Shown here piece after piece: positions 1 to 44,474 of a stretch of DNA of 44,474 bases (within the stretch, counting starts at the first letter, position 1; each line of letters opens with the position of its first letter). Made by a program: the position numbers and the translations under genes. The notes under the pieces were generated by a model that worked only from the letters and a program-made list of their open reading frames with translations, was not told the origin of the DNA and did no database searches. Origin of the DNA: Ilumatobacter nonamiensis YM16-303 (GTDB lineage: Bacteria > Actinomycetota > Acidimicrobiia > Acidimicrobiales > Ilumatobacteraceae); the NCBI RefSeq assembly GCF_000350145.1, contig NZ_BAOL01000037.1:1-44474 (forward strand), read 5' to 3'.

Positions 1-25
1 CCATCGGGTGTCTGACACCCGATGG
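1..25. terminator. Perfect 12-bp inverted repeat, likely terminator of a gene left of the window
   Basis: Bases 1-12 (CCATCGGGTGTC) are exactly complementary to bases 14-25 (GACACCCGATGG) around one central T. As a hairpin this gives a 10-bp stem with a 5-base loop, followed by a modest T-rich stretch at 36-39. It lies before the promoter of the first gene, so a terminator for an unseen upstream gene is the simplest reading. A protein-binding palindrome is the alternative, since the symmetry is perfect to the centre. Confidence 0.6.
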
Positions 26-43
26 TTCACGGTTTTCGAGCCG

Positions 44-56
44 TAGCATCGCGTCG
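44..56 (+). promoter_or_regulatory. Extended leaderless promoter: -10 box TAGCAT
   Basis: TAGCAT at 44-49 matches the actinobacterial TANNNT -10 pattern and is followed by 7 bases and the ATG at 57. Transcription would begin at or beside the start codon, giving a leaderless mRNA. No convincing -35 hexamer is visible. The same geometry recurs at eleven other genes in the window. Confidence 0.45.
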
Positions 57-1604
57 ATGGTCGACCGCCTGAGCTCGCTGACGCTCGACTGGCGGCGGCT
101 CGCCCTCCCGGCGGTGCTTCTCCTCGCGGCCGTGCTGGCCGTCATGCTGCATCGTCCGGGACACCTGCTCGGTGACGACTTCGCGCTCTACCTCCGCCAG
201 GCGCGCAGCATCTTCGACGGCGACACGGGAGCGGTGATCGCCGACAACCGCTTCTCGGTGCTCAACTCCGATCCGCTGTTCAGCCCGGTCGGATACCCGT
301 GGGGCTGGCCGCTGCTGCTGTCACCGTTCGTGTACCTCTGGGGTTTCGATTACGACCGGCTGAAGCTGGTCGAGGTCGCATTGATGCTCGTGTGGCTCAC
401 GTTCGTGCACGGAATCGTCCGTCGCCGGATCGGAGCCCTCCCCGCGCTCGCCGTCGTGACCGTCCTCGGGACGGCCCCGATCCTGCTCGGCCACACCGAA
501 CAGCTGTTGAGCGAGTTCCCGTTCCTCGCAGCGTCCGGATTGTTCCTGTGGATGCTGGACCGGACCCTCGATCGCGGTCGGCTGATCGACGCCTCGATCC
601 GCGACCTCGTCGTGCTGGGGGTGATTGCCGCCGCGGTCTTCAACATCCGTCGCGAGGGCATCGTCCTGCCGCTCGTGATCGCCTCGATCCAGGCAGCAGA
701 ACTGTGGAAGGTGGGTGGGGACCCGGCGCTCGCGAGAGTCCGAGCCGACTGGGCCCGGATCGTTGCCCCTCACCTCGCGTTCTTCGGTGCGGTCGTGACG
801 TTCCAACTGCTGCTGCCGACGACGCTCTTCCCCGAGAACGGCAACAGCCCGGGCAACCTCGATGATCGCTGGAAGGAGTTCCCGCTCATCCTCAGCGACC
901 AGCTCGGTCTCGGCGAAACGATGTGGGTGGGGCTGGTGGTGCTCGCGCTGGCAGCGGTGGGGATCGTGGTCGGTCTCCGGACTCGGCCACGACTGGACCT
1001 CCCGATCCTCGTGCTCGCGGTGCTCAGTGCGCTCACGATCGGGACGCATGTCCGGCGGGTCGATCGCTACTGGTTCCAGGTGACCCCATGGGTGCTCTAC
1101 TTCGCCGTCGCGGCGTGCGTCGCCGCCGGCGTGTGGCTGTGGCGAGGTCGCCGATCCGTCGGCCGATGGCTCGGCGTCGCCCCCGTCGCCGTGCTCCTGA
1201 TCGCACACGCGGTCACGCTGCCGACCGAGATCGATGATGTGCGCCAGTTCGCCGCAGACGGGCGGACCCTGAGCGGTCCGTCGAACCCCGACAGCGTTCC
1301 GCTCTACGACGCGGTGAACGAGATGACCCCACCCGACGCGGTGATCGCCTTCTATCGTGCACGGACGATGACGCTGCTGACCGATCGCCGCTCGTTCCAG
1401 TCGAACCATCTCGACAAGGTCAGCCTCGGTGCCGACTACTTCGCCCAGCGCCGACGTGACTCCGGATGGCAGCCCGATGTCGACGAGATGGCGACGTCGG
1501 GGTTCGTGGAGATCTGGTCGGACGACACGTGGATCCTGTGGCGAATCCCCGACCCGGATGACGGCGCGACCGCCGAATCAGATGTTCCGATGGAGGAAAC
1601 ATGA
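57..1604 (+). CDS. GT-C type integral membrane glycosyltransferase-like protein
   Basis: A 515-residue polytopic membrane protein. A hydrophobic segment (about 16-33) leads into an acidic pair in the first outer loop (DDFALYLRQAR, about 41-51), as in the GT39/ArnT/PMT superfamily, where a loop Asp is catalytic and a polyprenyl-phosphate sugar is the donor. Roughly ten further hydrophobic segments follow, then a soluble C-terminal tail (about 400-515). The substrate cannot be read from sequence. It overlaps the following methyltransferase by 4 bases, so the two are translationally coupled, and a flippase-like gene follows. This suggests a role in building or exporting a surface glycolipid. The ATG at 57 fits the leaderless promoter. 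A non-enzymatic GT-C-fold protein cannot be excluded. Confidence 0.75.
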   Translation: MVDRLSSLTLDWRRLALPAVLLLAAVLAVMLHRPGHLLGDDFALYLRQARSIFDGDTGAVIADNRFSVLNSDPLFSPVGYPWGWPLLLSPFVYLWGFDYDRLKLVEVALMLVWLTFVHGIVRRRIGALPALAVVTVLGTAPILLGHTEQLLSEFPFLAASGLFLWMLDRTLDRGRLIDASIRDLVVLGVIAAAVFNIRREGIVLPLVIASIQAAELWKVGGDPALARVRADWARIVAPHLAFFGAVVTFQLLLPTTLFPENGNSPGNLDDRWKEFPLILSDQLGLGETMWVGLVVLALAAVGIVVGLRTRPRLDLPILVLAVLSALTIGTHVRRVDRYWFQVTPWVLYFAVAACVAAGVWLWRGRRSVGRWLGVAPVAVLLIAHAVTLPTEIDDVRQFAADGRTLSGPSNPDSVPLYDAVNEMTPPDAVIAFYRARTMTLLTDRRSFQSNHLDKVSLGADYFAQRRRDSGWQPDVDEMATSGFVEIWSDDTWILWRIPDPDDGATAESDVPMEET

Positions 1605-2203
1605 CCGACACCGACGTCCCCACCGGGAACACGTACGACAAGTACGGCACCACGAATCCGATCGAACGGAAGATGATGGAGGGCTTCTTCGCGGCGCTCG
1701 ATCGGTTCGTCGACGGCTTGGCGCCGACTCGGATCCTCGAGGTCGGAGTCGGCGAGGGCATCGTCTCCGAGCGGCTCGCGACGCGCTTTCCGGATGCGAA
1801 GATCGTCGGACTCGATCTCCCGGACCCGGAGCTCGCCGCCGAGTGGACGGCGCAGGACCTGATGTGCATGTTCGCGGACGTGGTCGCGCTCCCGGCGCCC
1901 GACGATGCCTTCGACCTCGTCGTGGCGATCGAGGTGTTCGAGCACTTCGACGACCCGCCCGCTGCGCTCCGTGAACTGGCTCGCGTGTGTACGTCCGATC
2001 TGCTGGCTTCGGTTCCGTTCGAGCCGATCTGGAGGATCGGGAACATGGCGCGTGGCCGGTACCTCCGTGACCTCGGGAACACGCCTGGCCACATCAACCA
2101 CTGGGGTCGCCGCGGGTTCACCAAGTTCGTCGACGGTGAGTTCGAGGTGCAGGGCGTGGCGAGCCCGCTCCCGTGGACGATGGTCCACGCTCGTGTGCGC
2201 TGA
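1601..2203 (+). CDS. Class I SAM-dependent methyltransferase
   Basis: A 200-residue protein with a Rossmann-fold methyltransferase core. Motif I (EVGVGEG, about 47-53) binds SAM, an acidic motif II follows (LDLPDPE, about 71-77), and a motif IV-like block has FDLVVAIEVFEHFDDP (about 104-119). This is the Methyltransf_11/ubiE-like arrangement. The ATG lies inside the stop of the preceding gene (ATGA overlap), and the next gene starts 3 bases after this stop, so the three form one operon. Neighbours suggest a lipid, sugar or polyprenyl acceptor, but that is inference. The length is near the lower end for the family and the fold looks complete. Confidence 0.85.
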   Translation: MTDTDVPTGNTYDKYGTTNPIERKMMEGFFAALDRFVDGLAPTRILEVGVGEGIVSERLATRFPDAKIVGLDLPDPELAAEWTAQDLMCMFADVVALPAPDDAFDLVVAIEVFEHFDDPPAALRELARVCTSDLLASVPFEPIWRIGNMARGRYLRDLGNTPGHINHWGRRGFTKFVDGEFEVQGVASPLPWTMVHARVR

Positions 2204-2206
2204 AGC

Positions 2207-3130
2207 GTGAACCGACAACGCCTGGTCGCCAGCCTCGGCGCAGTCATCGGCATCGCTGGGATCGCGTTCGTCGCCGCCAAGCTGTACTCCGGGCGCGACG
2301 AGTTCATCGAGGCCCTGCGCCAGTCCGATCCGGCCTGGCTGATCGCCGCCGGTGTCGCCGGCCTGACGGCGATTCTCGGGATCGGCGTGGTGTGGATCGC
2401 GATCGTGCGCGCCCGCGACGCCGTGGCCCCGGCGGGAGCCGGAATGAGGTGGTTCTGCGTCGGTCAACTCGGCAAGTACGTCCCCGGCGGAATCTGGCCG
2501 GTCGTCGGGCAGGGAGAGTTGGCACACCGCGGTGGTGTCGGGCGGACCGACGCGTACGCCGGCACCGCCGTCTCGATGCTGTCGACGCTCGCGGGCGCGG
2601 CCACGGTGGCGGTCGTCGCTGGATTCGCCTCGCCGGACGACCGGTGGGTCCCGGCGCTTCTCCTGGGTCTCGGGCTCGTTGTCGGACTGGCGGTGCTCGG
2701 ACTCGATCCACTGCGGCGCCGCGCCGCGGCGGTGACGGCTTCGCTGTCCCGCGGTCGGCTCACACTGCCGTCGGCCCTCAGCTTCACGAGATGGACCCTG
2801 TTCCACGTGCCGGTGTGGCTGGCGTTCAGTGCGGCCAATCTCTTCGCAATCATCGCATTGAACGGTCCGCACGGGGTCGGATTCACCGTCGACCTGGTGT
2901 TCGTCACCTGCGTTGCGTGGATGGCCGGATTCGTCATCGTCGGGCTTCCGGGAGGCATCGGTGTTCGGGAAGCCGTCTTCGTGTCGCTGATGACGCCGAC
3001 GCTGGGAGCGGGCTTGGCAGTGACCGTCGCGGTGGTCGCCCGATTCGTGTCGATCCTCGTCGATCTCGTTGCCGCAGGAGGCTCGGTCGTGGTCGCTCGG
3101 CGCGTCGACGATCGTCGTGCCGCCGCCTGA
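2207..3130 (+). CDS. Flippase-like / lysylphosphatidylglycerol synthase TM-domain protein (UPF0104)
   Basis: A 307-residue membrane protein with about eight hydrophobic segments. The GQLGKYVPGGIWPVVGQ stretch (about 86-102) and the later GLPGGIGVREAVF block (about 245-257) are typical of the LPG_synthase_TM/AglD family, whose members resemble the flippase half of MprF and are often found with glycosyltransferases. The GTG start at 2207 is 3 bases from the previous stop. It probably completes a three-gene operon (GT-C protein, methyltransferase, flippase-like protein) for surface lipid or glycan assembly. There is no soluble LPG synthetase domain, so lysine transfer is not implied. Confidence 0.8.
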   Translation: MNRQRLVASLGAVIGIAGIAFVAAKLYSGRDEFIEALRQSDPAWLIAAGVAGLTAILGIGVVWIAIVRARDAVAPAGAGMRWFCVGQLGKYVPGGIWPVVGQGELAHRGGVGRTDAYAGTAVSMLSTLAGAATVAVVAGFASPDDRWVPALLLGLGLVVGLAVLGLDPLRRRAAAVTASLSRGRLTLPSALSFTRWTLFHVPVWLAFSAANLFAIIALNGPHGVGFTVDLVFVTCVAWMAGFVIVGLPGGIGVREAVFVSLMTPTLGAGLAVTVAVVARFVSILVDLVAAGGSVVVARRVDDRRAAA

Positions 3131-3246
3131 CGCGTGACGAGCCGCGACCGGCACCACGAGACCGGTACGTCGAGTCGGCGGATCGCTCCGCCCGATGCCC
3201 CGGGTGACCCGGCGAGGTGCGCCTGCGTGAGCGGCCCCGGAATCGC

Positions 3247-3262
3247 TAGTGTTCCCGTCGTC
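3247..3262 (+). promoter_or_regulatory. Leaderless -10 box TAGTGT for the Fur-family gene
   Basis: TAGTGT (3247-3252) lies 10 bases before the ATG at 3263. This favours that start over an in-frame upstream codon at 3134, which would add 43 residues of low-complexity sequence absent from Fur proteins. Confidence 0.4.
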
Positions 3263-3712
3263 ATGGCTGCGACCACCGAACTCGACCGCGTCGTCACCGA
3301 TCGGCTCGAGCGCCACGAGCTCCGATACACCTCGGGACGGCGAGCGATCGTGGCTGCGCTGCGAGCTGCGGACGGTCCGATCACGCTGCCCGATCTGTTG
3401 GATCTCGCGCCGACGCTTCCGCAGAGTTCGGCGTACCGCAATCTCGCCCTCATGGAAGAGGCGGGCGTGGTGCGCCGAGTCGTGCACCGCGCCGACTATG
3501 CCCACTTCGAGCTGGCCGAGGAACTGACCGAACATCACCACCACATGATCTGCGAGAGCTGCGGCTCGGTTCAGGACTTCACGCTTCCTGCCAAGGTCGA
3601 GCGGACGCTCGACGCGGCGTTCCGCGAGATCGCCGAACAAGCCGGAGCGACCGAAACCAGTCATCTGATCGACCTCTTCGTGGTCTGCGGCGACTGCCCC
3701 GCTGATCGATGA
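3263..3712 (+). CDS. zur: Fur-family metalloregulator, probably the zinc regulator Zur
   Basis: A 149-residue Fur-family protein. An N-terminal winged helix (about 10-85) contains the recognition segment LPQSSAYRNLALMEEAG. A histidine run (EHHHH, 90-94) and a CESCG pair (C97, C100) lie in the dimer domain, and CGDC (C142, C145) ends the protein. The two CxxC pairs fit the structural zinc site of the family. The gene converges on znuC with only 4 bases between stops and sits next to znuA-znuB, which favours Zur over an iron-type Fur. In zinc excess it would be expected to repress the znu promoters at 4514-4564. The upstream start at 3134 is rejected as unlike the family. Confidence 0.8.
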   Translation: MAATTELDRVVTDRLERHELRYTSGRRAIVAALRAADGPITLPDLLDLAPTLPQSSAYRNLALMEEAGVVRRVVHRADYAHFELAEELTEHHHHMICESCGSVQDFTLPAKVERTLDAAFREIAEQAGATETSHLIDLFVVCGDCPADR

Positions 3713-3716
3713 CGAA

Positions 3717-4538
3717 TCAGTGGTGGTGTGCGTCGTCGACGGTGATCGAACCGTCGCCCAGGTCGAGCACTCGGCCCTGATAGGCGCGGCGCAGGTTGCG
3801 GGCAACGAGTACGTCCGACGGTGATCCGGCGGCGATGAGGTCGGTGTTCAGCATGAGCACTCGGTCGGCCCTGGCCGCCTCGTCGAGATCGTGGGTCGCG
3901 ACCACGACGACCCGGCCGGAATCGCGCTGTTCGTCGATCGCATGCCGGATGAGCTGGGAGGACGCGAGGTCCAGACCGGCAACCGGCTCATCGAGCAGGA
4001 TGATCTCCGCGTCTTGCGCGAGGCCCTGGGCGATGAACACTCGCTGGCGTTGACCGCCGGACATGTCCGCCAGCTGGCGGTTCGCGAGGTCGGCGACACC
4101 GAGGAGTTCGAGGACGTCGTCCACCCGGCGACGGTCACGAGCACTGGCGCGACGGAGTCGCCGCCGTGACGGTTGCGCTAGCGCGACGACTTCGCGCGCG
4201 GTGACGAGGAGATGTCGTGACGCGTGCTGCGACTGCAGGACGTATGCGACCCGCGAGCCGAGACGGGGCGGCTCGCCACCGATGAGGACCGTTCCCCGAC
4301 GAGGTGAGATCAATCCGCTGATGACGTGCAGCAGCGTCGACTTGCCCGAACCGTTCGGACCGACCACGGCGGTGTAGCCGGGCTCGATTCGGACCTGATC
4401 GATTCTCAGCACGGAGTTCCCGCCCCGGTCGACATCGAGGTCGTCGATGTCGACCGCGAGCCGCTCGGTGTCGGTTGTGTTCATGGGATCCATTCGTTCG
4501 ACCCGAGCAAGAGTTGTGATTCTTGGAATCATTCCCAT
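3717..4538 (-). CDS. znuC: Zinc ABC transporter ATP-binding protein
   Basis: A 273-residue ABC ATPase from the chosen start. It has Walker A (VGPNGSGKS, about 60-67), signature SGGQ (about 160-163), Walker B (IILLDEP, about 179-184) and the switch His in ATHD (about 216). The protein ends in HHH. It should energise ZnuB to import zinc delivered by ZnuA. It is unusual in being divergent from znuA-znuB rather than co-directional. The start is uncertain: ATG 4538 sits 8 bases after a TAGCTT -10 box (leaderless), ATG 4532 is 8 bases after a GGAGG, and ATG 4484 gives the shortest product (255 aa). All lie in or next to the 4526-4564 palindrome. The ABC core is intact in each case. Confidence 0.87.
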   Translation of the reverse strand: MGMIPRITTLARVERMDPMNTTDTERLAVDIDDLDVDRGGNSVLRIDQVRIEPGYTAVVGPNGSGKSTLLHVISGLISPRRGTVLIGGEPPRLGSRVAYVLQSQHASRHLLVTAREVVALAQPSRRRLRRASARDRRRVDDVLELLGVADLANRQLADMSGGQRQRVFIAQGLAQDAEIILLDEPVAGLDLASSQLIRHAIDEQRDSGRVVVVATHDLDEAARADRVLMLNTDLIAAGSPSDVLVARNLRRAYQGRVLDLGDGSITVDDAHHH

Positions 4539-4551
4539 AACCTCCGAAGCT
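4514..4551 (+). promoter_or_regulatory. znuA promoter with operator-like core in the spacer
   Basis: A -35-like TTGTGA (4514-4519), an 18-base spacer and -10 TAACCT (4538-4543) lead, after 8 bases, to the znuA ATG at 4552. The spacer contains the perfect GGAAT-C-ATTCC palindrome (4525-4535). This resembles the AT-rich actinobacterial Zur box pattern TGAAAATnATTTTCA, so zinc repression by the neighbouring Fur-family protein is the likely control. Regulator identity is inference. Confidence 0.6.
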
Positions 4552-4564
4552 ATGGGAAGAATTC
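4526..4564. promoter_or_regulatory. 39-bp imperfect palindrome at the divergent znuC/znuA start region (candidate Zur operator)
   Basis: The sequence is symmetric about 4545, with 15 of 19 base pairs matching. The outer GAAT/ATTC and inner TTCCCATA/TATGGGAA blocks are perfect. Each half carries a -10-like box (TAACCT on plus, TAGCTT on minus) and an ATG (4552 plus, 4538 minus) in mirrored positions. The two half-sites read TTGGAATCATTCCCATA and TTGAGAATTCTTCCCATA, so it looks like a pair of related operator sites controlling both directions. Confidence 0.65.
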
Positions 4565-5712
4565 TCAATACTATCCGGGCCTCGGCGATTGTGACCCTTG
4601 CAGCCAGCGCCGTCGCGTGTGGGTCGGATTCGAGCGCGGACGATGCCGGCGCACAAACGGACGGGTCGGCAGCTCCGGAGACCGCCGACCTGCCCACGAT
4701 CGTCGTGACCACGAACATCCTGGGCGACATCGTCTCCGAAGCCGTCGGTCCCCATGCCGAGGTCGAGGTGATCATGTCGCTCGGGACCGATCCGCACGAC
4801 TTCGCACCGTCGGCCCGTCAGGCCGAGACGATGGAGAACGCCGACCTGCTCGTCGTGAACGGCGCAGGCTTCGAGGAGGGGATGCTCGACATCATCGCGA
4901 ACGTCCAGGACTCCGGGACACCGGTCTTCACGTTCGCCGACCAGGTCGAGCTCCTCCAGTTCGACGGCGAGCGCAGCCACGAGGACGAGCACTCGGACGA
5001 GGAGGAGCACGCCGACGAGGAACACAGCCACGACGACGACCACTCGGACGACGAGGGGCATGCTGACGACGAGCATTCCGACGAGGAAGAGCACTCGGAC
5101 GACGAGGAGCATGCTGACGAGGAGCATTCCGACGGGGAAGAGCACTCCGACGACGAGCATGAGCACGAGGAGGGAAGCGACGACCCGCACATCTGGACCG
5201 ACCCGACTCGCATCGCCACGGCCGTCGCCGAGTTGGAGGTCGCGGTCGCGGAACTCGACGGTGTGGACGACGCCGCACTGGCGACATCGTTCGATGAGTA
5301 CGTCGCTTCCCTCGATGAACTCGACGCCTCCATGGAGTCGACGCTGGATGTCGTTCCCGACGAGGGCCGAATCCTGGTGACCAACCACGAGGTCTTCGGC
5401 TACTTCGCCGATCGATACGACTTCGAGGTTCTGGGCGCGATCATCCCGTCGCTGACGACGAACGCCGAAGCGTCGGCGTCCGACATCGAAGAACTCGCCG
5501 CGTTGATCACCGCCGAAGGGGTTCCCGCGATCTTCGGCGAGACCACCCAGTCATCACAGCTGGCCGACGTTCTCGCGGACGAGATCGGAGGCGACGTCGA
5601 AGTCGTCGAGCTCTACAGTGAGAGCCTCGGCGAGGAGGGTTCCGGCGCCGAGACCTACATTGCGATGATGAGCACCAACGCGAACCGCATCGCTGAAGCA
5701 CTCGCGCCGTGA
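4552..5712 (+). CDS. znuA: Zinc-binding lipoprotein of the Znu ABC transporter, with expanded His/acid loop
   Basis: A 386-residue cluster A-I metal-binding protein. The first 22 residues form a lipoprotein signal (AIVTLAASAVAC, lipid Cys23). Metal-site motifs include the DPHDFAPS His, the PHIWTDP His after the loop, the TNHEVFGY His and a late acidic region near IFGETTQSS. Between the first two, residues about 140-210 form a loop rich in His, Asp and Glu with 14 histidines, built from tandem 51-base repeats. His-rich loops of this kind distinguish zinc from manganese binders. ATG 4552 is chosen because it gives a clean signal peptide and fits the leaderless promoter; longer in-frame starts at 4447 and 4483 would precede the promoter. 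znuB follows 39 bases later. Confidence 0.9.
   Translation: MGRILNTIRASAIVTLAASAVACGSDSSADDAGAQTDGSAAPETADLPTIVVTTNILGDIVSEAVGPHAEVEVIMSLGTDPHDFAPSARQAETMENADLLVVNGAGFEEGMLDIIANVQDSGTPVFTFADQVELLQFDGERSHEDEHSDEEEHADEEHSHDDDHSDDEGHADDEHSDEEEHSDDEEHADEEHSDGEEHSDDEHEHEEGSDDPHIWTDPTRIATAVAELEVAVAELDGVDDAALATSFDEYVASLDELDASMESTLDVVPDEGRILVTNHEVFGYFADRYDFEVLGAIIPSLTTNAEASASDIEELAALITAEGVPAIFGETTQSSQLADVLADEIGGDVEVVELYSESLGEEGSGAETYIAMMSTNANRIAEALAP
4996..5148 (+). repeat. Three in-frame 51-bp tandem repeats inside znuA
   Basis: Units lie at 4996-5046, 5047-5097 and 5098-5148, each 17 codons. The second and third differ at 4 of 51 bases; the first is more diverged but keeps the same HAD(E/D)EHS frame. 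They encode the His/Asp/Glu loop and appear to have arisen by recent in-frame duplication. Confidence 0.8.
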
Positions 5713-5751
5713 CCCAACGGGTCTCGTCCGTGCGAGACGGCACCGAACGAC

Positions 5752-6633
5752 ATGATCAACTTCTTTCTTGACGCTTACGCATCGGACATCACGCGACGAG
5801 CGCTCGTCGGAGGTCTTCTCGCCGCCACGATGACATCGTTGATCGGGACATGGGTCGTGATCCGTGGGCTCGCGTTCTTCGGCGATGCGATGGCGCACGG
5901 TGTTCTGCCCGGGATCGCTCTCGCGGTGGTGTGGGGGTTCGATCTCACCCTGGGCGCCGCAGCCAGCGCGATCGTGATGGTGCTCGGGATCAATCTCGTC
6001 CACCGCACGACGAAGCTGTCCGACGACACCGGGATCGGATTGCTGTTCGTCGGCATGCTCGCATTGGGTGTCGTGATCATCAGCAAACAGAACTCGTTCG
6101 CGGGCGACCTGACCGGGTTCCTCTTCGGCGACGTCCTCGGCGTCCGCAACAACGAACTTCTCCTCGGCCTCGCAGCCCTCGTCATCACGATCGTCGGCGT
6201 CGTCGTCGGACACCGCTCGTTCCTCGCGCTCTCGATCGGTGCGGACAAGGCGGCGACACTCGGCCTCCGACCGGGGCTCGCACACGTGGCGATGCTGGTG
6301 TTGCTGTCACTGACGGTCGTCGCCAGCTTTCGTGTCGTCGGGACATTGCTCGTGTTCGGATTTCTCGTGGCGCCGCCCGCCACCGCTGTGCTGCTGGTGC
6401 GACGCGTCCCCACCGCCATGGTGGTCGCCGTCGGCTTCGGTTGGCTCGCCGTCGTGCTCGGGCTCGCGATCAGCTACCACGCGGACACCGCAGCGTCGGC
6501 GACCGTTGCCGGCATCGCCGTGGGGCAGTTCTTCGCCGTGCTGATCGTCTCCGAAGCGGTCCACGCGATCGGCCGGAGGCGACAGTCGGGTGCCGCCAGA
6601 AGCGATGCTCCGGTCGCGAGCGCTTCGACGTGA
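5752..6633 (+). CDS. znuB: Zinc ABC transporter permease
   Basis: A 293-residue ABC-3 family permease with about eight hydrophobic segments. Family landmarks include the LAFFGDAMAHGVLPGIA segment (about 40-56) and the FRVVGTLLVFGFLVAPPATA segment (about 204-223). It should form the membrane channel with ZnuC and receive zinc from ZnuA. It follows znuA by 39 bases in the same orientation and is presumably co-transcribed from the znuA promoter. The length is slightly above the usual 260-280 residues because of a polar C-terminal tail. Confidence 0.9.
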   Translation: MINFFLDAYASDITRRALVGGLLAATMTSLIGTWVVIRGLAFFGDAMAHGVLPGIALAVVWGFDLTLGAAASAIVMVLGINLVHRTTKLSDDTGIGLLFVGMLALGVVIISKQNSFAGDLTGFLFGDVLGVRNNELLLGLAALVITIVGVVVGHRSFLALSIGADKAATLGLRPGLAHVAMLVLLSLTVVASFRVVGTLLVFGFLVAPPATAVLLVRRVPTAMVVAVGFGWLAVVLGLAISYHADTAASATVAGIAVGQFFAVLIVSEAVHAIGRRRQSGAARSDAPVASAST

Positions 6634-6690
6634 CGTCGTTGGAACCGTCCGGCGCCCGGTGCGCACCACGTCTCCCGCACGTTCGATCGC

Positions 6691-6705
6691 TACGCTCTGC
6701 TCGCA
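6691..6705 (+). promoter_or_regulatory. Leaderless -10 box TACGCT for the GT2 gene
   Basis: TACGCT (6691-6696) is followed by 9 bases and the GTG at 6706, supporting that start and an independent promoter after znuB. Confidence 0.4.
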
Positions 6706-7689
6706 GTGTCCAGGCCCGTCAAGCTCATCATCCAGATTCCGTGCTGGAACGAAGAGGCAACCCTTCCTGAGACGCTCGCCGACCTCCCACGTGAGGTGCC
6801 CGGCGTCGATGTCGTCGAATGGCTCGTCATCGACGACGGCAGCGACGACCGAACGGTGGAGGTCGCCCGCGAGAACGGCGTGGACCATGTCGTGTCGCAT
6901 GCGCGGAACAAGGGGCTCGCCGCTGCGTTCATGACCGGGCTCGACGCGTGCCTCGCTGCGGGCGCCGACGTCATCGTCAACACCGATGCCGACAACCAGT
7001 ACCGGGGTGATTCCATCGTCGACCTCGTGGCCCCGGTGGTGACCGGTCGGGCGGACGTGGTCGTCGGAGAGCGGCCCATCGACAGCATCGACGACTTCTC
7101 GCGGTCGAAGAAGTTCCTGCAGCGCCTGGGAAGCAGGATCGTGCGACGTTTCTCGGGCACCGGCGTGAAGGACGCCGCGAGCGGATTCCGTGCGTACAAC
7201 CGTGACGCCGCGCTCCAGGTGCAGGTGTTCGGCCGGTACTCCTACACGATGGAGACGATCATCCAGGCCGGGTGGAACCGGTTGGCCGTGGAGTCGGTGC
7301 CGATCGAGGTCAACCCCAAGACCCGGGACTCCAAGCTGGTGCGCAGTGTGCCGCAGTACCTGTGGCGATCGGGTCAGGCGATCGTGCGGAGCTTCGCGCT
7401 CTACAAGCCGTTCCGGTTCTTCTTCTTCCTCGGCTGCGTGCCGCTGCTGATCGGAATGCTCCTCGTGCTGCGTTGGCTGCTCCTCTACGCGATCGAGGAC
7501 GAGTACCAGAGCCGAGTTCCGAGTCTGCTGACCGGATTCGGCTTCCTGGTCGTGGCGGTCCAGATCTGGGGGATCGCGTTCCTCGCGGATCTTCAGGCGG
7601 CCAACCGGCGCGTGCTCGAGGACCTGCGGGTGGCCGCCCGACGTCGGGAATTCGACGCGAACAGCTCCGATTCGTCACCGGACGACTGA
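6706..7689 (+). CDS. GT2 family glycosyltransferase, polyprenyl-phosphate sugar synthase type
   Basis: A 327-residue GT-A enzyme. The nucleotide-sugar site has IPCWNEE (11-17), VIDDGSDD (about 41-48) and the metal-binding DxD in NTDADNQY (D94, D96). The DAASGFRAYNRD block is typical of DPM1/DpgS-like enzymes. Two C-terminal hydrophobic segments (about 240-262 and 275-297) anchor it in the membrane. Such enzymes charge polyprenyl phosphate with a hexose for use by GT-C transferases, two of which lie nearby (57-1604 and 7675-9336). The tail overlaps the convergent membrane gene by 15 bases. The sugar is unknown. Confidence 0.88.
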   Translation: MSRPVKLIIQIPCWNEEATLPETLADLPREVPGVDVVEWLVIDDGSDDRTVEVARENGVDHVVSHARNKGLAAAFMTGLDACLAAGADVIVNTDADNQYRGDSIVDLVAPVVTGRADVVVGERPIDSIDDFSRSKKFLQRLGSRIVRRFSGTGVKDAASGFRAYNRDAALQVQVFGRYSYTMETIIQAGWNRLAVESVPIEVNPKTRDSKLVRSVPQYLWRSGQAIVRSFALYKPFRFFFFLGCVPLLIGMLLVLRWLLLYAIEDEYQSRVPSLLTGFGFLVVAVQIWGIAFLADLQAANRRVLEDLRVAARRREFDANSSDSSPDD

Positions 7690-9336
7690 CCGGTCCCACA
7701 GACTCATCCGGCCGAATCGGTCGGTCCAGAGGAGGAGCGCGCCGGCCTCGTCCAGTGCGGTGTCGCCGGGTGGAGCGAACACCAACGGGGACGATGCAAC
7801 CTCGGAGGAATCCTCCACCACCGTGAACTCCGACTCGGGCAGATACATCTGATAGAGCATCAGCCGGTTGGTGGAATTCGACGCGGCCGGAACGAGGAAG
7901 TCGACGGGTGCTCCCGATGCGAGTGGTCCATCGGCCAGTTCGGCCACGGCGTCGTGACCTCCGCGGCCCGACCATTCGCGATCGAGGATGTCCGCGGTGA
8001 AGGCGTCGCCGACGACGACCAGCGCAAACGCTGCGATGGTGCCGGCGAGGAGGGCGCGACTTCGGAGGAACGTGGTCGCCAGCAGGACAGCACCCACCGC
8101 AAGCGCGAGCACCGTGATACGGAACACGTCGATCCGGTCACTCGATCCACGGAACGGCTGGAGCCCGAGAATCATCGGCTCCAACCCGTTCGAACTCGCC
8201 AGCGCATCGTGGCGAGAGATGACCGTGACGGCCGCCGTCGCGATCGTCGCCGCTGCGATCCCCACGGCGGCGACCACCCGGCTTCGCGCCGTTGTCGCGG
8301 TCGCCGCCGTCACGAGCGTGGCGAGTCCGATCAGCAGCACCGGGGCGGTGACGACGTCCGAGTACCGGCCGTAGACCACCTGGTCGGCGCGCAGACGCCC
8401 GGCCATGAACGCGATCGACAGGCCGGCGCACGCGGCGACGGTGAGACCGACGAGGCGCGCATCGTCGCGCGTGGGCACGCGGGTCGTCGAACGGTCGGAC
8501 CCGGAGGCGAAGCTGTTGCGGGCGAGTACCCATCCTCCGACGCCGATCAGCCCCGCCGACGCCACGAGCTGGTACCAGGTCTGCCCGGCGAACGACAGGA
8601 GCAGCGCACCAGGATCGGTCAACCGATCGGCGACGGCGCCGGCGGAATTGTTCGATGTCGGGTTCCGCCACAGTTGTGCGACGATGAGCCGGGTCGCGAT
8701 CTCGACCGCGATCAGCCCGCCGACTGTGCACGCTGCGGCGATCGTGGCGTCGACGGCGGAGAGGGATCGCCGGCGGACGGCGAGCGCCATCACGACGAGC
8801 GCGATCACGACGAGCGGCAGGAGGCGGCTGTGCGCCCCGACCGCCGCGGCTGCTGCGAACCCGAGCAGGACGCCGCTCGATCGGGACGGCGCCGACCAGA
8901 ACCGGAGCAGCGCGAGCAGCGCCACGAGGAACATCGCGGCGGTGAGCGATTCGGACCAGACGAAGTCGGTGGTGAACAGGCGCGCGGGCGTCAGCGAGAC
9001 GATGACGGCGATCGCCGCACAGCCCCACGGGCCGAGCGATGTCAACCGTCGAGCCAACACGACCAGCAACAGGGCGGCCACTGCACCGAGCACGGCGTTG
9101 ACGACCAGCGCGAGTCGGAACACGATCGCCGGATCGCTGGTGAACCAGTGGATCGGCGCCAGGAGCGCGGCGTATGCCGGTCGCCACGTGCTGTGGTCGT
9201 GCATGGTCCATGACGTGCCACCGCCGAGGAACCGGGCCATCGCCAACTGAGCGGGTTCGTCGGGCCAGATGGAGTATTCGGTGCGCCCCCAGGACGCGCC
9301 GACCCGCACGAGGAACACAGTGACGGCGCTGAGCAA
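7675..9336 (-). CDS. GT-C type (GT39-like) membrane glycosyltransferase family protein
   Basis: A 553-residue polytopic protein. The first loop carries WPDEPAQLAMARFL (about 24-37), the acidic loop expected of the ArnT/PMT-like GT-C fold, followed by about ten hydrophobic segments and an outer C-terminal region. It probably uses a polyprenyl-phosphate sugar made by a GT2 enzyme such as its convergent neighbour. The TTG at 9336 is the first canonical start; the frame is open further upstream (PDEPTTWRRAGLL would precede it) without an ATG, GTG or TTG, so the true start is uncertain. It lies 28 bases after the PAP2-like gene and is likely co-transcribed with it. Confidence 0.72.
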   Translation of the reverse strand: MLSAVTVFLVRVGASWGRTEYSIWPDEPAQLAMARFLGGGTSWTMHDHSTWRPAYAALLAPIHWFTSDPAIVFRLALVVNAVLGAVAALLLVVLARRLTSLGPWGCAAIAVIVSLTPARLFTTDFVWSESLTAAMFLVALLALLRFWSAPSRSSGVLLGFAAAAAVGAHSRLLPLVVIALVVMALAVRRRSLSAVDATIAAACTVGGLIAVEIATRLIVAQLWRNPTSNNSAGAVADRLTDPGALLLSFAGQTWYQLVASAGLIGVGGWVLARNSFASGSDRSTTRVPTRDDARLVGLTVAACAGLSIAFMAGRLRADQVVYGRYSDVVTAPVLLIGLATLVTAATATTARSRVVAAVGIAAATIATAAVTVISRHDALASSNGLEPMILGLQPFRGSSDRIDVFRITVLALAVGAVLLATTFLRSRALLAGTIAAFALVVVGDAFTADILDREWSGRGGHDAVAELADGPLASGAPVDFLVPAASNSTNRLMLYQMYLPESEFTVVEDSSEVASSPLVFAPPGDTALDEAGALLLWTDRFGRMSLWDRSVVR

Positions 9337-9364
9337 CCCGGCACGTCGCCAGGTTGTCGGTTCG

Positions 9365-10447
9365 TCAGGCAGACGCCGACTCCAGCGACTCGGGCTCCTC
9401 GAGGGTGGGTTCGCCGGCAGGAACCGGAGCGGTCGCGTCCCAGCGTCGTTCGATGCGATTCCAGATCAGGAACGAGACTCCCACGGTCGCCCATCCTGCC
9501 AAGGCATCGGCGAAGTAGTGCTCTCCGAAGTACATCAGTGCGACCGCCATGCTGAACGGATAGAGCAATGCCAGGTACCGCAGCCCGACCGGACGGATCT
9601 TCGGCCAGAAGAAGACCACGACGAACAGCGCGTACGCAGAGTGGAGCGATGGCATCGCAGCGACCTCGTTCGCCCAGTCGCGTCCCACGTCCCACGCCTC
9701 GACGAAACTCTCGAGCCCGATGTGTCGCCAGCCGTTGCCGGTCGGACGCCGGACCGGGGGGAGTGCGTCGAAGGCGTACCCGGATCCGTTGACACCACCC
9801 GCCGCCATCCACGGGGGCGCCGTCGGGAACAGGATGAAGCCGACGCACCCGATCAGGATCACGGTGGCGAAGCGCCGCATGTATCGGATCCACTGGTCGC
9901 GATTCGTGAGCCAGAGCACGGCCATCACCAGCGGCGGCAACACGAAGTGCGAGTAGTACACGAACGCCGCGATCACGTCGTACCACCGAACGGTTCCGAC
10001 CGGAGCCAGGAAACGCTCCTGAAGCCAGACCACGCCGTCGGTGCCGAAGAACAGGAATCGATCGATGTTGCGCACCGATTCGACCTGGACGGGCATCCCC
10101 AGACCGTCCGCGATGCCGCGGCTCTCGTCGTAGGCGAGCCACATCGCCACGAAGAACCCGAGGTCACGCGCGGTGCGCCACCACTCGTGCGCCGGTCGAC
10201 CGACGCTGGCGACGCACAGGAAGATCGCGAACGACCAGAGCACCGAGATGCGATCGATGATGATCCCGTTCTCCAAGAACCACCAGACGTACACCGATGT
10301 GTAGAGGCTGATCAGACACCAGCGGATCATGCGCCATTCGACGCCGAAGGCCCGCAGCACGGCGCTGAACGCCCCCACGACTGACGCCAAGGCGATCGAG
10401 TACCAGAGGACGCGCCACAGCCCTCCCGTCTCGAGCGCCACCACCAT
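9365..10447 (-). CDS. PAP2 superfamily membrane protein, Aur1/inositolphosphotransferase-like
   Basis: A 360-residue polytopic protein. Motifs are LFPTAPPWM (about 206-214), PSLHS (266-270, with catalytic-type His269) and GEHYFAD (308-314, His310 and Asp314). These match the PAP2_3 branch that includes fungal Aur1 and mycobacterial inositol-phosphate transferases, which move a phospho-head group from one lipid to another or dephosphorylate lipid phosphates. At least six hydrophobic segments surround the motifs. It sits upstream of a GT-C protein in the same orientation, suggesting glycolipid or phosphoinositide metabolism. A leaderless promoter precedes ATG 10447. Transferase versus phosphatase activity cannot be decided from sequence. 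Confidence 0.82.
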   Translation of the reverse strand: MVVALETGGLWRVLWYSIALASVVGAFSAVLRAFGVEWRMIRWCLISLYTSVYVWWFLENGIIIDRISVLWSFAIFLCVASVGRPAHEWWRTARDLGFFVAMWLAYDESRGIADGLGMPVQVESVRNIDRFLFFGTDGVVWLQERFLAPVGTVRWYDVIAAFVYYSHFVLPPLVMAVLWLTNRDQWIRYMRRFATVILIGCVGFILFPTAPPWMAAGGVNGSGYAFDALPPVRRPTGNGWRHIGLESFVEAWDVGRDWANEVAAMPSLHSAYALFVVVFFWPKIRPVGLRYLALLYPFSMAVALMYFGEHYFADALAGWATVGVSFLIWNRIERRWDATAPVPAGEPTLEEPESLESASA

Positions 10448-10460
10448 CGGCAGGACGCTA
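10448..10460 (-). promoter_or_regulatory. Leaderless -10 box TAGCGT for the PAP2-like gene
   Basis: On the minus strand TAGCGT (10460-10455) is followed by 7 bases and the ATG at 10447. TAGCGT recurs in the same position before the potassium channel gene and dxs. Confidence 0.45.
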
Positions 10461-10514
10461 CTCGCGCGTCACTCTCCGTTCACCTCGATGCAGTCGGCGC
10501 TCGTCTCGCCGGTG

Positions 10515-11105
10515 TCAACCGATGCGGTCGAGAAACGCGCGCGATCGCTCGACGACCAGCGCCGTGGCGTCCGCGTCGTGGGACGGGAGCGAGCTGTCGA
10601 CGAAGAGGTGATGGCTTCCGGGGTACGTGTACAGCTCGCCGATGGTCGATCCGACGGACTCGACGAGCTCGCGTGCGGCGTCGGCGTCGCCCTCGTGAGC
10701 GAAGAACTCGTCGTCGTCCATGCCGTGGATCTGGACGGGGAGGGAATCGGGCCAGGGCCCGAACGCCCACTCGCCGGTGATGGGGATGCACGCCTCGTAC
10801 AGCAACGCACCGCGAGCACCCGGCCGCGTCTGGGCCAGGCGCTGGGCGGTCATCACACCCAGCGAGATCCCCGCGTACACCAACTCCGGCGGCAGTTCAC
10901 CGAGGGCATCCTCCGTGCGCTCGCGCACGGTGTCATCGCCGATGTCGTTCTTGATCGCGAACCCGTCCTCCAGGCTCGACGCGACGGCCCCGGCGTAGAG
11001 ATCAGGGGTGTGGACGCGGTGGGTTCCCCCGGCGAGGCGCTCGGCGAACTCGCGCACACCGTCGGTCAACCCCAACACGTGGTGGAACAGGACGACCTCG
11101 GCCAT
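10515..11105 (-). CDS. Dienelactone hydrolase family alpha/beta hydrolase
   Basis: A 196-residue single-domain alpha/beta hydrolase. The nucleophile elbow is GISLG with Ser81 (DLH itself uses Cys), an acidic cluster HGMDDDE (about 128-134) supplies the acid, and GSHHLF (about 163-168) supplies His. It starts 9 bases after the coxM stop on the same strand, so it is probably the last gene of the cox operon. Coupling suggests it hydrolyses an ester or lactone made upstream or downstream of the molybdenum hydroxylase. Substrate unknown. Confidence 0.8.
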   Translation of the reverse strand: MAEVVLFHHVLGLTDGVREFAERLAGGTHRVHTPDLYAGAVASSLEDGFAIKNDIGDDTVRERTEDALGELPPELVYAGISLGVMTAQRLAQTRPGARGALLYEACIPITGEWAFGPWPDSLPVQIHGMDDDEFFAHEGDADAARELVESVGSTIGELYTYPGSHHLFVDSSLPSHDADATALVVERSRAFLDRIG

Positions 11106-11114
11106 GTGCTGCCC

Positions 11115-11942
11115 TTATGAGGAGCTGGCTTCTTCGAGGGCGCGGCGGGTGAGGACGCGGGCGAGGTGTTCGCGGTACTCGATGCTCGCGTTCAGGTCGG
11201 CGGTCGGGTCGCACCCCTCCGGCGCCTGCGCCGCCGCGTCCTCGATCGATGCTCCGCTCGACAGCGCCTCGGACACGCCGCTGGCGAGAATCGGGACCGA
11301 ACCCATGTTCACCAGGCCGATGCCGGAATCACCGTTGCGGCGCCAGGCGGCCACACCGACGATCGCCCAGTCCTGCGCACGACGGTTGAACTTCTGGAAG
11401 CTCCACCCGGCACCGTTCATCTTCGGCACGCGGATCTCGGTGAGCAGCTCGTCGGCCGCGAGGGCGGTCGTGAGGAAGCCCTGGTAGAAGTCGCCCGCAG
11501 CGATCTCCCGCGTGCCGTTCGGACCCTGCGCCACGTACGTCGCACCGAGGGCCAGCGTGGTCGCCGGCAGATCGGACGCCGAGTCGCTGTGGCAGATCGA
11601 GCCGCCGATGGTGCCGCGATGGCGGACCTGCGGGTCGCCGACGTGGGAGGCGGCATGGGCGAGCAACGGGACGTGCTGTGCGAGCAGGTCGGAGTTCTCG
11701 ACGTCCATGTGGCGTGTCATCGCGCCGATCGCGATCACGTCGCCGTCCTCGCGAATGTAGGACAGGTCGGTGAGACGGCCGATGTCGATCAGCACGGTCG
11801 GCTGCGCGAGGCGCAGCTTCATCAGCGGCAGGAGGCTGTGCCCTCCCGCGAGGAACTTGGACTCGTCGCCGTGTTGTCCGATCAGGCTGATGGCCTCCTC
11901 GGCGGACTCGGCGCGGGCGTAGTCGAATGCTGCGGGGATCAC
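11115..11942 (-). CDS. coxM: FAD-binding medium subunit of form II CO-dehydrogenase-like molybdenum hydroxylase (CoxM)
   Basis: A 275-residue flavoprotein subunit of the xanthine dehydrogenase/CODH family. AGGHSLLPLMKLRL (about 32-45) and TIGGSICHSDSASDLP (about 110-125) are the two classic FAD pyrophosphate-binding motifs. It should pass electrons from the 2Fe-2S centres of CoxS to an acceptor. The GTG at 11942 overlaps the coxL stop by 4 bases. A longer upstream reading frame exists but lies inside coxL and is rejected. Gene order S-L-M is conserved with other form II clusters. Confidence 0.88.
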   Translation of the reverse strand: MIPAAFDYARAESAEEAISLIGQHGDESKFLAGGHSLLPLMKLRLAQPTVLIDIGRLTDLSYIREDGDVIAIGAMTRHMDVENSDLLAQHVPLLAHAASHVGDPQVRHRGTIGGSICHSDSASDLPATTLALGATYVAQGPNGTREIAAGDFYQGFLTTALAADELLTEIRVPKMNGAGWSFQKFNRRAQDWAIVGVAAWRRNGDSGIGLVNMGSVPILASGVSEALSSGASIEDAAAQAPEGCDPTADLNASIEYREHLARVLTRRALEEASSS

Positions 11943-14386
11943 TGGTTCTCCTGAGAGTTGGGGGCTGCTTGGGCTTCGTGAATGGCGGTCCAGACCTTGA
12001 CGGGACTGGCGGGCATCTGGATGTCGCGCACGCCGAGCCCGGACAGGGCATCGACGATGGCGTTCATCACACACGGGGCGGCGCCGATGGTGCCGGCCTC
12101 GCCGACCCCCTTGACGCCGAGTGGATTGGTCGGTGACGGCGTGATGCTCTCGCCGGTGGTGATCGGTGGAACGTCGCTGGCGGCAGGCACCAGGTATTCG
12201 GCGAGCCCCGACGTCTGGAGGTTGCCGTCGCTGTCGTACACGGCTTCCTCGTACAACGCCTGGGCCAAGCCCTGGATCACGCCGCCGTGGACCTGGCCGT
12301 CGACGATCAGCGGGTTGACCTTGTTGCCGCAGTCGTCGACGGCGACGTACTGGAGGACGTCGGTGTGGCCGGTTTCGGTGTCGACCTCGACCACGCAGAT
12401 GTGTGTGCCGAAGGGCCACGAGAAGTTCGGCGGGTCGTAGGTGACCTGGACCTCGAGGTTCGGTTCGACGTCGTCGGGGAGGTCGTGGGCCGTGAACGCC
12501 TCGAAGGCGATCGCAGCGAGCGGCATCTCCTTGTCGGGCGAACCCGCCACGCTGAACACGCCGCCGGAGAACTCGAGGTCGTCCTCGTTGGCCTCCATCT
12601 GGTGAGCGGCGATCTTGCGCGCCTTGTCGATCACCTTGTCGCAGGCCATCCCGATCGCCACGCCACCGACCGGCAGCGAACGCGAACCGTACGTGTCGAG
12701 GCCGAGCGGTGCGATCGCGGTGTCGGAGTGCAGCACGTCGACATCGGCCGGATCGACCCCGAACTTGTCGGCGGCGATCATCGACCAGGCGGTCTCGTGA
12801 CCCTGCCCGTGCGGCGCGGTGCCGGTGACCACCTGGATCTTCGAGGTCGGCAGGACCCGCACGGTGGCCGATTCCCAGCCGCCGGCCGAGTAGTTCAGCG
12901 AGGCCAGCACCCGTGACGGGGCGAGGCCGCACATCTCGAAGTACGTCGAGACGCCGATTCCGAGTCGCTTCGTGGCGCCCTCGACGTTCTGGCTTCGCTG
13001 GCGTTCGCGGAGCACCGCGTAGTCGACCATTCCCTCGGCGACCGTGGCCGCCTTGTCGTGGTCACCCGAGTCGTAGACGAGACCGGTGTAGGCCTCGTAC
13101 GGGAATGACTCCTTGGGGATGAAGTTGCGGCGACGGAGTTCGAGCGGATCGATGTCCATCTTGCGTGCCAGCGCGTCCATCGCGTGCTCGATCGCGTAGG
13201 TCGCCTCGGGTCGACCGGCGCCGCGATAGGCGTCGGTCGGCGTCATCGTCGTGAACACGGAGGTGCACGAGAAGTCGAACGCCTTCGGGATCTCGTAGAC
13301 ACCGCCGTAGAGGAACGCCCCGAGCAGCGGGACGCCCGGCGTGACCAGCTGGAGGTAGGCCCCCATGTCGCCGATGAGGCGGACCCGGAGGCCGGTGATC
13401 TTGCCGTTCTCGTCGGCGGCCAGTTCGATGTCCTGGATCTGCGCACGACCGTGGATCGTGGCCTGCGCGTTCTCGCCGCGCTCCTCGTTCCAGCGGACCG
13501 GTACCTTGAGGGTGCGCGCGAGCTGCACGCAGAGCAGCTCCTCGGCGTACACGTTGAGCTTGGAGCCGAAGCCGCCACCGACCGCCGGGCACACGACCCG
13601 CATCTGCTGCTCGGGGATCCCGAGCGTGAGTGCGGTCATCACCTTGAGGATGTGCGGCACCTGGGTCGCCGAGTACAGCGTCATGTCGCCGCCGTACGGC
13701 TGGGGAATCGCCACGACTGCGCGTGGCTCCATCGCCATCGGGATCAGGCGCTGCTGGACGTAGCGTTCCTTGACGACGTGGGCGGACTCGTTCATCGCCT
13801 TCTGGCAGTCGCCCTCGTTCTCCTCGATCACGAGCGGCCACGTGTACGACACGTTCGTGCCGATCTCGTCGTGGATCACGACGTCGTCGGCGAGCGCCTG
13901 TTCGAGATCGATCACGGCGGGGAGCGGTTCGTACTCGACGTCGATCGCCTCCAGCGCGTCACGCGCGATCGCGTCCGAGGTGGCGAGGACGCACGCCACG
14001 CCGTCGCCCACGTACGTCGCCTTCGTGGCGGCGAGCGGGAAGTGCGCCGGGTTCTTCATGTCGTCGGTGACGGGCCACGCGCAGGGCATCGGCGCGGCCC
14101 ACTGATCGGCCAGGTCGGCTCCGCTGTACGCATGCAGCACGCCGTCCATCGCGAGCGCGCCGGACACGTCGACCGAGACGATCTTGGCGTGGGCGTACGG
14201 GCTGCGCAGCACCGCGAGGTGCAACGCGCCGGGAACCTTCATGTCGTTCGTGAAGACCGCTTCCCCCGTGAGCAGCGCCGGGTCCTCCTTGCGGAGCAGG
14301 CGCTTGCCGAGGACCCCGTTGCCGGCGGCGATCGAACCCTCGCTGGCGGCCTCGTTGTCGGTGACCAGGTCGTCGATGATCGTCAT
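11939..14386 (-). CDS. coxL: Form II CoxL-like molybdopterin-binding large subunit
   Basis: An 815-residue Mo-MCD subunit of the xanthine oxidase family. AVGGGFGSK (about 268-276) is a cofactor-binding glycine motif and GVGEAGT carries the catalytic-type Glu (about 763). The active-site loop reads AYRGAGR (386-392), which defines form II; true aerobic CO dehydrogenases have AYRCSFR with the copper-binding Cys. CO oxidation is therefore not supported, and an aromatic, heterocyclic or aldehyde substrate is more likely. ATG 14386 is preceded by GGGGGT. It overlaps coxM by 4 bases and lies 37 bases downstream of coxS. The C-terminal DLH-like gene may process the product. Confidence 0.9.
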   Translation of the reverse strand: MTIIDDLVTDNEAASEGSIAAGNGVLGKRLLRKEDPALLTGEAVFTNDMKVPGALHLAVLRSPYAHAKIVSVDVSGALAMDGVLHAYSGADLADQWAAPMPCAWPVTDDMKNPAHFPLAATKATYVGDGVACVLATSDAIARDALEAIDVEYEPLPAVIDLEQALADDVVIHDEIGTNVSYTWPLVIEENEGDCQKAMNESAHVVKERYVQQRLIPMAMEPRAVVAIPQPYGGDMTLYSATQVPHILKVMTALTLGIPEQQMRVVCPAVGGGFGSKLNVYAEELLCVQLARTLKVPVRWNEERGENAQATIHGRAQIQDIELAADENGKITGLRVRLIGDMGAYLQLVTPGVPLLGAFLYGGVYEIPKAFDFSCTSVFTTMTPTDAYRGAGRPEATYAIEHAMDALARKMDIDPLELRRRNFIPKESFPYEAYTGLVYDSGDHDKAATVAEGMVDYAVLRERQRSQNVEGATKRLGIGVSTYFEMCGLAPSRVLASLNYSAGGWESATVRVLPTSKIQVVTGTAPHGQGHETAWSMIAADKFGVDPADVDVLHSDTAIAPLGLDTYGSRSLPVGGVAIGMACDKVIDKARKIAAHQMEANEDDLEFSGGVFSVAGSPDKEMPLAAIAFEAFTAHDLPDDVEPNLEVQVTYDPPNFSWPFGTHICVVEVDTETGHTDVLQYVAVDDCGNKVNPLIVDGQVHGGVIQGLAQALYEEAVYDSDGNLQTSGLAEYLVPAASDVPPITTGESITPSPTNPLGVKGVGEAGTIGAAPCVMNAIVDALSGLGVRDIQMPASPVKVWTAIHEAQAAPNSQENQ

Positions 14387-14423
14387 GTCTGGACCCCCAT
14401 CCAGTCGATGTCGTCGATGTCCG

Positions 14424-14882
14424 TCAGGCGCTCGCCGCAGCGAGGACCGACTTGACGATGTTGTGATAGCCCGTGCAGCGGCACAGGTTGCCTTCGAGGC
14501 CGATCCGGACTTCCTGCTCGGTCGGGTTCGGGTTCTCCTCGAGGAGACTCGTGGCGGCCATGACCATCCCCGGGGTGCAGTAGCCGCACTGCAGACCGTG
14601 GTTCTCCATGAACGCCTGCTGCATCGGATGCAGTGTCCCATCGGCGTCGGCCATCCCCTCGATCGTGGTGATCTCCTGCCCGTCCGCCTGGGCGGCGAGT
14701 ACGGTGCAGCTCTTCACGGCCTCACCGTTCAGGTGGAGGGAACAGGCGCCGCACGATGATGTGTCGCAGCCGATGTTGGTTCCGGTCAATCCGGCGTGTT
14801 CGCGGACGTAGTGGACGAGCAGCGTGCGTGCCTCGACGTCGTGCGTGTGTTCTTCGCCGTTGATCGTGATGGTGACGTCCAC
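14424..14882 (-). CDS. coxS: 2Fe-2S small subunit of the CoxSLM molybdenum hydroxylase
   Basis: A 152-residue protein from the chosen GTG. Four Cys of a plant-type 2Fe-2S site (C39, C44, C47, C59) are followed by the all-helical second 2Fe-2S domain with CGYC (C99, C102) and CRC (C134, C136), all intact. It transfers electrons from the molybdenum site in CoxL to FAD in CoxM. GTG 14882 follows GGGGGT by 5 bases; a TTG at 14894 would add four residues. It is the first gene of the minus-strand operon coxS-coxL-coxM-hydrolase. Confidence 0.92.
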
Positions 14883-15009
14883 GAAGACCCCCAAGTGGTG
14901 TGTGGTGTGAAGTGTTGCCCGATGAAGCCGCGTCTGTGACGCGCGTCCCCATCATGCCTCATGAGTGACCGCCACGCGAACAGGAGCGCACCACCACCCC
15001 ACCTCCGAG

Positions 15010-15061
15010 CGTTTGCGTTGCACTTTTGGCTGCCCGGCCGACCAGTTGTGCAACGCGAACG
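15010..15061. terminator. Long-armed hairpin between coxS and the AlkD-like gene
   Basis: CGTTTGCGTTGCAC (15010-15023) pairs with GTGCAACGCGAACG (15048-15061) at 13 of 14 positions around a 24-base GC-rich loop that can itself partly pair. It starts 24 bases after the stop of the minus-strand AlkD-like gene, so a terminator is likely, though no U-run follows. A mobile palindromic (REP-like) unit is the alternative. The rest of 14883-15084 shows only a short TCATG-CCT-CATGA palindrome and no gene. Confidence 0.55.
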
Positions 15062-15084
15062 GGGTGGTGACGGGCGGGGAAGGG

Positions 15085-15762
15085 TCAGAGGTGTTTGCTC
15101 GCCTCGCGGACGGTGAGCGGCGACAGATCCTCGACGTGTGCATCGATGAATGTCCGCACCGCTCCCGGGTCGATTCGCGCGTATTGGCGCAGCGCCCAAC
15201 CGATGGCCTTCCGGATGAAGAACTCGGGGTCACCCGCGCGTCGCAGCGAGTAGCGGAACAGGCGATCGACGTCGGTCCGTTCCTGGAAACGGAGCTGGTG
15301 GATGATCGCCGTACGGGCGAGCCAGAAGTCGGGATCGTCGATCCATTCGTCGAGCGCATCGACGAGGCCCGGGTGGGCGAGCACCATGGTGCCGACCGTC
15401 GGCGAGGCGAGTGCATCGACGGTGTCCCACCACGAGTCGGTGGTGATGAAATGGCGGAGATCGTCGAGATGATCGACCGCGAGCCGCCTCGCGTTCGCCG
15501 CCAGAAGGTCGCTCGCGACGTAGTGGAACTCGCGCTCCGGCTGGGAGCGGAGTCGGTACGCGGTGTCGACGACGCCATCGATGTCGGCCCGCTTCGACGC
15601 GTTGATCAACGGGCGCGACGCCAGGCGCCGCGCCGGGGTCTTCACGCCGAGGAACGGAAACCGGCCCTTCATGTATGCGGCCATCGGTGTCGCGTCGGCC
15701 GGCACGGCGACAGCCGCGAGACGGTCCCGCAGACCGTCGACGGCGTCCGGAGCGGTGTCCAT
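15085..15762 (-). CDS. DNA alkylation repair protein, AlkD-like HEAT-repeat family
   Basis: A 225-residue helical protein matching the AlkD/DNA_alkylation family. Landmarks are AAYMKGRFPFLGVKTPARR (about 28-46), REFHYVASDLL near the middle, TTDSWWDTVDALA (about 107-119, the WWDTVD motif), and WLARTAIIHQL plus FFIRKAIGWALRQYAR (C-terminal repeats). Known family members remove bulky alkylated purines from DNA. The size is typical. The gene appears monocistronic, with a hairpin after it. No SOS box was found upstream, so damage control is not evident. Confidence 0.88.
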   Translation of the reverse strand: MDTAPDAVDGLRDRLAAVAVPADATPMAAYMKGRFPFLGVKTPARRLASRPLINASKRADIDGVVDTAYRLRSQPEREFHYVASDLLAANARRLAVDHLDDLRHFITTDSWWDTVDALASPTVGTMVLAHPGLVDALDEWIDDPDFWLARTAIIHQLRFQERTDVDRLFRYSLRRAGDPEFFIRKAIGWALRQYARIDPGAVRTFIDAHVEDLSPLTVREASKHL

Positions 15763-15798
15763 CCCGGGTCCCGACCCTCCGTCGAAGTCGCCGCGTCG

Positions 15799-17208
15799 TC
15801 AGGTGGCCGCCTGAAGGGCGTGGAAGCTGTCGTTGATGCAACTCGCGTAGTGGGCCGGGTCGGGCATCATCTCGCGATCGGCGGTGAACGACAGCACGAA
15901 CTGGTCGATGTAGGTGCCGACGATGTTGATGATCCCCATGCCGTCCACCACCGGACCGGCACCGAAGGAACGCACGAGCTCGGCGCCCACGAAGTAGAGC
16001 GGTTGTCGGGGTCCGGGCACGTTCGTGACCACGGTGTTGACGGCGGTGGCGGTACCCGTGCGGGAGAATTGTCCCGCGAGTCGGGTGCCGAGTCCGATCA
16101 GCGCGCCGGGTGCGAACTGCGAGAGCTCGGTGAGGTTGCGGGCGCCGATTGCCTCGGTCATCTCCTTCGACGCCGTCGTGGAGGCGTGCACTGCGGCGAG
16201 TCGCTCGACCGGATCGTCGAGATCGGTCGCGAGCGAGACCAACATCGCCGACACCTGGTTGCCCAACGCCTCCTTCTCGGTGTCGGCGCGCACCGAGACC
16301 GGCGTCATCGCGCGCAGCGGGGTGTCGGGCAACTCGGCCGCGTCGAGCAGGTACTGGCGCAGTCCCCCTCCGAGTACCGAGAGCGCGACGTCGTTCACCG
16401 TGGCGCCAGGCACCAACGCGCGCATCGGCTTGAGGTCGGCGAACTCGAAGAAGCAGGCGTCGATCACCCGGTGTGGGCTGACCGGCCCGTTGAACCGGCT
16501 CGCCGGAGCGGTCGCGAGTGGAGCGGCCTCGCGCTGACGCTGCTGGACCCGCACCGCCCGCGCCGCTCCCGGCACCATCTTCGTCGCGAGCCGGAGGCCT
16601 CGGCGAGGGACGGTCAACGCGTTCACGCCGGCACGCCCCAGGAGATCGATGGTCGACGGATCGTCGTCGGGCTGCCACGGTACGTCGGGCGGATCGGGGA
16701 TCTCGAGTTCGGGTGTCTGGGTGTGGATCGCCGTGATCATCTCCACACCGGACATGCCGTCGACGGCGGCGTGATGAATCTTGGTCACGAGACCGAACGC
16801 CCCGACGGGAACTCCGTCGATGGCGTCGAGTCCCTCGATCACGTACATCTCCCACAGCGGCCGTGACAGGTCGAGTGGGCGGGCGTGGATGCGGGCGACC
16901 TGGATGCAGAACTGTCGCCAGTCGCCGGGTTTCGGGAGTGCGATGTGGCGGACGTGGTACTCGAGGTCGAAGTTGGCGTCCTCCACCCACCACGGGTGGT
17001 CGAGGTCGCTCGGCACGCGCGCCACCTTCTGCCGGAACGCACGGGCGAGGTGCAGACGTGGTTCGATCTCGCCGAGGATGCCCTTGAACGTCACGAGTCC
17101 GTCGGGAGCGGTCGATTGGTCGTAGATGCCGATCGACGTGATGTGCGTGGGTGCGTGCCCCCGTTCGGAATAGATGAACGATGCGTCCTGGCCACTGAGC
17201 TGTTCCAT
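15799..17208 (-). CDS. Wax ester synthase/diacylglycerol acyltransferase (WS/DGAT)
   Basis: A 469-residue acyl-CoA-dependent acyltransferase. The active site HHAAVDG is intact (H145, H146, D150, G151). PLWEMYVIEGL (about 117-127) and NVPGPRQPLYF in the C-terminal half are family hallmarks. Such enzymes make triacylglycerols or wax esters at the inner membrane. ATG 17208 is preceded by GGGGAGAA at good spacing; an earlier start at 17259 lacks this. It is divergent from a GHSLGG lipase gene, which is followed by a second, degenerate WS/DGAT. The grouping suggests storage-lipid turnover. Confidence 0.92.
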   Translation of the reverse strand: MEQLSGQDASFIYSERGHAPTHITSIGIYDQSTAPDGLVTFKGILGEIEPRLHLARAFRQKVARVPSDLDHPWWVEDANFDLEYHVRHIALPKPGDWRQFCIQVARIHARPLDLSRPLWEMYVIEGLDAIDGVPVGAFGLVTKIHHAAVDGMSGVEMITAIHTQTPELEIPDPPDVPWQPDDDPSTIDLLGRAGVNALTVPRRGLRLATKMVPGAARAVRVQQRQREAAPLATAPASRFNGPVSPHRVIDACFFEFADLKPMRALVPGATVNDVALSVLGGGLRQYLLDAAELPDTPLRAMTPVSVRADTEKEALGNQVSAMLVSLATDLDDPVERLAAVHASTTASKEMTEAIGARNLTELSQFAPGALIGLGTRLAGQFSRTGTATAVNTVVTNVPGPRQPLYFVGAELVRSFGAGPVVDGMGIINIVGTYIDQFVLSFTADREMMPDPAHYASCINDSFHALQAAT

Positions 17209-17246
17209 CGGATTCTCCCCTCGATTGCTGTACATCGTCGCGCGTC

Positions 17247-17268
17247 CGGACAACGTCATCGGACAACG
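17247..17268. repeat. Direct repeat CGGACAACG x2 in the acyltransferase/lipase divergent region
   Basis: CGGACAACG occurs at 17247-17255 and again at 17260-17268, a 13-base period. It sits midway between two divergent gene starts, so it could be a regulator site. Confidence 0.35.
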
Positions 17269-17296
17269 CCGCAGTGGCGGCGTCGAGCACGTGGTC

Positions 17297-17308
17297 TACG
17301 CTCGGCGC
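17297..17308 (+). promoter_or_regulatory. Leaderless -10 box TACGCT for the lipase gene
   Basis: TACGCT (17297-17302) is followed by 6 bases and the GTG at 17309. This supports GTG 17309 over an in-frame ATG at 17174, which would lie inside the divergent gene. Confidence 0.45.
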
Positions 17309-18094
17309 GTGACGGCAGATCGACCAGATCGGAGCCCGGGACTGCTCTACCTCCTCGGCGAGGCGCGCGCTCCGTTGGAGGCCGCCGCACTTCTCCCGGC
17401 GCTGCCCTCGCTCATGTCGGCACCCAAGGGCGACGGACATCACGTCGTCATGATCCCCCCGTTCGGTGCCGGCGATGCGTTCACCACCGTGCTGCGGGCC
17501 TATCTCGGCCGGATGGGGTACACGGTGCACAAGTGGGGCCGGAGCGAGATCCTCGCCTTTCATCGGATGCACACCATCGCGGTGCCCCGGATGCGCGAGG
17601 TCGTCGAGGAAGCCGGCGGCCCGGTCAGCCTGATCGGTCACAGCCTCGGTGGCATCTACGCCCGCGAAGTCGCCAGGGTGGACCCCGACAACGTCCGTCG
17701 GGTCATCACGGTCGGCAGCCCCTTCGCCGGCGACCTCAAGTCGAACATCGTGTGGCCGGTGTACGAGTCGGTCACCGGAACACGCATCGCGAGCATCCCC
17801 GACGACGTGATGGAGCGCCTCAACGAGCCCCTTCCGATGCCGACCTCCGCGATCTACAGCCGCACCGACGGCGTCGTGTCGTGGTTCGCGTGCATCGACA
17901 AGGAAGCACCGATGGCGGAGAACATCTCCGTGCCCGGCAGCCACGTGGGGCTGCTGCACAACCCTGCCGTTCTGTACGTCATCGCCGATCGGCTCGCCCA
18001 GGCCGACGGCGTCCACGAACCGTTCGCGCCGGAGAACTGGACCCGGCACGTGGCGTCGACCGGCCCGTGGCGGCGGACGAAGGACGCGCCGTGA
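17309..18094 (+). CDS. Alpha/beta-fold lipase/esterase (GHSLGG)
   Basis: A 261-residue hydrolase. HVVMIPPFGAG (about 45-55) forms the oxyanion-side strand and turn, GHSLGG places the nucleophile at Ser112, and PGSHVGLLHNP near the C-terminus supplies the catalytic-type His. No signal peptide is evident, so it is likely cytoplasmic or membrane-peripheral. It is divergent from one WS/DGAT gene and 24 bases upstream of another on the same strand, so a role in acylglycerol or wax-ester hydrolysis or remodelling is reasonable. The substrate is inferred from neighbours only. Confidence 0.83.
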   Translation: MTADRPDRSPGLLYLLGEARAPLEAAALLPALPSLMSAPKGDGHHVVMIPPFGAGDAFTTVLRAYLGRMGYTVHKWGRSEILAFHRMHTIAVPRMREVVEEAGGPVSLIGHSLGGIYAREVARVDPDNVRRVITVGSPFAGDLKSNIVWPVYESVTGTRIASIPDDVMERLNEPLPMPTSAIYSRTDGVVSWFACIDKEAPMAENISVPGSHVGLLHNPAVLYVIADRLAQADGVHEPFAPENWTRHVASTGPWRRTKDAP

Positions 18095-18118
18095 GCGGCG
18101 TCGACGTGCGGGCGTGAC

Positions 18119-19603
18119 ATGACCTCGATGCGCGGGATCGACGCGGCGTTCCTCGCGATGGAGCGACCGGACGAGCCGCGTCACCTCGGGTCGCTGATGA
18201 TCTTCGAACCGTCGGATCTCGGACCTCTCGACCGGGATGCGGTGGCGGCGGCGCTCGAAGCCCGCCTACCGACGATGCGCTCCGCTCGGCGTGTCGTGGT
18301 GCCCTCGACCAGCGGGCTGACCCGGCCCAGTTGGCGGATGGTCGAGCGCGTCGATCTCGAGGTCCATCTGCGCAGTGCAACCCTGCCGGCCGACGAGGAT
18401 CCGCGCCGGGCCCTCGATGAGCTCGTTGCTCGCCTCCACGCCGAGCCGCTCGACCGCCGCCGGCCGCTCTGGCAGATGCACGTCATCGGTGGGTTGCCCG
18501 ACGACCGGGTGGCCGTGTACGCGAAGGTCCACATGGCGGCGATCGACGACGAGACGGGCGTCGAGCTGATGACCGCGCTGCTCGACCACGACCCCGGCGG
18601 CCGTCCGACCATGGAGGACGTCGAGATCCTCTCCGATCCCGCCAACCGGTTGCTCGACCGGATGGGCCCGGTGTCCGAACAGGTCCGCCGTGGGATCGGG
18701 TTCCCCGGACGGCTCATCGGGCGGACGGCTCGAGCGGTCGGGGAGCAGCTGCCCGGTCTGGGCGCCACGGCGACCGAGGTCGCACACCGTTGGCCAGGCA
18801 TGGAGGCCTTTGCCCGATTGTTGCCGAGCGGTACCGGCGACGACGAACATCCCACCGGCCGAGCCCCGCGTCTGACGTTCAACGAACCGATCGGTCCGCG
18901 GCGGGTCTACGCCATGGGCACCCTGCCGATCGAACAGCTGATTGCAGTGCGTGCCGCTGCGGATGTGAAGACGTCGCCGGTGTCGTTCCACGCGGTGGTG
19001 CTCGCCGCCTGCACCGGAGGACTCCGACGGTGGTTGCTCGCTCGAAACGAACTCCCGACCTCACCGATCGTCGCCGTCGTGCCGGTGCTGGCGCGCGGCG
19101 AGAACGACGCCGACGCCCACGTCGCGGGGATCATGGTCGCACTGCCGACACACCTGGCCGACCCGGTGAAGCGGCTGCAGGCGACCGCCCGCAACCTCGA
19201 GAATGCGAAGGAGCGGTACGGCGAGATTCCGGTGTCGCTCGCCCAGGACATCGCCATGTTCGCACCGCCCGCAGTCGCTGCGCTGGCGAACCGCCTCGAC
19301 GACGCGATGCCCCACCGACAGTTCATCAGCCCGACCGTGAACCTCGGCATCACGAACGTGCCGGGACCACGACGCCAGGTGTTCCTCGCGGGGCGGCCGT
19401 TGCGGACGAGCCACCCGGTGCTCACGGTCAGCGACATCACCCCGCTGCACCTGGGCGTGCAAGGCGGGGCGACCGACGTCGGGCTCGGCGCGGTCGCCGA
19501 CGGCGACGCGATCGACGACCTGACCGAGCTGGTCGACGCCTTCGGTCTGGAGCTGTCGGAACTCGCCGCGGCGTACGAAACGGGCGGGTCGGCGTCGTCC
19601 TGA
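18119..19603 (+). CDS. WS/DGAT-family protein with altered catalytic motif
   Basis: A 494-residue protein with the whole WS/DGAT architecture: LGSLMIFEP at the N-terminus, PLWQMHVIGGL (about 116-126), the central linker, and NLGITNVPGPRRQVFLAG in the C-terminal half. The HHxxxDG signature instead reads HMAAIDD (138-144): the second His, the general base in the family, is Met139 and the Gly is Asp144. It may be inactive, regulatory or use another acyl acceptor. It shares an operon with the lipase upstream. The reading frame is uninterrupted, so it is not an obvious pseudogene. Confidence 0.85.
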   Translation: MTSMRGIDAAFLAMERPDEPRHLGSLMIFEPSDLGPLDRDAVAAALEARLPTMRSARRVVVPSTSGLTRPSWRMVERVDLEVHLRSATLPADEDPRRALDELVARLHAEPLDRRRPLWQMHVIGGLPDDRVAVYAKVHMAAIDDETGVELMTALLDHDPGGRPTMEDVEILSDPANRLLDRMGPVSEQVRRGIGFPGRLIGRTARAVGEQLPGLGATATEVAHRWPGMEAFARLLPSGTGDDEHPTGRAPRLTFNEPIGPRRVYAMGTLPIEQLIAVRAAADVKTSPVSFHAVVLAACTGGLRRWLLARNELPTSPIVAVVPVLARGENDADAHVAGIMVALPTHLADPVKRLQATARNLENAKERYGEIPVSLAQDIAMFAPPAVAALANRLDDAMPHRQFISPTVNLGITNVPGPRRQVFLAGRPLRTSHPVLTVSDITPLHLGVQGGATDVGLGAVADGDAIDDLTELVDAFGLELSELAAAYETGGSASS

Positions 19604-19711
19604 GCGGTTTAGCAGCGAAGCATCACGCTTGCTCGGTGGACACGGAGTCCCGAGGGCGACTTCGACGCCGGTCCGGTTCTCAGGCCGCGAAGCGTGCCCG
19701 TTCGATCGTCG

Positions 19712-20959
19712 TCAACGGCCATCTCCTCGCCCGTACGCGTCTTCGGCGTCAGCGAGTGCGGTTTCGGTGAGGGTCGCGACCGGGATGAAGAGCAGCGCGG
19801 TCAGAATCGCCATCGAGGCGAATACGGATCGAAGGCCGAAGGTCTCGGCGATGATTCCGCCGAGTGCGGCGCCGACGGGCAAGGTGCCCCAGGCGAGGAG
19901 TCGGTAGACGCTGTTGAGTCGGCCGAGGAGGTGGTCGGGGGTGACCGCTTGTCGGAACGAGACGGTGATGATGTTCCAGGCCATGATCAGCGCGCCGCCG
20001 ACGAACATGGCGGCTGCGATGAGCCAGACGCTGTCGGTGACGGCCGGGGCGCCGGTGAAGACGACCATCCCGGCAACCGAGAGGGTCAGGATGCGTGAGC
20101 GTCCGATTCTCCGCTCGAGTCGATCGTTGACGGTGGTGATGGCGATGCTGCCGGCGGCAGAGGTCAAGAACAGCAGCCCGAACTGAGCTTGGTCGAGACC
20201 GAGGATCGAATCGTCGCCCACGGCATACAGCACGAGAACGGCGCCAGAAGCCGACGATGCGAGGTTCGCGACGCCGACCATGGCGGCCATGGTTCGCAAT
20301 GTCGGTCGCGACATCAGGAAGCGAACGCCTTCGGCGATGTCGGCACGGATCTTGGTCGGATCCTCGTTGCGTTCGGGGCGGAACGTGCCTCGAAGCGCCC
20401 AGAGTGCGACGATCGCGAAGATCCACAGCACCGTGGTGGTCCAGAATGCGGCGGCGACGGCGATCCCGACGAGGAGACCGGCCAGCGGTGGTCCGATGAA
20501 CTGTTGAGATCCGAGTTCGATTGCCGCGAGTCGTCCGTTTGCCTTCCCGAGCTGTTGTCGATGGACGAGACTGGGCAGGATGGTCTGGCTGGAGGTGTCG
20601 TAGAAGACCTCGGCGATGCCGGTCGCCACGGCCACGACGTAGAGGATCGGAATCGACCCGTTCCCGGTCTGGAGCACGACGGCCAGGACGGCAACGGCAG
20701 AGGCGCGTGCGACGTTCGCGGCGATCATCGTGCGTCGCCGGTCGAGGCGGTCGGCGAGTGCGCCCACGGGGAGGGCGAACAGCAACCACGGAAGGCTCCG
20801 CGCCAACTCGAGTCCAGCGACCAGCGTGGGCGAGCGTGTGAACACGATTGCCGCCAGCGGGAGCGCCAGCTTGAACACCCCGTCTGCGAGGTTCGAACCG
20901 CCGCTCGACAGAGCGAGCCGCCAGAAGCGCGTCCCCAGCGTCGGCAACGTCTCACTCAT
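19712..20959 (-). CDS. MFS drug exporter-like transporter
   Basis: A 415-residue major facilitator with about twelve hydrophobic segments. The GALADRLDRRRTM loop between TM2 and TM3 (about 66-78) is the family's motif A. It resembles the enterobactin-exporter/tetracycline-type MFS-3 group. ATG 20959 is preceded by GGAG at 9 bases; a TTG at 20974 would lie within the operator. It is divergent from a winged-helix regulator, with two matching operators in the shared region. This is the classic layout of a substrate-induced exporter. Substrate unknown. Confidence 0.85.
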   Translation of the reverse strand: MSETLPTLGTRFWRLALSSGGSNLADGVFKLALPLAAIVFTRSPTLVAGLELARSLPWLLFALPVGALADRLDRRRTMIAANVARASAVAVLAVVLQTGNGSIPILYVVAVATGIAEVFYDTSSQTILPSLVHRQQLGKANGRLAAIELGSQQFIGPPLAGLLVGIAVAAAFWTTTVLWIFAIVALWALRGTFRPERNEDPTKIRADIAEGVRFLMSRPTLRTMAAMVGVANLASSASGAVLVLYAVGDDSILGLDQAQFGLLFLTSAAGSIAITTVNDRLERRIGRSRILTLSVAGMVVFTGAPAVTDSVWLIAAAMFVGGALIMAWNIITVSFRQAVTPDHLLGRLNSVYRLLAWGTLPVGAALGGIIAETFGLRSVFASMAILTALLFIPVATLTETALADAEDAYGRGDGR

Positions 20960-20975
20960 TTGAGAGTTCTCCAAT
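20960..20975. promoter_or_regulatory. Operator 2 (TTGAGAG-TT-CTCCAAT) upstream of the MFS gene
   Basis: An imperfect version of the palindrome at 20999-21016. It covers the bases just before the MFS ATG, including its ribosome-binding GGAG, and so would block early elongation from the promoter upstream. Confidence 0.6.
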
Positions 20976-20985
20976 CACCGCGATG

Positions 20986-21005
20986 ACCTTACGCAGTAAT
21001 TGGAG
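20986..21005 (-). promoter_or_regulatory. MFS gene promoter: -35 TTGGAG, -10 TAAGGT
   Basis: On the minus strand a TTGGAG within operator 1 is followed by an 18-base spacer and TAAGGT (20991-20986). The transcript would carry a short leader with GGAG before ATG 20959. Operator 1 overlaps the -35 box. The -35 hexamer itself lies at 21015-21010, just beyond the interval given. Confidence 0.5.
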
Positions 21006-21016
21006 AAATCTCCAAT
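20999..21016. promoter_or_regulatory. Operator 1: perfect palindrome ATTGGAGA-AA-TCTCCAAT
   Basis: Eight-base arms match perfectly around a central AA. The site lies between divergent promoters: it covers the -35 of the MFS gene and the upstream part of the regulator promoter (-10 TACGGT at 21026-21031). The half-site TTGGAG is shared with 20960-20975, so one regulator probably binds both. Confidence 0.75.
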
Positions 21017-21025
21017 CAGCCTCGC

Positions 21026-21039
21026 TACGGTGAGTGGCC
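21026..21039 (+). promoter_or_regulatory. Leaderless -10 box TACGGT for the winged-helix regulator
   Basis: TACGGT (21026-21031) is followed by 8 bases and the ATG at 21040. This favours ATG 21040 over GTG 21034, which is only 2 bases from the box. Confidence 0.45.
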
Positions 21040-21564
21040 ATGGTTCGAGATCGCACACCTGCAACGGCCACGCAGGCGAAGGCGCTCGCCAGTCCGATCA
21101 GACTGCGAATTCTCCGTCTCTGCTTGAACGACGAGATGACGAACAAGCAACTGGCCGAACGGCTCGAGTGCGACCCGTCGACGCTGCACTACCACGCCAA
21201 GATCCTGCTGGACGCCGGCTTCCTCGAACGCGCCGAGCCGCGACACGGTTCGAGCGGTGCCCTCGAGAAGCCGTTCCGGTCGACTGGCCTGTCGTGGACG
21301 CTCGACATCGGAACCGGCAACGTCGACGCCACGCTCGCCATGCTCGACGCGTTCCGTGCCGAACTCGCCGAGGCAGGCGGTGCTTCGGTCGAGTCGTGGT
21401 CACGGTTCACGTACCACCTCGACGCCGCAGCGCTCGACGACATGGCCCGACGCATTCAAGCGATCCTCGACGAGTACGTCGCCAGCGATGGCGAGCGGCG
21501 TCGCGCCGGTCACCCTCAATACGGCGGCATCTTCGCCCTGCATCGCATCGACCACGCGGACTGA
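21040..21564 (+). CDS. ArsR-type winged-helix transcriptional regulator
   Basis: A 174-residue protein. Its winged helix (about 10-75) includes ALASPIRLRILRLC and the recognition region NKQLAERLECDPSTLHYHAK, as in ArsR/HTH_20 regulators. The C-terminal 100 residues probably sense a ligand or mediate dimerisation; there is no clear metal-binding CxC motif, so a small-molecule ligand is likelier than a metal. It is divergent from an MFS exporter and the shared region carries two related palindromes. It is therefore predicted to repress both the exporter and itself. The ligand is unknown. Confidence 0.83.
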   Translation: MVRDRTPATATQAKALASPIRLRILRLCLNDEMTNKQLAERLECDPSTLHYHAKILLDAGFLERAEPRHGSSGALEKPFRSTGLSWTLDIGTGNVDATLAMLDAFRAELAEAGGASVESWSRFTYHLDAAALDDMARRIQAILDEYVASDGERRRAGHPQYGGIFALHRIDHAD

Positions 21565-21577
21565 ACGGGTCGCGTGG

Positions 21578-21629
21578 GGGTTCGGCCGCGGACCCGAGGT
21601 CGGAAGTGGGAACCGGGGCCCGAGCCCCG
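21578..21629. terminator. Two hairpins between convergent genes
   Basis: GGGTTCG/CGGACCC with a 4-base loop (21578-21595, one G-T pair) and CGGGGC/GCCCCG with a CCGA loop (21614-21629) lie between the regulator stop and the convergent membrane-protein stop at 21630. They likely end transcription from both sides. Confidence 0.5.
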
Positions 21630-22091
21630 TCAGTCGAAGAGGTTGATCGTGTCAGCGATCGTCGCCCACACGAGGAACGCGATGATCGCCGTTCCGAAGA
21701 TCGTGTAGTGCCAGCGCTTCGAGTGGTCGGCGCGCCAGAAGCGACGGATCGAATACACGATCGAGATCATCGCGAGGATGCCGATCAGGATCCCGACGAC
21801 CGGCCCGACACCGCTCGCGATCCCGACTGCGGGAAGCACGAACGGGAAGATGATGTACATCAGCAGGCAGCGACACGTGGTGAACGCGAGCGACTTCTGG
21901 AACGCGGAACGGGCCTCGGCGGCGGTCGACGAGGTGCCCTCGGGGAGGCGCAGCACACGCCGCATGAAGCGGTCGGCACTCGAACTCGACTGCGGCCGGA
22001 CCGCTTGGCCGGCGATCGGGTCGACCGCATCCTCGGCCTCGGAGATCTCGACGAGTTCGCCGGACGTGTCGTTGTGGGCCGTAGTGCTCAT
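21630..22091 (-). CDS. Small membrane protein of unknown function
   Basis: A 153-residue protein. A polar, acidic N-terminal 65 residues precedes three hydrophobic segments (about 70-92, 95-113 and 127-147) with the TCRCLLMYIIFPFVLP stretch at the first. I do not recognise a characterised family. The start overlaps the stop of the HAD gene by 4 bases (ATGA), so it is translated with it, downstream of a potassium channel gene. Similar three-segment proteins occur widely in actinobacteria, but no function can be assigned here. Confidence 0.7.
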   Translation of the reverse strand: MSTTAHNDTSGELVEISEAEDAVDPIAGQAVRPQSSSSADRFMRRVLRLPEGTSSTAAEARSAFQKSLAFTTCRCLLMYIIFPFVLPAVGIASGVGPVVGILIGILAMISIVYSIRRFWRADHSKRWHYTIFGTAIIAFLVWATIADTINLFD

Positions 22092-22783
22092 GACAGGTCA
22101 GAACGGTACGCGGCACCGATCGCTCCGGCAACTTCGTGCGGATGTTCCACGATGGTGAGGGCCCCCGCCTCGGTGAGCTCCTCGACCGACCCGAACCCCC
22201 ACCCGACGCCGATGCAGTCGATCGTGTTGAGATGCGCGCCCTCCACATCGTGGTCTCGGTCGCCGACCATGATCACGTGATCCAGCGCGATCCGGTCGTG
22301 CGGGCTGACCCCGAGCAGGTGCAGTGCATGGGTGATGACCTCACCCTTGGTGCGGCGACCTTCACCGACCGTGTCGGAGGCACCGACCTTGCGGGCGAAG
22401 TAGTCGGTCAACCCGAAGTGCTCGATGATCCGGACCGCGGTGCTCTGCGGTTTGGCGGTCGCGAGGCTGATCGTGTGACCGTCCGATCGAAGTGACTCCA
22501 TCATCTCTCCCACGCCGTCGTACATGGTGTTCTCGAACAGTCCGACGTCGTCGTAGCGCAGCCGGTAGACCTCGATCACCTTCTCGATGTCCTCGACGTG
22601 AATGCCGTGTTTGGGGAAGCTCAGCTCGAACGGCGGACCGATCATCGACCGGATCGCCTCGTCGTCCGGAGCCGCGTATCCGCAGGTGGTGAAGGCATGG
22701 ATCAACGATCGCCCGATGCCGGGCGATGAATCCGAGATCGTCCCGTCGAGATCGAGCAGGACGTGGGTGCGGGGTGCGTTCAT
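22088..22783 (-). CDS. HAD-superfamily hydrolase, phosphoglycolate phosphatase-like
   Basis: A 231-residue HAD phosphatase. Motif I is DLDGT (11-15), motif II Thr109 with the nearby Lys111 in LATAKPQ, and motif III-IV GDRDHD (174-179). The cap domain lies between motifs I and II. This is the Gph/PpaX-like subclass acting on small phosphate esters or pyrophosphate. It lies 36 bases downstream of the potassium channel gene and overlaps the following membrane-protein gene, suggesting one transcript. The substrate is unknown. Confidence 0.88.
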   Translation of the reverse strand: MNAPRTHVLLDLDGTISDSSPGIGRSLIHAFTTCGYAAPDDEAIRSMIGPPFELSFPKHGIHVEDIEKVIEVYRLRYDDVGLFENTMYDGVGEMMESLRSDGHTISLATAKPQSTAVRIIEHFGLTDYFARKVGASDTVGEGRRTKGEVITHALHLLGVSPHDRIALDHVIMVGDRDHDVEGAHLNTIDCIGVGWGFGSVEELTEAGALTIVEHPHEVAGAIGAAYRSDLS

Positions 22784-22819
22784 CAGCTCTGTTTCGTGAA
22801 GTGGGGGTCAGAGGAGGGG

Positions 22820-23815
22820 TCAGACGTGGGGAGTCGCGAACTTGGCGAGTCGGTCGAAGTCTGCCGTCGTTCCGACCGCGATGATGACATGGTGTTCGCC
22901 GATCACGGTGTCGCCGGTCGGGTTGGTCGTGAACGATCCGTCGGGCGCGCGGAGTGCGAGCACGAGCGCGCCGCTCTCCTCGCGCAGGTTGGCGTTCCGC
23001 AGGGTCTTGCCGGCGATCGGGGAGTCGGGCGGGACGTCGAACTCGCGCATGCGGAACTCGATCGAGCGGTCGTGCATCACGACATCGAGGAACTCCGCAA
23101 CGTGCGGACTCGCGACGAACGACGCCATGCGCGCAGCGCCCAACTCCTGAGGGTTCACGACCCGGTCGGCGCCGGCGTGCTCGAGCTTGCCGATGCTCTC
23201 GTCGGCGCGGGCCCTGGCAACGATGAACAGGTCGGGGCGCAGGTCGCGTCCCGACAACGTGACGAACAGGTTGTCCGCGTCGCCATCGAGCGCGGCGATC
23301 AACGAGCTTGCTCGGTCGATCCCGGCGCTCCGCAGCGTCTCGTCGCGGGTCGCGTCGCCGATGACGCGGGGGAACTCGACGTCGCGGACTCGCTCCGCGT
23401 CGGCATCGACGATCACGACCTCGTGTCCTTCCATGCGGAGGTCGTGCGCCACTGCGGCGCCGACGCGACCCCAACCGCACACGATGGTGTGACCCGACAT
23501 CTTGTTGATCTGGCGGTCCATACGTCGCCTCCCGACGAACTCGCTGAGCTGGCCCTCGACGACCGACTGGACGACGAGGGTGAACGTGTACAGCACCGTC
23601 GACACGCCGACGACGATGAGCACGATGGTGAAGGACTTCTCGGCGGGGCCGAACTCTGCCAGCTCGCGGAAGCCGACGGTCGTGATCGTGGTGACCGTCT
23701 GATAGAGCGCGTCGAGAACGGTGAAGCCGAAGATGACGTACCCGATCGTGCCGAAGAGGGTGACGCCGCCGACCATCGCGACCGCAAGGCGTAAGCGCTC
23801 GGCGGTCGTTCTCAT
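22820..23815 (-). CDS. Two-TM potassium channel with RCK (TrkA-N/TrkA-C) domains
   Basis: A 331-residue protein. TM1 (about 9-30), a pore loop with filter TTVGF (45-49) and TM2 (about 62-88) form the Ion_trans_2 pore. A TrkA-N Rossmann domain begins at HTIVCGWGRVG (about 109-119) and a TrkA-C domain ends the protein. The family forms tetrameric, ligand-gated potassium channels (MthK type). The filter has Phe in place of the usual Tyr, an accepted variant. ATG 23815 is supported by the leaderless TAGCGT box; a longer frame to 24211 overlaps the SRPBCC gene and is rejected. Confidence 0.9.
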   Translation of the reverse strand: MRTTAERLRLAVAMVGGVTLFGTIGYVIFGFTVLDALYQTVTTITTVGFRELAEFGPAEKSFTIVLIVVGVSTVLYTFTLVVQSVVEGQLSEFVGRRRMDRQINKMSGHTIVCGWGRVGAAVAHDLRMEGHEVVIVDADAERVRDVEFPRVIGDATRDETLRSAGIDRASSLIAALDGDADNLFVTLSGRDLRPDLFIVARARADESIGKLEHAGADRVVNPQELGAARMASFVASPHVAEFLDVVMHDRSIEFRMREFDVPPDSPIAGKTLRNANLREESGALVLALRAPDGSFTTNPTGDTVIGEHHVIIAVGTTADFDRLAKFATPHV

Positions 23816-23829
23816 CGGGGCGCACGCTA
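23816..23829 (-). promoter_or_regulatory. Leaderless -10 box TAGCGT for the potassium channel gene
   Basis: On the minus strand TAGCGT (23829-23824) is followed by 8 bases and the ATG at 23815. The short intergenic space is shared with the divergent SRPBCC gene. Confidence 0.45.
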
Positions 23830-23864
23830 CTGCGCGTGAGCAGGAACGATGAGAGAGTGGGGGC

Positions 23865-24314
23865 ATGGCCGACATTCGCTTCGAGGTCCGACATCGGTTC
23901 GCGGCCCCGCCCCGACGGGTGTGGGACGAGCTGGTCGATTGGCAGGCCCACGAGCGGTGGATCCCGCTCACGAAGATGCAGGTCGACCCCGGTGATCCGA
24001 CCGAAGTGGGACATGAGCTGACCGCACGAACGGGCGTCGGTCGGGTCGCGTTGCCGGACCGCATGCGAGTGACGGCGTGTGAGTGGGACGATGGCGCCGC
24101 CGCAGGAGAATGTGTCGTCGAGAAACTCGGACCGGTGTTGCGCGGCCGAGCCGGGTTCACCGTCGGCGCTGACCCGGAGGGCTGCGTGGTGGACTGGTTC
24201 GAAGACGTCACGGTTCCGTACGTCCCCGGTTTCGTCGCTCCGCTCGGCGGGTGGATCGGCGCGTTCTTCTTCCGTCAGGGGATGCGGAGGCTCGAGCGGG
24301 TCATTCGTCGCTGA
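23865..24314 (+). CDS. SRPBCC (polyketide cyclase/START-like) family protein
   Basis: A 149-residue protein with the SRPBCC outline: an N-terminal strand and helix (RFEVRHRFAAPPRRVWDELVDW), alternating strands, and a long C-terminal helix (about 125-149). These proteins bind hydrophobic ligands in a deep cavity. Function cannot be stated; the family includes cyclases, lipid-binding and stress proteins. It is divergent from the potassium channel and its tail overlaps the convergent ABC permease by 14 bases. The ATG follows a GGGGG stretch closely. Confidence 0.8.
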   Translation: MADIRFEVRHRFAAPPRRVWDELVDWQAHERWIPLTKMQVDPGDPTEVGHELTARTGVGRVALPDRMRVTACEWDDGAAAGECVVEKLGPVLRGRAGFTVGADPEGCVVDWFEDVTVPYVPGFVAPLGGWIGAFFFRQGMRRLERVIRR

Positions 24315-25122
24315 GCTTGTCGAGGCCGCGGCGCGCGAACACCATCGTCAGGGCCACGATGACGACGAGCGCGAGCAGCCCCGTCCAGGTCTCGTTCCAG
24401 GTCATCGGCTGATCGAGGAAGCCGAGCCTGGCGAGGCCGATCACCTGGTTGAACGGGTTGATCCGTGCGACGTGCTCGAGCCACCCCTCCATGACGGACA
24501 GCGGCGTCTGCGCCTCGGTGAGGAAGATCAGCAGGAAGAACGTGAGCTGCATGATCGCCGCGGCGCGCATGTCGCGGAAGCGGTAGGCGAGCCCGAGGCC
24601 CCAACCGGTGCCGATCGACGCGATCCCGAGACCGGCGAGGTACAGCGGGATCAGCCCGGACGGGCCGTGGGTGAGTCGGGCACCGAACAGGGACCCGACC
24701 GCGAACACCACCGTCGTGACGATGAACGAGCGTACGAGCGCCGAGAGGAGCGGGCCGACGATCAGTGACGCGCGCGGTGCGGGCGTGAGCCGGAGTCGGT
24801 CGTAGAACCCGCCTTCGAGGTCGCGGATCGTGGCGAACCCGATGCCGATCCCTGCGAACCCGGACCCCATGATCACCCCGAGCGGGAGGAACCAGTTGAT
24901 CGAGCGGTCGGTCGGGAAACCCGGGATCTGGGTGATCGCGAAGAAGGTCCCCGCGAACGCGATCGTCTGGAAGATCGGCATCACCAGCGACGGCACGAAG
25001 GCCGAGGGCAGCCGCACGATGTTCACCATGCTGCGCTTCATCAACCCGACCGAGGCCGGGAACGTGCGCGTGTTCGCGACCGAGCGTTCCGGCAGCCCTG
25101 TCGTCTCGTCGACGATGGTCAT
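24301..25122 (-). CDS. ABC-2 type exporter permease (DrrB-like), second subunit
   Basis: A 273-residue permease with six hydrophobic segments of the ABC2_membrane type; the DLEGGFYDRLRLTPAPR loop (about 94-110) is the typical DrrB amphipathic region. It overlaps the preceding permease by 4 bases, so the three-gene unit encodes one ATPase and two distinct permeases, likely a heterodimeric exporter pore. The substrate is unknown; DrrAB-type systems export drugs, lipids or polysaccharides. Confidence 0.85.
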   Translation of the reverse strand: MTIVDETTGLPERSVANTRTFPASVGLMKRSMVNIVRLPSAFVPSLVMPIFQTIAFAGTFFAITQIPGFPTDRSINWFLPLGVIMGSGFAGIGIGFATIRDLEGGFYDRLRLTPAPRASLIVGPLLSALVRSFIVTTVVFAVGSLFGARLTHGPSGLIPLYLAGLGIASIGTGWGLGLAYRFRDMRAAAIMQLTFFLLIFLTEAQTPLSVMEGWLEHVARINPFNQVIGLARLGFLDQPMTWNETWTGLLALVVIVALTMVFARRGLDKLSDE

Positions 25123-25952
25123 CGCGCCCCCAATCGCCGTTTCAGTGTTCGGAGCGACAGCGTCACGGTCAACACCGCCAGAATCGCCGGGATCACCACG
25201 GCGCGGAACGCTGCGGACCAGGTGAATCCCTCGATCGTGAGGTCGCGGAACCCCTCGACGAGGTACGAGATCGGATTGATGTCGGCGAGCCGGGCGTAGA
25301 TTCCGCTCATCGTCTCGCGCGGGAAGAACGCGGACGAGAAGAACAGCGCGATGAACAACAGCGGAAACGCTCCCTGCACCGCTTCGGACGAGCCGGTGCG
25401 GATGGCCATCGCCGACATGAGTGCGCCGACGGCAAGGGCGAGAACGGTGCCACCGATGGCCATCGTGATCACGCCGGGAACCCCGCCCTTGATCGTCAGG
25501 CCGAAGGGAAGCAGCACCGCGATGAACACGACGGTCTGAAGGAACCCGTACGCCATGCCACCCGCCATCCGGCCGACGATGATTCCGGAGCGGGTGGACG
25601 GTGAACTGAGGAGACGGTCGAAGAACCCGTTCTCGATGTCGGTCGCGAGGGCGGTCGCGCCGACGGTGGATCCGAACAGGATCCCCTGCACGATCGCCCC
25701 GGCGAGCGCGAAGTCGAGATACGAATCGACCTCCGGGAAGCCGGGGATCGCGGTGGCCCGCGAGAACGACGCGGTACCGAGCGCGGCGAAGAACAGCGGG
25801 AAGATCATCGACGGGACGACGAGCGCGGGCTGGCGCCAGAGTGCCAGGATCGAGCGCTTCGACATCGCCCACGTCTGGGCCACGTTGGATTGATGGAGTT
25901 CCGGTCGGGTGCGCGGAGCGGGGCCGGCCGTCGTGGTGGGTGCCGTCGTCAT
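25119..25952 (-). CDS. ABC-2 type exporter permease (DrrB-like), first subunit
   Basis: A 277-residue permease with six hydrophobic segments. The DIENGFFDRLLSSPSTR loop and FPLLFIALFFSSAFFPRETM near the C-terminal half are typical of DrrB. ATG 25952 overlaps the ATPase stop by 4 bases and its own stop overlaps the next permease by 4. It is clearly homologous to the following permease (shared DxExGFxDRL motif) but divergent, consistent with an old duplication giving a heterodimer. Confidence 0.87.
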   Translation of the reverse strand: MTTAPTTTAGPAPRTRPELHQSNVAQTWAMSKRSILALWRQPALVVPSMIFPLFFAALGTASFSRATAIPGFPEVDSYLDFALAGAIVQGILFGSTVGATALATDIENGFFDRLLSSPSTRSGIIVGRMAGGMAYGFLQTVVFIAVLLPFGLTIKGGVPGVITMAIGGTVLALAVGALMSAMAIRTGSSEAVQGAFPLLFIALFFSSAFFPRETMSGIYARLADINPISYLVEGFRDLTIEGFTWSAAFRAVVIPAILAVLTVTLSLRTLKRRLGAR

Positions 25953-26920
25953 GCGTCGGCGCCTTCGAGCCGATAGCCGGTCGCCTCCGCGAACACGTCG
26001 TCCAGGCTCGGTTCGTGCAGCTCCAGGTTGCGGACGGTGATGCCGGCGTCGTCGAGGGTGCGGATCACGTTCGACACGGCGCTCGGACCGTCGGTCAATC
26101 CCACACCGAGCGTTCCCTCCGGGCTCGGCCGGAGTTCGCCGAATCCGGCGAGCAGCGTGGTGGCCGGCTCCGTGGCGGCCGCGTCGACGCTCACGAACAG
26201 CGTCGGGCTCCCGACCTCGGCCTTCAACTCGGACGGTCGGCCCTTGCGGACGATCACCCCGTGGTCGATGATCGCGATCCGCTCGGTGAGTTGGTCGGCC
26301 TCCTCGAGGTACTGCGTCGTCAGCATCACGGTGGTGCCGTCGTTGTTCAGGCGGCGGATCTCCTCCCAGAGCGAGATCCTGCTCATCGGGTCGAGGCCCG
26401 TGGTCGGCTCGTCGAGGAACAGCACCGTCGGCTCGTGGATCAGCGACAGCGCGAGGTCGAGGCGGCGCCGCATTCCGCCCGAGTAGGTACCGACCCGGCG
26501 ATTGCCGGCGGCGGTGAGCCCGACGCGTTCGAGGAGTTCCCCCGCCTTGGTCGCGTGGGTCGATTTCGGGAGCCCGTAGAGCACGGCCTGCAGGTGGAGC
26601 AGTTCGCTCCCGGTCATCAGCGGGTCGATCGCGGCATCCTGGAGCGCGACGCCGATGTTCCTGCGAACGTCGTTCGCCTGCTCGACGACGTCGAACCCGG
26701 CGACCCGGCCGATGCCGCCGGTCGGCCGCAGCAGCGTCGTCAGCATCCGCACGGTGGTCGACTTGCCCGCACCGTTCGGCCCCAGGAACCCGAAGATCTC
26801 GCCCTGCTGGATCTGCAGATCGACCCCGTCGACGGCCTTGACCTGCTCGTCGCCGGTTCCGAAGGTGCGCTGCAGACCGATCGCTTCGATCGGCAACGAG
26901 TTGGTGGACGTGGTGGGCAT
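25949..26920 (-). CDS. ABC exporter ATP-binding protein, DrrA-like
   Basis: A 323-residue ABC ATPase. Walker A is GPNGAGKS (47-54), the signature YSGGM (146-150) and Walker B VLFLDEP (about 166-172), followed by LTTQYLEEAD with the switch region (Gln where many ABC ATPases have His, normal in DrrA relatives). A C-terminal extension of about 90 residues is typical of the DrrA group and helps couple to DrrB. It is first in a three-gene operon with two permeases. Confidence 0.9.
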   Translation of the reverse strand: MPTTSTNSLPIEAIGLQRTFGTGDEQVKAVDGVDLQIQQGEIFGFLGPNGAGKSTTVRMLTTLLRPTGGIGRVAGFDVVEQANDVRRNIGVALQDAAIDPLMTGSELLHLQAVLYGLPKSTHATKAGELLERVGLTAAGNRRVGTYSGGMRRRLDLALSLIHEPTVLFLDEPTTGLDPMSRISLWEEIRRLNNDGTTVMLTTQYLEEADQLTERIAIIDHGVIVRKGRPSELKAEVGSPTLFVSVDAAATEPATTLLAGFGELRPSPEGTLGVGLTDGPSAVSNVIRTLDDAGITVRNLELHEPSLDDVFAEATGYRLEGADA

Positions 26921-27024
26921 CGGTACATCGTGCCAAACCGTGCGGTCACTCCGGCCAGTCGTTCCTCAGATCGTCCGGATTCGGGCGGGGTGGTCGTGGA
27001 CGGTCCGTACGCGATGATGATGCG

Positions 27025-27693
27025 ATGAACGAGTTCTACGGCCCGGCGCAGCGCGCCCTCCAGGACGACTTCGACACGCGACGTCTCGCGGACACGCTGC
27101 AGGCGGCGATCATCACGGAGGAGATCGACGACGACCGCAAGTCGTTCATCGAGTCGCGCGACTTCTTCTTCTTGTCGACCGTCGGCGCGGACGGTTGGCC
27201 GACGGTGTCGTACAAGGGTGGACCGGTCGGGATGGTGCAGGTGGAGGACCCGCGCACGATCGTGTTCCCGAGCTACGACGGCAACGGGATGTTCCTGTCG
27301 ATGGGCAACGTCGACACACACGGGGGAGAGGGCGCCAAGATCGGGATGTTGTTCGTCGACTTCGAGACGCCGAACCGGCTCCGCCTCCACGCGACGGCTC
27401 GAGTGCACCGCGACGATCCCGCCATGGACCGCTTTCCCGGCGCCGACCTGATCGTTCGGGCGCGGGTCGAGAACAGCTTCGTCAACTGCGCGCGGTACGT
27501 CCACCCGCACACTCGCGTCGCCTCATCGGAGTACGTGCCCGATGCCGACGGTGCGCAGCCGTATCCGGCGTGGAAGCGCATGGACCTGATCCAGCCGGTC
27601 CTCTCCGACCGCGATCAGGGCCGCGCCGCTGCGGCAGGCGGCGAGATCGACGTCGAGGAGTACGCCCGCCGACTGGCCGACGGCACCAGTTGA
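27025..27693 (+). CDS. Pyridoxamine 5'-phosphate oxidase-fold flavoprotein
   Basis: A 222-residue protein with the PNPOx split-barrel fold: FIESRDFFFLSTVGADGWPTVSYKG (about 41-65, described in two blocks FIESRDFFFLSTVG and WPTVSYKG) binds the FMN phosphate, and the C-terminal half has the RLRLHATARV strand. It may use FMN, F420 or heme. It is divergent from the DrrA operon and converges with the HD-domain gene only 4 bases away. Functional links to the CoxL/HD pair are unproven. The role is unknown; the family includes general stress proteins and F420 reductases. Confidence 0.8.
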   Translation: MNEFYGPAQRALQDDFDTRRLADTLQAAIITEEIDDDRKSFIESRDFFFLSTVGADGWPTVSYKGGPVGMVQVEDPRTIVFPSYDGNGMFLSMGNVDTHGGEGAKIGMLFVDFETPNRLRLHATARVHRDDPAMDRFPGADLIVRARVENSFVNCARYVHPHTRVASSEYVPDADGAQPYPAWKRMDLIQPVLSDRDQGRAAAAGGEIDVEEYARRLADGTS

Positions 27694-27697
27694 CCGC

Positions 27698-28252
27698 TCA
27701 GGCGCTGCGGAGGATCTGGCGAACCAGCGGCTCGTAGTGCTCGAGCGGGTTGCTCGTGTAGTTCGCGTCGAACGCGGTCTGGTCGAACTCACCGGTGAAC
27801 TCGGCGGTGCGATCGAAGTGCGGGCTGTCGCGGTACTGCTCGCGGGCCTGGCCGTCGAGGCCGATGTAGTCCCAGAAGTAGTACCCCTGGAACTCGCCGT
27901 GGTGCTTCACCATGAAGTAGTTCGCCTCGGACACGAACGGCTTGACGATGCCCGCAGCGATGTCGGGATGGTTGTACGGGCTGAGCGTGTCGCCGATGTC
28001 GTGGATCAGCGCGCAGAACACGTACTCGTCGTCCTTCCCGGCCTTCTCGGCGCGCGTGGCCGTCTGCAAGCTGTGTTCGAGCCGGTCGACGGGGAAGCCG
28101 CCGTGGTCGGCCTTCAGGTCGCGGAGCAGCGACAGGACCCGGTCGGCGACCATCGACTGCGTGACCTCCAGCTGGGGGATGATCTTCGCCCAGTCCTCGG
28201 CCGTCGACTCCTCGAACGTCGTGAACGTGGCGCGCTGTGCGGTGTCGGTCAT
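27698..28252 (-). CDS. HD-domain protein, PhnZ/MIOX-like mixed-valent diiron oxygenase candidate
   Basis: A 184-residue protein. Putative metal ligands are His60 in LEHSLQTA, His84-Asp85 in LIHDIGD, a His at 95 or 117-118 (NHPD, KHHGEF) and Asp157 in EFDQTAFD. The EHSLQxAxxA...ALIHDIG spacing resembles PhnZ and TmpB, and the MVKHHGEF to EFD tail resembles myo-inositol oxygenase. Those enzymes use a diiron centre and oxygen to cleave C-C or C-P bonds, unlike nucleotide-hydrolysing HD proteins. ATG 28252 overlaps the CoxL-type gene stop by 4 bases, so the two are co-translated. The HD fold is secure; oxygenase activity is inferred, and a phosphohydrolase is the alternative. Confidence 0.78.
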   Translation of the reverse strand: MTDTAQRATFTTFEESTAEDWAKIIPQLEVTQSMVADRVLSLLRDLKADHGGFPVDRLEHSLQTATRAEKAGKDDEYVFCALIHDIGDTLSPYNHPDIAAGIVKPFVSEANYFMVKHHGEFQGYYFWDYIGLDGQAREQYRDSPHFDRTAEFTGEFDQTAFDANYTSNPLEHYEPLVRQILRSA

Positions 28253-30549
28253 GATTCGTTCCCTGCCTGTTGGATGGCTTGCCAGACTCGCTCGCTCGTG
28301 GCGGGCATGTCGATGTGGGTGACGCCGAGGTGGCTGACGGCGTCGCACACCGCCGACTGCACCGCGGGGGTGGAGCCGATCGTGCCCGACTCGCCGATGC
28401 CCTTCGCCCCGAGCGGGTTGACGAACGTCGGCGTCTCCATGTGGACGACCTCGAAGCTCGGGAGCTCGGTCGCCGAGATCATGCCGTAGTCGGCGAGGTT
28501 CGACGTGACCGGGTTGCCGTCCTCGTCGTAGCGGACCTCCTCGATCAGCGCCTGAGCCGTGCCCTGGGCGATGCCGCCGTGGATCTGACCGTCGAGCAGC
28601 AGCGGGTTGATCACTCGGCCGGCGTCGTCGCAGGCGACCTGGCGCAGGTGCTTGACCTGGCCGGTGCTCGTGTCGACCTCGACCACCGACACGTGCGCCC
28701 CGAACGGGAACGTCGCCATGTCGGTCGTGAACAGCGTGTCGATCGTCAGCTCGTCGCCCTGCTCGCGGGAGGCGACGGCGAGTTCGGCCCAGCCCTTGGC
28801 CACGGCCGGGGTCCCAGCGACGTGGAAGGCGCCGTTGTCCTTGTCGAGGACGATGTCGGCTTCGTCGGCCTCGAGCAGCTGCGCGGCGAGCTTCTTCGCC
28901 TTGTCGACCAGCTCGATCGCGCCCTGGTGCACAGCGGCTCCGCCCTGCTGGAGTGAGCGTGATCCCATCGTGCCGCCGCCACTCGGGACGAGGTCGGTGT
29001 CGCCCCAGACGAGGGTGATCCGGTCCATCGGGATGCCCGTCTCCTCCTCGGCGAGCATCGACCACGCGGTGTCGTGGCCCTGCCCGTGCGGGGAGGTGCC
29101 GGTGTAGACCGTGGCGGACCCGTCGTCGTGGACTTCGATCTTCGCGGCTTCCTGCTTCGGGTCGACACCGCCGGTGATCTCGACGTAGACGCTGACGCCG
29201 ATTCCGAGTTGCTTGTCGGCACCCGATTCGCGACGCGCCGCCTGTTCGGCACGCAGGTCGGAGTAGCCGGCGGTGTCGAGTGCCTTGTCGAGGGCGGTCT
29301 CGAAGTCGCCGACGTCGTACACCTGGCCGACCGCCGTGGTGTGCGGTTCCATGAACTTGGCGATGAGGTTCTGGCGCCGGACCTCGGCGGGATCCTTGCC
29401 GATCTCGTGGGCGAAGAGGTCCATCGCGCGCTCGATCGCAGCCGTCGCCTCGGGACGACCGGCGCCCCGGTACGCCGTGGTCGGCGTCGTGTTGGTCACG
29501 ACCGAGGTCGTACGGACTTCCATGTTCGGGATGTCGTACACGCCCGACGCCATGGGACGGGTCATGAACGGGGCGAGGATGGTGCCCATCCCGACGAACG
29601 CACCGGAGTCCTGGATCGCATGGAGTTGGTAGTGCGTGACCTTGCCCTCACGGGTGCCGCCGATCGTGACGTACTGCAGCTGTGCGCGGCCGTGGCCGAG
29701 GTTCATCATCGACTCGCTGCGCGTCTCGCGCCAGCGGACCGGTCGGCCCAGGTCCTTCGACAGCGATCCGAGCAGCAGTTCCTCCGCGTAGGAGTCGATC
29801 TTCGCGCCGAATCCGCCGCCGACATCCGGTGTGATCAGGTGGATCGCGTCGGCATCTCCGCCGTTCGCAGCGGTGAACGCGTCCTTCGCTCCTTGAGCGC
29901 CTTGGGTCGAGATCCACTGGACGAGGCGACCGTTGTCCCAGGTGGCTGCCGATGCGCGCACTTCGAGCGGGCACGGAGCGACGCGCTGGTTGAGGAACCG
30001 GCCGGTGACGGTGACCTCGCAGTCGGCGAAGAACTCCTCGGCCGACGAGTTCTCGGGCATCCCGAGCGCGGTCGTGTCGAACACGGCGTTGCTCCCTGCT
30101 CCTTCGTAGATCAGCGTCTCGGATGCGAGCGCGTCCTCGAGGTCGATCAGGGCGGGCAGGAACTCGTAGTCGACGAACACCATCTCGGCGGCGTCGGTCG
30201 CCTGCTGGAGGGTTTCGGCGACGACGACCGCGACGGGTTCGCCGACATGGCGGACCTTGTCGCCGGCGAGCAGTGTGCGCGCTGCGGCGGGGTTGAACGG
30301 TGACGGAACCGGTTCGAGGCCGAGGGTCTCGGCGGTGTGAACGGCGAGAACACCGGGCATTTCGAGCGCGCTCTCGATGTCGATGGATTCGATCGTTCCG
30401 TGGGCGACGGTCGAACGGACGAAGGCTGCCTGTACGGCTCCCGCCAGGCGCGGATCGTCGACATCGTCGGCGTAGACGCCGCCCGTCGTGAGGAACTTCG
30501 GATCTTCCTTGCGCTGGACTCGAGTGCCCAGGATGCTGCCACCAGCCAC
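28249..30549 (-). CDS. Orphan form II CoxL-like molybdenum hydroxylase large subunit
   Basis: A 766-residue Mo-MCD subunit of the xanthine oxidase family. The glycine motif PDVGGGFGAK is at 241-250, the active-site loop AYRGAGR at 359-365 (form II) and the catalytic-type Glu in GIGESGT at about 720. No CoxS or CoxM gene adjoins it, unlike the cluster at 11115-14882; it may borrow those subunits. GTG 30549 is preceded by AAGGGG at 5 bases. A palindrome lies 25-40 bases upstream. Its only operon partner is the HD oxygenase-like gene, which overlaps it by 4 bases. The substrate is unknown, and CO is unlikely without the Cys-containing loop. Confidence 0.88.
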   Translation of the reverse strand: MAGGSILGTRVQRKEDPKFLTTGGVYADDVDDPRLAGAVQAAFVRSTVAHGTIESIDIESALEMPGVLAVHTAETLGLEPVPSPFNPAAARTLLAGDKVRHVGEPVAVVVAETLQQATDAAEMVFVDYEFLPALIDLEDALASETLIYEGAGSNAVFDTTALGMPENSSAEEFFADCEVTVTGRFLNQRVAPCPLEVRASAATWDNGRLVQWISTQGAQGAKDAFTAANGGDADAIHLITPDVGGGFGAKIDSYAEELLLGSLSKDLGRPVRWRETRSESMMNLGHGRAQLQYVTIGGTREGKVTHYQLHAIQDSGAFVGMGTILAPFMTRPMASGVYDIPNMEVRTTSVVTNTTPTTAYRGAGRPEATAAIERAMDLFAHEIGKDPAEVRRQNLIAKFMEPHTTAVGQVYDVGDFETALDKALDTAGYSDLRAEQAARRESGADKQLGIGVSVYVEITGGVDPKQEAAKIEVHDDGSATVYTGTSPHGQGHDTAWSMLAEEETGIPMDRITLVWGDTDLVPSGGGTMGSRSLQQGGAAVHQGAIELVDKAKKLAAQLLEADEADIVLDKDNGAFHVAGTPAVAKGWAELAVASREQGDELTIDTLFTTDMATFPFGAHVSVVEVDTSTGQVKHLRQVACDDAGRVINPLLLDGQIHGGIAQGTAQALIEEVRYDEDGNPVTSNLADYGMISATELPSFEVVHMETPTFVNPLGAKGIGESGTIGSTPAVQSAVCDAVSHLGVTHIDMPATSERVWQAIQQAGNES

Positions 30550-30573
30550 GTGTACCCCTTGTGTGTCGCGAAA

Positions 30574-30589
30574 CGGACCGAACGGTCCG
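30574..30589. promoter_or_regulatory. Palindrome CGGACCG-AA-CGGTCCG upstream of the orphan CoxL gene
   Basis: Perfect 7-base arms around AA, 25 bases upstream of the GTG start. The GACCGnnCGGTC core is of the kind bound by TetR-family repressors. No regulator gene is adjacent, so the binder is unknown. The rest of 30550-30740 shows no gene. Confidence 0.6.
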
Positions 30590-30728
30590 CTCGACCCAAC
30601 GTAGTCGCACGGTTCCGCGGGCGCGGCAGCGGTGCCGGAAGTGCGTCAGCCGGATGACGGCGATCGTTCGACGTCGGGCCGGAAGGATGATGCGGGTCTG
30701 CACCGCCGATGTGAGGTCCGGAACGTCG

Positions 30729-30740
30729 TAGTTTCTGGTC
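30729..30740 (+). promoter_or_regulatory. Leaderless -10 box TAGTTT for kup
   Basis: TAGTTT (30729-30734) is followed by 6 bases and the GTG at 30741. Confidence 0.4.
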
Positions 30741-32618
30741 GTGCAATCAGAACACTCGTCGACGGCGCGGTTCGCCCTCGCCTTCGGAACGTTGGGGATC
30801 GTGTTCGGCGACATCGGAACCAGTCCGATCTACGCGTTCCGCGAGTCGTTCGAGGTGTCCGATCTCGAGGTGACGCAGGCGAACGCCTACGGCGTGGCCT
30901 CGGTCGTGTTCTGGTCGCTCCTGATCGTGATCTCCGCGAAGTACCTCACGCTCGTGATGCGAGCCGACAACCACGGTGAGGGCGGGATCCTGGCGTTGAC
31001 GGCGCTGGTGATGCCGCACCGGGGTGCACCACCGACCAGGACCACGGCGGCGATCATCTCGCTCGGCGTGTTCGGCACCGCGCTGCTCTACGGCGACGGC
31101 CTCATCACGCCCGCGATCTCGGTGCTCTCGGCGGTCGAGGGCTTCGAGGTGGCGACCACCGCATTCGCCGACTTCGTCATCCCCGTCTCGATCGCGATCC
31201 TCGTCGCCCTCTTCGCCGTGCAATCCCGCGGAACAGCCGGGATCTCACGAGTCTTCAGCCCGATCATGGTCGTCTGGTTCACGGTGTTGGGGGTGCTCGG
31301 GGCGCGGCAGATCGTCGAGCACCCGGAGGTACTGCAGGCGGCGTCGCCGTCGTACGGGGTCGAGTTGTTCATCGACCACCCGGTGAAGGCGTTCCTCGCG
31401 CTCGGGTCGGTCTTCCTGGTCGTCACCGGCGGGGAGGCGCTCTACGCCGACATGGGCCACTTCGGACGGATCCCGATCACGTGGTCGTGGTACGGGCTGG
31501 TGCTCCCGTGCCTTCTGTCGATCTACTTCGGTCAGGCCGCGCTGCTCGGCAACGGCGACGGTGCGCTGGGCAATCCGTTCTACGACATGGCGCCGTCATG
31601 GGGCGTCGCTCCGCTCGCCGTGCTCGCGACGTGCGCGACGGTGATCGCGTCGCAGGCGCTGATCTCGGGAGCGTTCTCGTTGACCGCGCAGGCCGTGCAG
31701 CTCGACTACTTCCCGCGCCTCGCGATCCGACACACCTCACCGCACCATGTCGGACAGGTCTACGTCCCCCTCGTCAACTGGCTCCTCATGGTCGGCTGCA
31801 TCTCGCTGATCCTGATCTTCCAGTCGTCGAGCAACCTCGCGGCGGCATACGGCATCGCGGTGACCACGACGATGCTGATCACGACACTGATCTTCTATCG
31901 AGTGGTTCGCGACCGGTGGGAGTGGTCCGCTCCGAAGGCTCTGGTCATCCTGATCCCGTTCATGATCGTCGACATCGGATTCCTGTCGGCGAACATCCCG
32001 AAGATTCCGGCGGGCGGCTGGCTGCCGCTGCTGGTCGGGTTCGTCCTGGTCGCCCAGATGACGACGTGGCGGCGCGGTCGGGCGCTCGTCAACGAGAGAC
32101 TGCGGGCCTCGTTCCGCCCGCTCGATGCCGTGCTGGCGGACGTCAAGTCGAACTCGCTCCCGCGTGTTCCCGGAACGGCCGTGTACCTGTTCCGCGACCA
32201 CGGCAACGCTCCACCCGCGTTGGCCGCCAACGTCCGCCATCACCGGGTGCTCCATCAGCAGGTGATGCTCGTGTCGGTGTCGGTCAGCGACGAACCGCAC
32301 GTCGGCGTGCGCAAGCGCTCCCATCACATCAACCTCGCCGACGGTGTCGTCCACGTGCTGATCAGGTTCGGTTACCTCGATGAGCCGGACGTCCCGCACG
32401 TGTTGCGCGCGATGGAGATCCCGCACTTCGAGTTCGATGTCGACGAGGTCACGTACTTCCTCGGCAGGGAGTCGGTGAAGGCGGGCAACCGCCCGGGGAT
32501 GAGTCCGGCGCGCGAGGAACTGTTCGTCCTGCTCCACCGCGGTGCGGCGAGCGCCGCCCGCTTCTACCACCTGCCCGCGGAACAGGTCGTCGAAGTGGGC
32601 GCCCAGGTCGAACTCTGA
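30741..32618 (+). CDS. kup: Kup-family potassium uptake transporter
   Basis: A 625-residue K+ uptake permease with about twelve hydrophobic segments up to residue 440 and a soluble C-terminal domain. GIVFGDIGTSPIYAFRE (about 17-33) is the family signature, and the LYGDGLITPAISVLSAVEG block (about 115-133) is also typical. It imports potassium by proton symport. The GTG start fits the leaderless promoter. It ends 3 bases before the convergent SulP stop, leaving no room for a terminator between them. Together with the RCK channel at 22820 the window carries two potassium systems. Confidence 0.93.
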   Translation: MQSEHSSTARFALAFGTLGIVFGDIGTSPIYAFRESFEVSDLEVTQANAYGVASVVFWSLLIVISAKYLTLVMRADNHGEGGILALTALVMPHRGAPPTRTTAAIISLGVFGTALLYGDGLITPAISVLSAVEGFEVATTAFADFVIPVSIAILVALFAVQSRGTAGISRVFSPIMVVWFTVLGVLGARQIVEHPEVLQAASPSYGVELFIDHPVKAFLALGSVFLVVTGGEALYADMGHFGRIPITWSWYGLVLPCLLSIYFGQAALLGNGDGALGNPFYDMAPSWGVAPLAVLATCATVIASQALISGAFSLTAQAVQLDYFPRLAIRHTSPHHVGQVYVPLVNWLLMVGCISLILIFQSSSNLAAAYGIAVTTTMLITTLIFYRVVRDRWEWSAPKALVILIPFMIVDIGFLSANIPKIPAGGWLPLLVGFVLVAQMTTWRRGRALVNERLRASFRPLDAVLADVKSNSLPRVPGTAVYLFRDHGNAPPALAANVRHHRVLHQQVMLVSVSVSDEPHVGVRKRSHHINLADGVVHVLIRFGYLDEPDVPHVLRAMEIPHFEFDVDEVTYFLGRESVKAGNRPGMSPAREELFVLLHRGAASAARFYHLPAEQVVEVGAQVEL

Positions 32619-32621
32619 CGC

Positions 32622-34184
32622 TCAGTGAGAGCTGACCTTGCCGGACGTGCGGTCGTGGAGATCGGCGGCGTGGCGGTTGAGACCGACGATCTCGGCCTCG
32701 ACCCCGCGCTCGGCGAACTTGGCGACGACCGCATCGAGTGCGACGATCGCGCTGGTGTCCCACACCCGGGCGTCGGTCAGGTCGATCTCGACCCGCTCGA
32801 CCTTCACCGAGTCGTAGTCGAAGGAATGCACGAGGTCGTTCGTCGAGGCGAAGAACAACTGCCCGGTCACGGCGTAGATCCGCTCGTGGTTGTCGGGATC
32901 GACCACGCTCGTGACGTTCACCAGGTGCGACACGTGGCGGACGAAGAACACGGCCGACAGCAGCACACCCGCGGCGACGCCGTAGGCGAGGTTGTGGGTG
33001 AACACGACGATCGCCACGGTGGTGACCATCACGGCCGTCTCGGTCTTCGGCATCGACTTCAACGTCTCGGGAGCGACGCTCTTCCAGTTGAAGGTGCCGA
33101 TCGCCACCATGATCATCACGGCGACCAGCGCCGCCATCGGGATCTGGGCGACCACGCTGCCGAGCACGAGGATCAGGATCAGGAGGAACACGCCGGACGA
33201 CAGCGTCGACAGGCGGGTGCGGCCGCCCGAGCGGTGGTTGATCATCGACTGGCCGATCATGGCGCAGCCGGCCATCCCACCGAGGAAACCGGTCGCGATG
33301 TTGGCGATGCCCTGGCCCCGCGACTCGAGGTTCTTGTCGGAGTCGGAGTCGGTCATGTCATCGAGCAACTGCGCGGTGAGCAGCGACTCGAGCAGGCCGA
33401 CGAAGGCCAGCGTGATCGAGAACGGCAGGATGATCTGCAGCGTCTCGAACGTGAACGGGACGTCGGGGAGCGCGAAGAACGGCAGCGAGTCGGGCAGTTC
33501 GCCCATGTCGCCGACGGTCGGCAGTTGCCAGCCCATCGTGATCGCGAGTGTTGCGAGGACGACGATCGCCACGAGCGGCGACGGGATCGCCTTCGTCACC
33601 CGGCTGCGAATGAGCGGGAGGCCGTAGATGATCGCGAGGCCGGCGGCGATGAACACGAGGTTCAGCGTGAGTTCGTTCTCGCGGACGAAGCTCGACTCGT
33701 CCGACAGCAGGATGTGGGGGACCTGCGCGAGGAAGATCAGGATCGCCAGGGCGTTGACGAAACCGAGCATGACGGTGCGCGGGATGAACCGCATCAGCGC
33801 ACCGACGCCGAGCGCGCCCAACGCAATCTGCAGCGCACCGGCCAGCACGGTCGCAGCGAACAGATAGCCGATGCCGTGCTCGTCGACGAGTGGGACGACG
33901 ACGAGCGCCATCGCGCCGGTCGCCGCGGAGATCATGCCCATCCGACCGCCGGTCATCGAGATGATGATCGCGATCGAGAACGATGCGTACAGCCCGACCT
34001 TCGGGTCGACTCCGGCGATGATCGAGAACGAGATCGCCTCGGGAATCAGAGCGAGGGCGACGACGAGGCCCGACAGGAGGTCGGCCTTCGGGTTCGACAG
34101 CCACGCCGTGCGGAGGTTGGTGACCTTCGCGCGTTCCAGGCCGTTGTCGGCGCGCTCGGGCAGGGCGGTTTCGGTTGCTGTCAT
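32622..34184 (-). CDS. SulP-family anion transporter with STAS domain
   Basis: A 520-residue transporter. The SulP core includes [20 protein letters not shown] (about 35-54) and the [16 protein letters not shown] segment, with about eleven to fourteen hydrophobic helices, and a C-terminal STAS domain (about 415-510) containing [18 protein letters not shown]. Family members move sulfate, bicarbonate or other anions, coupled to Na+ or H+; marine BicA proteins belong here. ATG 34184 follows GGTGGAG at good spacing. The longer frame to 34292 lacks support. Substrate cannot be told from sequence. Confidence 0.9.
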
Positions 34185-34370
34185 GGGGGCTCCACCAGTT
34201 CTGGGTCGGACGTTCCGGACCCACATGGGCCGCGCATCGCAGCGCCGATCAGAAGGGGGCGCCTCTGCCAAATCGCTCGGCAGCGCATGCACCGTACGCG
34301 GATCAGGCCGCCATTCCGCGACATGTCACGCACGTCACCCGCCGGCCGGTTCCGCGTGGGCGTCGAAGAT

Positions 34371-34397
34371 GCGTGTCGGTGACGGGCACCGACGCGC
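34371..34397. terminator. Terminator hairpin after dxs
   Basis: GCGTGTCGGTG (34371-34381) pairs with CACCGACGCGC (34387-34397) at 10 of 11 positions around a 5-base loop. It begins 2 bases beyond the dxs stop on the minus strand. The stretch 34185-34370 holds no gene; a weaker GGGTC/GACCC inverted repeat lies near 34204-34223. Confidence 0.65.
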
Positions 34398-34399
34398 GT

Positions 34400-36343
34400 T
34401 CAGGTGGAGCGGACGGTGGCGACGAGGCCGTCGACGTCGAGGCCGTAGCGGGCGTGGATGTTGCCGGCCTTCGGATCGTGAGGGTGGAACTTGGTGGGGA
34501 GTCCGAGCGGGGTGACCGGGACCGATCCGTCGATCTCGCAGACCTCGGTGGCGATCGCCATTCCGATGCCTCCGTCGCGAATGCCGTCCTCGATCGTGAC
34601 GACGTGACGGTGCCGCGCAGCGTCGGCGATCAGGTCGGGATCGAGGGGGGTGCACGACCGGGCATCCCACACGGTGACCTCGACACCCTGCTCCGCGAGA
34701 ACCGCAGCAGCCTTCTCGGCGGTCTCCAGCATCTTGCCGATCGCGACGACGCACACGCTCGACTCGGGATCAGCGGCCTCGATCACCTTGCGGCCGTGGA
34801 GACCGACGCCGACCTCGTGCTCGCTGACCTGGCGTGCCGCACCTCGCGGGTAGCGGATGGCGACGGGGCCATCGTCCGCGAGCGACGTCGCGTCGTGCAG
34901 CATCTGCGCGAGTTCCTGTGCGCTCGACGGCACCAGCACCCGCATGCCGGGGACCTTCGACAGCAGCGCCATGTCGTACACGCCGTGGTGACTCGCCCCG
35001 TCCGGCCCGGTCACCCCGGCTCGGTCGAGGCAGAAGATGACCGGTAGGCGGTGCATCGCCACGTCGTAGACGACCTGGTCCCAGGCCCGGTTGAGGAACG
35101 TCGAGTAGATCGCGACGACGGGTCGCAGCCCGCCCATCGCCATGCCGGCCGCGCTGGTGACGGCGTGCTGCTCGGCGATCCCGACGTCGAAGAACCGATC
35201 GGGGAACCGTGCCTGGAACGGGATCAACCCGGTCGGGCCAGGCATCGCGGCAGTGATGGCGACCAGACGCGAGTCGTTCTCGGCTTCCTTGATGACGGCG
35301 TCGGCGAACGCTTGCGTGTACCCGCTGGCGACGGCCTTCGGAGGTCCGACCACCGGGTCGAACACGGGTGCATCGTGCAGATGCTTCTCGTCGTCGTCCT
35401 CGGCGGGCGAGTACCCCCGGCCCTTCTGGGTCAGGACGTGGACGACGATCGGCCCCTCGGCCGACAACTCGATCGCGTTGTGGAACGCGTGCTCCATCTG
35501 TTCGACGTCGTGACCGTCGAACGGGCCGATGTAGCGCGAGCCCAGTGCCTCGAAGAACGATGGTGGTTGGAGGAACTCGCGCACTCCGGCCTTGAACGCC
35601 TCCATCGCCGAACCTGCCTGGTTGCCCACGACCGGGAGCCCCTGGAGGAAATCCTCGAGGCGCCGTTGGCGACGGACGTAGACGGGATTCTGGCGGATGT
35701 CGGTGAGCGCCTCCGACAGTTTCTCGGTCACCCGGTCCGGGATCGACGGATGGTTCGCCTGTGGGTCGTATCCCTGCGAGTTCGCCGACAGGTTCGAGAT
35801 CGTCGGGGCGTAGGAACGACCGTTGTCGTTGAGTACGACGATCACACCGCGCTGGTGGTGACCCATGTTGTTGAGGGCCTCGTACGACATCCCACCGGTC
35901 ATCGCCCCGTCGCCGACCACCGCGACGATGTGGCGTTGCGGGTTGGTCCCCAGGTCCCGTGCGGAGGCCAGGCCGTCGGCGTACGAGAGCACGGTCGAGG
36001 CGTGACTGTTCTCGATCAGGTCGTGCTCCGACTCCTCGCGGCTCGGATACCCGGACAGCCCGCCGGCCTGGCGCAGCGTCTCGAACGCCGACTGGCGGCC
36101 GGTGACGATCTTGTGGACGTAGGCCTGATGACCCGTGTCCCAGATGATCGCGTCGGTGGGCGACTCGAACACGCGGTGCAGCGCGAGCGTGAGTTCGACC
36201 GCGCCGAGGTTCGACCCGAGGTGGCCACCGACTTCGGACACCGCGGCGACGATGAAGTCCCGGATCTCGCCGGACAGGTCACGCAGTTGGTCGTAGTCGA
36301 GGTCGCGCAGGTCGGCGGGTTCGCTGATGTTCTCGACGTACAT
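34400..36343 (-). CDS. dxs: 1-deoxy-D-xylulose-5-phosphate synthase
   Basis: A 647-residue thiamine-diphosphate enzyme making DXP from pyruvate and glyceraldehyde 3-phosphate, the first step of the MEP isoprenoid pathway. [14 protein letters not shown] (about 39-52), the TPP motif [17 protein letters not shown] (about 142-158) and NDNGRSYAP follow in order, then the transketolase-like middle domain ([17 protein letters not shown]) and C-terminal domain. The length is typical. ATG 36343 is supported by a leaderless TAGCGT box. No other MEP gene lies in the window. It supplies precursors for the polyprenyl carriers used by the nearby GT-C proteins, a general link only. Confidence 0.96.
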
Positions 36344-36358
36344 GCGTCGGCCACGCTA
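36344..36358 (-). promoter_or_regulatory. Leaderless -10 box TAGCGT for dxs
   Basis: On the minus strand TAGCGT (36358-36353) is followed by 9 bases and the dxs ATG at 36343. Confidence 0.45.
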
Positions 36359-36389
36359 TCCGAGCGGCGGGCACGGGGATCAGCGGTGC

Positions 36390-37124
36390 TCAGATGCGAT
36401 ACACCGAGACGTGGTGATCGGCCGCCTCGTCGTACGGGTTGCCCGCCATGTCCGCGAACCGTTCCTCCAACGTGAAGCCGGCATCGGTGGCCATCGCGTC
36501 CAGCTCCTCGGGTGGCGCCCAGCGGATCGCCCACGGTCGCAGTCGCACCCCGCCCGCTTCGGTCAGCTCGACGAATTGACCGGTGGTGCGCTGATCGTGG
36601 GGTCGATGGTCGGACACGGAGAGCACGACGCGGTCGGCGGCGATCGAACGGACGCTGACATCGCCGCCGGCTGGTGCCGTCGGATCGGGAACGATCGCCT
36701 CGACGACGAAACAGCCGCCGGGTGGGAGGCGGGCCGCCACGACGCGGAAGCACTCGCGTTGCTCGGCTTGATCGAGCAGGTTGAACAGCGTGTTGTACGC
36801 GACGAGGCAGGAGTCGAACGGTCCGTCGGGAAGGTCGCGCACCATGTCGCCGTGGATCGCGACCACGCTGTCGCCGCCCGGCTGGGCGGCGATGCGTTCG
36901 AGCATCGCCGCACTCGAATCGATACCGGTGACACGGAGACCGGCAGCCGCCATCGGACCGGCGAGCCGCCCGGTTCCGACTCCGAGCTCCAGCACGGTGC
37001 CCCCGGCCCCGGTCAGGGTGAGCATCCGCGACACCGTGGCGTCCACGTCGGTCACGTCCGAGTACCACTCGTCGTACACATCGGCGAACCCGTCGCCGTA
37101 GCTCGTCGAGTCGTATCCGCGCAC
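36390..37124 (-). CDS. Class I SAM-dependent methyltransferase
   Basis: A 244-residue protein. Motif I (ELGVGTGRLAGPMAAAG, about 52-68) and the following TGIDSSAAMLE acidic motif are clear; the DSCLVAYNTLFNLL block fits motif IV of Methyltransf_25-type enzymes. GTG 37124 is chosen because TAACCT lies 7 bases before it; a longer frame reaching 37250 would overlap the divergent gene. It lies 46 bases upstream of dxs on the same strand, but dxs has its own -10 box. The substrate is unknown. Confidence 0.82.
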   Translation of the reverse strand: MRGYDSTSYGDGFADVYDEWYSDVTDVDATVSRMLTLTGAGGTVLELGVGTGRLAGPMAAAGLRVTGIDSSAAMLERIAAQPGGDSVVAIHGDMVRDLPDGPFDSCLVAYNTLFNLLDQAEQRECFRVVAARLPPGGCFVVEAIVPDPTAPAGGDVSVRSIAADRVVLSVSDHRPHDQRTTGQFVELTEAGGVRLRPWAIRWAPPEELDAMATDAGFTLEERFADMAGNPYDEAADHHVSVYRI

Positions 37125-37137
37125 GGTCGGGAGGTTA
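37125..37137 (-). promoter_or_regulatory. Leaderless -10 box TAACCT for the methyltransferase
   Basis: On the minus strand TAACCT (37137-37132) is followed by 7 bases and GTG 37124. It decides the start of the methyltransferase. Confidence 0.42.
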
Positions 37138-37188
37138 GCGACGCGCTCGATCGGTCGACCGTGGCGGTGGGCGGTCTGCCCATGACGC

Positions 37189-38184
37189 ATGATGGGGACG
37201 ATGACGGCGAAGCACGACGCATGGGAGCGGCTCGACGTCCCCGCCGTCACCCCGTCGGCTCGGGCTCAGGCTCCGGTGGCCGACCCGGCGCCCCGCCTCC
37301 GCCTCCGCCGATCCCGCGGTCCGGTCCTCGCTGCACTCGATGGCGGGGGCGACGTGTTCCAGCGCCGGATGCGCGACGTGCTGATCGGGGCGACGGTCAT
37401 CCTCGTGCCCGCCGTCGCGCTGAATGTCTGGGTCACGATCGTGGGATTCGACCAGCTGGGTGCAACCGACTCCGACCTGCCCGGTTTCCTCGGCAACGAC
37501 ACCGGCGGCGGGATCGAGGACCTCGCGGTGTGGTCGGCCGCGGTGTTCGCCAGCTTCCTCGCTGCGGTCGTGGGGCACTTCGCCTCGCTGATCCTGCTGG
37601 GGGAGCGATTCGGCAATCGCGCGTCACTGGGGCGGGCGCTCGGCCTCACCGGTCGGCGTCTCCCGGCGCTCTTCGCGGCCTGGATCCTCACCCACTGGTG
37701 GTTCCCACTGATGGCGTTGATCGTCGTGACCGCGAAGCCCGAGCACGTCGGCGTGTGGCTGTTCTTCTTCTCACTCCTCTGCTGGGTTTCCGCTGCAGCC
37801 ACGCTGTTGGTCGTCCCGGCGATGGTGGGCGAGGGACTCGGTCCGTTCGCGGCGGCGAAGCGGAGCTGGCGCCTGGCTCGGCTGCGCTTCGGGGTCTGCG
37901 TGCTGTTCGTTCTGCTCGCGACCCTGCTCGCCGGACTGCTCGGCCTCGGAATCGGAACACTCGTCCCGCTGCTCGAAGCGACCGGATTCATCTCGCTCGG
38001 CGGGGCGACGCCGATCGTGCAGGGCGTGATGCTGCAACTCGTCGTGCTCATCGTCGTCCCCTTGATCGCGTTGGCCACGGCACAGGTGTACGTCGAGATC
38101 CGGATCGCTGGTGAGGGGCTCGACCTGGTGATCGAAGCGGACTCGGCGTTCGGGTCCCGATCCACGGAACAGCCGGCACCGTGA
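37189..38184 (+). CDS. Polytopic membrane protein of the DUF4129/MoxR operon
   Basis: A 331-residue protein with about six hydrophobic segments (first near 69-90) and a polar N-terminal 60 residues. The ILTHWWFPLMALIVV region and PAMVGEGLGPFAAAKRSWRLAR block resemble the membrane domain found with glycerophosphodiester phosphodiesterases (GPDPase_memb) and similar DUFs. It has no catalytic domain itself. It is the first gene of a five-gene operon, overlapping the DUF4129 gene by 4 bases. An alternative start is ATG 37201, which lies 7 bases after CATGAT, giving 327 residues. Confidence 0.75.
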   Translation: MMGTMTAKHDAWERLDVPAVTPSARAQAPVADPAPRLRLRRSRGPVLAALDGGGDVFQRRMRDVLIGATVILVPAVALNVWVTIVGFDQLGATDSDLPGFLGNDTGGGIEDLAVWSAAVFASFLAAVVGHFASLILLGERFGNRASLGRALGLTGRRLPALFAAWILTHWWFPLMALIVVTAKPEHVGVWLFFFSLLCWVSAAATLLVVPAMVGEGLGPFAAAKRSWRLARLRFGVCVLFVLLATLLAGLLGLGIGTLVPLLEATGFISLGGATPIVQGVMLQLVVLIVVPLIALATAQVYVEIRIAGEGLDLVIEADSAFGSRSTEQPAP

Positions 38185-38921
38185 ACATCCCGGCGATGAC
38201 GGCGGTCGCGGTCTCGCGGTTCGTCGGTCCCTTCGGCCCGAGCGATGTCGATCCCGATGAGGCACGCGATGCGGCATGTGAAGCGACCGCCACGTCGCAG
38301 GTCTGCAACCCGCCCGAACCCGACCCGATCGATCTCCCCGAACCGAACCTTCCCGAGTTCAGCCCTCCGGCCGAGGGCATCGGGGTGTTGAGCCAACTCC
38401 TCGTCGGGGTCCTGGTGGTGGCGCTCGTGCTCGCGATCGCGTGGCTGGTGTACCGGTGGTGGGACGGACGAGACGTCGACGGCGGGGACGACGAGGTGAA
38501 CGGGGGTGACCGCGACGAGGAGATCGACGAACCGATCGACGTGCGGGTCATCGACCGCGAGACCCCGCCCGGGCGTTGGCGCCGGCTCGCAGCGGAACAT
38601 CGCGACTCCGGCCGCTTCCGCGACTCGATCCGCTGTGAGTATCGCGCGCTCGTCGGCGACCTCGCCCGGGCGGGATACGTCGACGAGATCCCGGGCCGCA
38701 CGTCCGGCGAGGAGCGTGATCAGGTCGCGCAGATCGCGGAGGGGCGCGGCGATGCGGACGGTGACGTCGCGGAAGCGTTCGATGTTGCTGCGGACACCTT
38801 CGACGTCGCGTGGTTCGACGACGGGGTGGTCACGAGCGATGACGACGACCGATTCCTCGCTGCGCAGGCCGCGGTCCTCGGCACCGTGCTCGCCGGCTCC
38901 CGTGCGGGACGGAGCGGCTGA
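38181..38921 (+). CDS. DUF4129 domain membrane protein
   Basis: A 246-residue protein. A Pro- and Asp-rich outer N-terminal region (about 1-65) precedes one hydrophobic segment (about 68-92) and a helical DUF4129 domain with WRRLAAEHRDSGRFRDSIR (about 132-150) and YVDEIPGRTSGE. The domain is found beside MoxR and DUF58 genes, often linked to transglutaminase-like proteins, in systems thought to support envelope assembly or stress functions. GTG 38181 overlaps the preceding stop by 4 bases, and its own stop shares a base with the next ATG. Confidence 0.82.
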   Translation: MNIPAMTAVAVSRFVGPFGPSDVDPDEARDAACEATATSQVCNPPEPDPIDLPEPNLPEFSPPAEGIGVLSQLLVGVLVVALVLAIAWLVYRWWDGRDVDGGDDEVNGGDRDEEIDEPIDVRVIDRETPPGRWRRLAAEHRDSGRFRDSIRCEYRALVGDLARAGYVDEIPGRTSGEERDQVAQIAEGRGDADGDVAEAFDVAADTFDVAWFDDGVVTSDDDDRFLAAQAAVLGTVLAGSRAGRSG

Positions 38922-40216
38922 TGGCGCGCGTGGCGGCATCGGGAGAGGGCACGGCATCGGCGGGCGTCAAGTCCGTGGCCGCGGTGATCTTCGTCGTCGT
39001 GATGGCGCTCGTCGTGCTGATTCTGGTGCGCGCTCGGCCGGCGCCCGAACCCTACGACCCGCGGTCCGGCCAATCCAACGGTGCGCGTGGACTGGTCCTC
39101 ACGCTGGAGGAGTCGGGTGCCGACGTCACCGACACGGGCGACGTCCCCACCGCCGACGACGTCGACCGCACGCGCATTCTGATCCTCGACGATCGGCTCG
39201 ACGACGAACAGCGTGAGGCAGTCCTCGATTTCGCCGCCGCAGGCGGCGTCGTCGTGGTTGCCGACCCGACCAGCGGACTCCACGGCGGCACGGGCGATGA
39301 GGACGCCGTCGGGACCGTTCCGGTCACGGGTAGCGAGTCACGAGTCCGACGGGACGCAGACGCGGAGGCCAACGTCCGCACCGGCGACTGCACCATGCAG
39401 GTGCTGGCGGAGTTGCGCGGCGTCTTCGTGCCCGACGGCGTGCTGCTCCCGGTTGCAGCAGATGAGCTCCGGTGCTTCACCGATGGGTCGGGTGGTCTCG
39501 GCGAGACGTCGGCGGCGTTCGCCGTCGTACGCGACGTCGGCGAGGGTGCGATCGTCGGGCTCGGCGACAACGACGCGTTCACCAACCAGTACCTGCGGTA
39601 CGCCGACAACGCCGGGGTCATGGTCGCCCTGCTGGTTCCGGAGCGTGGTGCCGACGTCACCTTCGTCACCGGACATGGCGTGAGCGCACGCGTCGAAGAA
39701 GTCGGCTCGGGTGACGAGAGCCTGCGCGACCTGGTCCCGACGTGGGTGTGGATGTCGCTGGTGCTCGGCGCCGTCGCGTTCGTGGTGTTCGCGATCTCGC
39801 GGAGCTCGCGAGTCGGGCGGATCGTCAGCGAGCCACTCGGCTCGCCGATCGCCGGAAGTGAACTCGTGGAGGCCACCGGCAACCTGATGGAACGCGCCGG
39901 TCATTCGTCGCGAGCGGGATGGCTGCTCCTCGAGCAACTCCATCGCGACCTGTGTCGCTCCCACGGCGTTGCGCTCGGGGCGTCGTTGGCCGACCTGGAT
40001 CGCGCCGTCGCGAACCGTTCGGGGACGTCAGCGGGCGAGATCGAAGGGCTCCTGCGCAGCACGGTTGCGACCCGCGCGGGACTCGCCGAACTGACGACGG
40101 CGATCGACCGCGTTCGCGTCCAGGTCTTCGGCGACGGTGCTGCCGATCGCGCGTCCACCTCCGATCCGGACTCCACCTCCGATCACGTCATCGATGAAAG
40201 GGTGACCAGCTCATGA
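38921..40216 (+). CDS. DUF4350 domain membrane protein
   Basis: A 431-residue protein. TM1 (about 16-37) leads into an extracytoplasmic domain (about 40-265) with ARGLVLTLEESGADV, typical of DUF4350, and TM2 (about 275-292) precedes a cytoplasmic helical region. The domain resembles a degenerate type 1 glutamine amidotransferase or ThuA-like fold in some families, but no catalytic triad is apparent. The start ATG shares its A with the previous TGA and the stop overlaps moxR by 4 bases, so it belongs to the operon. Confidence 0.82.
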   Translation: MARVAASGEGTASAGVKSVAAVIFVVVMALVVLILVRARPAPEPYDPRSGQSNGARGLVLTLEESGADVTDTGDVPTADDVDRTRILILDDRLDDEQREAVLDFAAAGGVVVVADPTSGLHGGTGDEDAVGTVPVTGSESRVRRDADAEANVRTGDCTMQVLAELRGVFVPDGVLLPVAADELRCFTDGSGGLGETSAAFAVVRDVGEGAIVGLGDNDAFTNQYLRYADNAGVMVALLVPERGADVTFVTGHGVSARVEEVGSGDESLRDLVPTWVWMSLVLGAVAFVVFAISRSSRVGRIVSEPLGSPIAGSELVEATGNLMERAGHSSRAGWLLLEQLHRDLCRSHGVALGASLADLDRAVANRSGTSAGEIEGLLRSTVATRAGLAELTTAIDRVRVQVFGDGAADRASTSDPDSTSDHVIDERVTSS

Positions 40217-41238
40217 ACCAACCCGGCAACCCACTCGCACCGCCACCGACGTCTGCATCGATGTCCACCTCGTCGTCGGGCGAGTCCGCAGCGCGCCGCG
40301 CGGTGATGGACGTCCGCGACGAGGTCGGCAAGGTGATCGTCGGCCAGCAGGGCGTGCTGAGCGGTGTGATCACCGCCCTGCTCGTCAACGGGCACGTGCT
40401 GCTCGAAGGCGTTCCCGGCGTGGCCAAGACGCTGCTCGCCAAGACTCTCGCCGCCGCGTTCGACATGGAGTTCACCCGGGTCCAGTTCACGCCCGATCTC
40501 ATGCCGTCCGACGTGGTCGGCTTGTCGGTACTCGACCAGGTTCCGGGTCAGGCTCCCCAGTTCCGGTTCCGCGAGGGGCCGGTCTTCACGAACCTGTTGC
40601 TCGCAGACGAGATCAACCGCACTCCTCCGAAAACGCAGGCGGCGCTGTTGGAGGCGATGGAGGAGCGGCAGGTGTCGATCGAGGGGACCACGCATCCGCT
40701 GCCGGAGCCGTTCCTGGTGATCGCGACGCAGAACCCGATCGAGTACGAGGGCACGTTCCCCTTGCCCGAGGCGCAGCTCGACCGGTTCCTGTTCAAGCTC
40801 GTCGTCGGCTATCCGACCGAGGAGCAGGAGAACGACATGCTGCAGCGCCACCACGGCGGAATGAACCCGCACGCGACGTCCGATCTCGTGCAGGCGGTCG
40901 CGGGCCCGGCCGACCTCGCCGCCGCTCGTCGCGAGATCGATCGGATCACCGTGGAGCCCGCGATCCTGCGCTACATCGTGCAGCTCGGCCGCGCCACCCG
41001 AGAGTCGCCGTCGCTGCAACTCGGCGTGTCGCCGCGCGGCATGACGTGGCTCCTTCACGCGTCGAAGGCCTGGGCCTGGCTGTCGGGCCGTTCGTTCGTG
41101 ACGCCCGACGAGGTGAAGGCGATCGCCAAACCGTGCTTGCGGCATCGCGTGCTGGTTCGCCCGGAGCTCGAACTCGAGGGCACGGCGGCCGACAGCGTGC
41201 TCGACGGGCTGCTCGCCACGGTGCCGACCCCCCGCTGA
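40213..41238 (+). CDS. MoxR-family AAA+ ATPase
   Basis: A 341-residue AAA+ ATPase. Walker A is GVPGVAKT (66-73), Walker B LLLADEINR (about 128-136), sensor 1 lies in ATQNPIEYEG and the C-terminal lid has SPRGMTWLLHASKAWAW. MoxR proteins act as chaperone-like partners, often with a DUF58 or VWA protein; the DUF58 gene follows by 5 bases. The DUF4129 and DUF4350 partners upstream complete a four-component unit common in actinobacteria. Its target in this organism is unknown. Confidence 0.92.
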   Translation: MNQPGNPLAPPPTSASMSTSSSGESAARRAVMDVRDEVGKVIVGQQGVLSGVITALLVNGHVLLEGVPGVAKTLLAKTLAAAFDMEFTRVQFTPDLMPSDVVGLSVLDQVPGQAPQFRFREGPVFTNLLLADEINRTPPKTQAALLEAMEERQVSIEGTTHPLPEPFLVIATQNPIEYEGTFPLPEAQLDRFLFKLVVGYPTEEQENDMLQRHHGGMNPHATSDLVQAVAGPADLAAARREIDRITVEPAILRYIVQLGRATRESPSLQLGVSPRGMTWLLHASKAWAWLSGRSFVTPDEVKAIAKPCLRHRVLVRPELELEGTAADSVLDGLLATVPTPR

Positions 41239-41243
41239 CCGCG

Positions 41244-42584
41244 ATGGCCCCATCCGACCGATCGCGGGGACCGCGCAGTGTCCCGGTGCCGACCGGTTGG
41301 GCCGCGCTCGTGATCGTGCTGCCCGCGCTCGCATTCGCGATCATCCGGCCGACCGACTGGTGGGTCGTCGCGTTGGTGCTCGGCGCAATCGTGCTGCTCG
41401 CGGTCGGGGACTTCTTCGCCGCCCCCCACCCGCGTGGGATCGAGGTCGTGCGGGAGTTCCCGGCATCGCTCACCCTCGGTGAGCGGGGCGAGTTGGGGTG
41501 GCTGGTCCAGAACCGGGCCGGGCGGGCGGTCCGGGTGTCGGTCGCCGACGCGTTGTGGCCGAGCCTGCAGGCGAGCCGACGGTTCTCGGAGTTCGCGCTG
41601 GCCGCCGATCGGCAGCACCGCTTCGGCGCGACGATCGAACCGCTTCGTCGGGGACGCTTCCCCTTCGGAGCGGTCACCATCCGCACGCTCGGGCCGCTGC
41701 GGATGGTCCGACGCCAGCAGACCCGCACGGTCTCCGGCTCGCTCGCGGTGCTCCCGGCGTACCCGTCACGCGACGCGATGCTCACGAGAATGCGGATCCC
41801 ACTCGAAACGGGAATCCGGAGCGTGCGCACCAGAGGTACCGGGACCGACTTCGACCAACTGCGTGAGTACCGACCGGGCGACGACATCCGCCGCGTGGAC
41901 TGGGCGGCGACCGCCCGGCAGCCCAAGGCGATCGTGCGTGAATACCGTGCCGAACGCAATCAGCACGTGGTCGCACTCCTCGACAACGGACGCGTGATGG
42001 CCGGCACGGTCGGCGGCGCGCCGCGGGTCGAACACGCGATGGACGCGGTGCTCGGATTGACCCAGGTGGCGACGCGGATCGGGGACAACATCGGCCTGCT
42101 CACCTTCGACAACCAGGTGCGCGGGATCGTGCCGGCGTCGAACGGCAAAGCGCAGTTCGGGCGGGTCACCGAGGCGATGTACCTGCTCGACACGCAGTAC
42201 GACGAGAGTGCCTACCGCACCGCGTTCACGACCGCTGCAGCACGTTTCCGGCGACGGTCGTTGTTCGTCGTGTTCACCGATCTCGTGGAGTCGATCGTGG
42301 TGGATTCGCTGCTCCCCGCTCTCCCGACGTTGACGAGAACGCACCTGGTGCTGATCGCGGCGGTCCGCGATCCCGACGTGTCCGACTGGGCGTCGGCGAC
42401 GCGCCACGACGGTGTCGACGAATCCTTTCGCTCGGCGGCGGCCGTCGCGTCATTGAACTCGCGGGAGCGGGCGATCGCGAAGCTCTCGGCGACAGGAGCG
42501 ATCGTGGTTGACTCCCGGCCCGGCGACCTGGCGACCGACGTCGTGGACCGCTACCTCGAACTCAAGGCCCGGGGTCGCCTGTAG
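41244..42584 (+). CDS. DUF58 domain protein (MoxR partner)
   Basis: A 446-residue protein. Two hydrophobic segments (about 19-35 and 40-56) precede a beta-rich region and the DUF58 core with FDQLREYRPGDDIRRVDW (203-220). A VWA-like C-terminal half includes VVALLDNGRVM and NIGLLTFDN. It is likely anchored at the inner face of the membrane and paired with the MoxR ATPase whose gene ends 5 bases upstream. ATG 41244 is chosen; the frame runs open to 41046 inside moxR but is rejected. It ends the operon. Confidence 0.9.
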   Translation: MAPSDRSRGPRSVPVPTGWAALVIVLPALAFAIIRPTDWWVVALVLGAIVLLAVGDFFAAPHPRGIEVVREFPASLTLGERGELGWLVQNRAGRAVRVSVADALWPSLQASRRFSEFALAADRQHRFGATIEPLRRGRFPFGAVTIRTLGPLRMVRRQQTRTVSGSLAVLPAYPSRDAMLTRMRIPLETGIRSVRTRGTGTDFDQLREYRPGDDIRRVDWAATARQPKAIVREYRAERNQHVVALLDNGRVMAGTVGGAPRVEHAMDAVLGLTQVATRIGDNIGLLTFDNQVRGIVPASNGKAQFGRVTEAMYLLDTQYDESAYRTAFTTAAARFRRRSLFVVFTDLVESIVVDSLLPALPTLTRTHLVLIAAVRDPDVSDWASATRHDGVDESFRSAAAVASLNSRERAIAKLSATGAIVVDSRPGDLATDVVDRYLELKARGRL

Positions 42585-42707
42585 AACCGGCCCGGATCAG
42601 GCCGCGCTGCGGGCATCGAGGCGATGTACGTCGCCGCTCGAGGCTGGCTCCCGCGACGAATTGACGGCGACTCGACGTCGAGCGCCGGGCCGAAACGGCG
42701 ACGTGAT

Positions 42708-44135
42708 TCAGGACGCGAGTGGTCGGGCGAGTCGCTGGAGTACGTGGCGACGGATGCGTTCGAGTTCGATCGGATCAGGCATCTCGGGATGGTCGTCGGT
42801 CGCCGCGAACGTGGGTGGCCGGCAACCGACGGGCAACATGATCGTTCCATCGGCGCGGATGGTGAAGGTGCGCCCGTTGGTGGCTCGTCGCGATCGCCAT
42901 CGGTGCCGGTGTTTGTCGTTGTTGTGGCCGGCGCATCTGATCGCCGTGTTCCGCTGGTCGGTTCGGCCGCCGTCGACCCATCCGGTGGCGTGGTCGACCT
43001 GGCAGAAGTCGGCAGGCAGCGCGCAGCCGGGATGTTCACAGCCGGTGATCAGCAGCTTCGCTGCCTGGCGTGCGGATCCGGTGAACACTCGAGACTTCCG
43101 ACCGAGGTCGATCACGGTGCCCGCAGTGTCGACCACGACTCGGCGCACGTGGCCCGAGAGCGCGGCGCGCAGCACGTCGTGTGGATGGAGCTGTTGACCG
43201 CGAGTCGTTTCGCAGCGGGTGTCGGGATCGACGGACAGGGCGTCGAGGAGATCGGCGGGGTCGGTGGATCCGGTGAACGGGTTGATTCGATGCCCGTCGA
43301 GGTCCGTGGTGGCCGCGAGCCCGCTGTCGGCGAACAGACGGGCCCACGTGTCGGCATCGATCAGGATGTTCACGAGCGGATCGGTCTTCGCACCGGTCGC
43401 TGTGTCCGACGCAGCTGCTCTTCGGAAGATCGCGATGAGCGCGTCGTGCCGGCGCTGTTTGGGAGTGCGTGCGAGGTCGAACCCGTCTGAGGCATCGCCG
43501 TGCTCGGCGCGGCGGGCCGCGAGATCGGCCTGGAATTCGGCCTCGACGAATCGCTCGAAGATCGAGATCGCTTCCGCGGCAGCCAGCGGATCTCCGCCGT
43601 GGGCGTCGACCTTCAGGGTGCCGCCGACCTCGGACACGTGTGCGTCGCGGTGTTCGATCTGCTCGTCCCGTTCGTGGTGGGAGCCGTCGGTGTCGGCGGT
43701 CCGGATGAAGTGGTCGACGCAGGCGACGAACTCGCGATGCGGGAGCTGTTCGGCCTGCTCCAGGAGCATCGGAGCGAACGGTCCGACCTGATCCCGAACC
43801 CGGCGATTGCTCTGGATGCGCCCGAACTCGGTGGCTTGGGATCGACCGATGTGTCCGCCCGACCAGGCGTCTCCCAGGCCGTCGATCCGGTCGACGGCCT
43901 GGGAGAGCGAGCGGAGGCGCGACGCTTCACCCGTCGAGTAGTTGAGGGTGGCCCGCAGATAGGCAGCCATGGATCGATGACCGTCGGCCGCGTACAGGCG
44001 CCGGTGGTCGGCGACCGCCACCGCAGCGGCCAACTCCGCATCGAGTCGTCGCCGCTCCGATTCGTTGGCACGGATCCGCTCGTCGAGCGCTGCATCGGAC
44101 AAACCGACCAACTCTTCGACGAGATCGCTGAGCAT
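42708..44135 (-). CDS. DUF222/HNH endonuclease (13E12 repeat family type)
   Basis: A 475-residue protein. The N-terminal DUF222 (about 1-300) has ATLNYSTGEASRLRSLSQAV and similar helical segments. A C-terminal HNH domain starts with zinc-type Cys366 and Cys371 (CEHPGC), then DH (381-382), N396 and H404 (GHNND). The catalytic His, Asn and His are present. Such 13E12-like genes are numerous and mobile in actinobacterial genomes. ATG 44135 starts directly 6 bases after the TATACT box; an earlier start at 44174 lies in the promoter. A perfect LexA box between -35 and -10 indicates SOS control. The 123 bases after the DUF58 stop hold no gene. Confidence 0.9.
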   Translation of the reverse strand: MLSDLVEELVGLSDAALDERIRANESERRRLDAELAAAVAVADHRRLYAADGHRSMAAYLRATLNYSTGEASRLRSLSQAVDRIDGLGDAWSGGHIGRSQATEFGRIQSNRRVRDQVGPFAPMLLEQAEQLPHREFVACVDHFIRTADTDGSHHERDEQIEHRDAHVSEVGGTLKVDAHGGDPLAAAEAISIFERFVEAEFQADLAARRAEHGDASDGFDLARTPKQRRHDALIAIFRRAAASDTATGAKTDPLVNILIDADTWARLFADSGLAATTDLDGHRINPFTGSTDPADLLDALSVDPDTRCETTRGQQLHPHDVLRAALSGHVRRVVVDTAGTVIDLGRKSRVFTGSARQAAKLLITGCEHPGCALPADFCQVDHATGWVDGGRTDQRNTAIRCAGHNNDKHRHRWRSRRATNGRTFTIRADGTIMLPVGCRPPTFAATDDHPEMPDPIELERIRRHVLQRLARPLAS

Positions 44136-44141
44136 GACGAC

Positions 44142-44170
44142 AGTATAACGAACACACGTTCGACATGCAA
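44142..44170 (-). promoter_or_regulatory. HNH gene promoter: -35 TTGCAT, 17-bp spacer, -10 TATACT, leaderless
   Basis: On the minus strand TTGCAT (44170-44165), a 17-base spacer and TATACT (44147-44142) are followed by 6 bases and the ATG at 44135. This is the best sigma-70-type promoter in the window. Confidence 0.7.
44149..44162. promoter_or_regulatory. LexA (SOS) box CGAACACACGTTCG
   Basis: The 14 bases match the Gram-positive SOS consensus CGAACRNRYGTTCG at every position and lie wholly within the spacer of the HNH gene promoter. LexA bound here would occlude RNA polymerase. Known 13E12-family genes of mycobacteria are LexA-controlled, which fits. Confidence 0.8.
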
Positions 44171-44189
44171 CCATGCAGCGATTCGCTCG

Positions 44190-44342
44190 GGACTTTCCAT
44201 CGCCGAGGCCGCAGACAGCATCTGGGCCACCAACAGCGCCGAGGTCTATGTGCTGCTCACCGAGGAACGGGGCTGGACACCAAGGCGCTACGAACGATGG
44301 CTTGCCGAGAGCTGGTCGCGCCTGCTCCTTCCAGACGACTGA
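44190..44342 (+). pseudogene. 3' remnant of a TetR-family regulator gene
   Basis: The last 50 codons of this frame read SIAEAADSIWATNSAEVYVLLTEERGWTPRRYERWLAE in pieces: EAADSIWATNSAEVYVLL, ERGWTPRRYERWLAES and SRLLLPDD before the stop at 44342. These match the C-terminal helices usual in TetR-family regulators. There is no DNA-binding domain: the upstream DNA is the HNH gene promoter. It is most likely the end of a gene truncated when the HNH segment arrived. The remaining 44343-44474 shows no gene or site I can support. Confidence 0.6.
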
Positions 44343-44474
44343 GCGAACACTCCAGCAGACTTCGGCGCCGATGCGCGCGACCGGGGATCTGACAGGTCCC
44401 GCCGGCCTCGATGTGGCCTCCGCGACGTGGTTGTCAGGTGGGCGAGCGGTGTCCCCAGAAGCTCGGTTCGGTGA

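Follow-up and report, generated by a model that had tools for sequence, protein, structure and literature searches.

The 44,474-nt stretch of Ilumatobacter nonamiensis DNA analysed here, the window, carries on its minus strand a gene pair whose most probable explanation is that two enzymes of separate origin, a form II molybdenum hydroxylase and a stand-alone diiron oxygenase, share one transcript. The first gene, coxL1 (28249-30549), encodes the molybdopterin-binding large subunit of the hydroxylase (766 aa). It starts with a GTG at 30549, and its stop overlaps by 4 nt (ATGA, 28249-28252) the ATG start of the second gene (27698-28252), which encodes an HD-domain protein of 184 aa, a predicted diiron oxygenase of the PhnZ/TmpB/MIOX type. 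These ORF coordinates agree with the start and the overlap given in a preliminary description of this DNA. The same overlap is found at loci L054 and L055; it occurs in three of nine complete pairs, the other six having gaps of 9-60 nt (full range -4 to +60 nt). The two genes are apparently now co-transcribed, and their co-expression is likely. The data can be accounted for without a common substrate for the two enzymes. Among the titles listed in literature searches, none was on a CoxL-HD pair.

In CoxL1, Pfam recognises the molybdopterin hydroxylase domains, and the protein contains the sequence AYRGAGR, which we take to be the form II CoxL motif, bearing out its earlier assignment to form II. 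AYXCSFR, the active-site motif of form I Mo-Cu CO dehydrogenase, is absent from CoxL1, which has AYRGAGR instead. Among the nine complete paired CoxL proteins, eight have AYRGAGR and the ninth has PYRGAGR, and all nine have GIGES, as sought with the pattern GxGE. CoxL1 matches form II CoxL and aerobic Mo hydroxylase large subunits (8uem, 1ffu, 1n5w) over its full length and shares with form II CoxL both motifs and a cluster with coxS and coxM. It falls under the cut-off of NCBIfam NF041018 (glyceraldehyde dehydrogenase alpha) and of every other model listed, the best score being 608 of 790 bits. Judged by its sequence, CoxL1 is an ordinary form II molybdenum hydroxylase subunit, not one of the Cu/Mo CO dehydrogenase type.

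The preliminary description had called this subunit an orphan. There is indeed no coxS or coxM directly beside coxL1; same-strand copies lie about 13 kb downstream in the window, in contrast to usual form II clusters. These are coxS for the [2Fe-2S] small subunit (14424-14894) and coxM for the FAD medium subunit (11115-11942), with coxL2, a second form II large subunit gene, between them (11939-14386), all on the minus strand; coxL2 is not between them in several relatives. On the same strand between coxL1 and coxS are a DrrA-like ABC transporter ATPase gene (25949-26920), which often neighbours coxL1 across the family, and in the same block two ABC permease genes, named by eye and clustering (24301-25883; 24301-25122 and 25119-25883). 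Synteny gives the family-wide order mazG-eno-ftsB-coxL-[ABC genes]-coxS-(coxL2)-coxM. A coxS gene on the CoxL1 strand follows downstream in 14 of 20 family loci that lack the pair, in 7 of 11 paired loci and, among loci from the order's other families, in 7 of 8, with coxS out of sight at contig ends in some loci. Seven of the 20 unpaired loci, and the paired locus L059, have coxS and coxM adjacent without coxL2 between them. By this synteny coxS and coxM belong to coxL1's now stretched cluster, and the reading of CoxL1 as an orphan is rejected. It is noted that genes were called with our own codon-usage caller rather than taken from annotation, and that mazG, eno, CoxD/E, XdhC, Trk, HAD and the MarR- and TctC-like genes were named by eye, ftsB being named from Pfam DivIC.

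The predicted model of the HD protein (pLDDT 95.8, pTM 0.90) retrieves only PhnZ or TmpB chains at Foldseek ranks 1-10. Structural Z scores are 18.0 for PhnZ, 17.0 for TmpB and 12.6 for MIOX, and 8.6 or less for the other chains listed, with the top phosphatase-type entries (PPX/GppA, exopolyphosphatase) at 8.1. The preliminary description had read His60, His84-Asp85, His117/118 and Asp157 as ligands in a PhnZ/MIOX-like order. His118 is the one of the former alternatives retained, and His95, which had been missed, completes a 4His/2Asp set (H60, H84, D85, H95, H118, D157). All six are invariant throughout the alignment of relatives (104 of 104 rows), which is made up of the window protein and the products of 103 called HD genes, 175-215 aa long. 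The pattern of mononuclear HD phosphohydrolases, H...HD...D without extra ligands, does not describe this protein, which has two additional invariant histidines. A profile of the HD clade matches seven PhnZ-like (Phn-HD) proteins with a probability of 98.1; hhalign pairs five of the ligands with Phn-HD ligands, and H118, where hhalign places a gap, is paired by its equal 23-residue spacing.

On the other side, only the generic HD domain is above the Pfam cut-off, and R57, present in 102 of the 104 rows, resembles an arginine before the first ligand histidine that an excerpt of PMC8177086 ties to HD phosphatases. Both points speak for the HD protein being a phosphohydrolase, or a repair or regulatory protein for the molybdenum enzyme, and not an oxygenase. 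We regard this as very improbable, since fold and ligands side with the oxygenases, although the Z gap by itself is not decisive. The resemblance of R57 is a loose one, with no exact spacing given in that excerpt. The prediction and alignment thus favour an oxygenase of the PhnZ/TmpB/MIOX type over a phosphohydrolase, in line with the PhnZ/MIOX-like oxygenase proposed at the outset, and by its sequence the HD protein is a member of an uncharacterised clade of predicted diiron oxygenases.

PMC8177086 names MIOX, PhnZ and TmpB as HD oxygenases, to which NCBIfam adds the hydroxymethylphosphonate enzyme PhnZ1. The HD protein shares with PhnZ (2-amino-1-hydroxyethylphosphonate oxygenase; 4n71, 4mln, 4mlm, 4n6w) the fold over 152-155 residues (Z 17-18), the ligand order H...HD...H...H...D and a small single-domain size, but the identity is 22-23%, and the YxxE gate motif that the same excerpt gives for PhnZ/TmpB phosphonate oxygenases is missing. 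In the 104 rows, Y, F or H predominate at position 50, and position 53 holds F or Y with a single exception. Between the HD pair and the third histidine, the HD protein is 12 residues shorter than the Phn-HD protein of L202. TmpB (6npa) has the same fold (Z 17.0), but the NCBIfam TmpB model, whose cut-off is 300 bits, gives the HD protein only 30.8, and the neighbour of the HD gene is a molybdenum subunit gene. MIOX (2huo, Z 12.6; 2ibn, Z 11.8) is 16-18% identical to the HD protein and, as far as that excerpt goes, likewise has no YxxE gate. The NCBIfam models TIGR03276, NF049941 and NF052439 all score the HD protein under cut-off (35.9/214.6, 30.8/300 and 22.8/300 bits, respectively).

The pocket also differs, with Asp88 and Gln122 in the HD protein where the seven Phn-HD proteins have an invariant His and Lys. 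Asp88 is at what we presume to be the place of the substrate-binding Lys of MIOX. Because Asp88 and Gln122 replace the PhnZ-side residues, the substrate is probably not a phosphonate. A phosphonate substrate, by analogy with PhnZ, was not adopted as the default, both the gate and the His/Lys pair being missing. The same genome has a stronger Phn-HD candidate elsewhere, at C116, which with 208 bits narrowly misses the cut-off of 214.6. The genome also has a second HD protein, 41% identical, with the same ligands and with the Asp and Gln included; it lies directly behind a TmpA/butyrobetaine-dioxygenase-like enzyme.

The adjacency of coxL1 and the HD gene is not confined to this genome, recurring in 11 genomes of three genera in one family. 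The 11 paired HD genes group together as a single clade, with an SH-aLRT value of 98 in a tree built on 41 picked rows; in the CoxL tree of 39 picked rows, the paired rows are without support (52). Every one of the 11 members sampled from the HD clade has kept the adjacency, although the gene upstream differs in 4 of 10 loci and the one downstream in 8 of 11; that it was kept while the flanks changed may point to selection for holding the two genes together. It is also observed that these pairs, for all the turnover of their flanks, come from one clade only. The two genes do not obligately co-occur, as either is found alone in draft genomes, those missing one of the two being 77-96% complete. 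Six listed genomes of genus g2 have this CoxL without giving any HD match under E 5e-4, and an HD match at E <= 2e-63 occurs with no CoxL match at E 1e-240 in G014, G026, G031, G060 and G069. CoxL scoring covered about five candidates per genome, and 164/200 is an upper figure for the CoxL1 orthologue because E 1e-240 also admits some 55% paralogues.

HD relatives are common, being encoded by at least 563 of 593 pattern-matched stretches. The 80 retained loci, mainly from Acidimicrobiia and Proteobacteria judged by record title, all have the gene by tblastn (the gene caller missed it in L094, L103 and L104), and CoxL-like matches occur in two of them (L093 and L168). In most relatives fetched the HD gene lies elsewhere, often alone or beside other enzymes: by our gene calls, no gene on the same strand lies within 60 nt of it at 43 of 77 loci, a class II aldolase occurs in its context in 10 of 77, and a few marine Acidimicrobiia have a VOC protein, an alpha/beta hydrolase or a Rieske/desaturase protein. 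No single pathway emerged from these gene contexts. The solitary genes, the single paired clade and the variable gap would fit operon hitch-hiking, in which the HD gene sits behind a well-kept gene and stays for expression with no functional link. This is a serious possibility, somewhat short of probable, and against it the linkage has survived rearrangements on both sides in three genera.

The preliminary description had proposed a two-step conversion, hydroxylation by the molybdenum enzyme and oxygen-dependent cleavage by the diiron enzyme. In such a pathway, a molybdenum counterpart of the PhnY/PhnZ and TmpA/TmpB tandems, the CoxL1 enzyme would hydroxylate with water-derived oxygen, and the HD protein would then use O2 to cleave at the hydroxylated carbon. 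The usual targets of molybdenum hydroxylases are sp2 carbons and aldehydes, and their oxidation, to our knowledge, does not yield the sp3 alpha-hydroxy substrate of the known HD oxygenases. The pairing itself is real, and the 4-nt overlap, the persistence of adjacency, and the 41%-identical protein behind its TmpA-like enzyme in the same genome speak for the proposal, as does a hydroxylase with an HD oxygenase being a known design (PMC8177086). The proposal is weakened because CoxL occurs without HD, HD occurs without CoxL, and HD is solitary or by other genes elsewhere; we consider it unlikely. Equally doubtful is a new tandem, in which a form II molybdenum hydroxylase would make the substrate ready for a new clade of HD diiron oxygenase with an Asp88/Gln122 pocket, taking the place of the Fe/2-oxoglutarate hydroxylase of the PhnY/PhnZ and TmpA/TmpB pathways.

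Upstream of coxL1, the palindrome CGGACCGTTCGGTCCG (30574-30589; 7-nt arms, 2-nt spacer) had been called the pair's own operator. Equal palindromes number 7 in the whole window against a Markov mean of 8.5, and CGGACCGTTCGGTCCG was not found in 14 other upstream regions examined. At the aligned place L051, a close relative, has GAGCCGTCCGGCTC, a 6-nt-arm dyad with the same spacer and two paired differences, and L052 and L053 have imperfect dyads only. Only about 1% of 90-nt stretches hold such a palindrome, which together with the L051 dyad speaks against dismissing the operator as chance. The palindrome may be an operator or a chance occurrence, and a dyad at the same place in the window and L051 would fit joint coxL1-HD regulation.

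Returning to two enzymes of separate origin on a shared transcript, CoxL1 would pass electrons via the CoxS and CoxM of its cluster, with the cluster known by synteny and subunit assembly presumed. The HD protein would act as a stand-alone oxygenase with iron at H60, H84, D85, H95, H118 and D157; its iron, O2 use and mixed-valent state are expected by comparison with PhnZ, TmpB and MIOX, and it may cleave the C-C or C-X bond adjoining a hydroxyl of a small substrate. On the simplest account the HD gene would have arrived behind coxL1 a single time, in an ancestor shared by the three genera, probably of the family Ilumatobacteraceae, and then stayed. As the HD protein passes the cut-off of no specific model in Pfam or NCBIfam, its substrate is a directly testable question, and for annotation the cluster teaches that a seemingly orphaned subunit may have its partners 13 kb off in a stretched cluster.

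On the minus strand of the window, coxL1 (30549-28249), a gene for a 766-aa molybdenum hydroxylase large subunit, is followed by a gene for a 184-aa HD protein (28252-27698). The preliminary description reported a GTG start for coxL1 at 30549 and an overlap of its stop with the HD start, and both are seen in the sequence, with the ATG of the HD gene at 28252. The Pfam domains of CoxL1 are those of molybdopterin hydroxylases, and no NCBIfam model is over cut-off, the best being glyceraldehyde dehydrogenase alpha (608/790 bits). Its active-site motif is AYRGAGR, which we take to be that of form II.

PhnZ and TmpB come first in the PDB for the HD protein, both by phmmer and with a profile of 104 relatives. 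In a Foldseek search with its AlphaFold2 model (97 aligned sequences; mean pLDDT 95.8, pTM 0.90), ranks 1-10 are all PhnZ or TmpB chains, and VIA-align Z scores fall from 18.0 for PhnZ and 17.0 for TmpB to 12.6 and 11.8 for MIOX, followed by values of 8.6 or less. Six residues, H60, H84, D85, H95, H118 and D157, are invariant in 104/104 aligned relatives and agree with H...HD...H...H...D, given as the HD oxygenase motif in PMC8177086. When the HD clade was aligned with seven PhnZ-like HD proteins (Phn-HD) by hhalign (probability 98.1), H60, H84, D85, H95 and D157 paired with conserved His/Asp residues, and a gap was left near H118. Since the spacing from H95 to H118 is 23 residues, as from H74 to H97 in Phn-HD, H118 is taken as the remaining His ligand. 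R57, present in 102 of the 104 rows, recalls an arginine that PMC8177086 lists as a feature of HD phosphatases, and this counts against an oxygenase. PPX/GppA and exopolyphosphatase reach a Z of 8.1 only, against 18.0 for PhnZ, and a phosphatase-type protein is considered very unlikely. The protein thus sides with the PhnZ/MIOX-type oxygenases in structural comparison, as had been proposed, and on balance its predicted fold and ligands argue for an oxygenase type.

The pocket appears to be another matter. Phn-HD proteins have an invariant His55 and Lys101, whereas the HD clade has Asp88 (102/104) and Gln122 (97/97 in the 97-row alignment); this correspondence follows from the alignment with H118 taken as a ligand. 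The equivalent H62 and K108 of PhnZ presumably bind the phosphonate. The YxxE gate present in PhnZ and TmpB is absent from the HD protein in the 104-row alignment. On balance, the residues suggest a pocket unlike that of the phosphonate enzymes. A second HD protein of the window's genome shares 41% identity, all six ligands and the Asp and Gln. Its gene lies directly behind that of a TmpA/butyrobetaine-dioxygenase-like Fe/2OG enzyme (best NCBIfam model TmpA, 314/400 bits); the two (locus L070, G000:C379, 26-1797) make up a pair of the TmpA/TmpB type in which the HD partner carries the Asp/Gln pocket. With a PhnZ-like Phn-HD (L205, G000:C116:8020-8574; 208 bits, cut-off 214.6), this genome holds at least three oxygenase-type HD proteins.

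Of 200 genomes drawn from the family, HD is matched at E 1e-3 in 147 and CoxL at E 1e-240 in 164, with some paralogues of 55% identity among the CoxL matches. CoxL adjoins HD in 11 of 30 HD loci fetched (flanks up to 1.5 kb). Eight of these genomes belong to the own genus, two to genus g17 and one to g16, and the pair is thus not confined to the window's genome. The HD gene is found in 8/10 genomes of the own genus; G088 has no such HD and a CoxL match ending at residue 650 of 766, and in G121 neither a close coxL1 nor a close HD gene was found. Of nine complete pairs, three have the two genes overlapping by 4 nt, and in the others 9 to 60 nt separate them. The paired CoxL of G110 is cut off by a contig end, and that of G099 (L058, G099:C25, 10283-12558) is split over two frames, by an assembly error or as a broken gene. 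All 11 paired HD proteins fall into a single clade (SH-aLRT 98); on the CoxL tree, pairing likewise takes one change, at a node without support (52). Outside the paired set, the 9.4-kb contig of L094 carries an HD gene whose product is 71% identical, and no CoxL.

The adjacency is intact in 11/11 paired loci, while ftsB beside coxL is lost in 4/10 and the ABC gene beside HD in 8/11, which counts for linkage. Each gene also occurs without the other, which speaks against the link being obligate. In six listed genomes of genus g2, CoxL is present and HD is not matched below E 5e-4; in five genomes, HD is matched at E <=2e-63 and CoxL is not matched at E 1e-240. All of these are drafts. Weighing the kept adjacency against these separate occurrences, we regard a two-step pathway shared by the two enzymes as unlikely.

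The preliminary description called CoxL1 an orphan, which does not hold: by synteny in relatives and by tblastn, coxS and coxM belong to the same cluster. Where the pair is lacking in the family, and also in the order's other families, this CoxL usually stands in the arrangement mazG-eno-ftsB-coxL. Behind it come either an ABC ATPase, two permeases and next coxS-(coxL2)-coxM, or at once coxS-coxM with coxD-, coxE- and xdhC-like genes. With tblastn, CoxS is found downstream of CoxL on its strand in 14/20 unpaired family loci, 7/11 paired loci and 7/8 loci of other families, and is not found within the fetched stretch of the others. Seven of the 20 unpaired loci, and the paired L059, have coxS next to coxM with no intervening coxL2, so the large subunit that these two would serve there is CoxL1. 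In the window, coxL1 and HD are followed by ABC genes, a Trk-like gene, HAD and membrane genes, further insertions, coxS (14894-14424, minus strand), coxL2 and coxM (minus strand, ending at 11115). The genome has eight large, six small and five medium subunits, pieces of one gene being counted once. A further CoxL (L071, G000:C241, 2875-10653) is about 50% identical; genes for an ABC ATPase and for two permease-like proteins appear again behind it, after two intervening genes, and coxS and coxM matches are absent from its 15.6-kb contig. Two full-length large, one small and one medium subunit per cluster are seen in L182, L183, L184, L188, L189 and L196. L182 (4917-11373, in a 1.7 Mb genome) reads coxL1-coxS-coxL2-coxM with no other genes between, and in such clusters one electron-transfer pair may be common to two enzymes.

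In a wider set of 80 loci kept among the matches listed, the HD gene was called in 77. It has no same-strand neighbour within 60 nt in 43 of these; a class II aldolase gene is present in ten, overlapping HD by 4 nt in L152. CoxL-like matches occur in 2/80 loci, L093 and L168. In the latter (Variovorax sp. YR216, 6175-14141), HD and a class II aldolase gene are followed by genes that by eye look MarR-like and TctC-like; coxM, coxS and a gene for a xanthine-dehydrogenase-like large subunit come next, at a few genes' distance from HD. This is a separate case of such an HD near a molybdenum enzyme. In L082 (G009:C14), CoxL-like and CoxS genes lie three to four genes from HD on the opposite strand. 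L089 (plasmid NZ_CP115240.1, 4791-10748) has consecutive genes for a TauD/TfdA dioxygenase, HD, a choline ABC binding protein, choline dehydrogenase and aldehyde dehydrogenase. The varied settings (solitary, class II aldolase, CoxL, TmpA-like) indicate that HD stands beside different enzymes in different lineages.

A palindrome, CGGACCGTTCGGTCCG, lies 41 nt upstream of the coxL1 start. Such palindromes are as common in the window as by chance (seven, against a Markov mean of 8.5, range 3-14), but only about 1% of 90-nt stretches contain one. CGGACCGTTCGGTCCG is absent from 14 other upstream regions. In L051, GAGCCGTCCGGCTC, 44 nt upstream of the start, aligns with it, both differences in one arm being compensated in the other; at this place, the dyads of L052 and L053 are imperfect. 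The dyad is a possible candidate operator, and its recheck leaves our low estimate for the two-step pathway unchanged.

A joint CoxL1/HD pathway is kept here as a doubtful proposal. Most likely, the HD gene encodes a stand-alone predicted diiron oxygenase and was placed, in one lineage, behind coxL1, the gene that opens an ordinary molybdenum hydroxylase cluster of form II.
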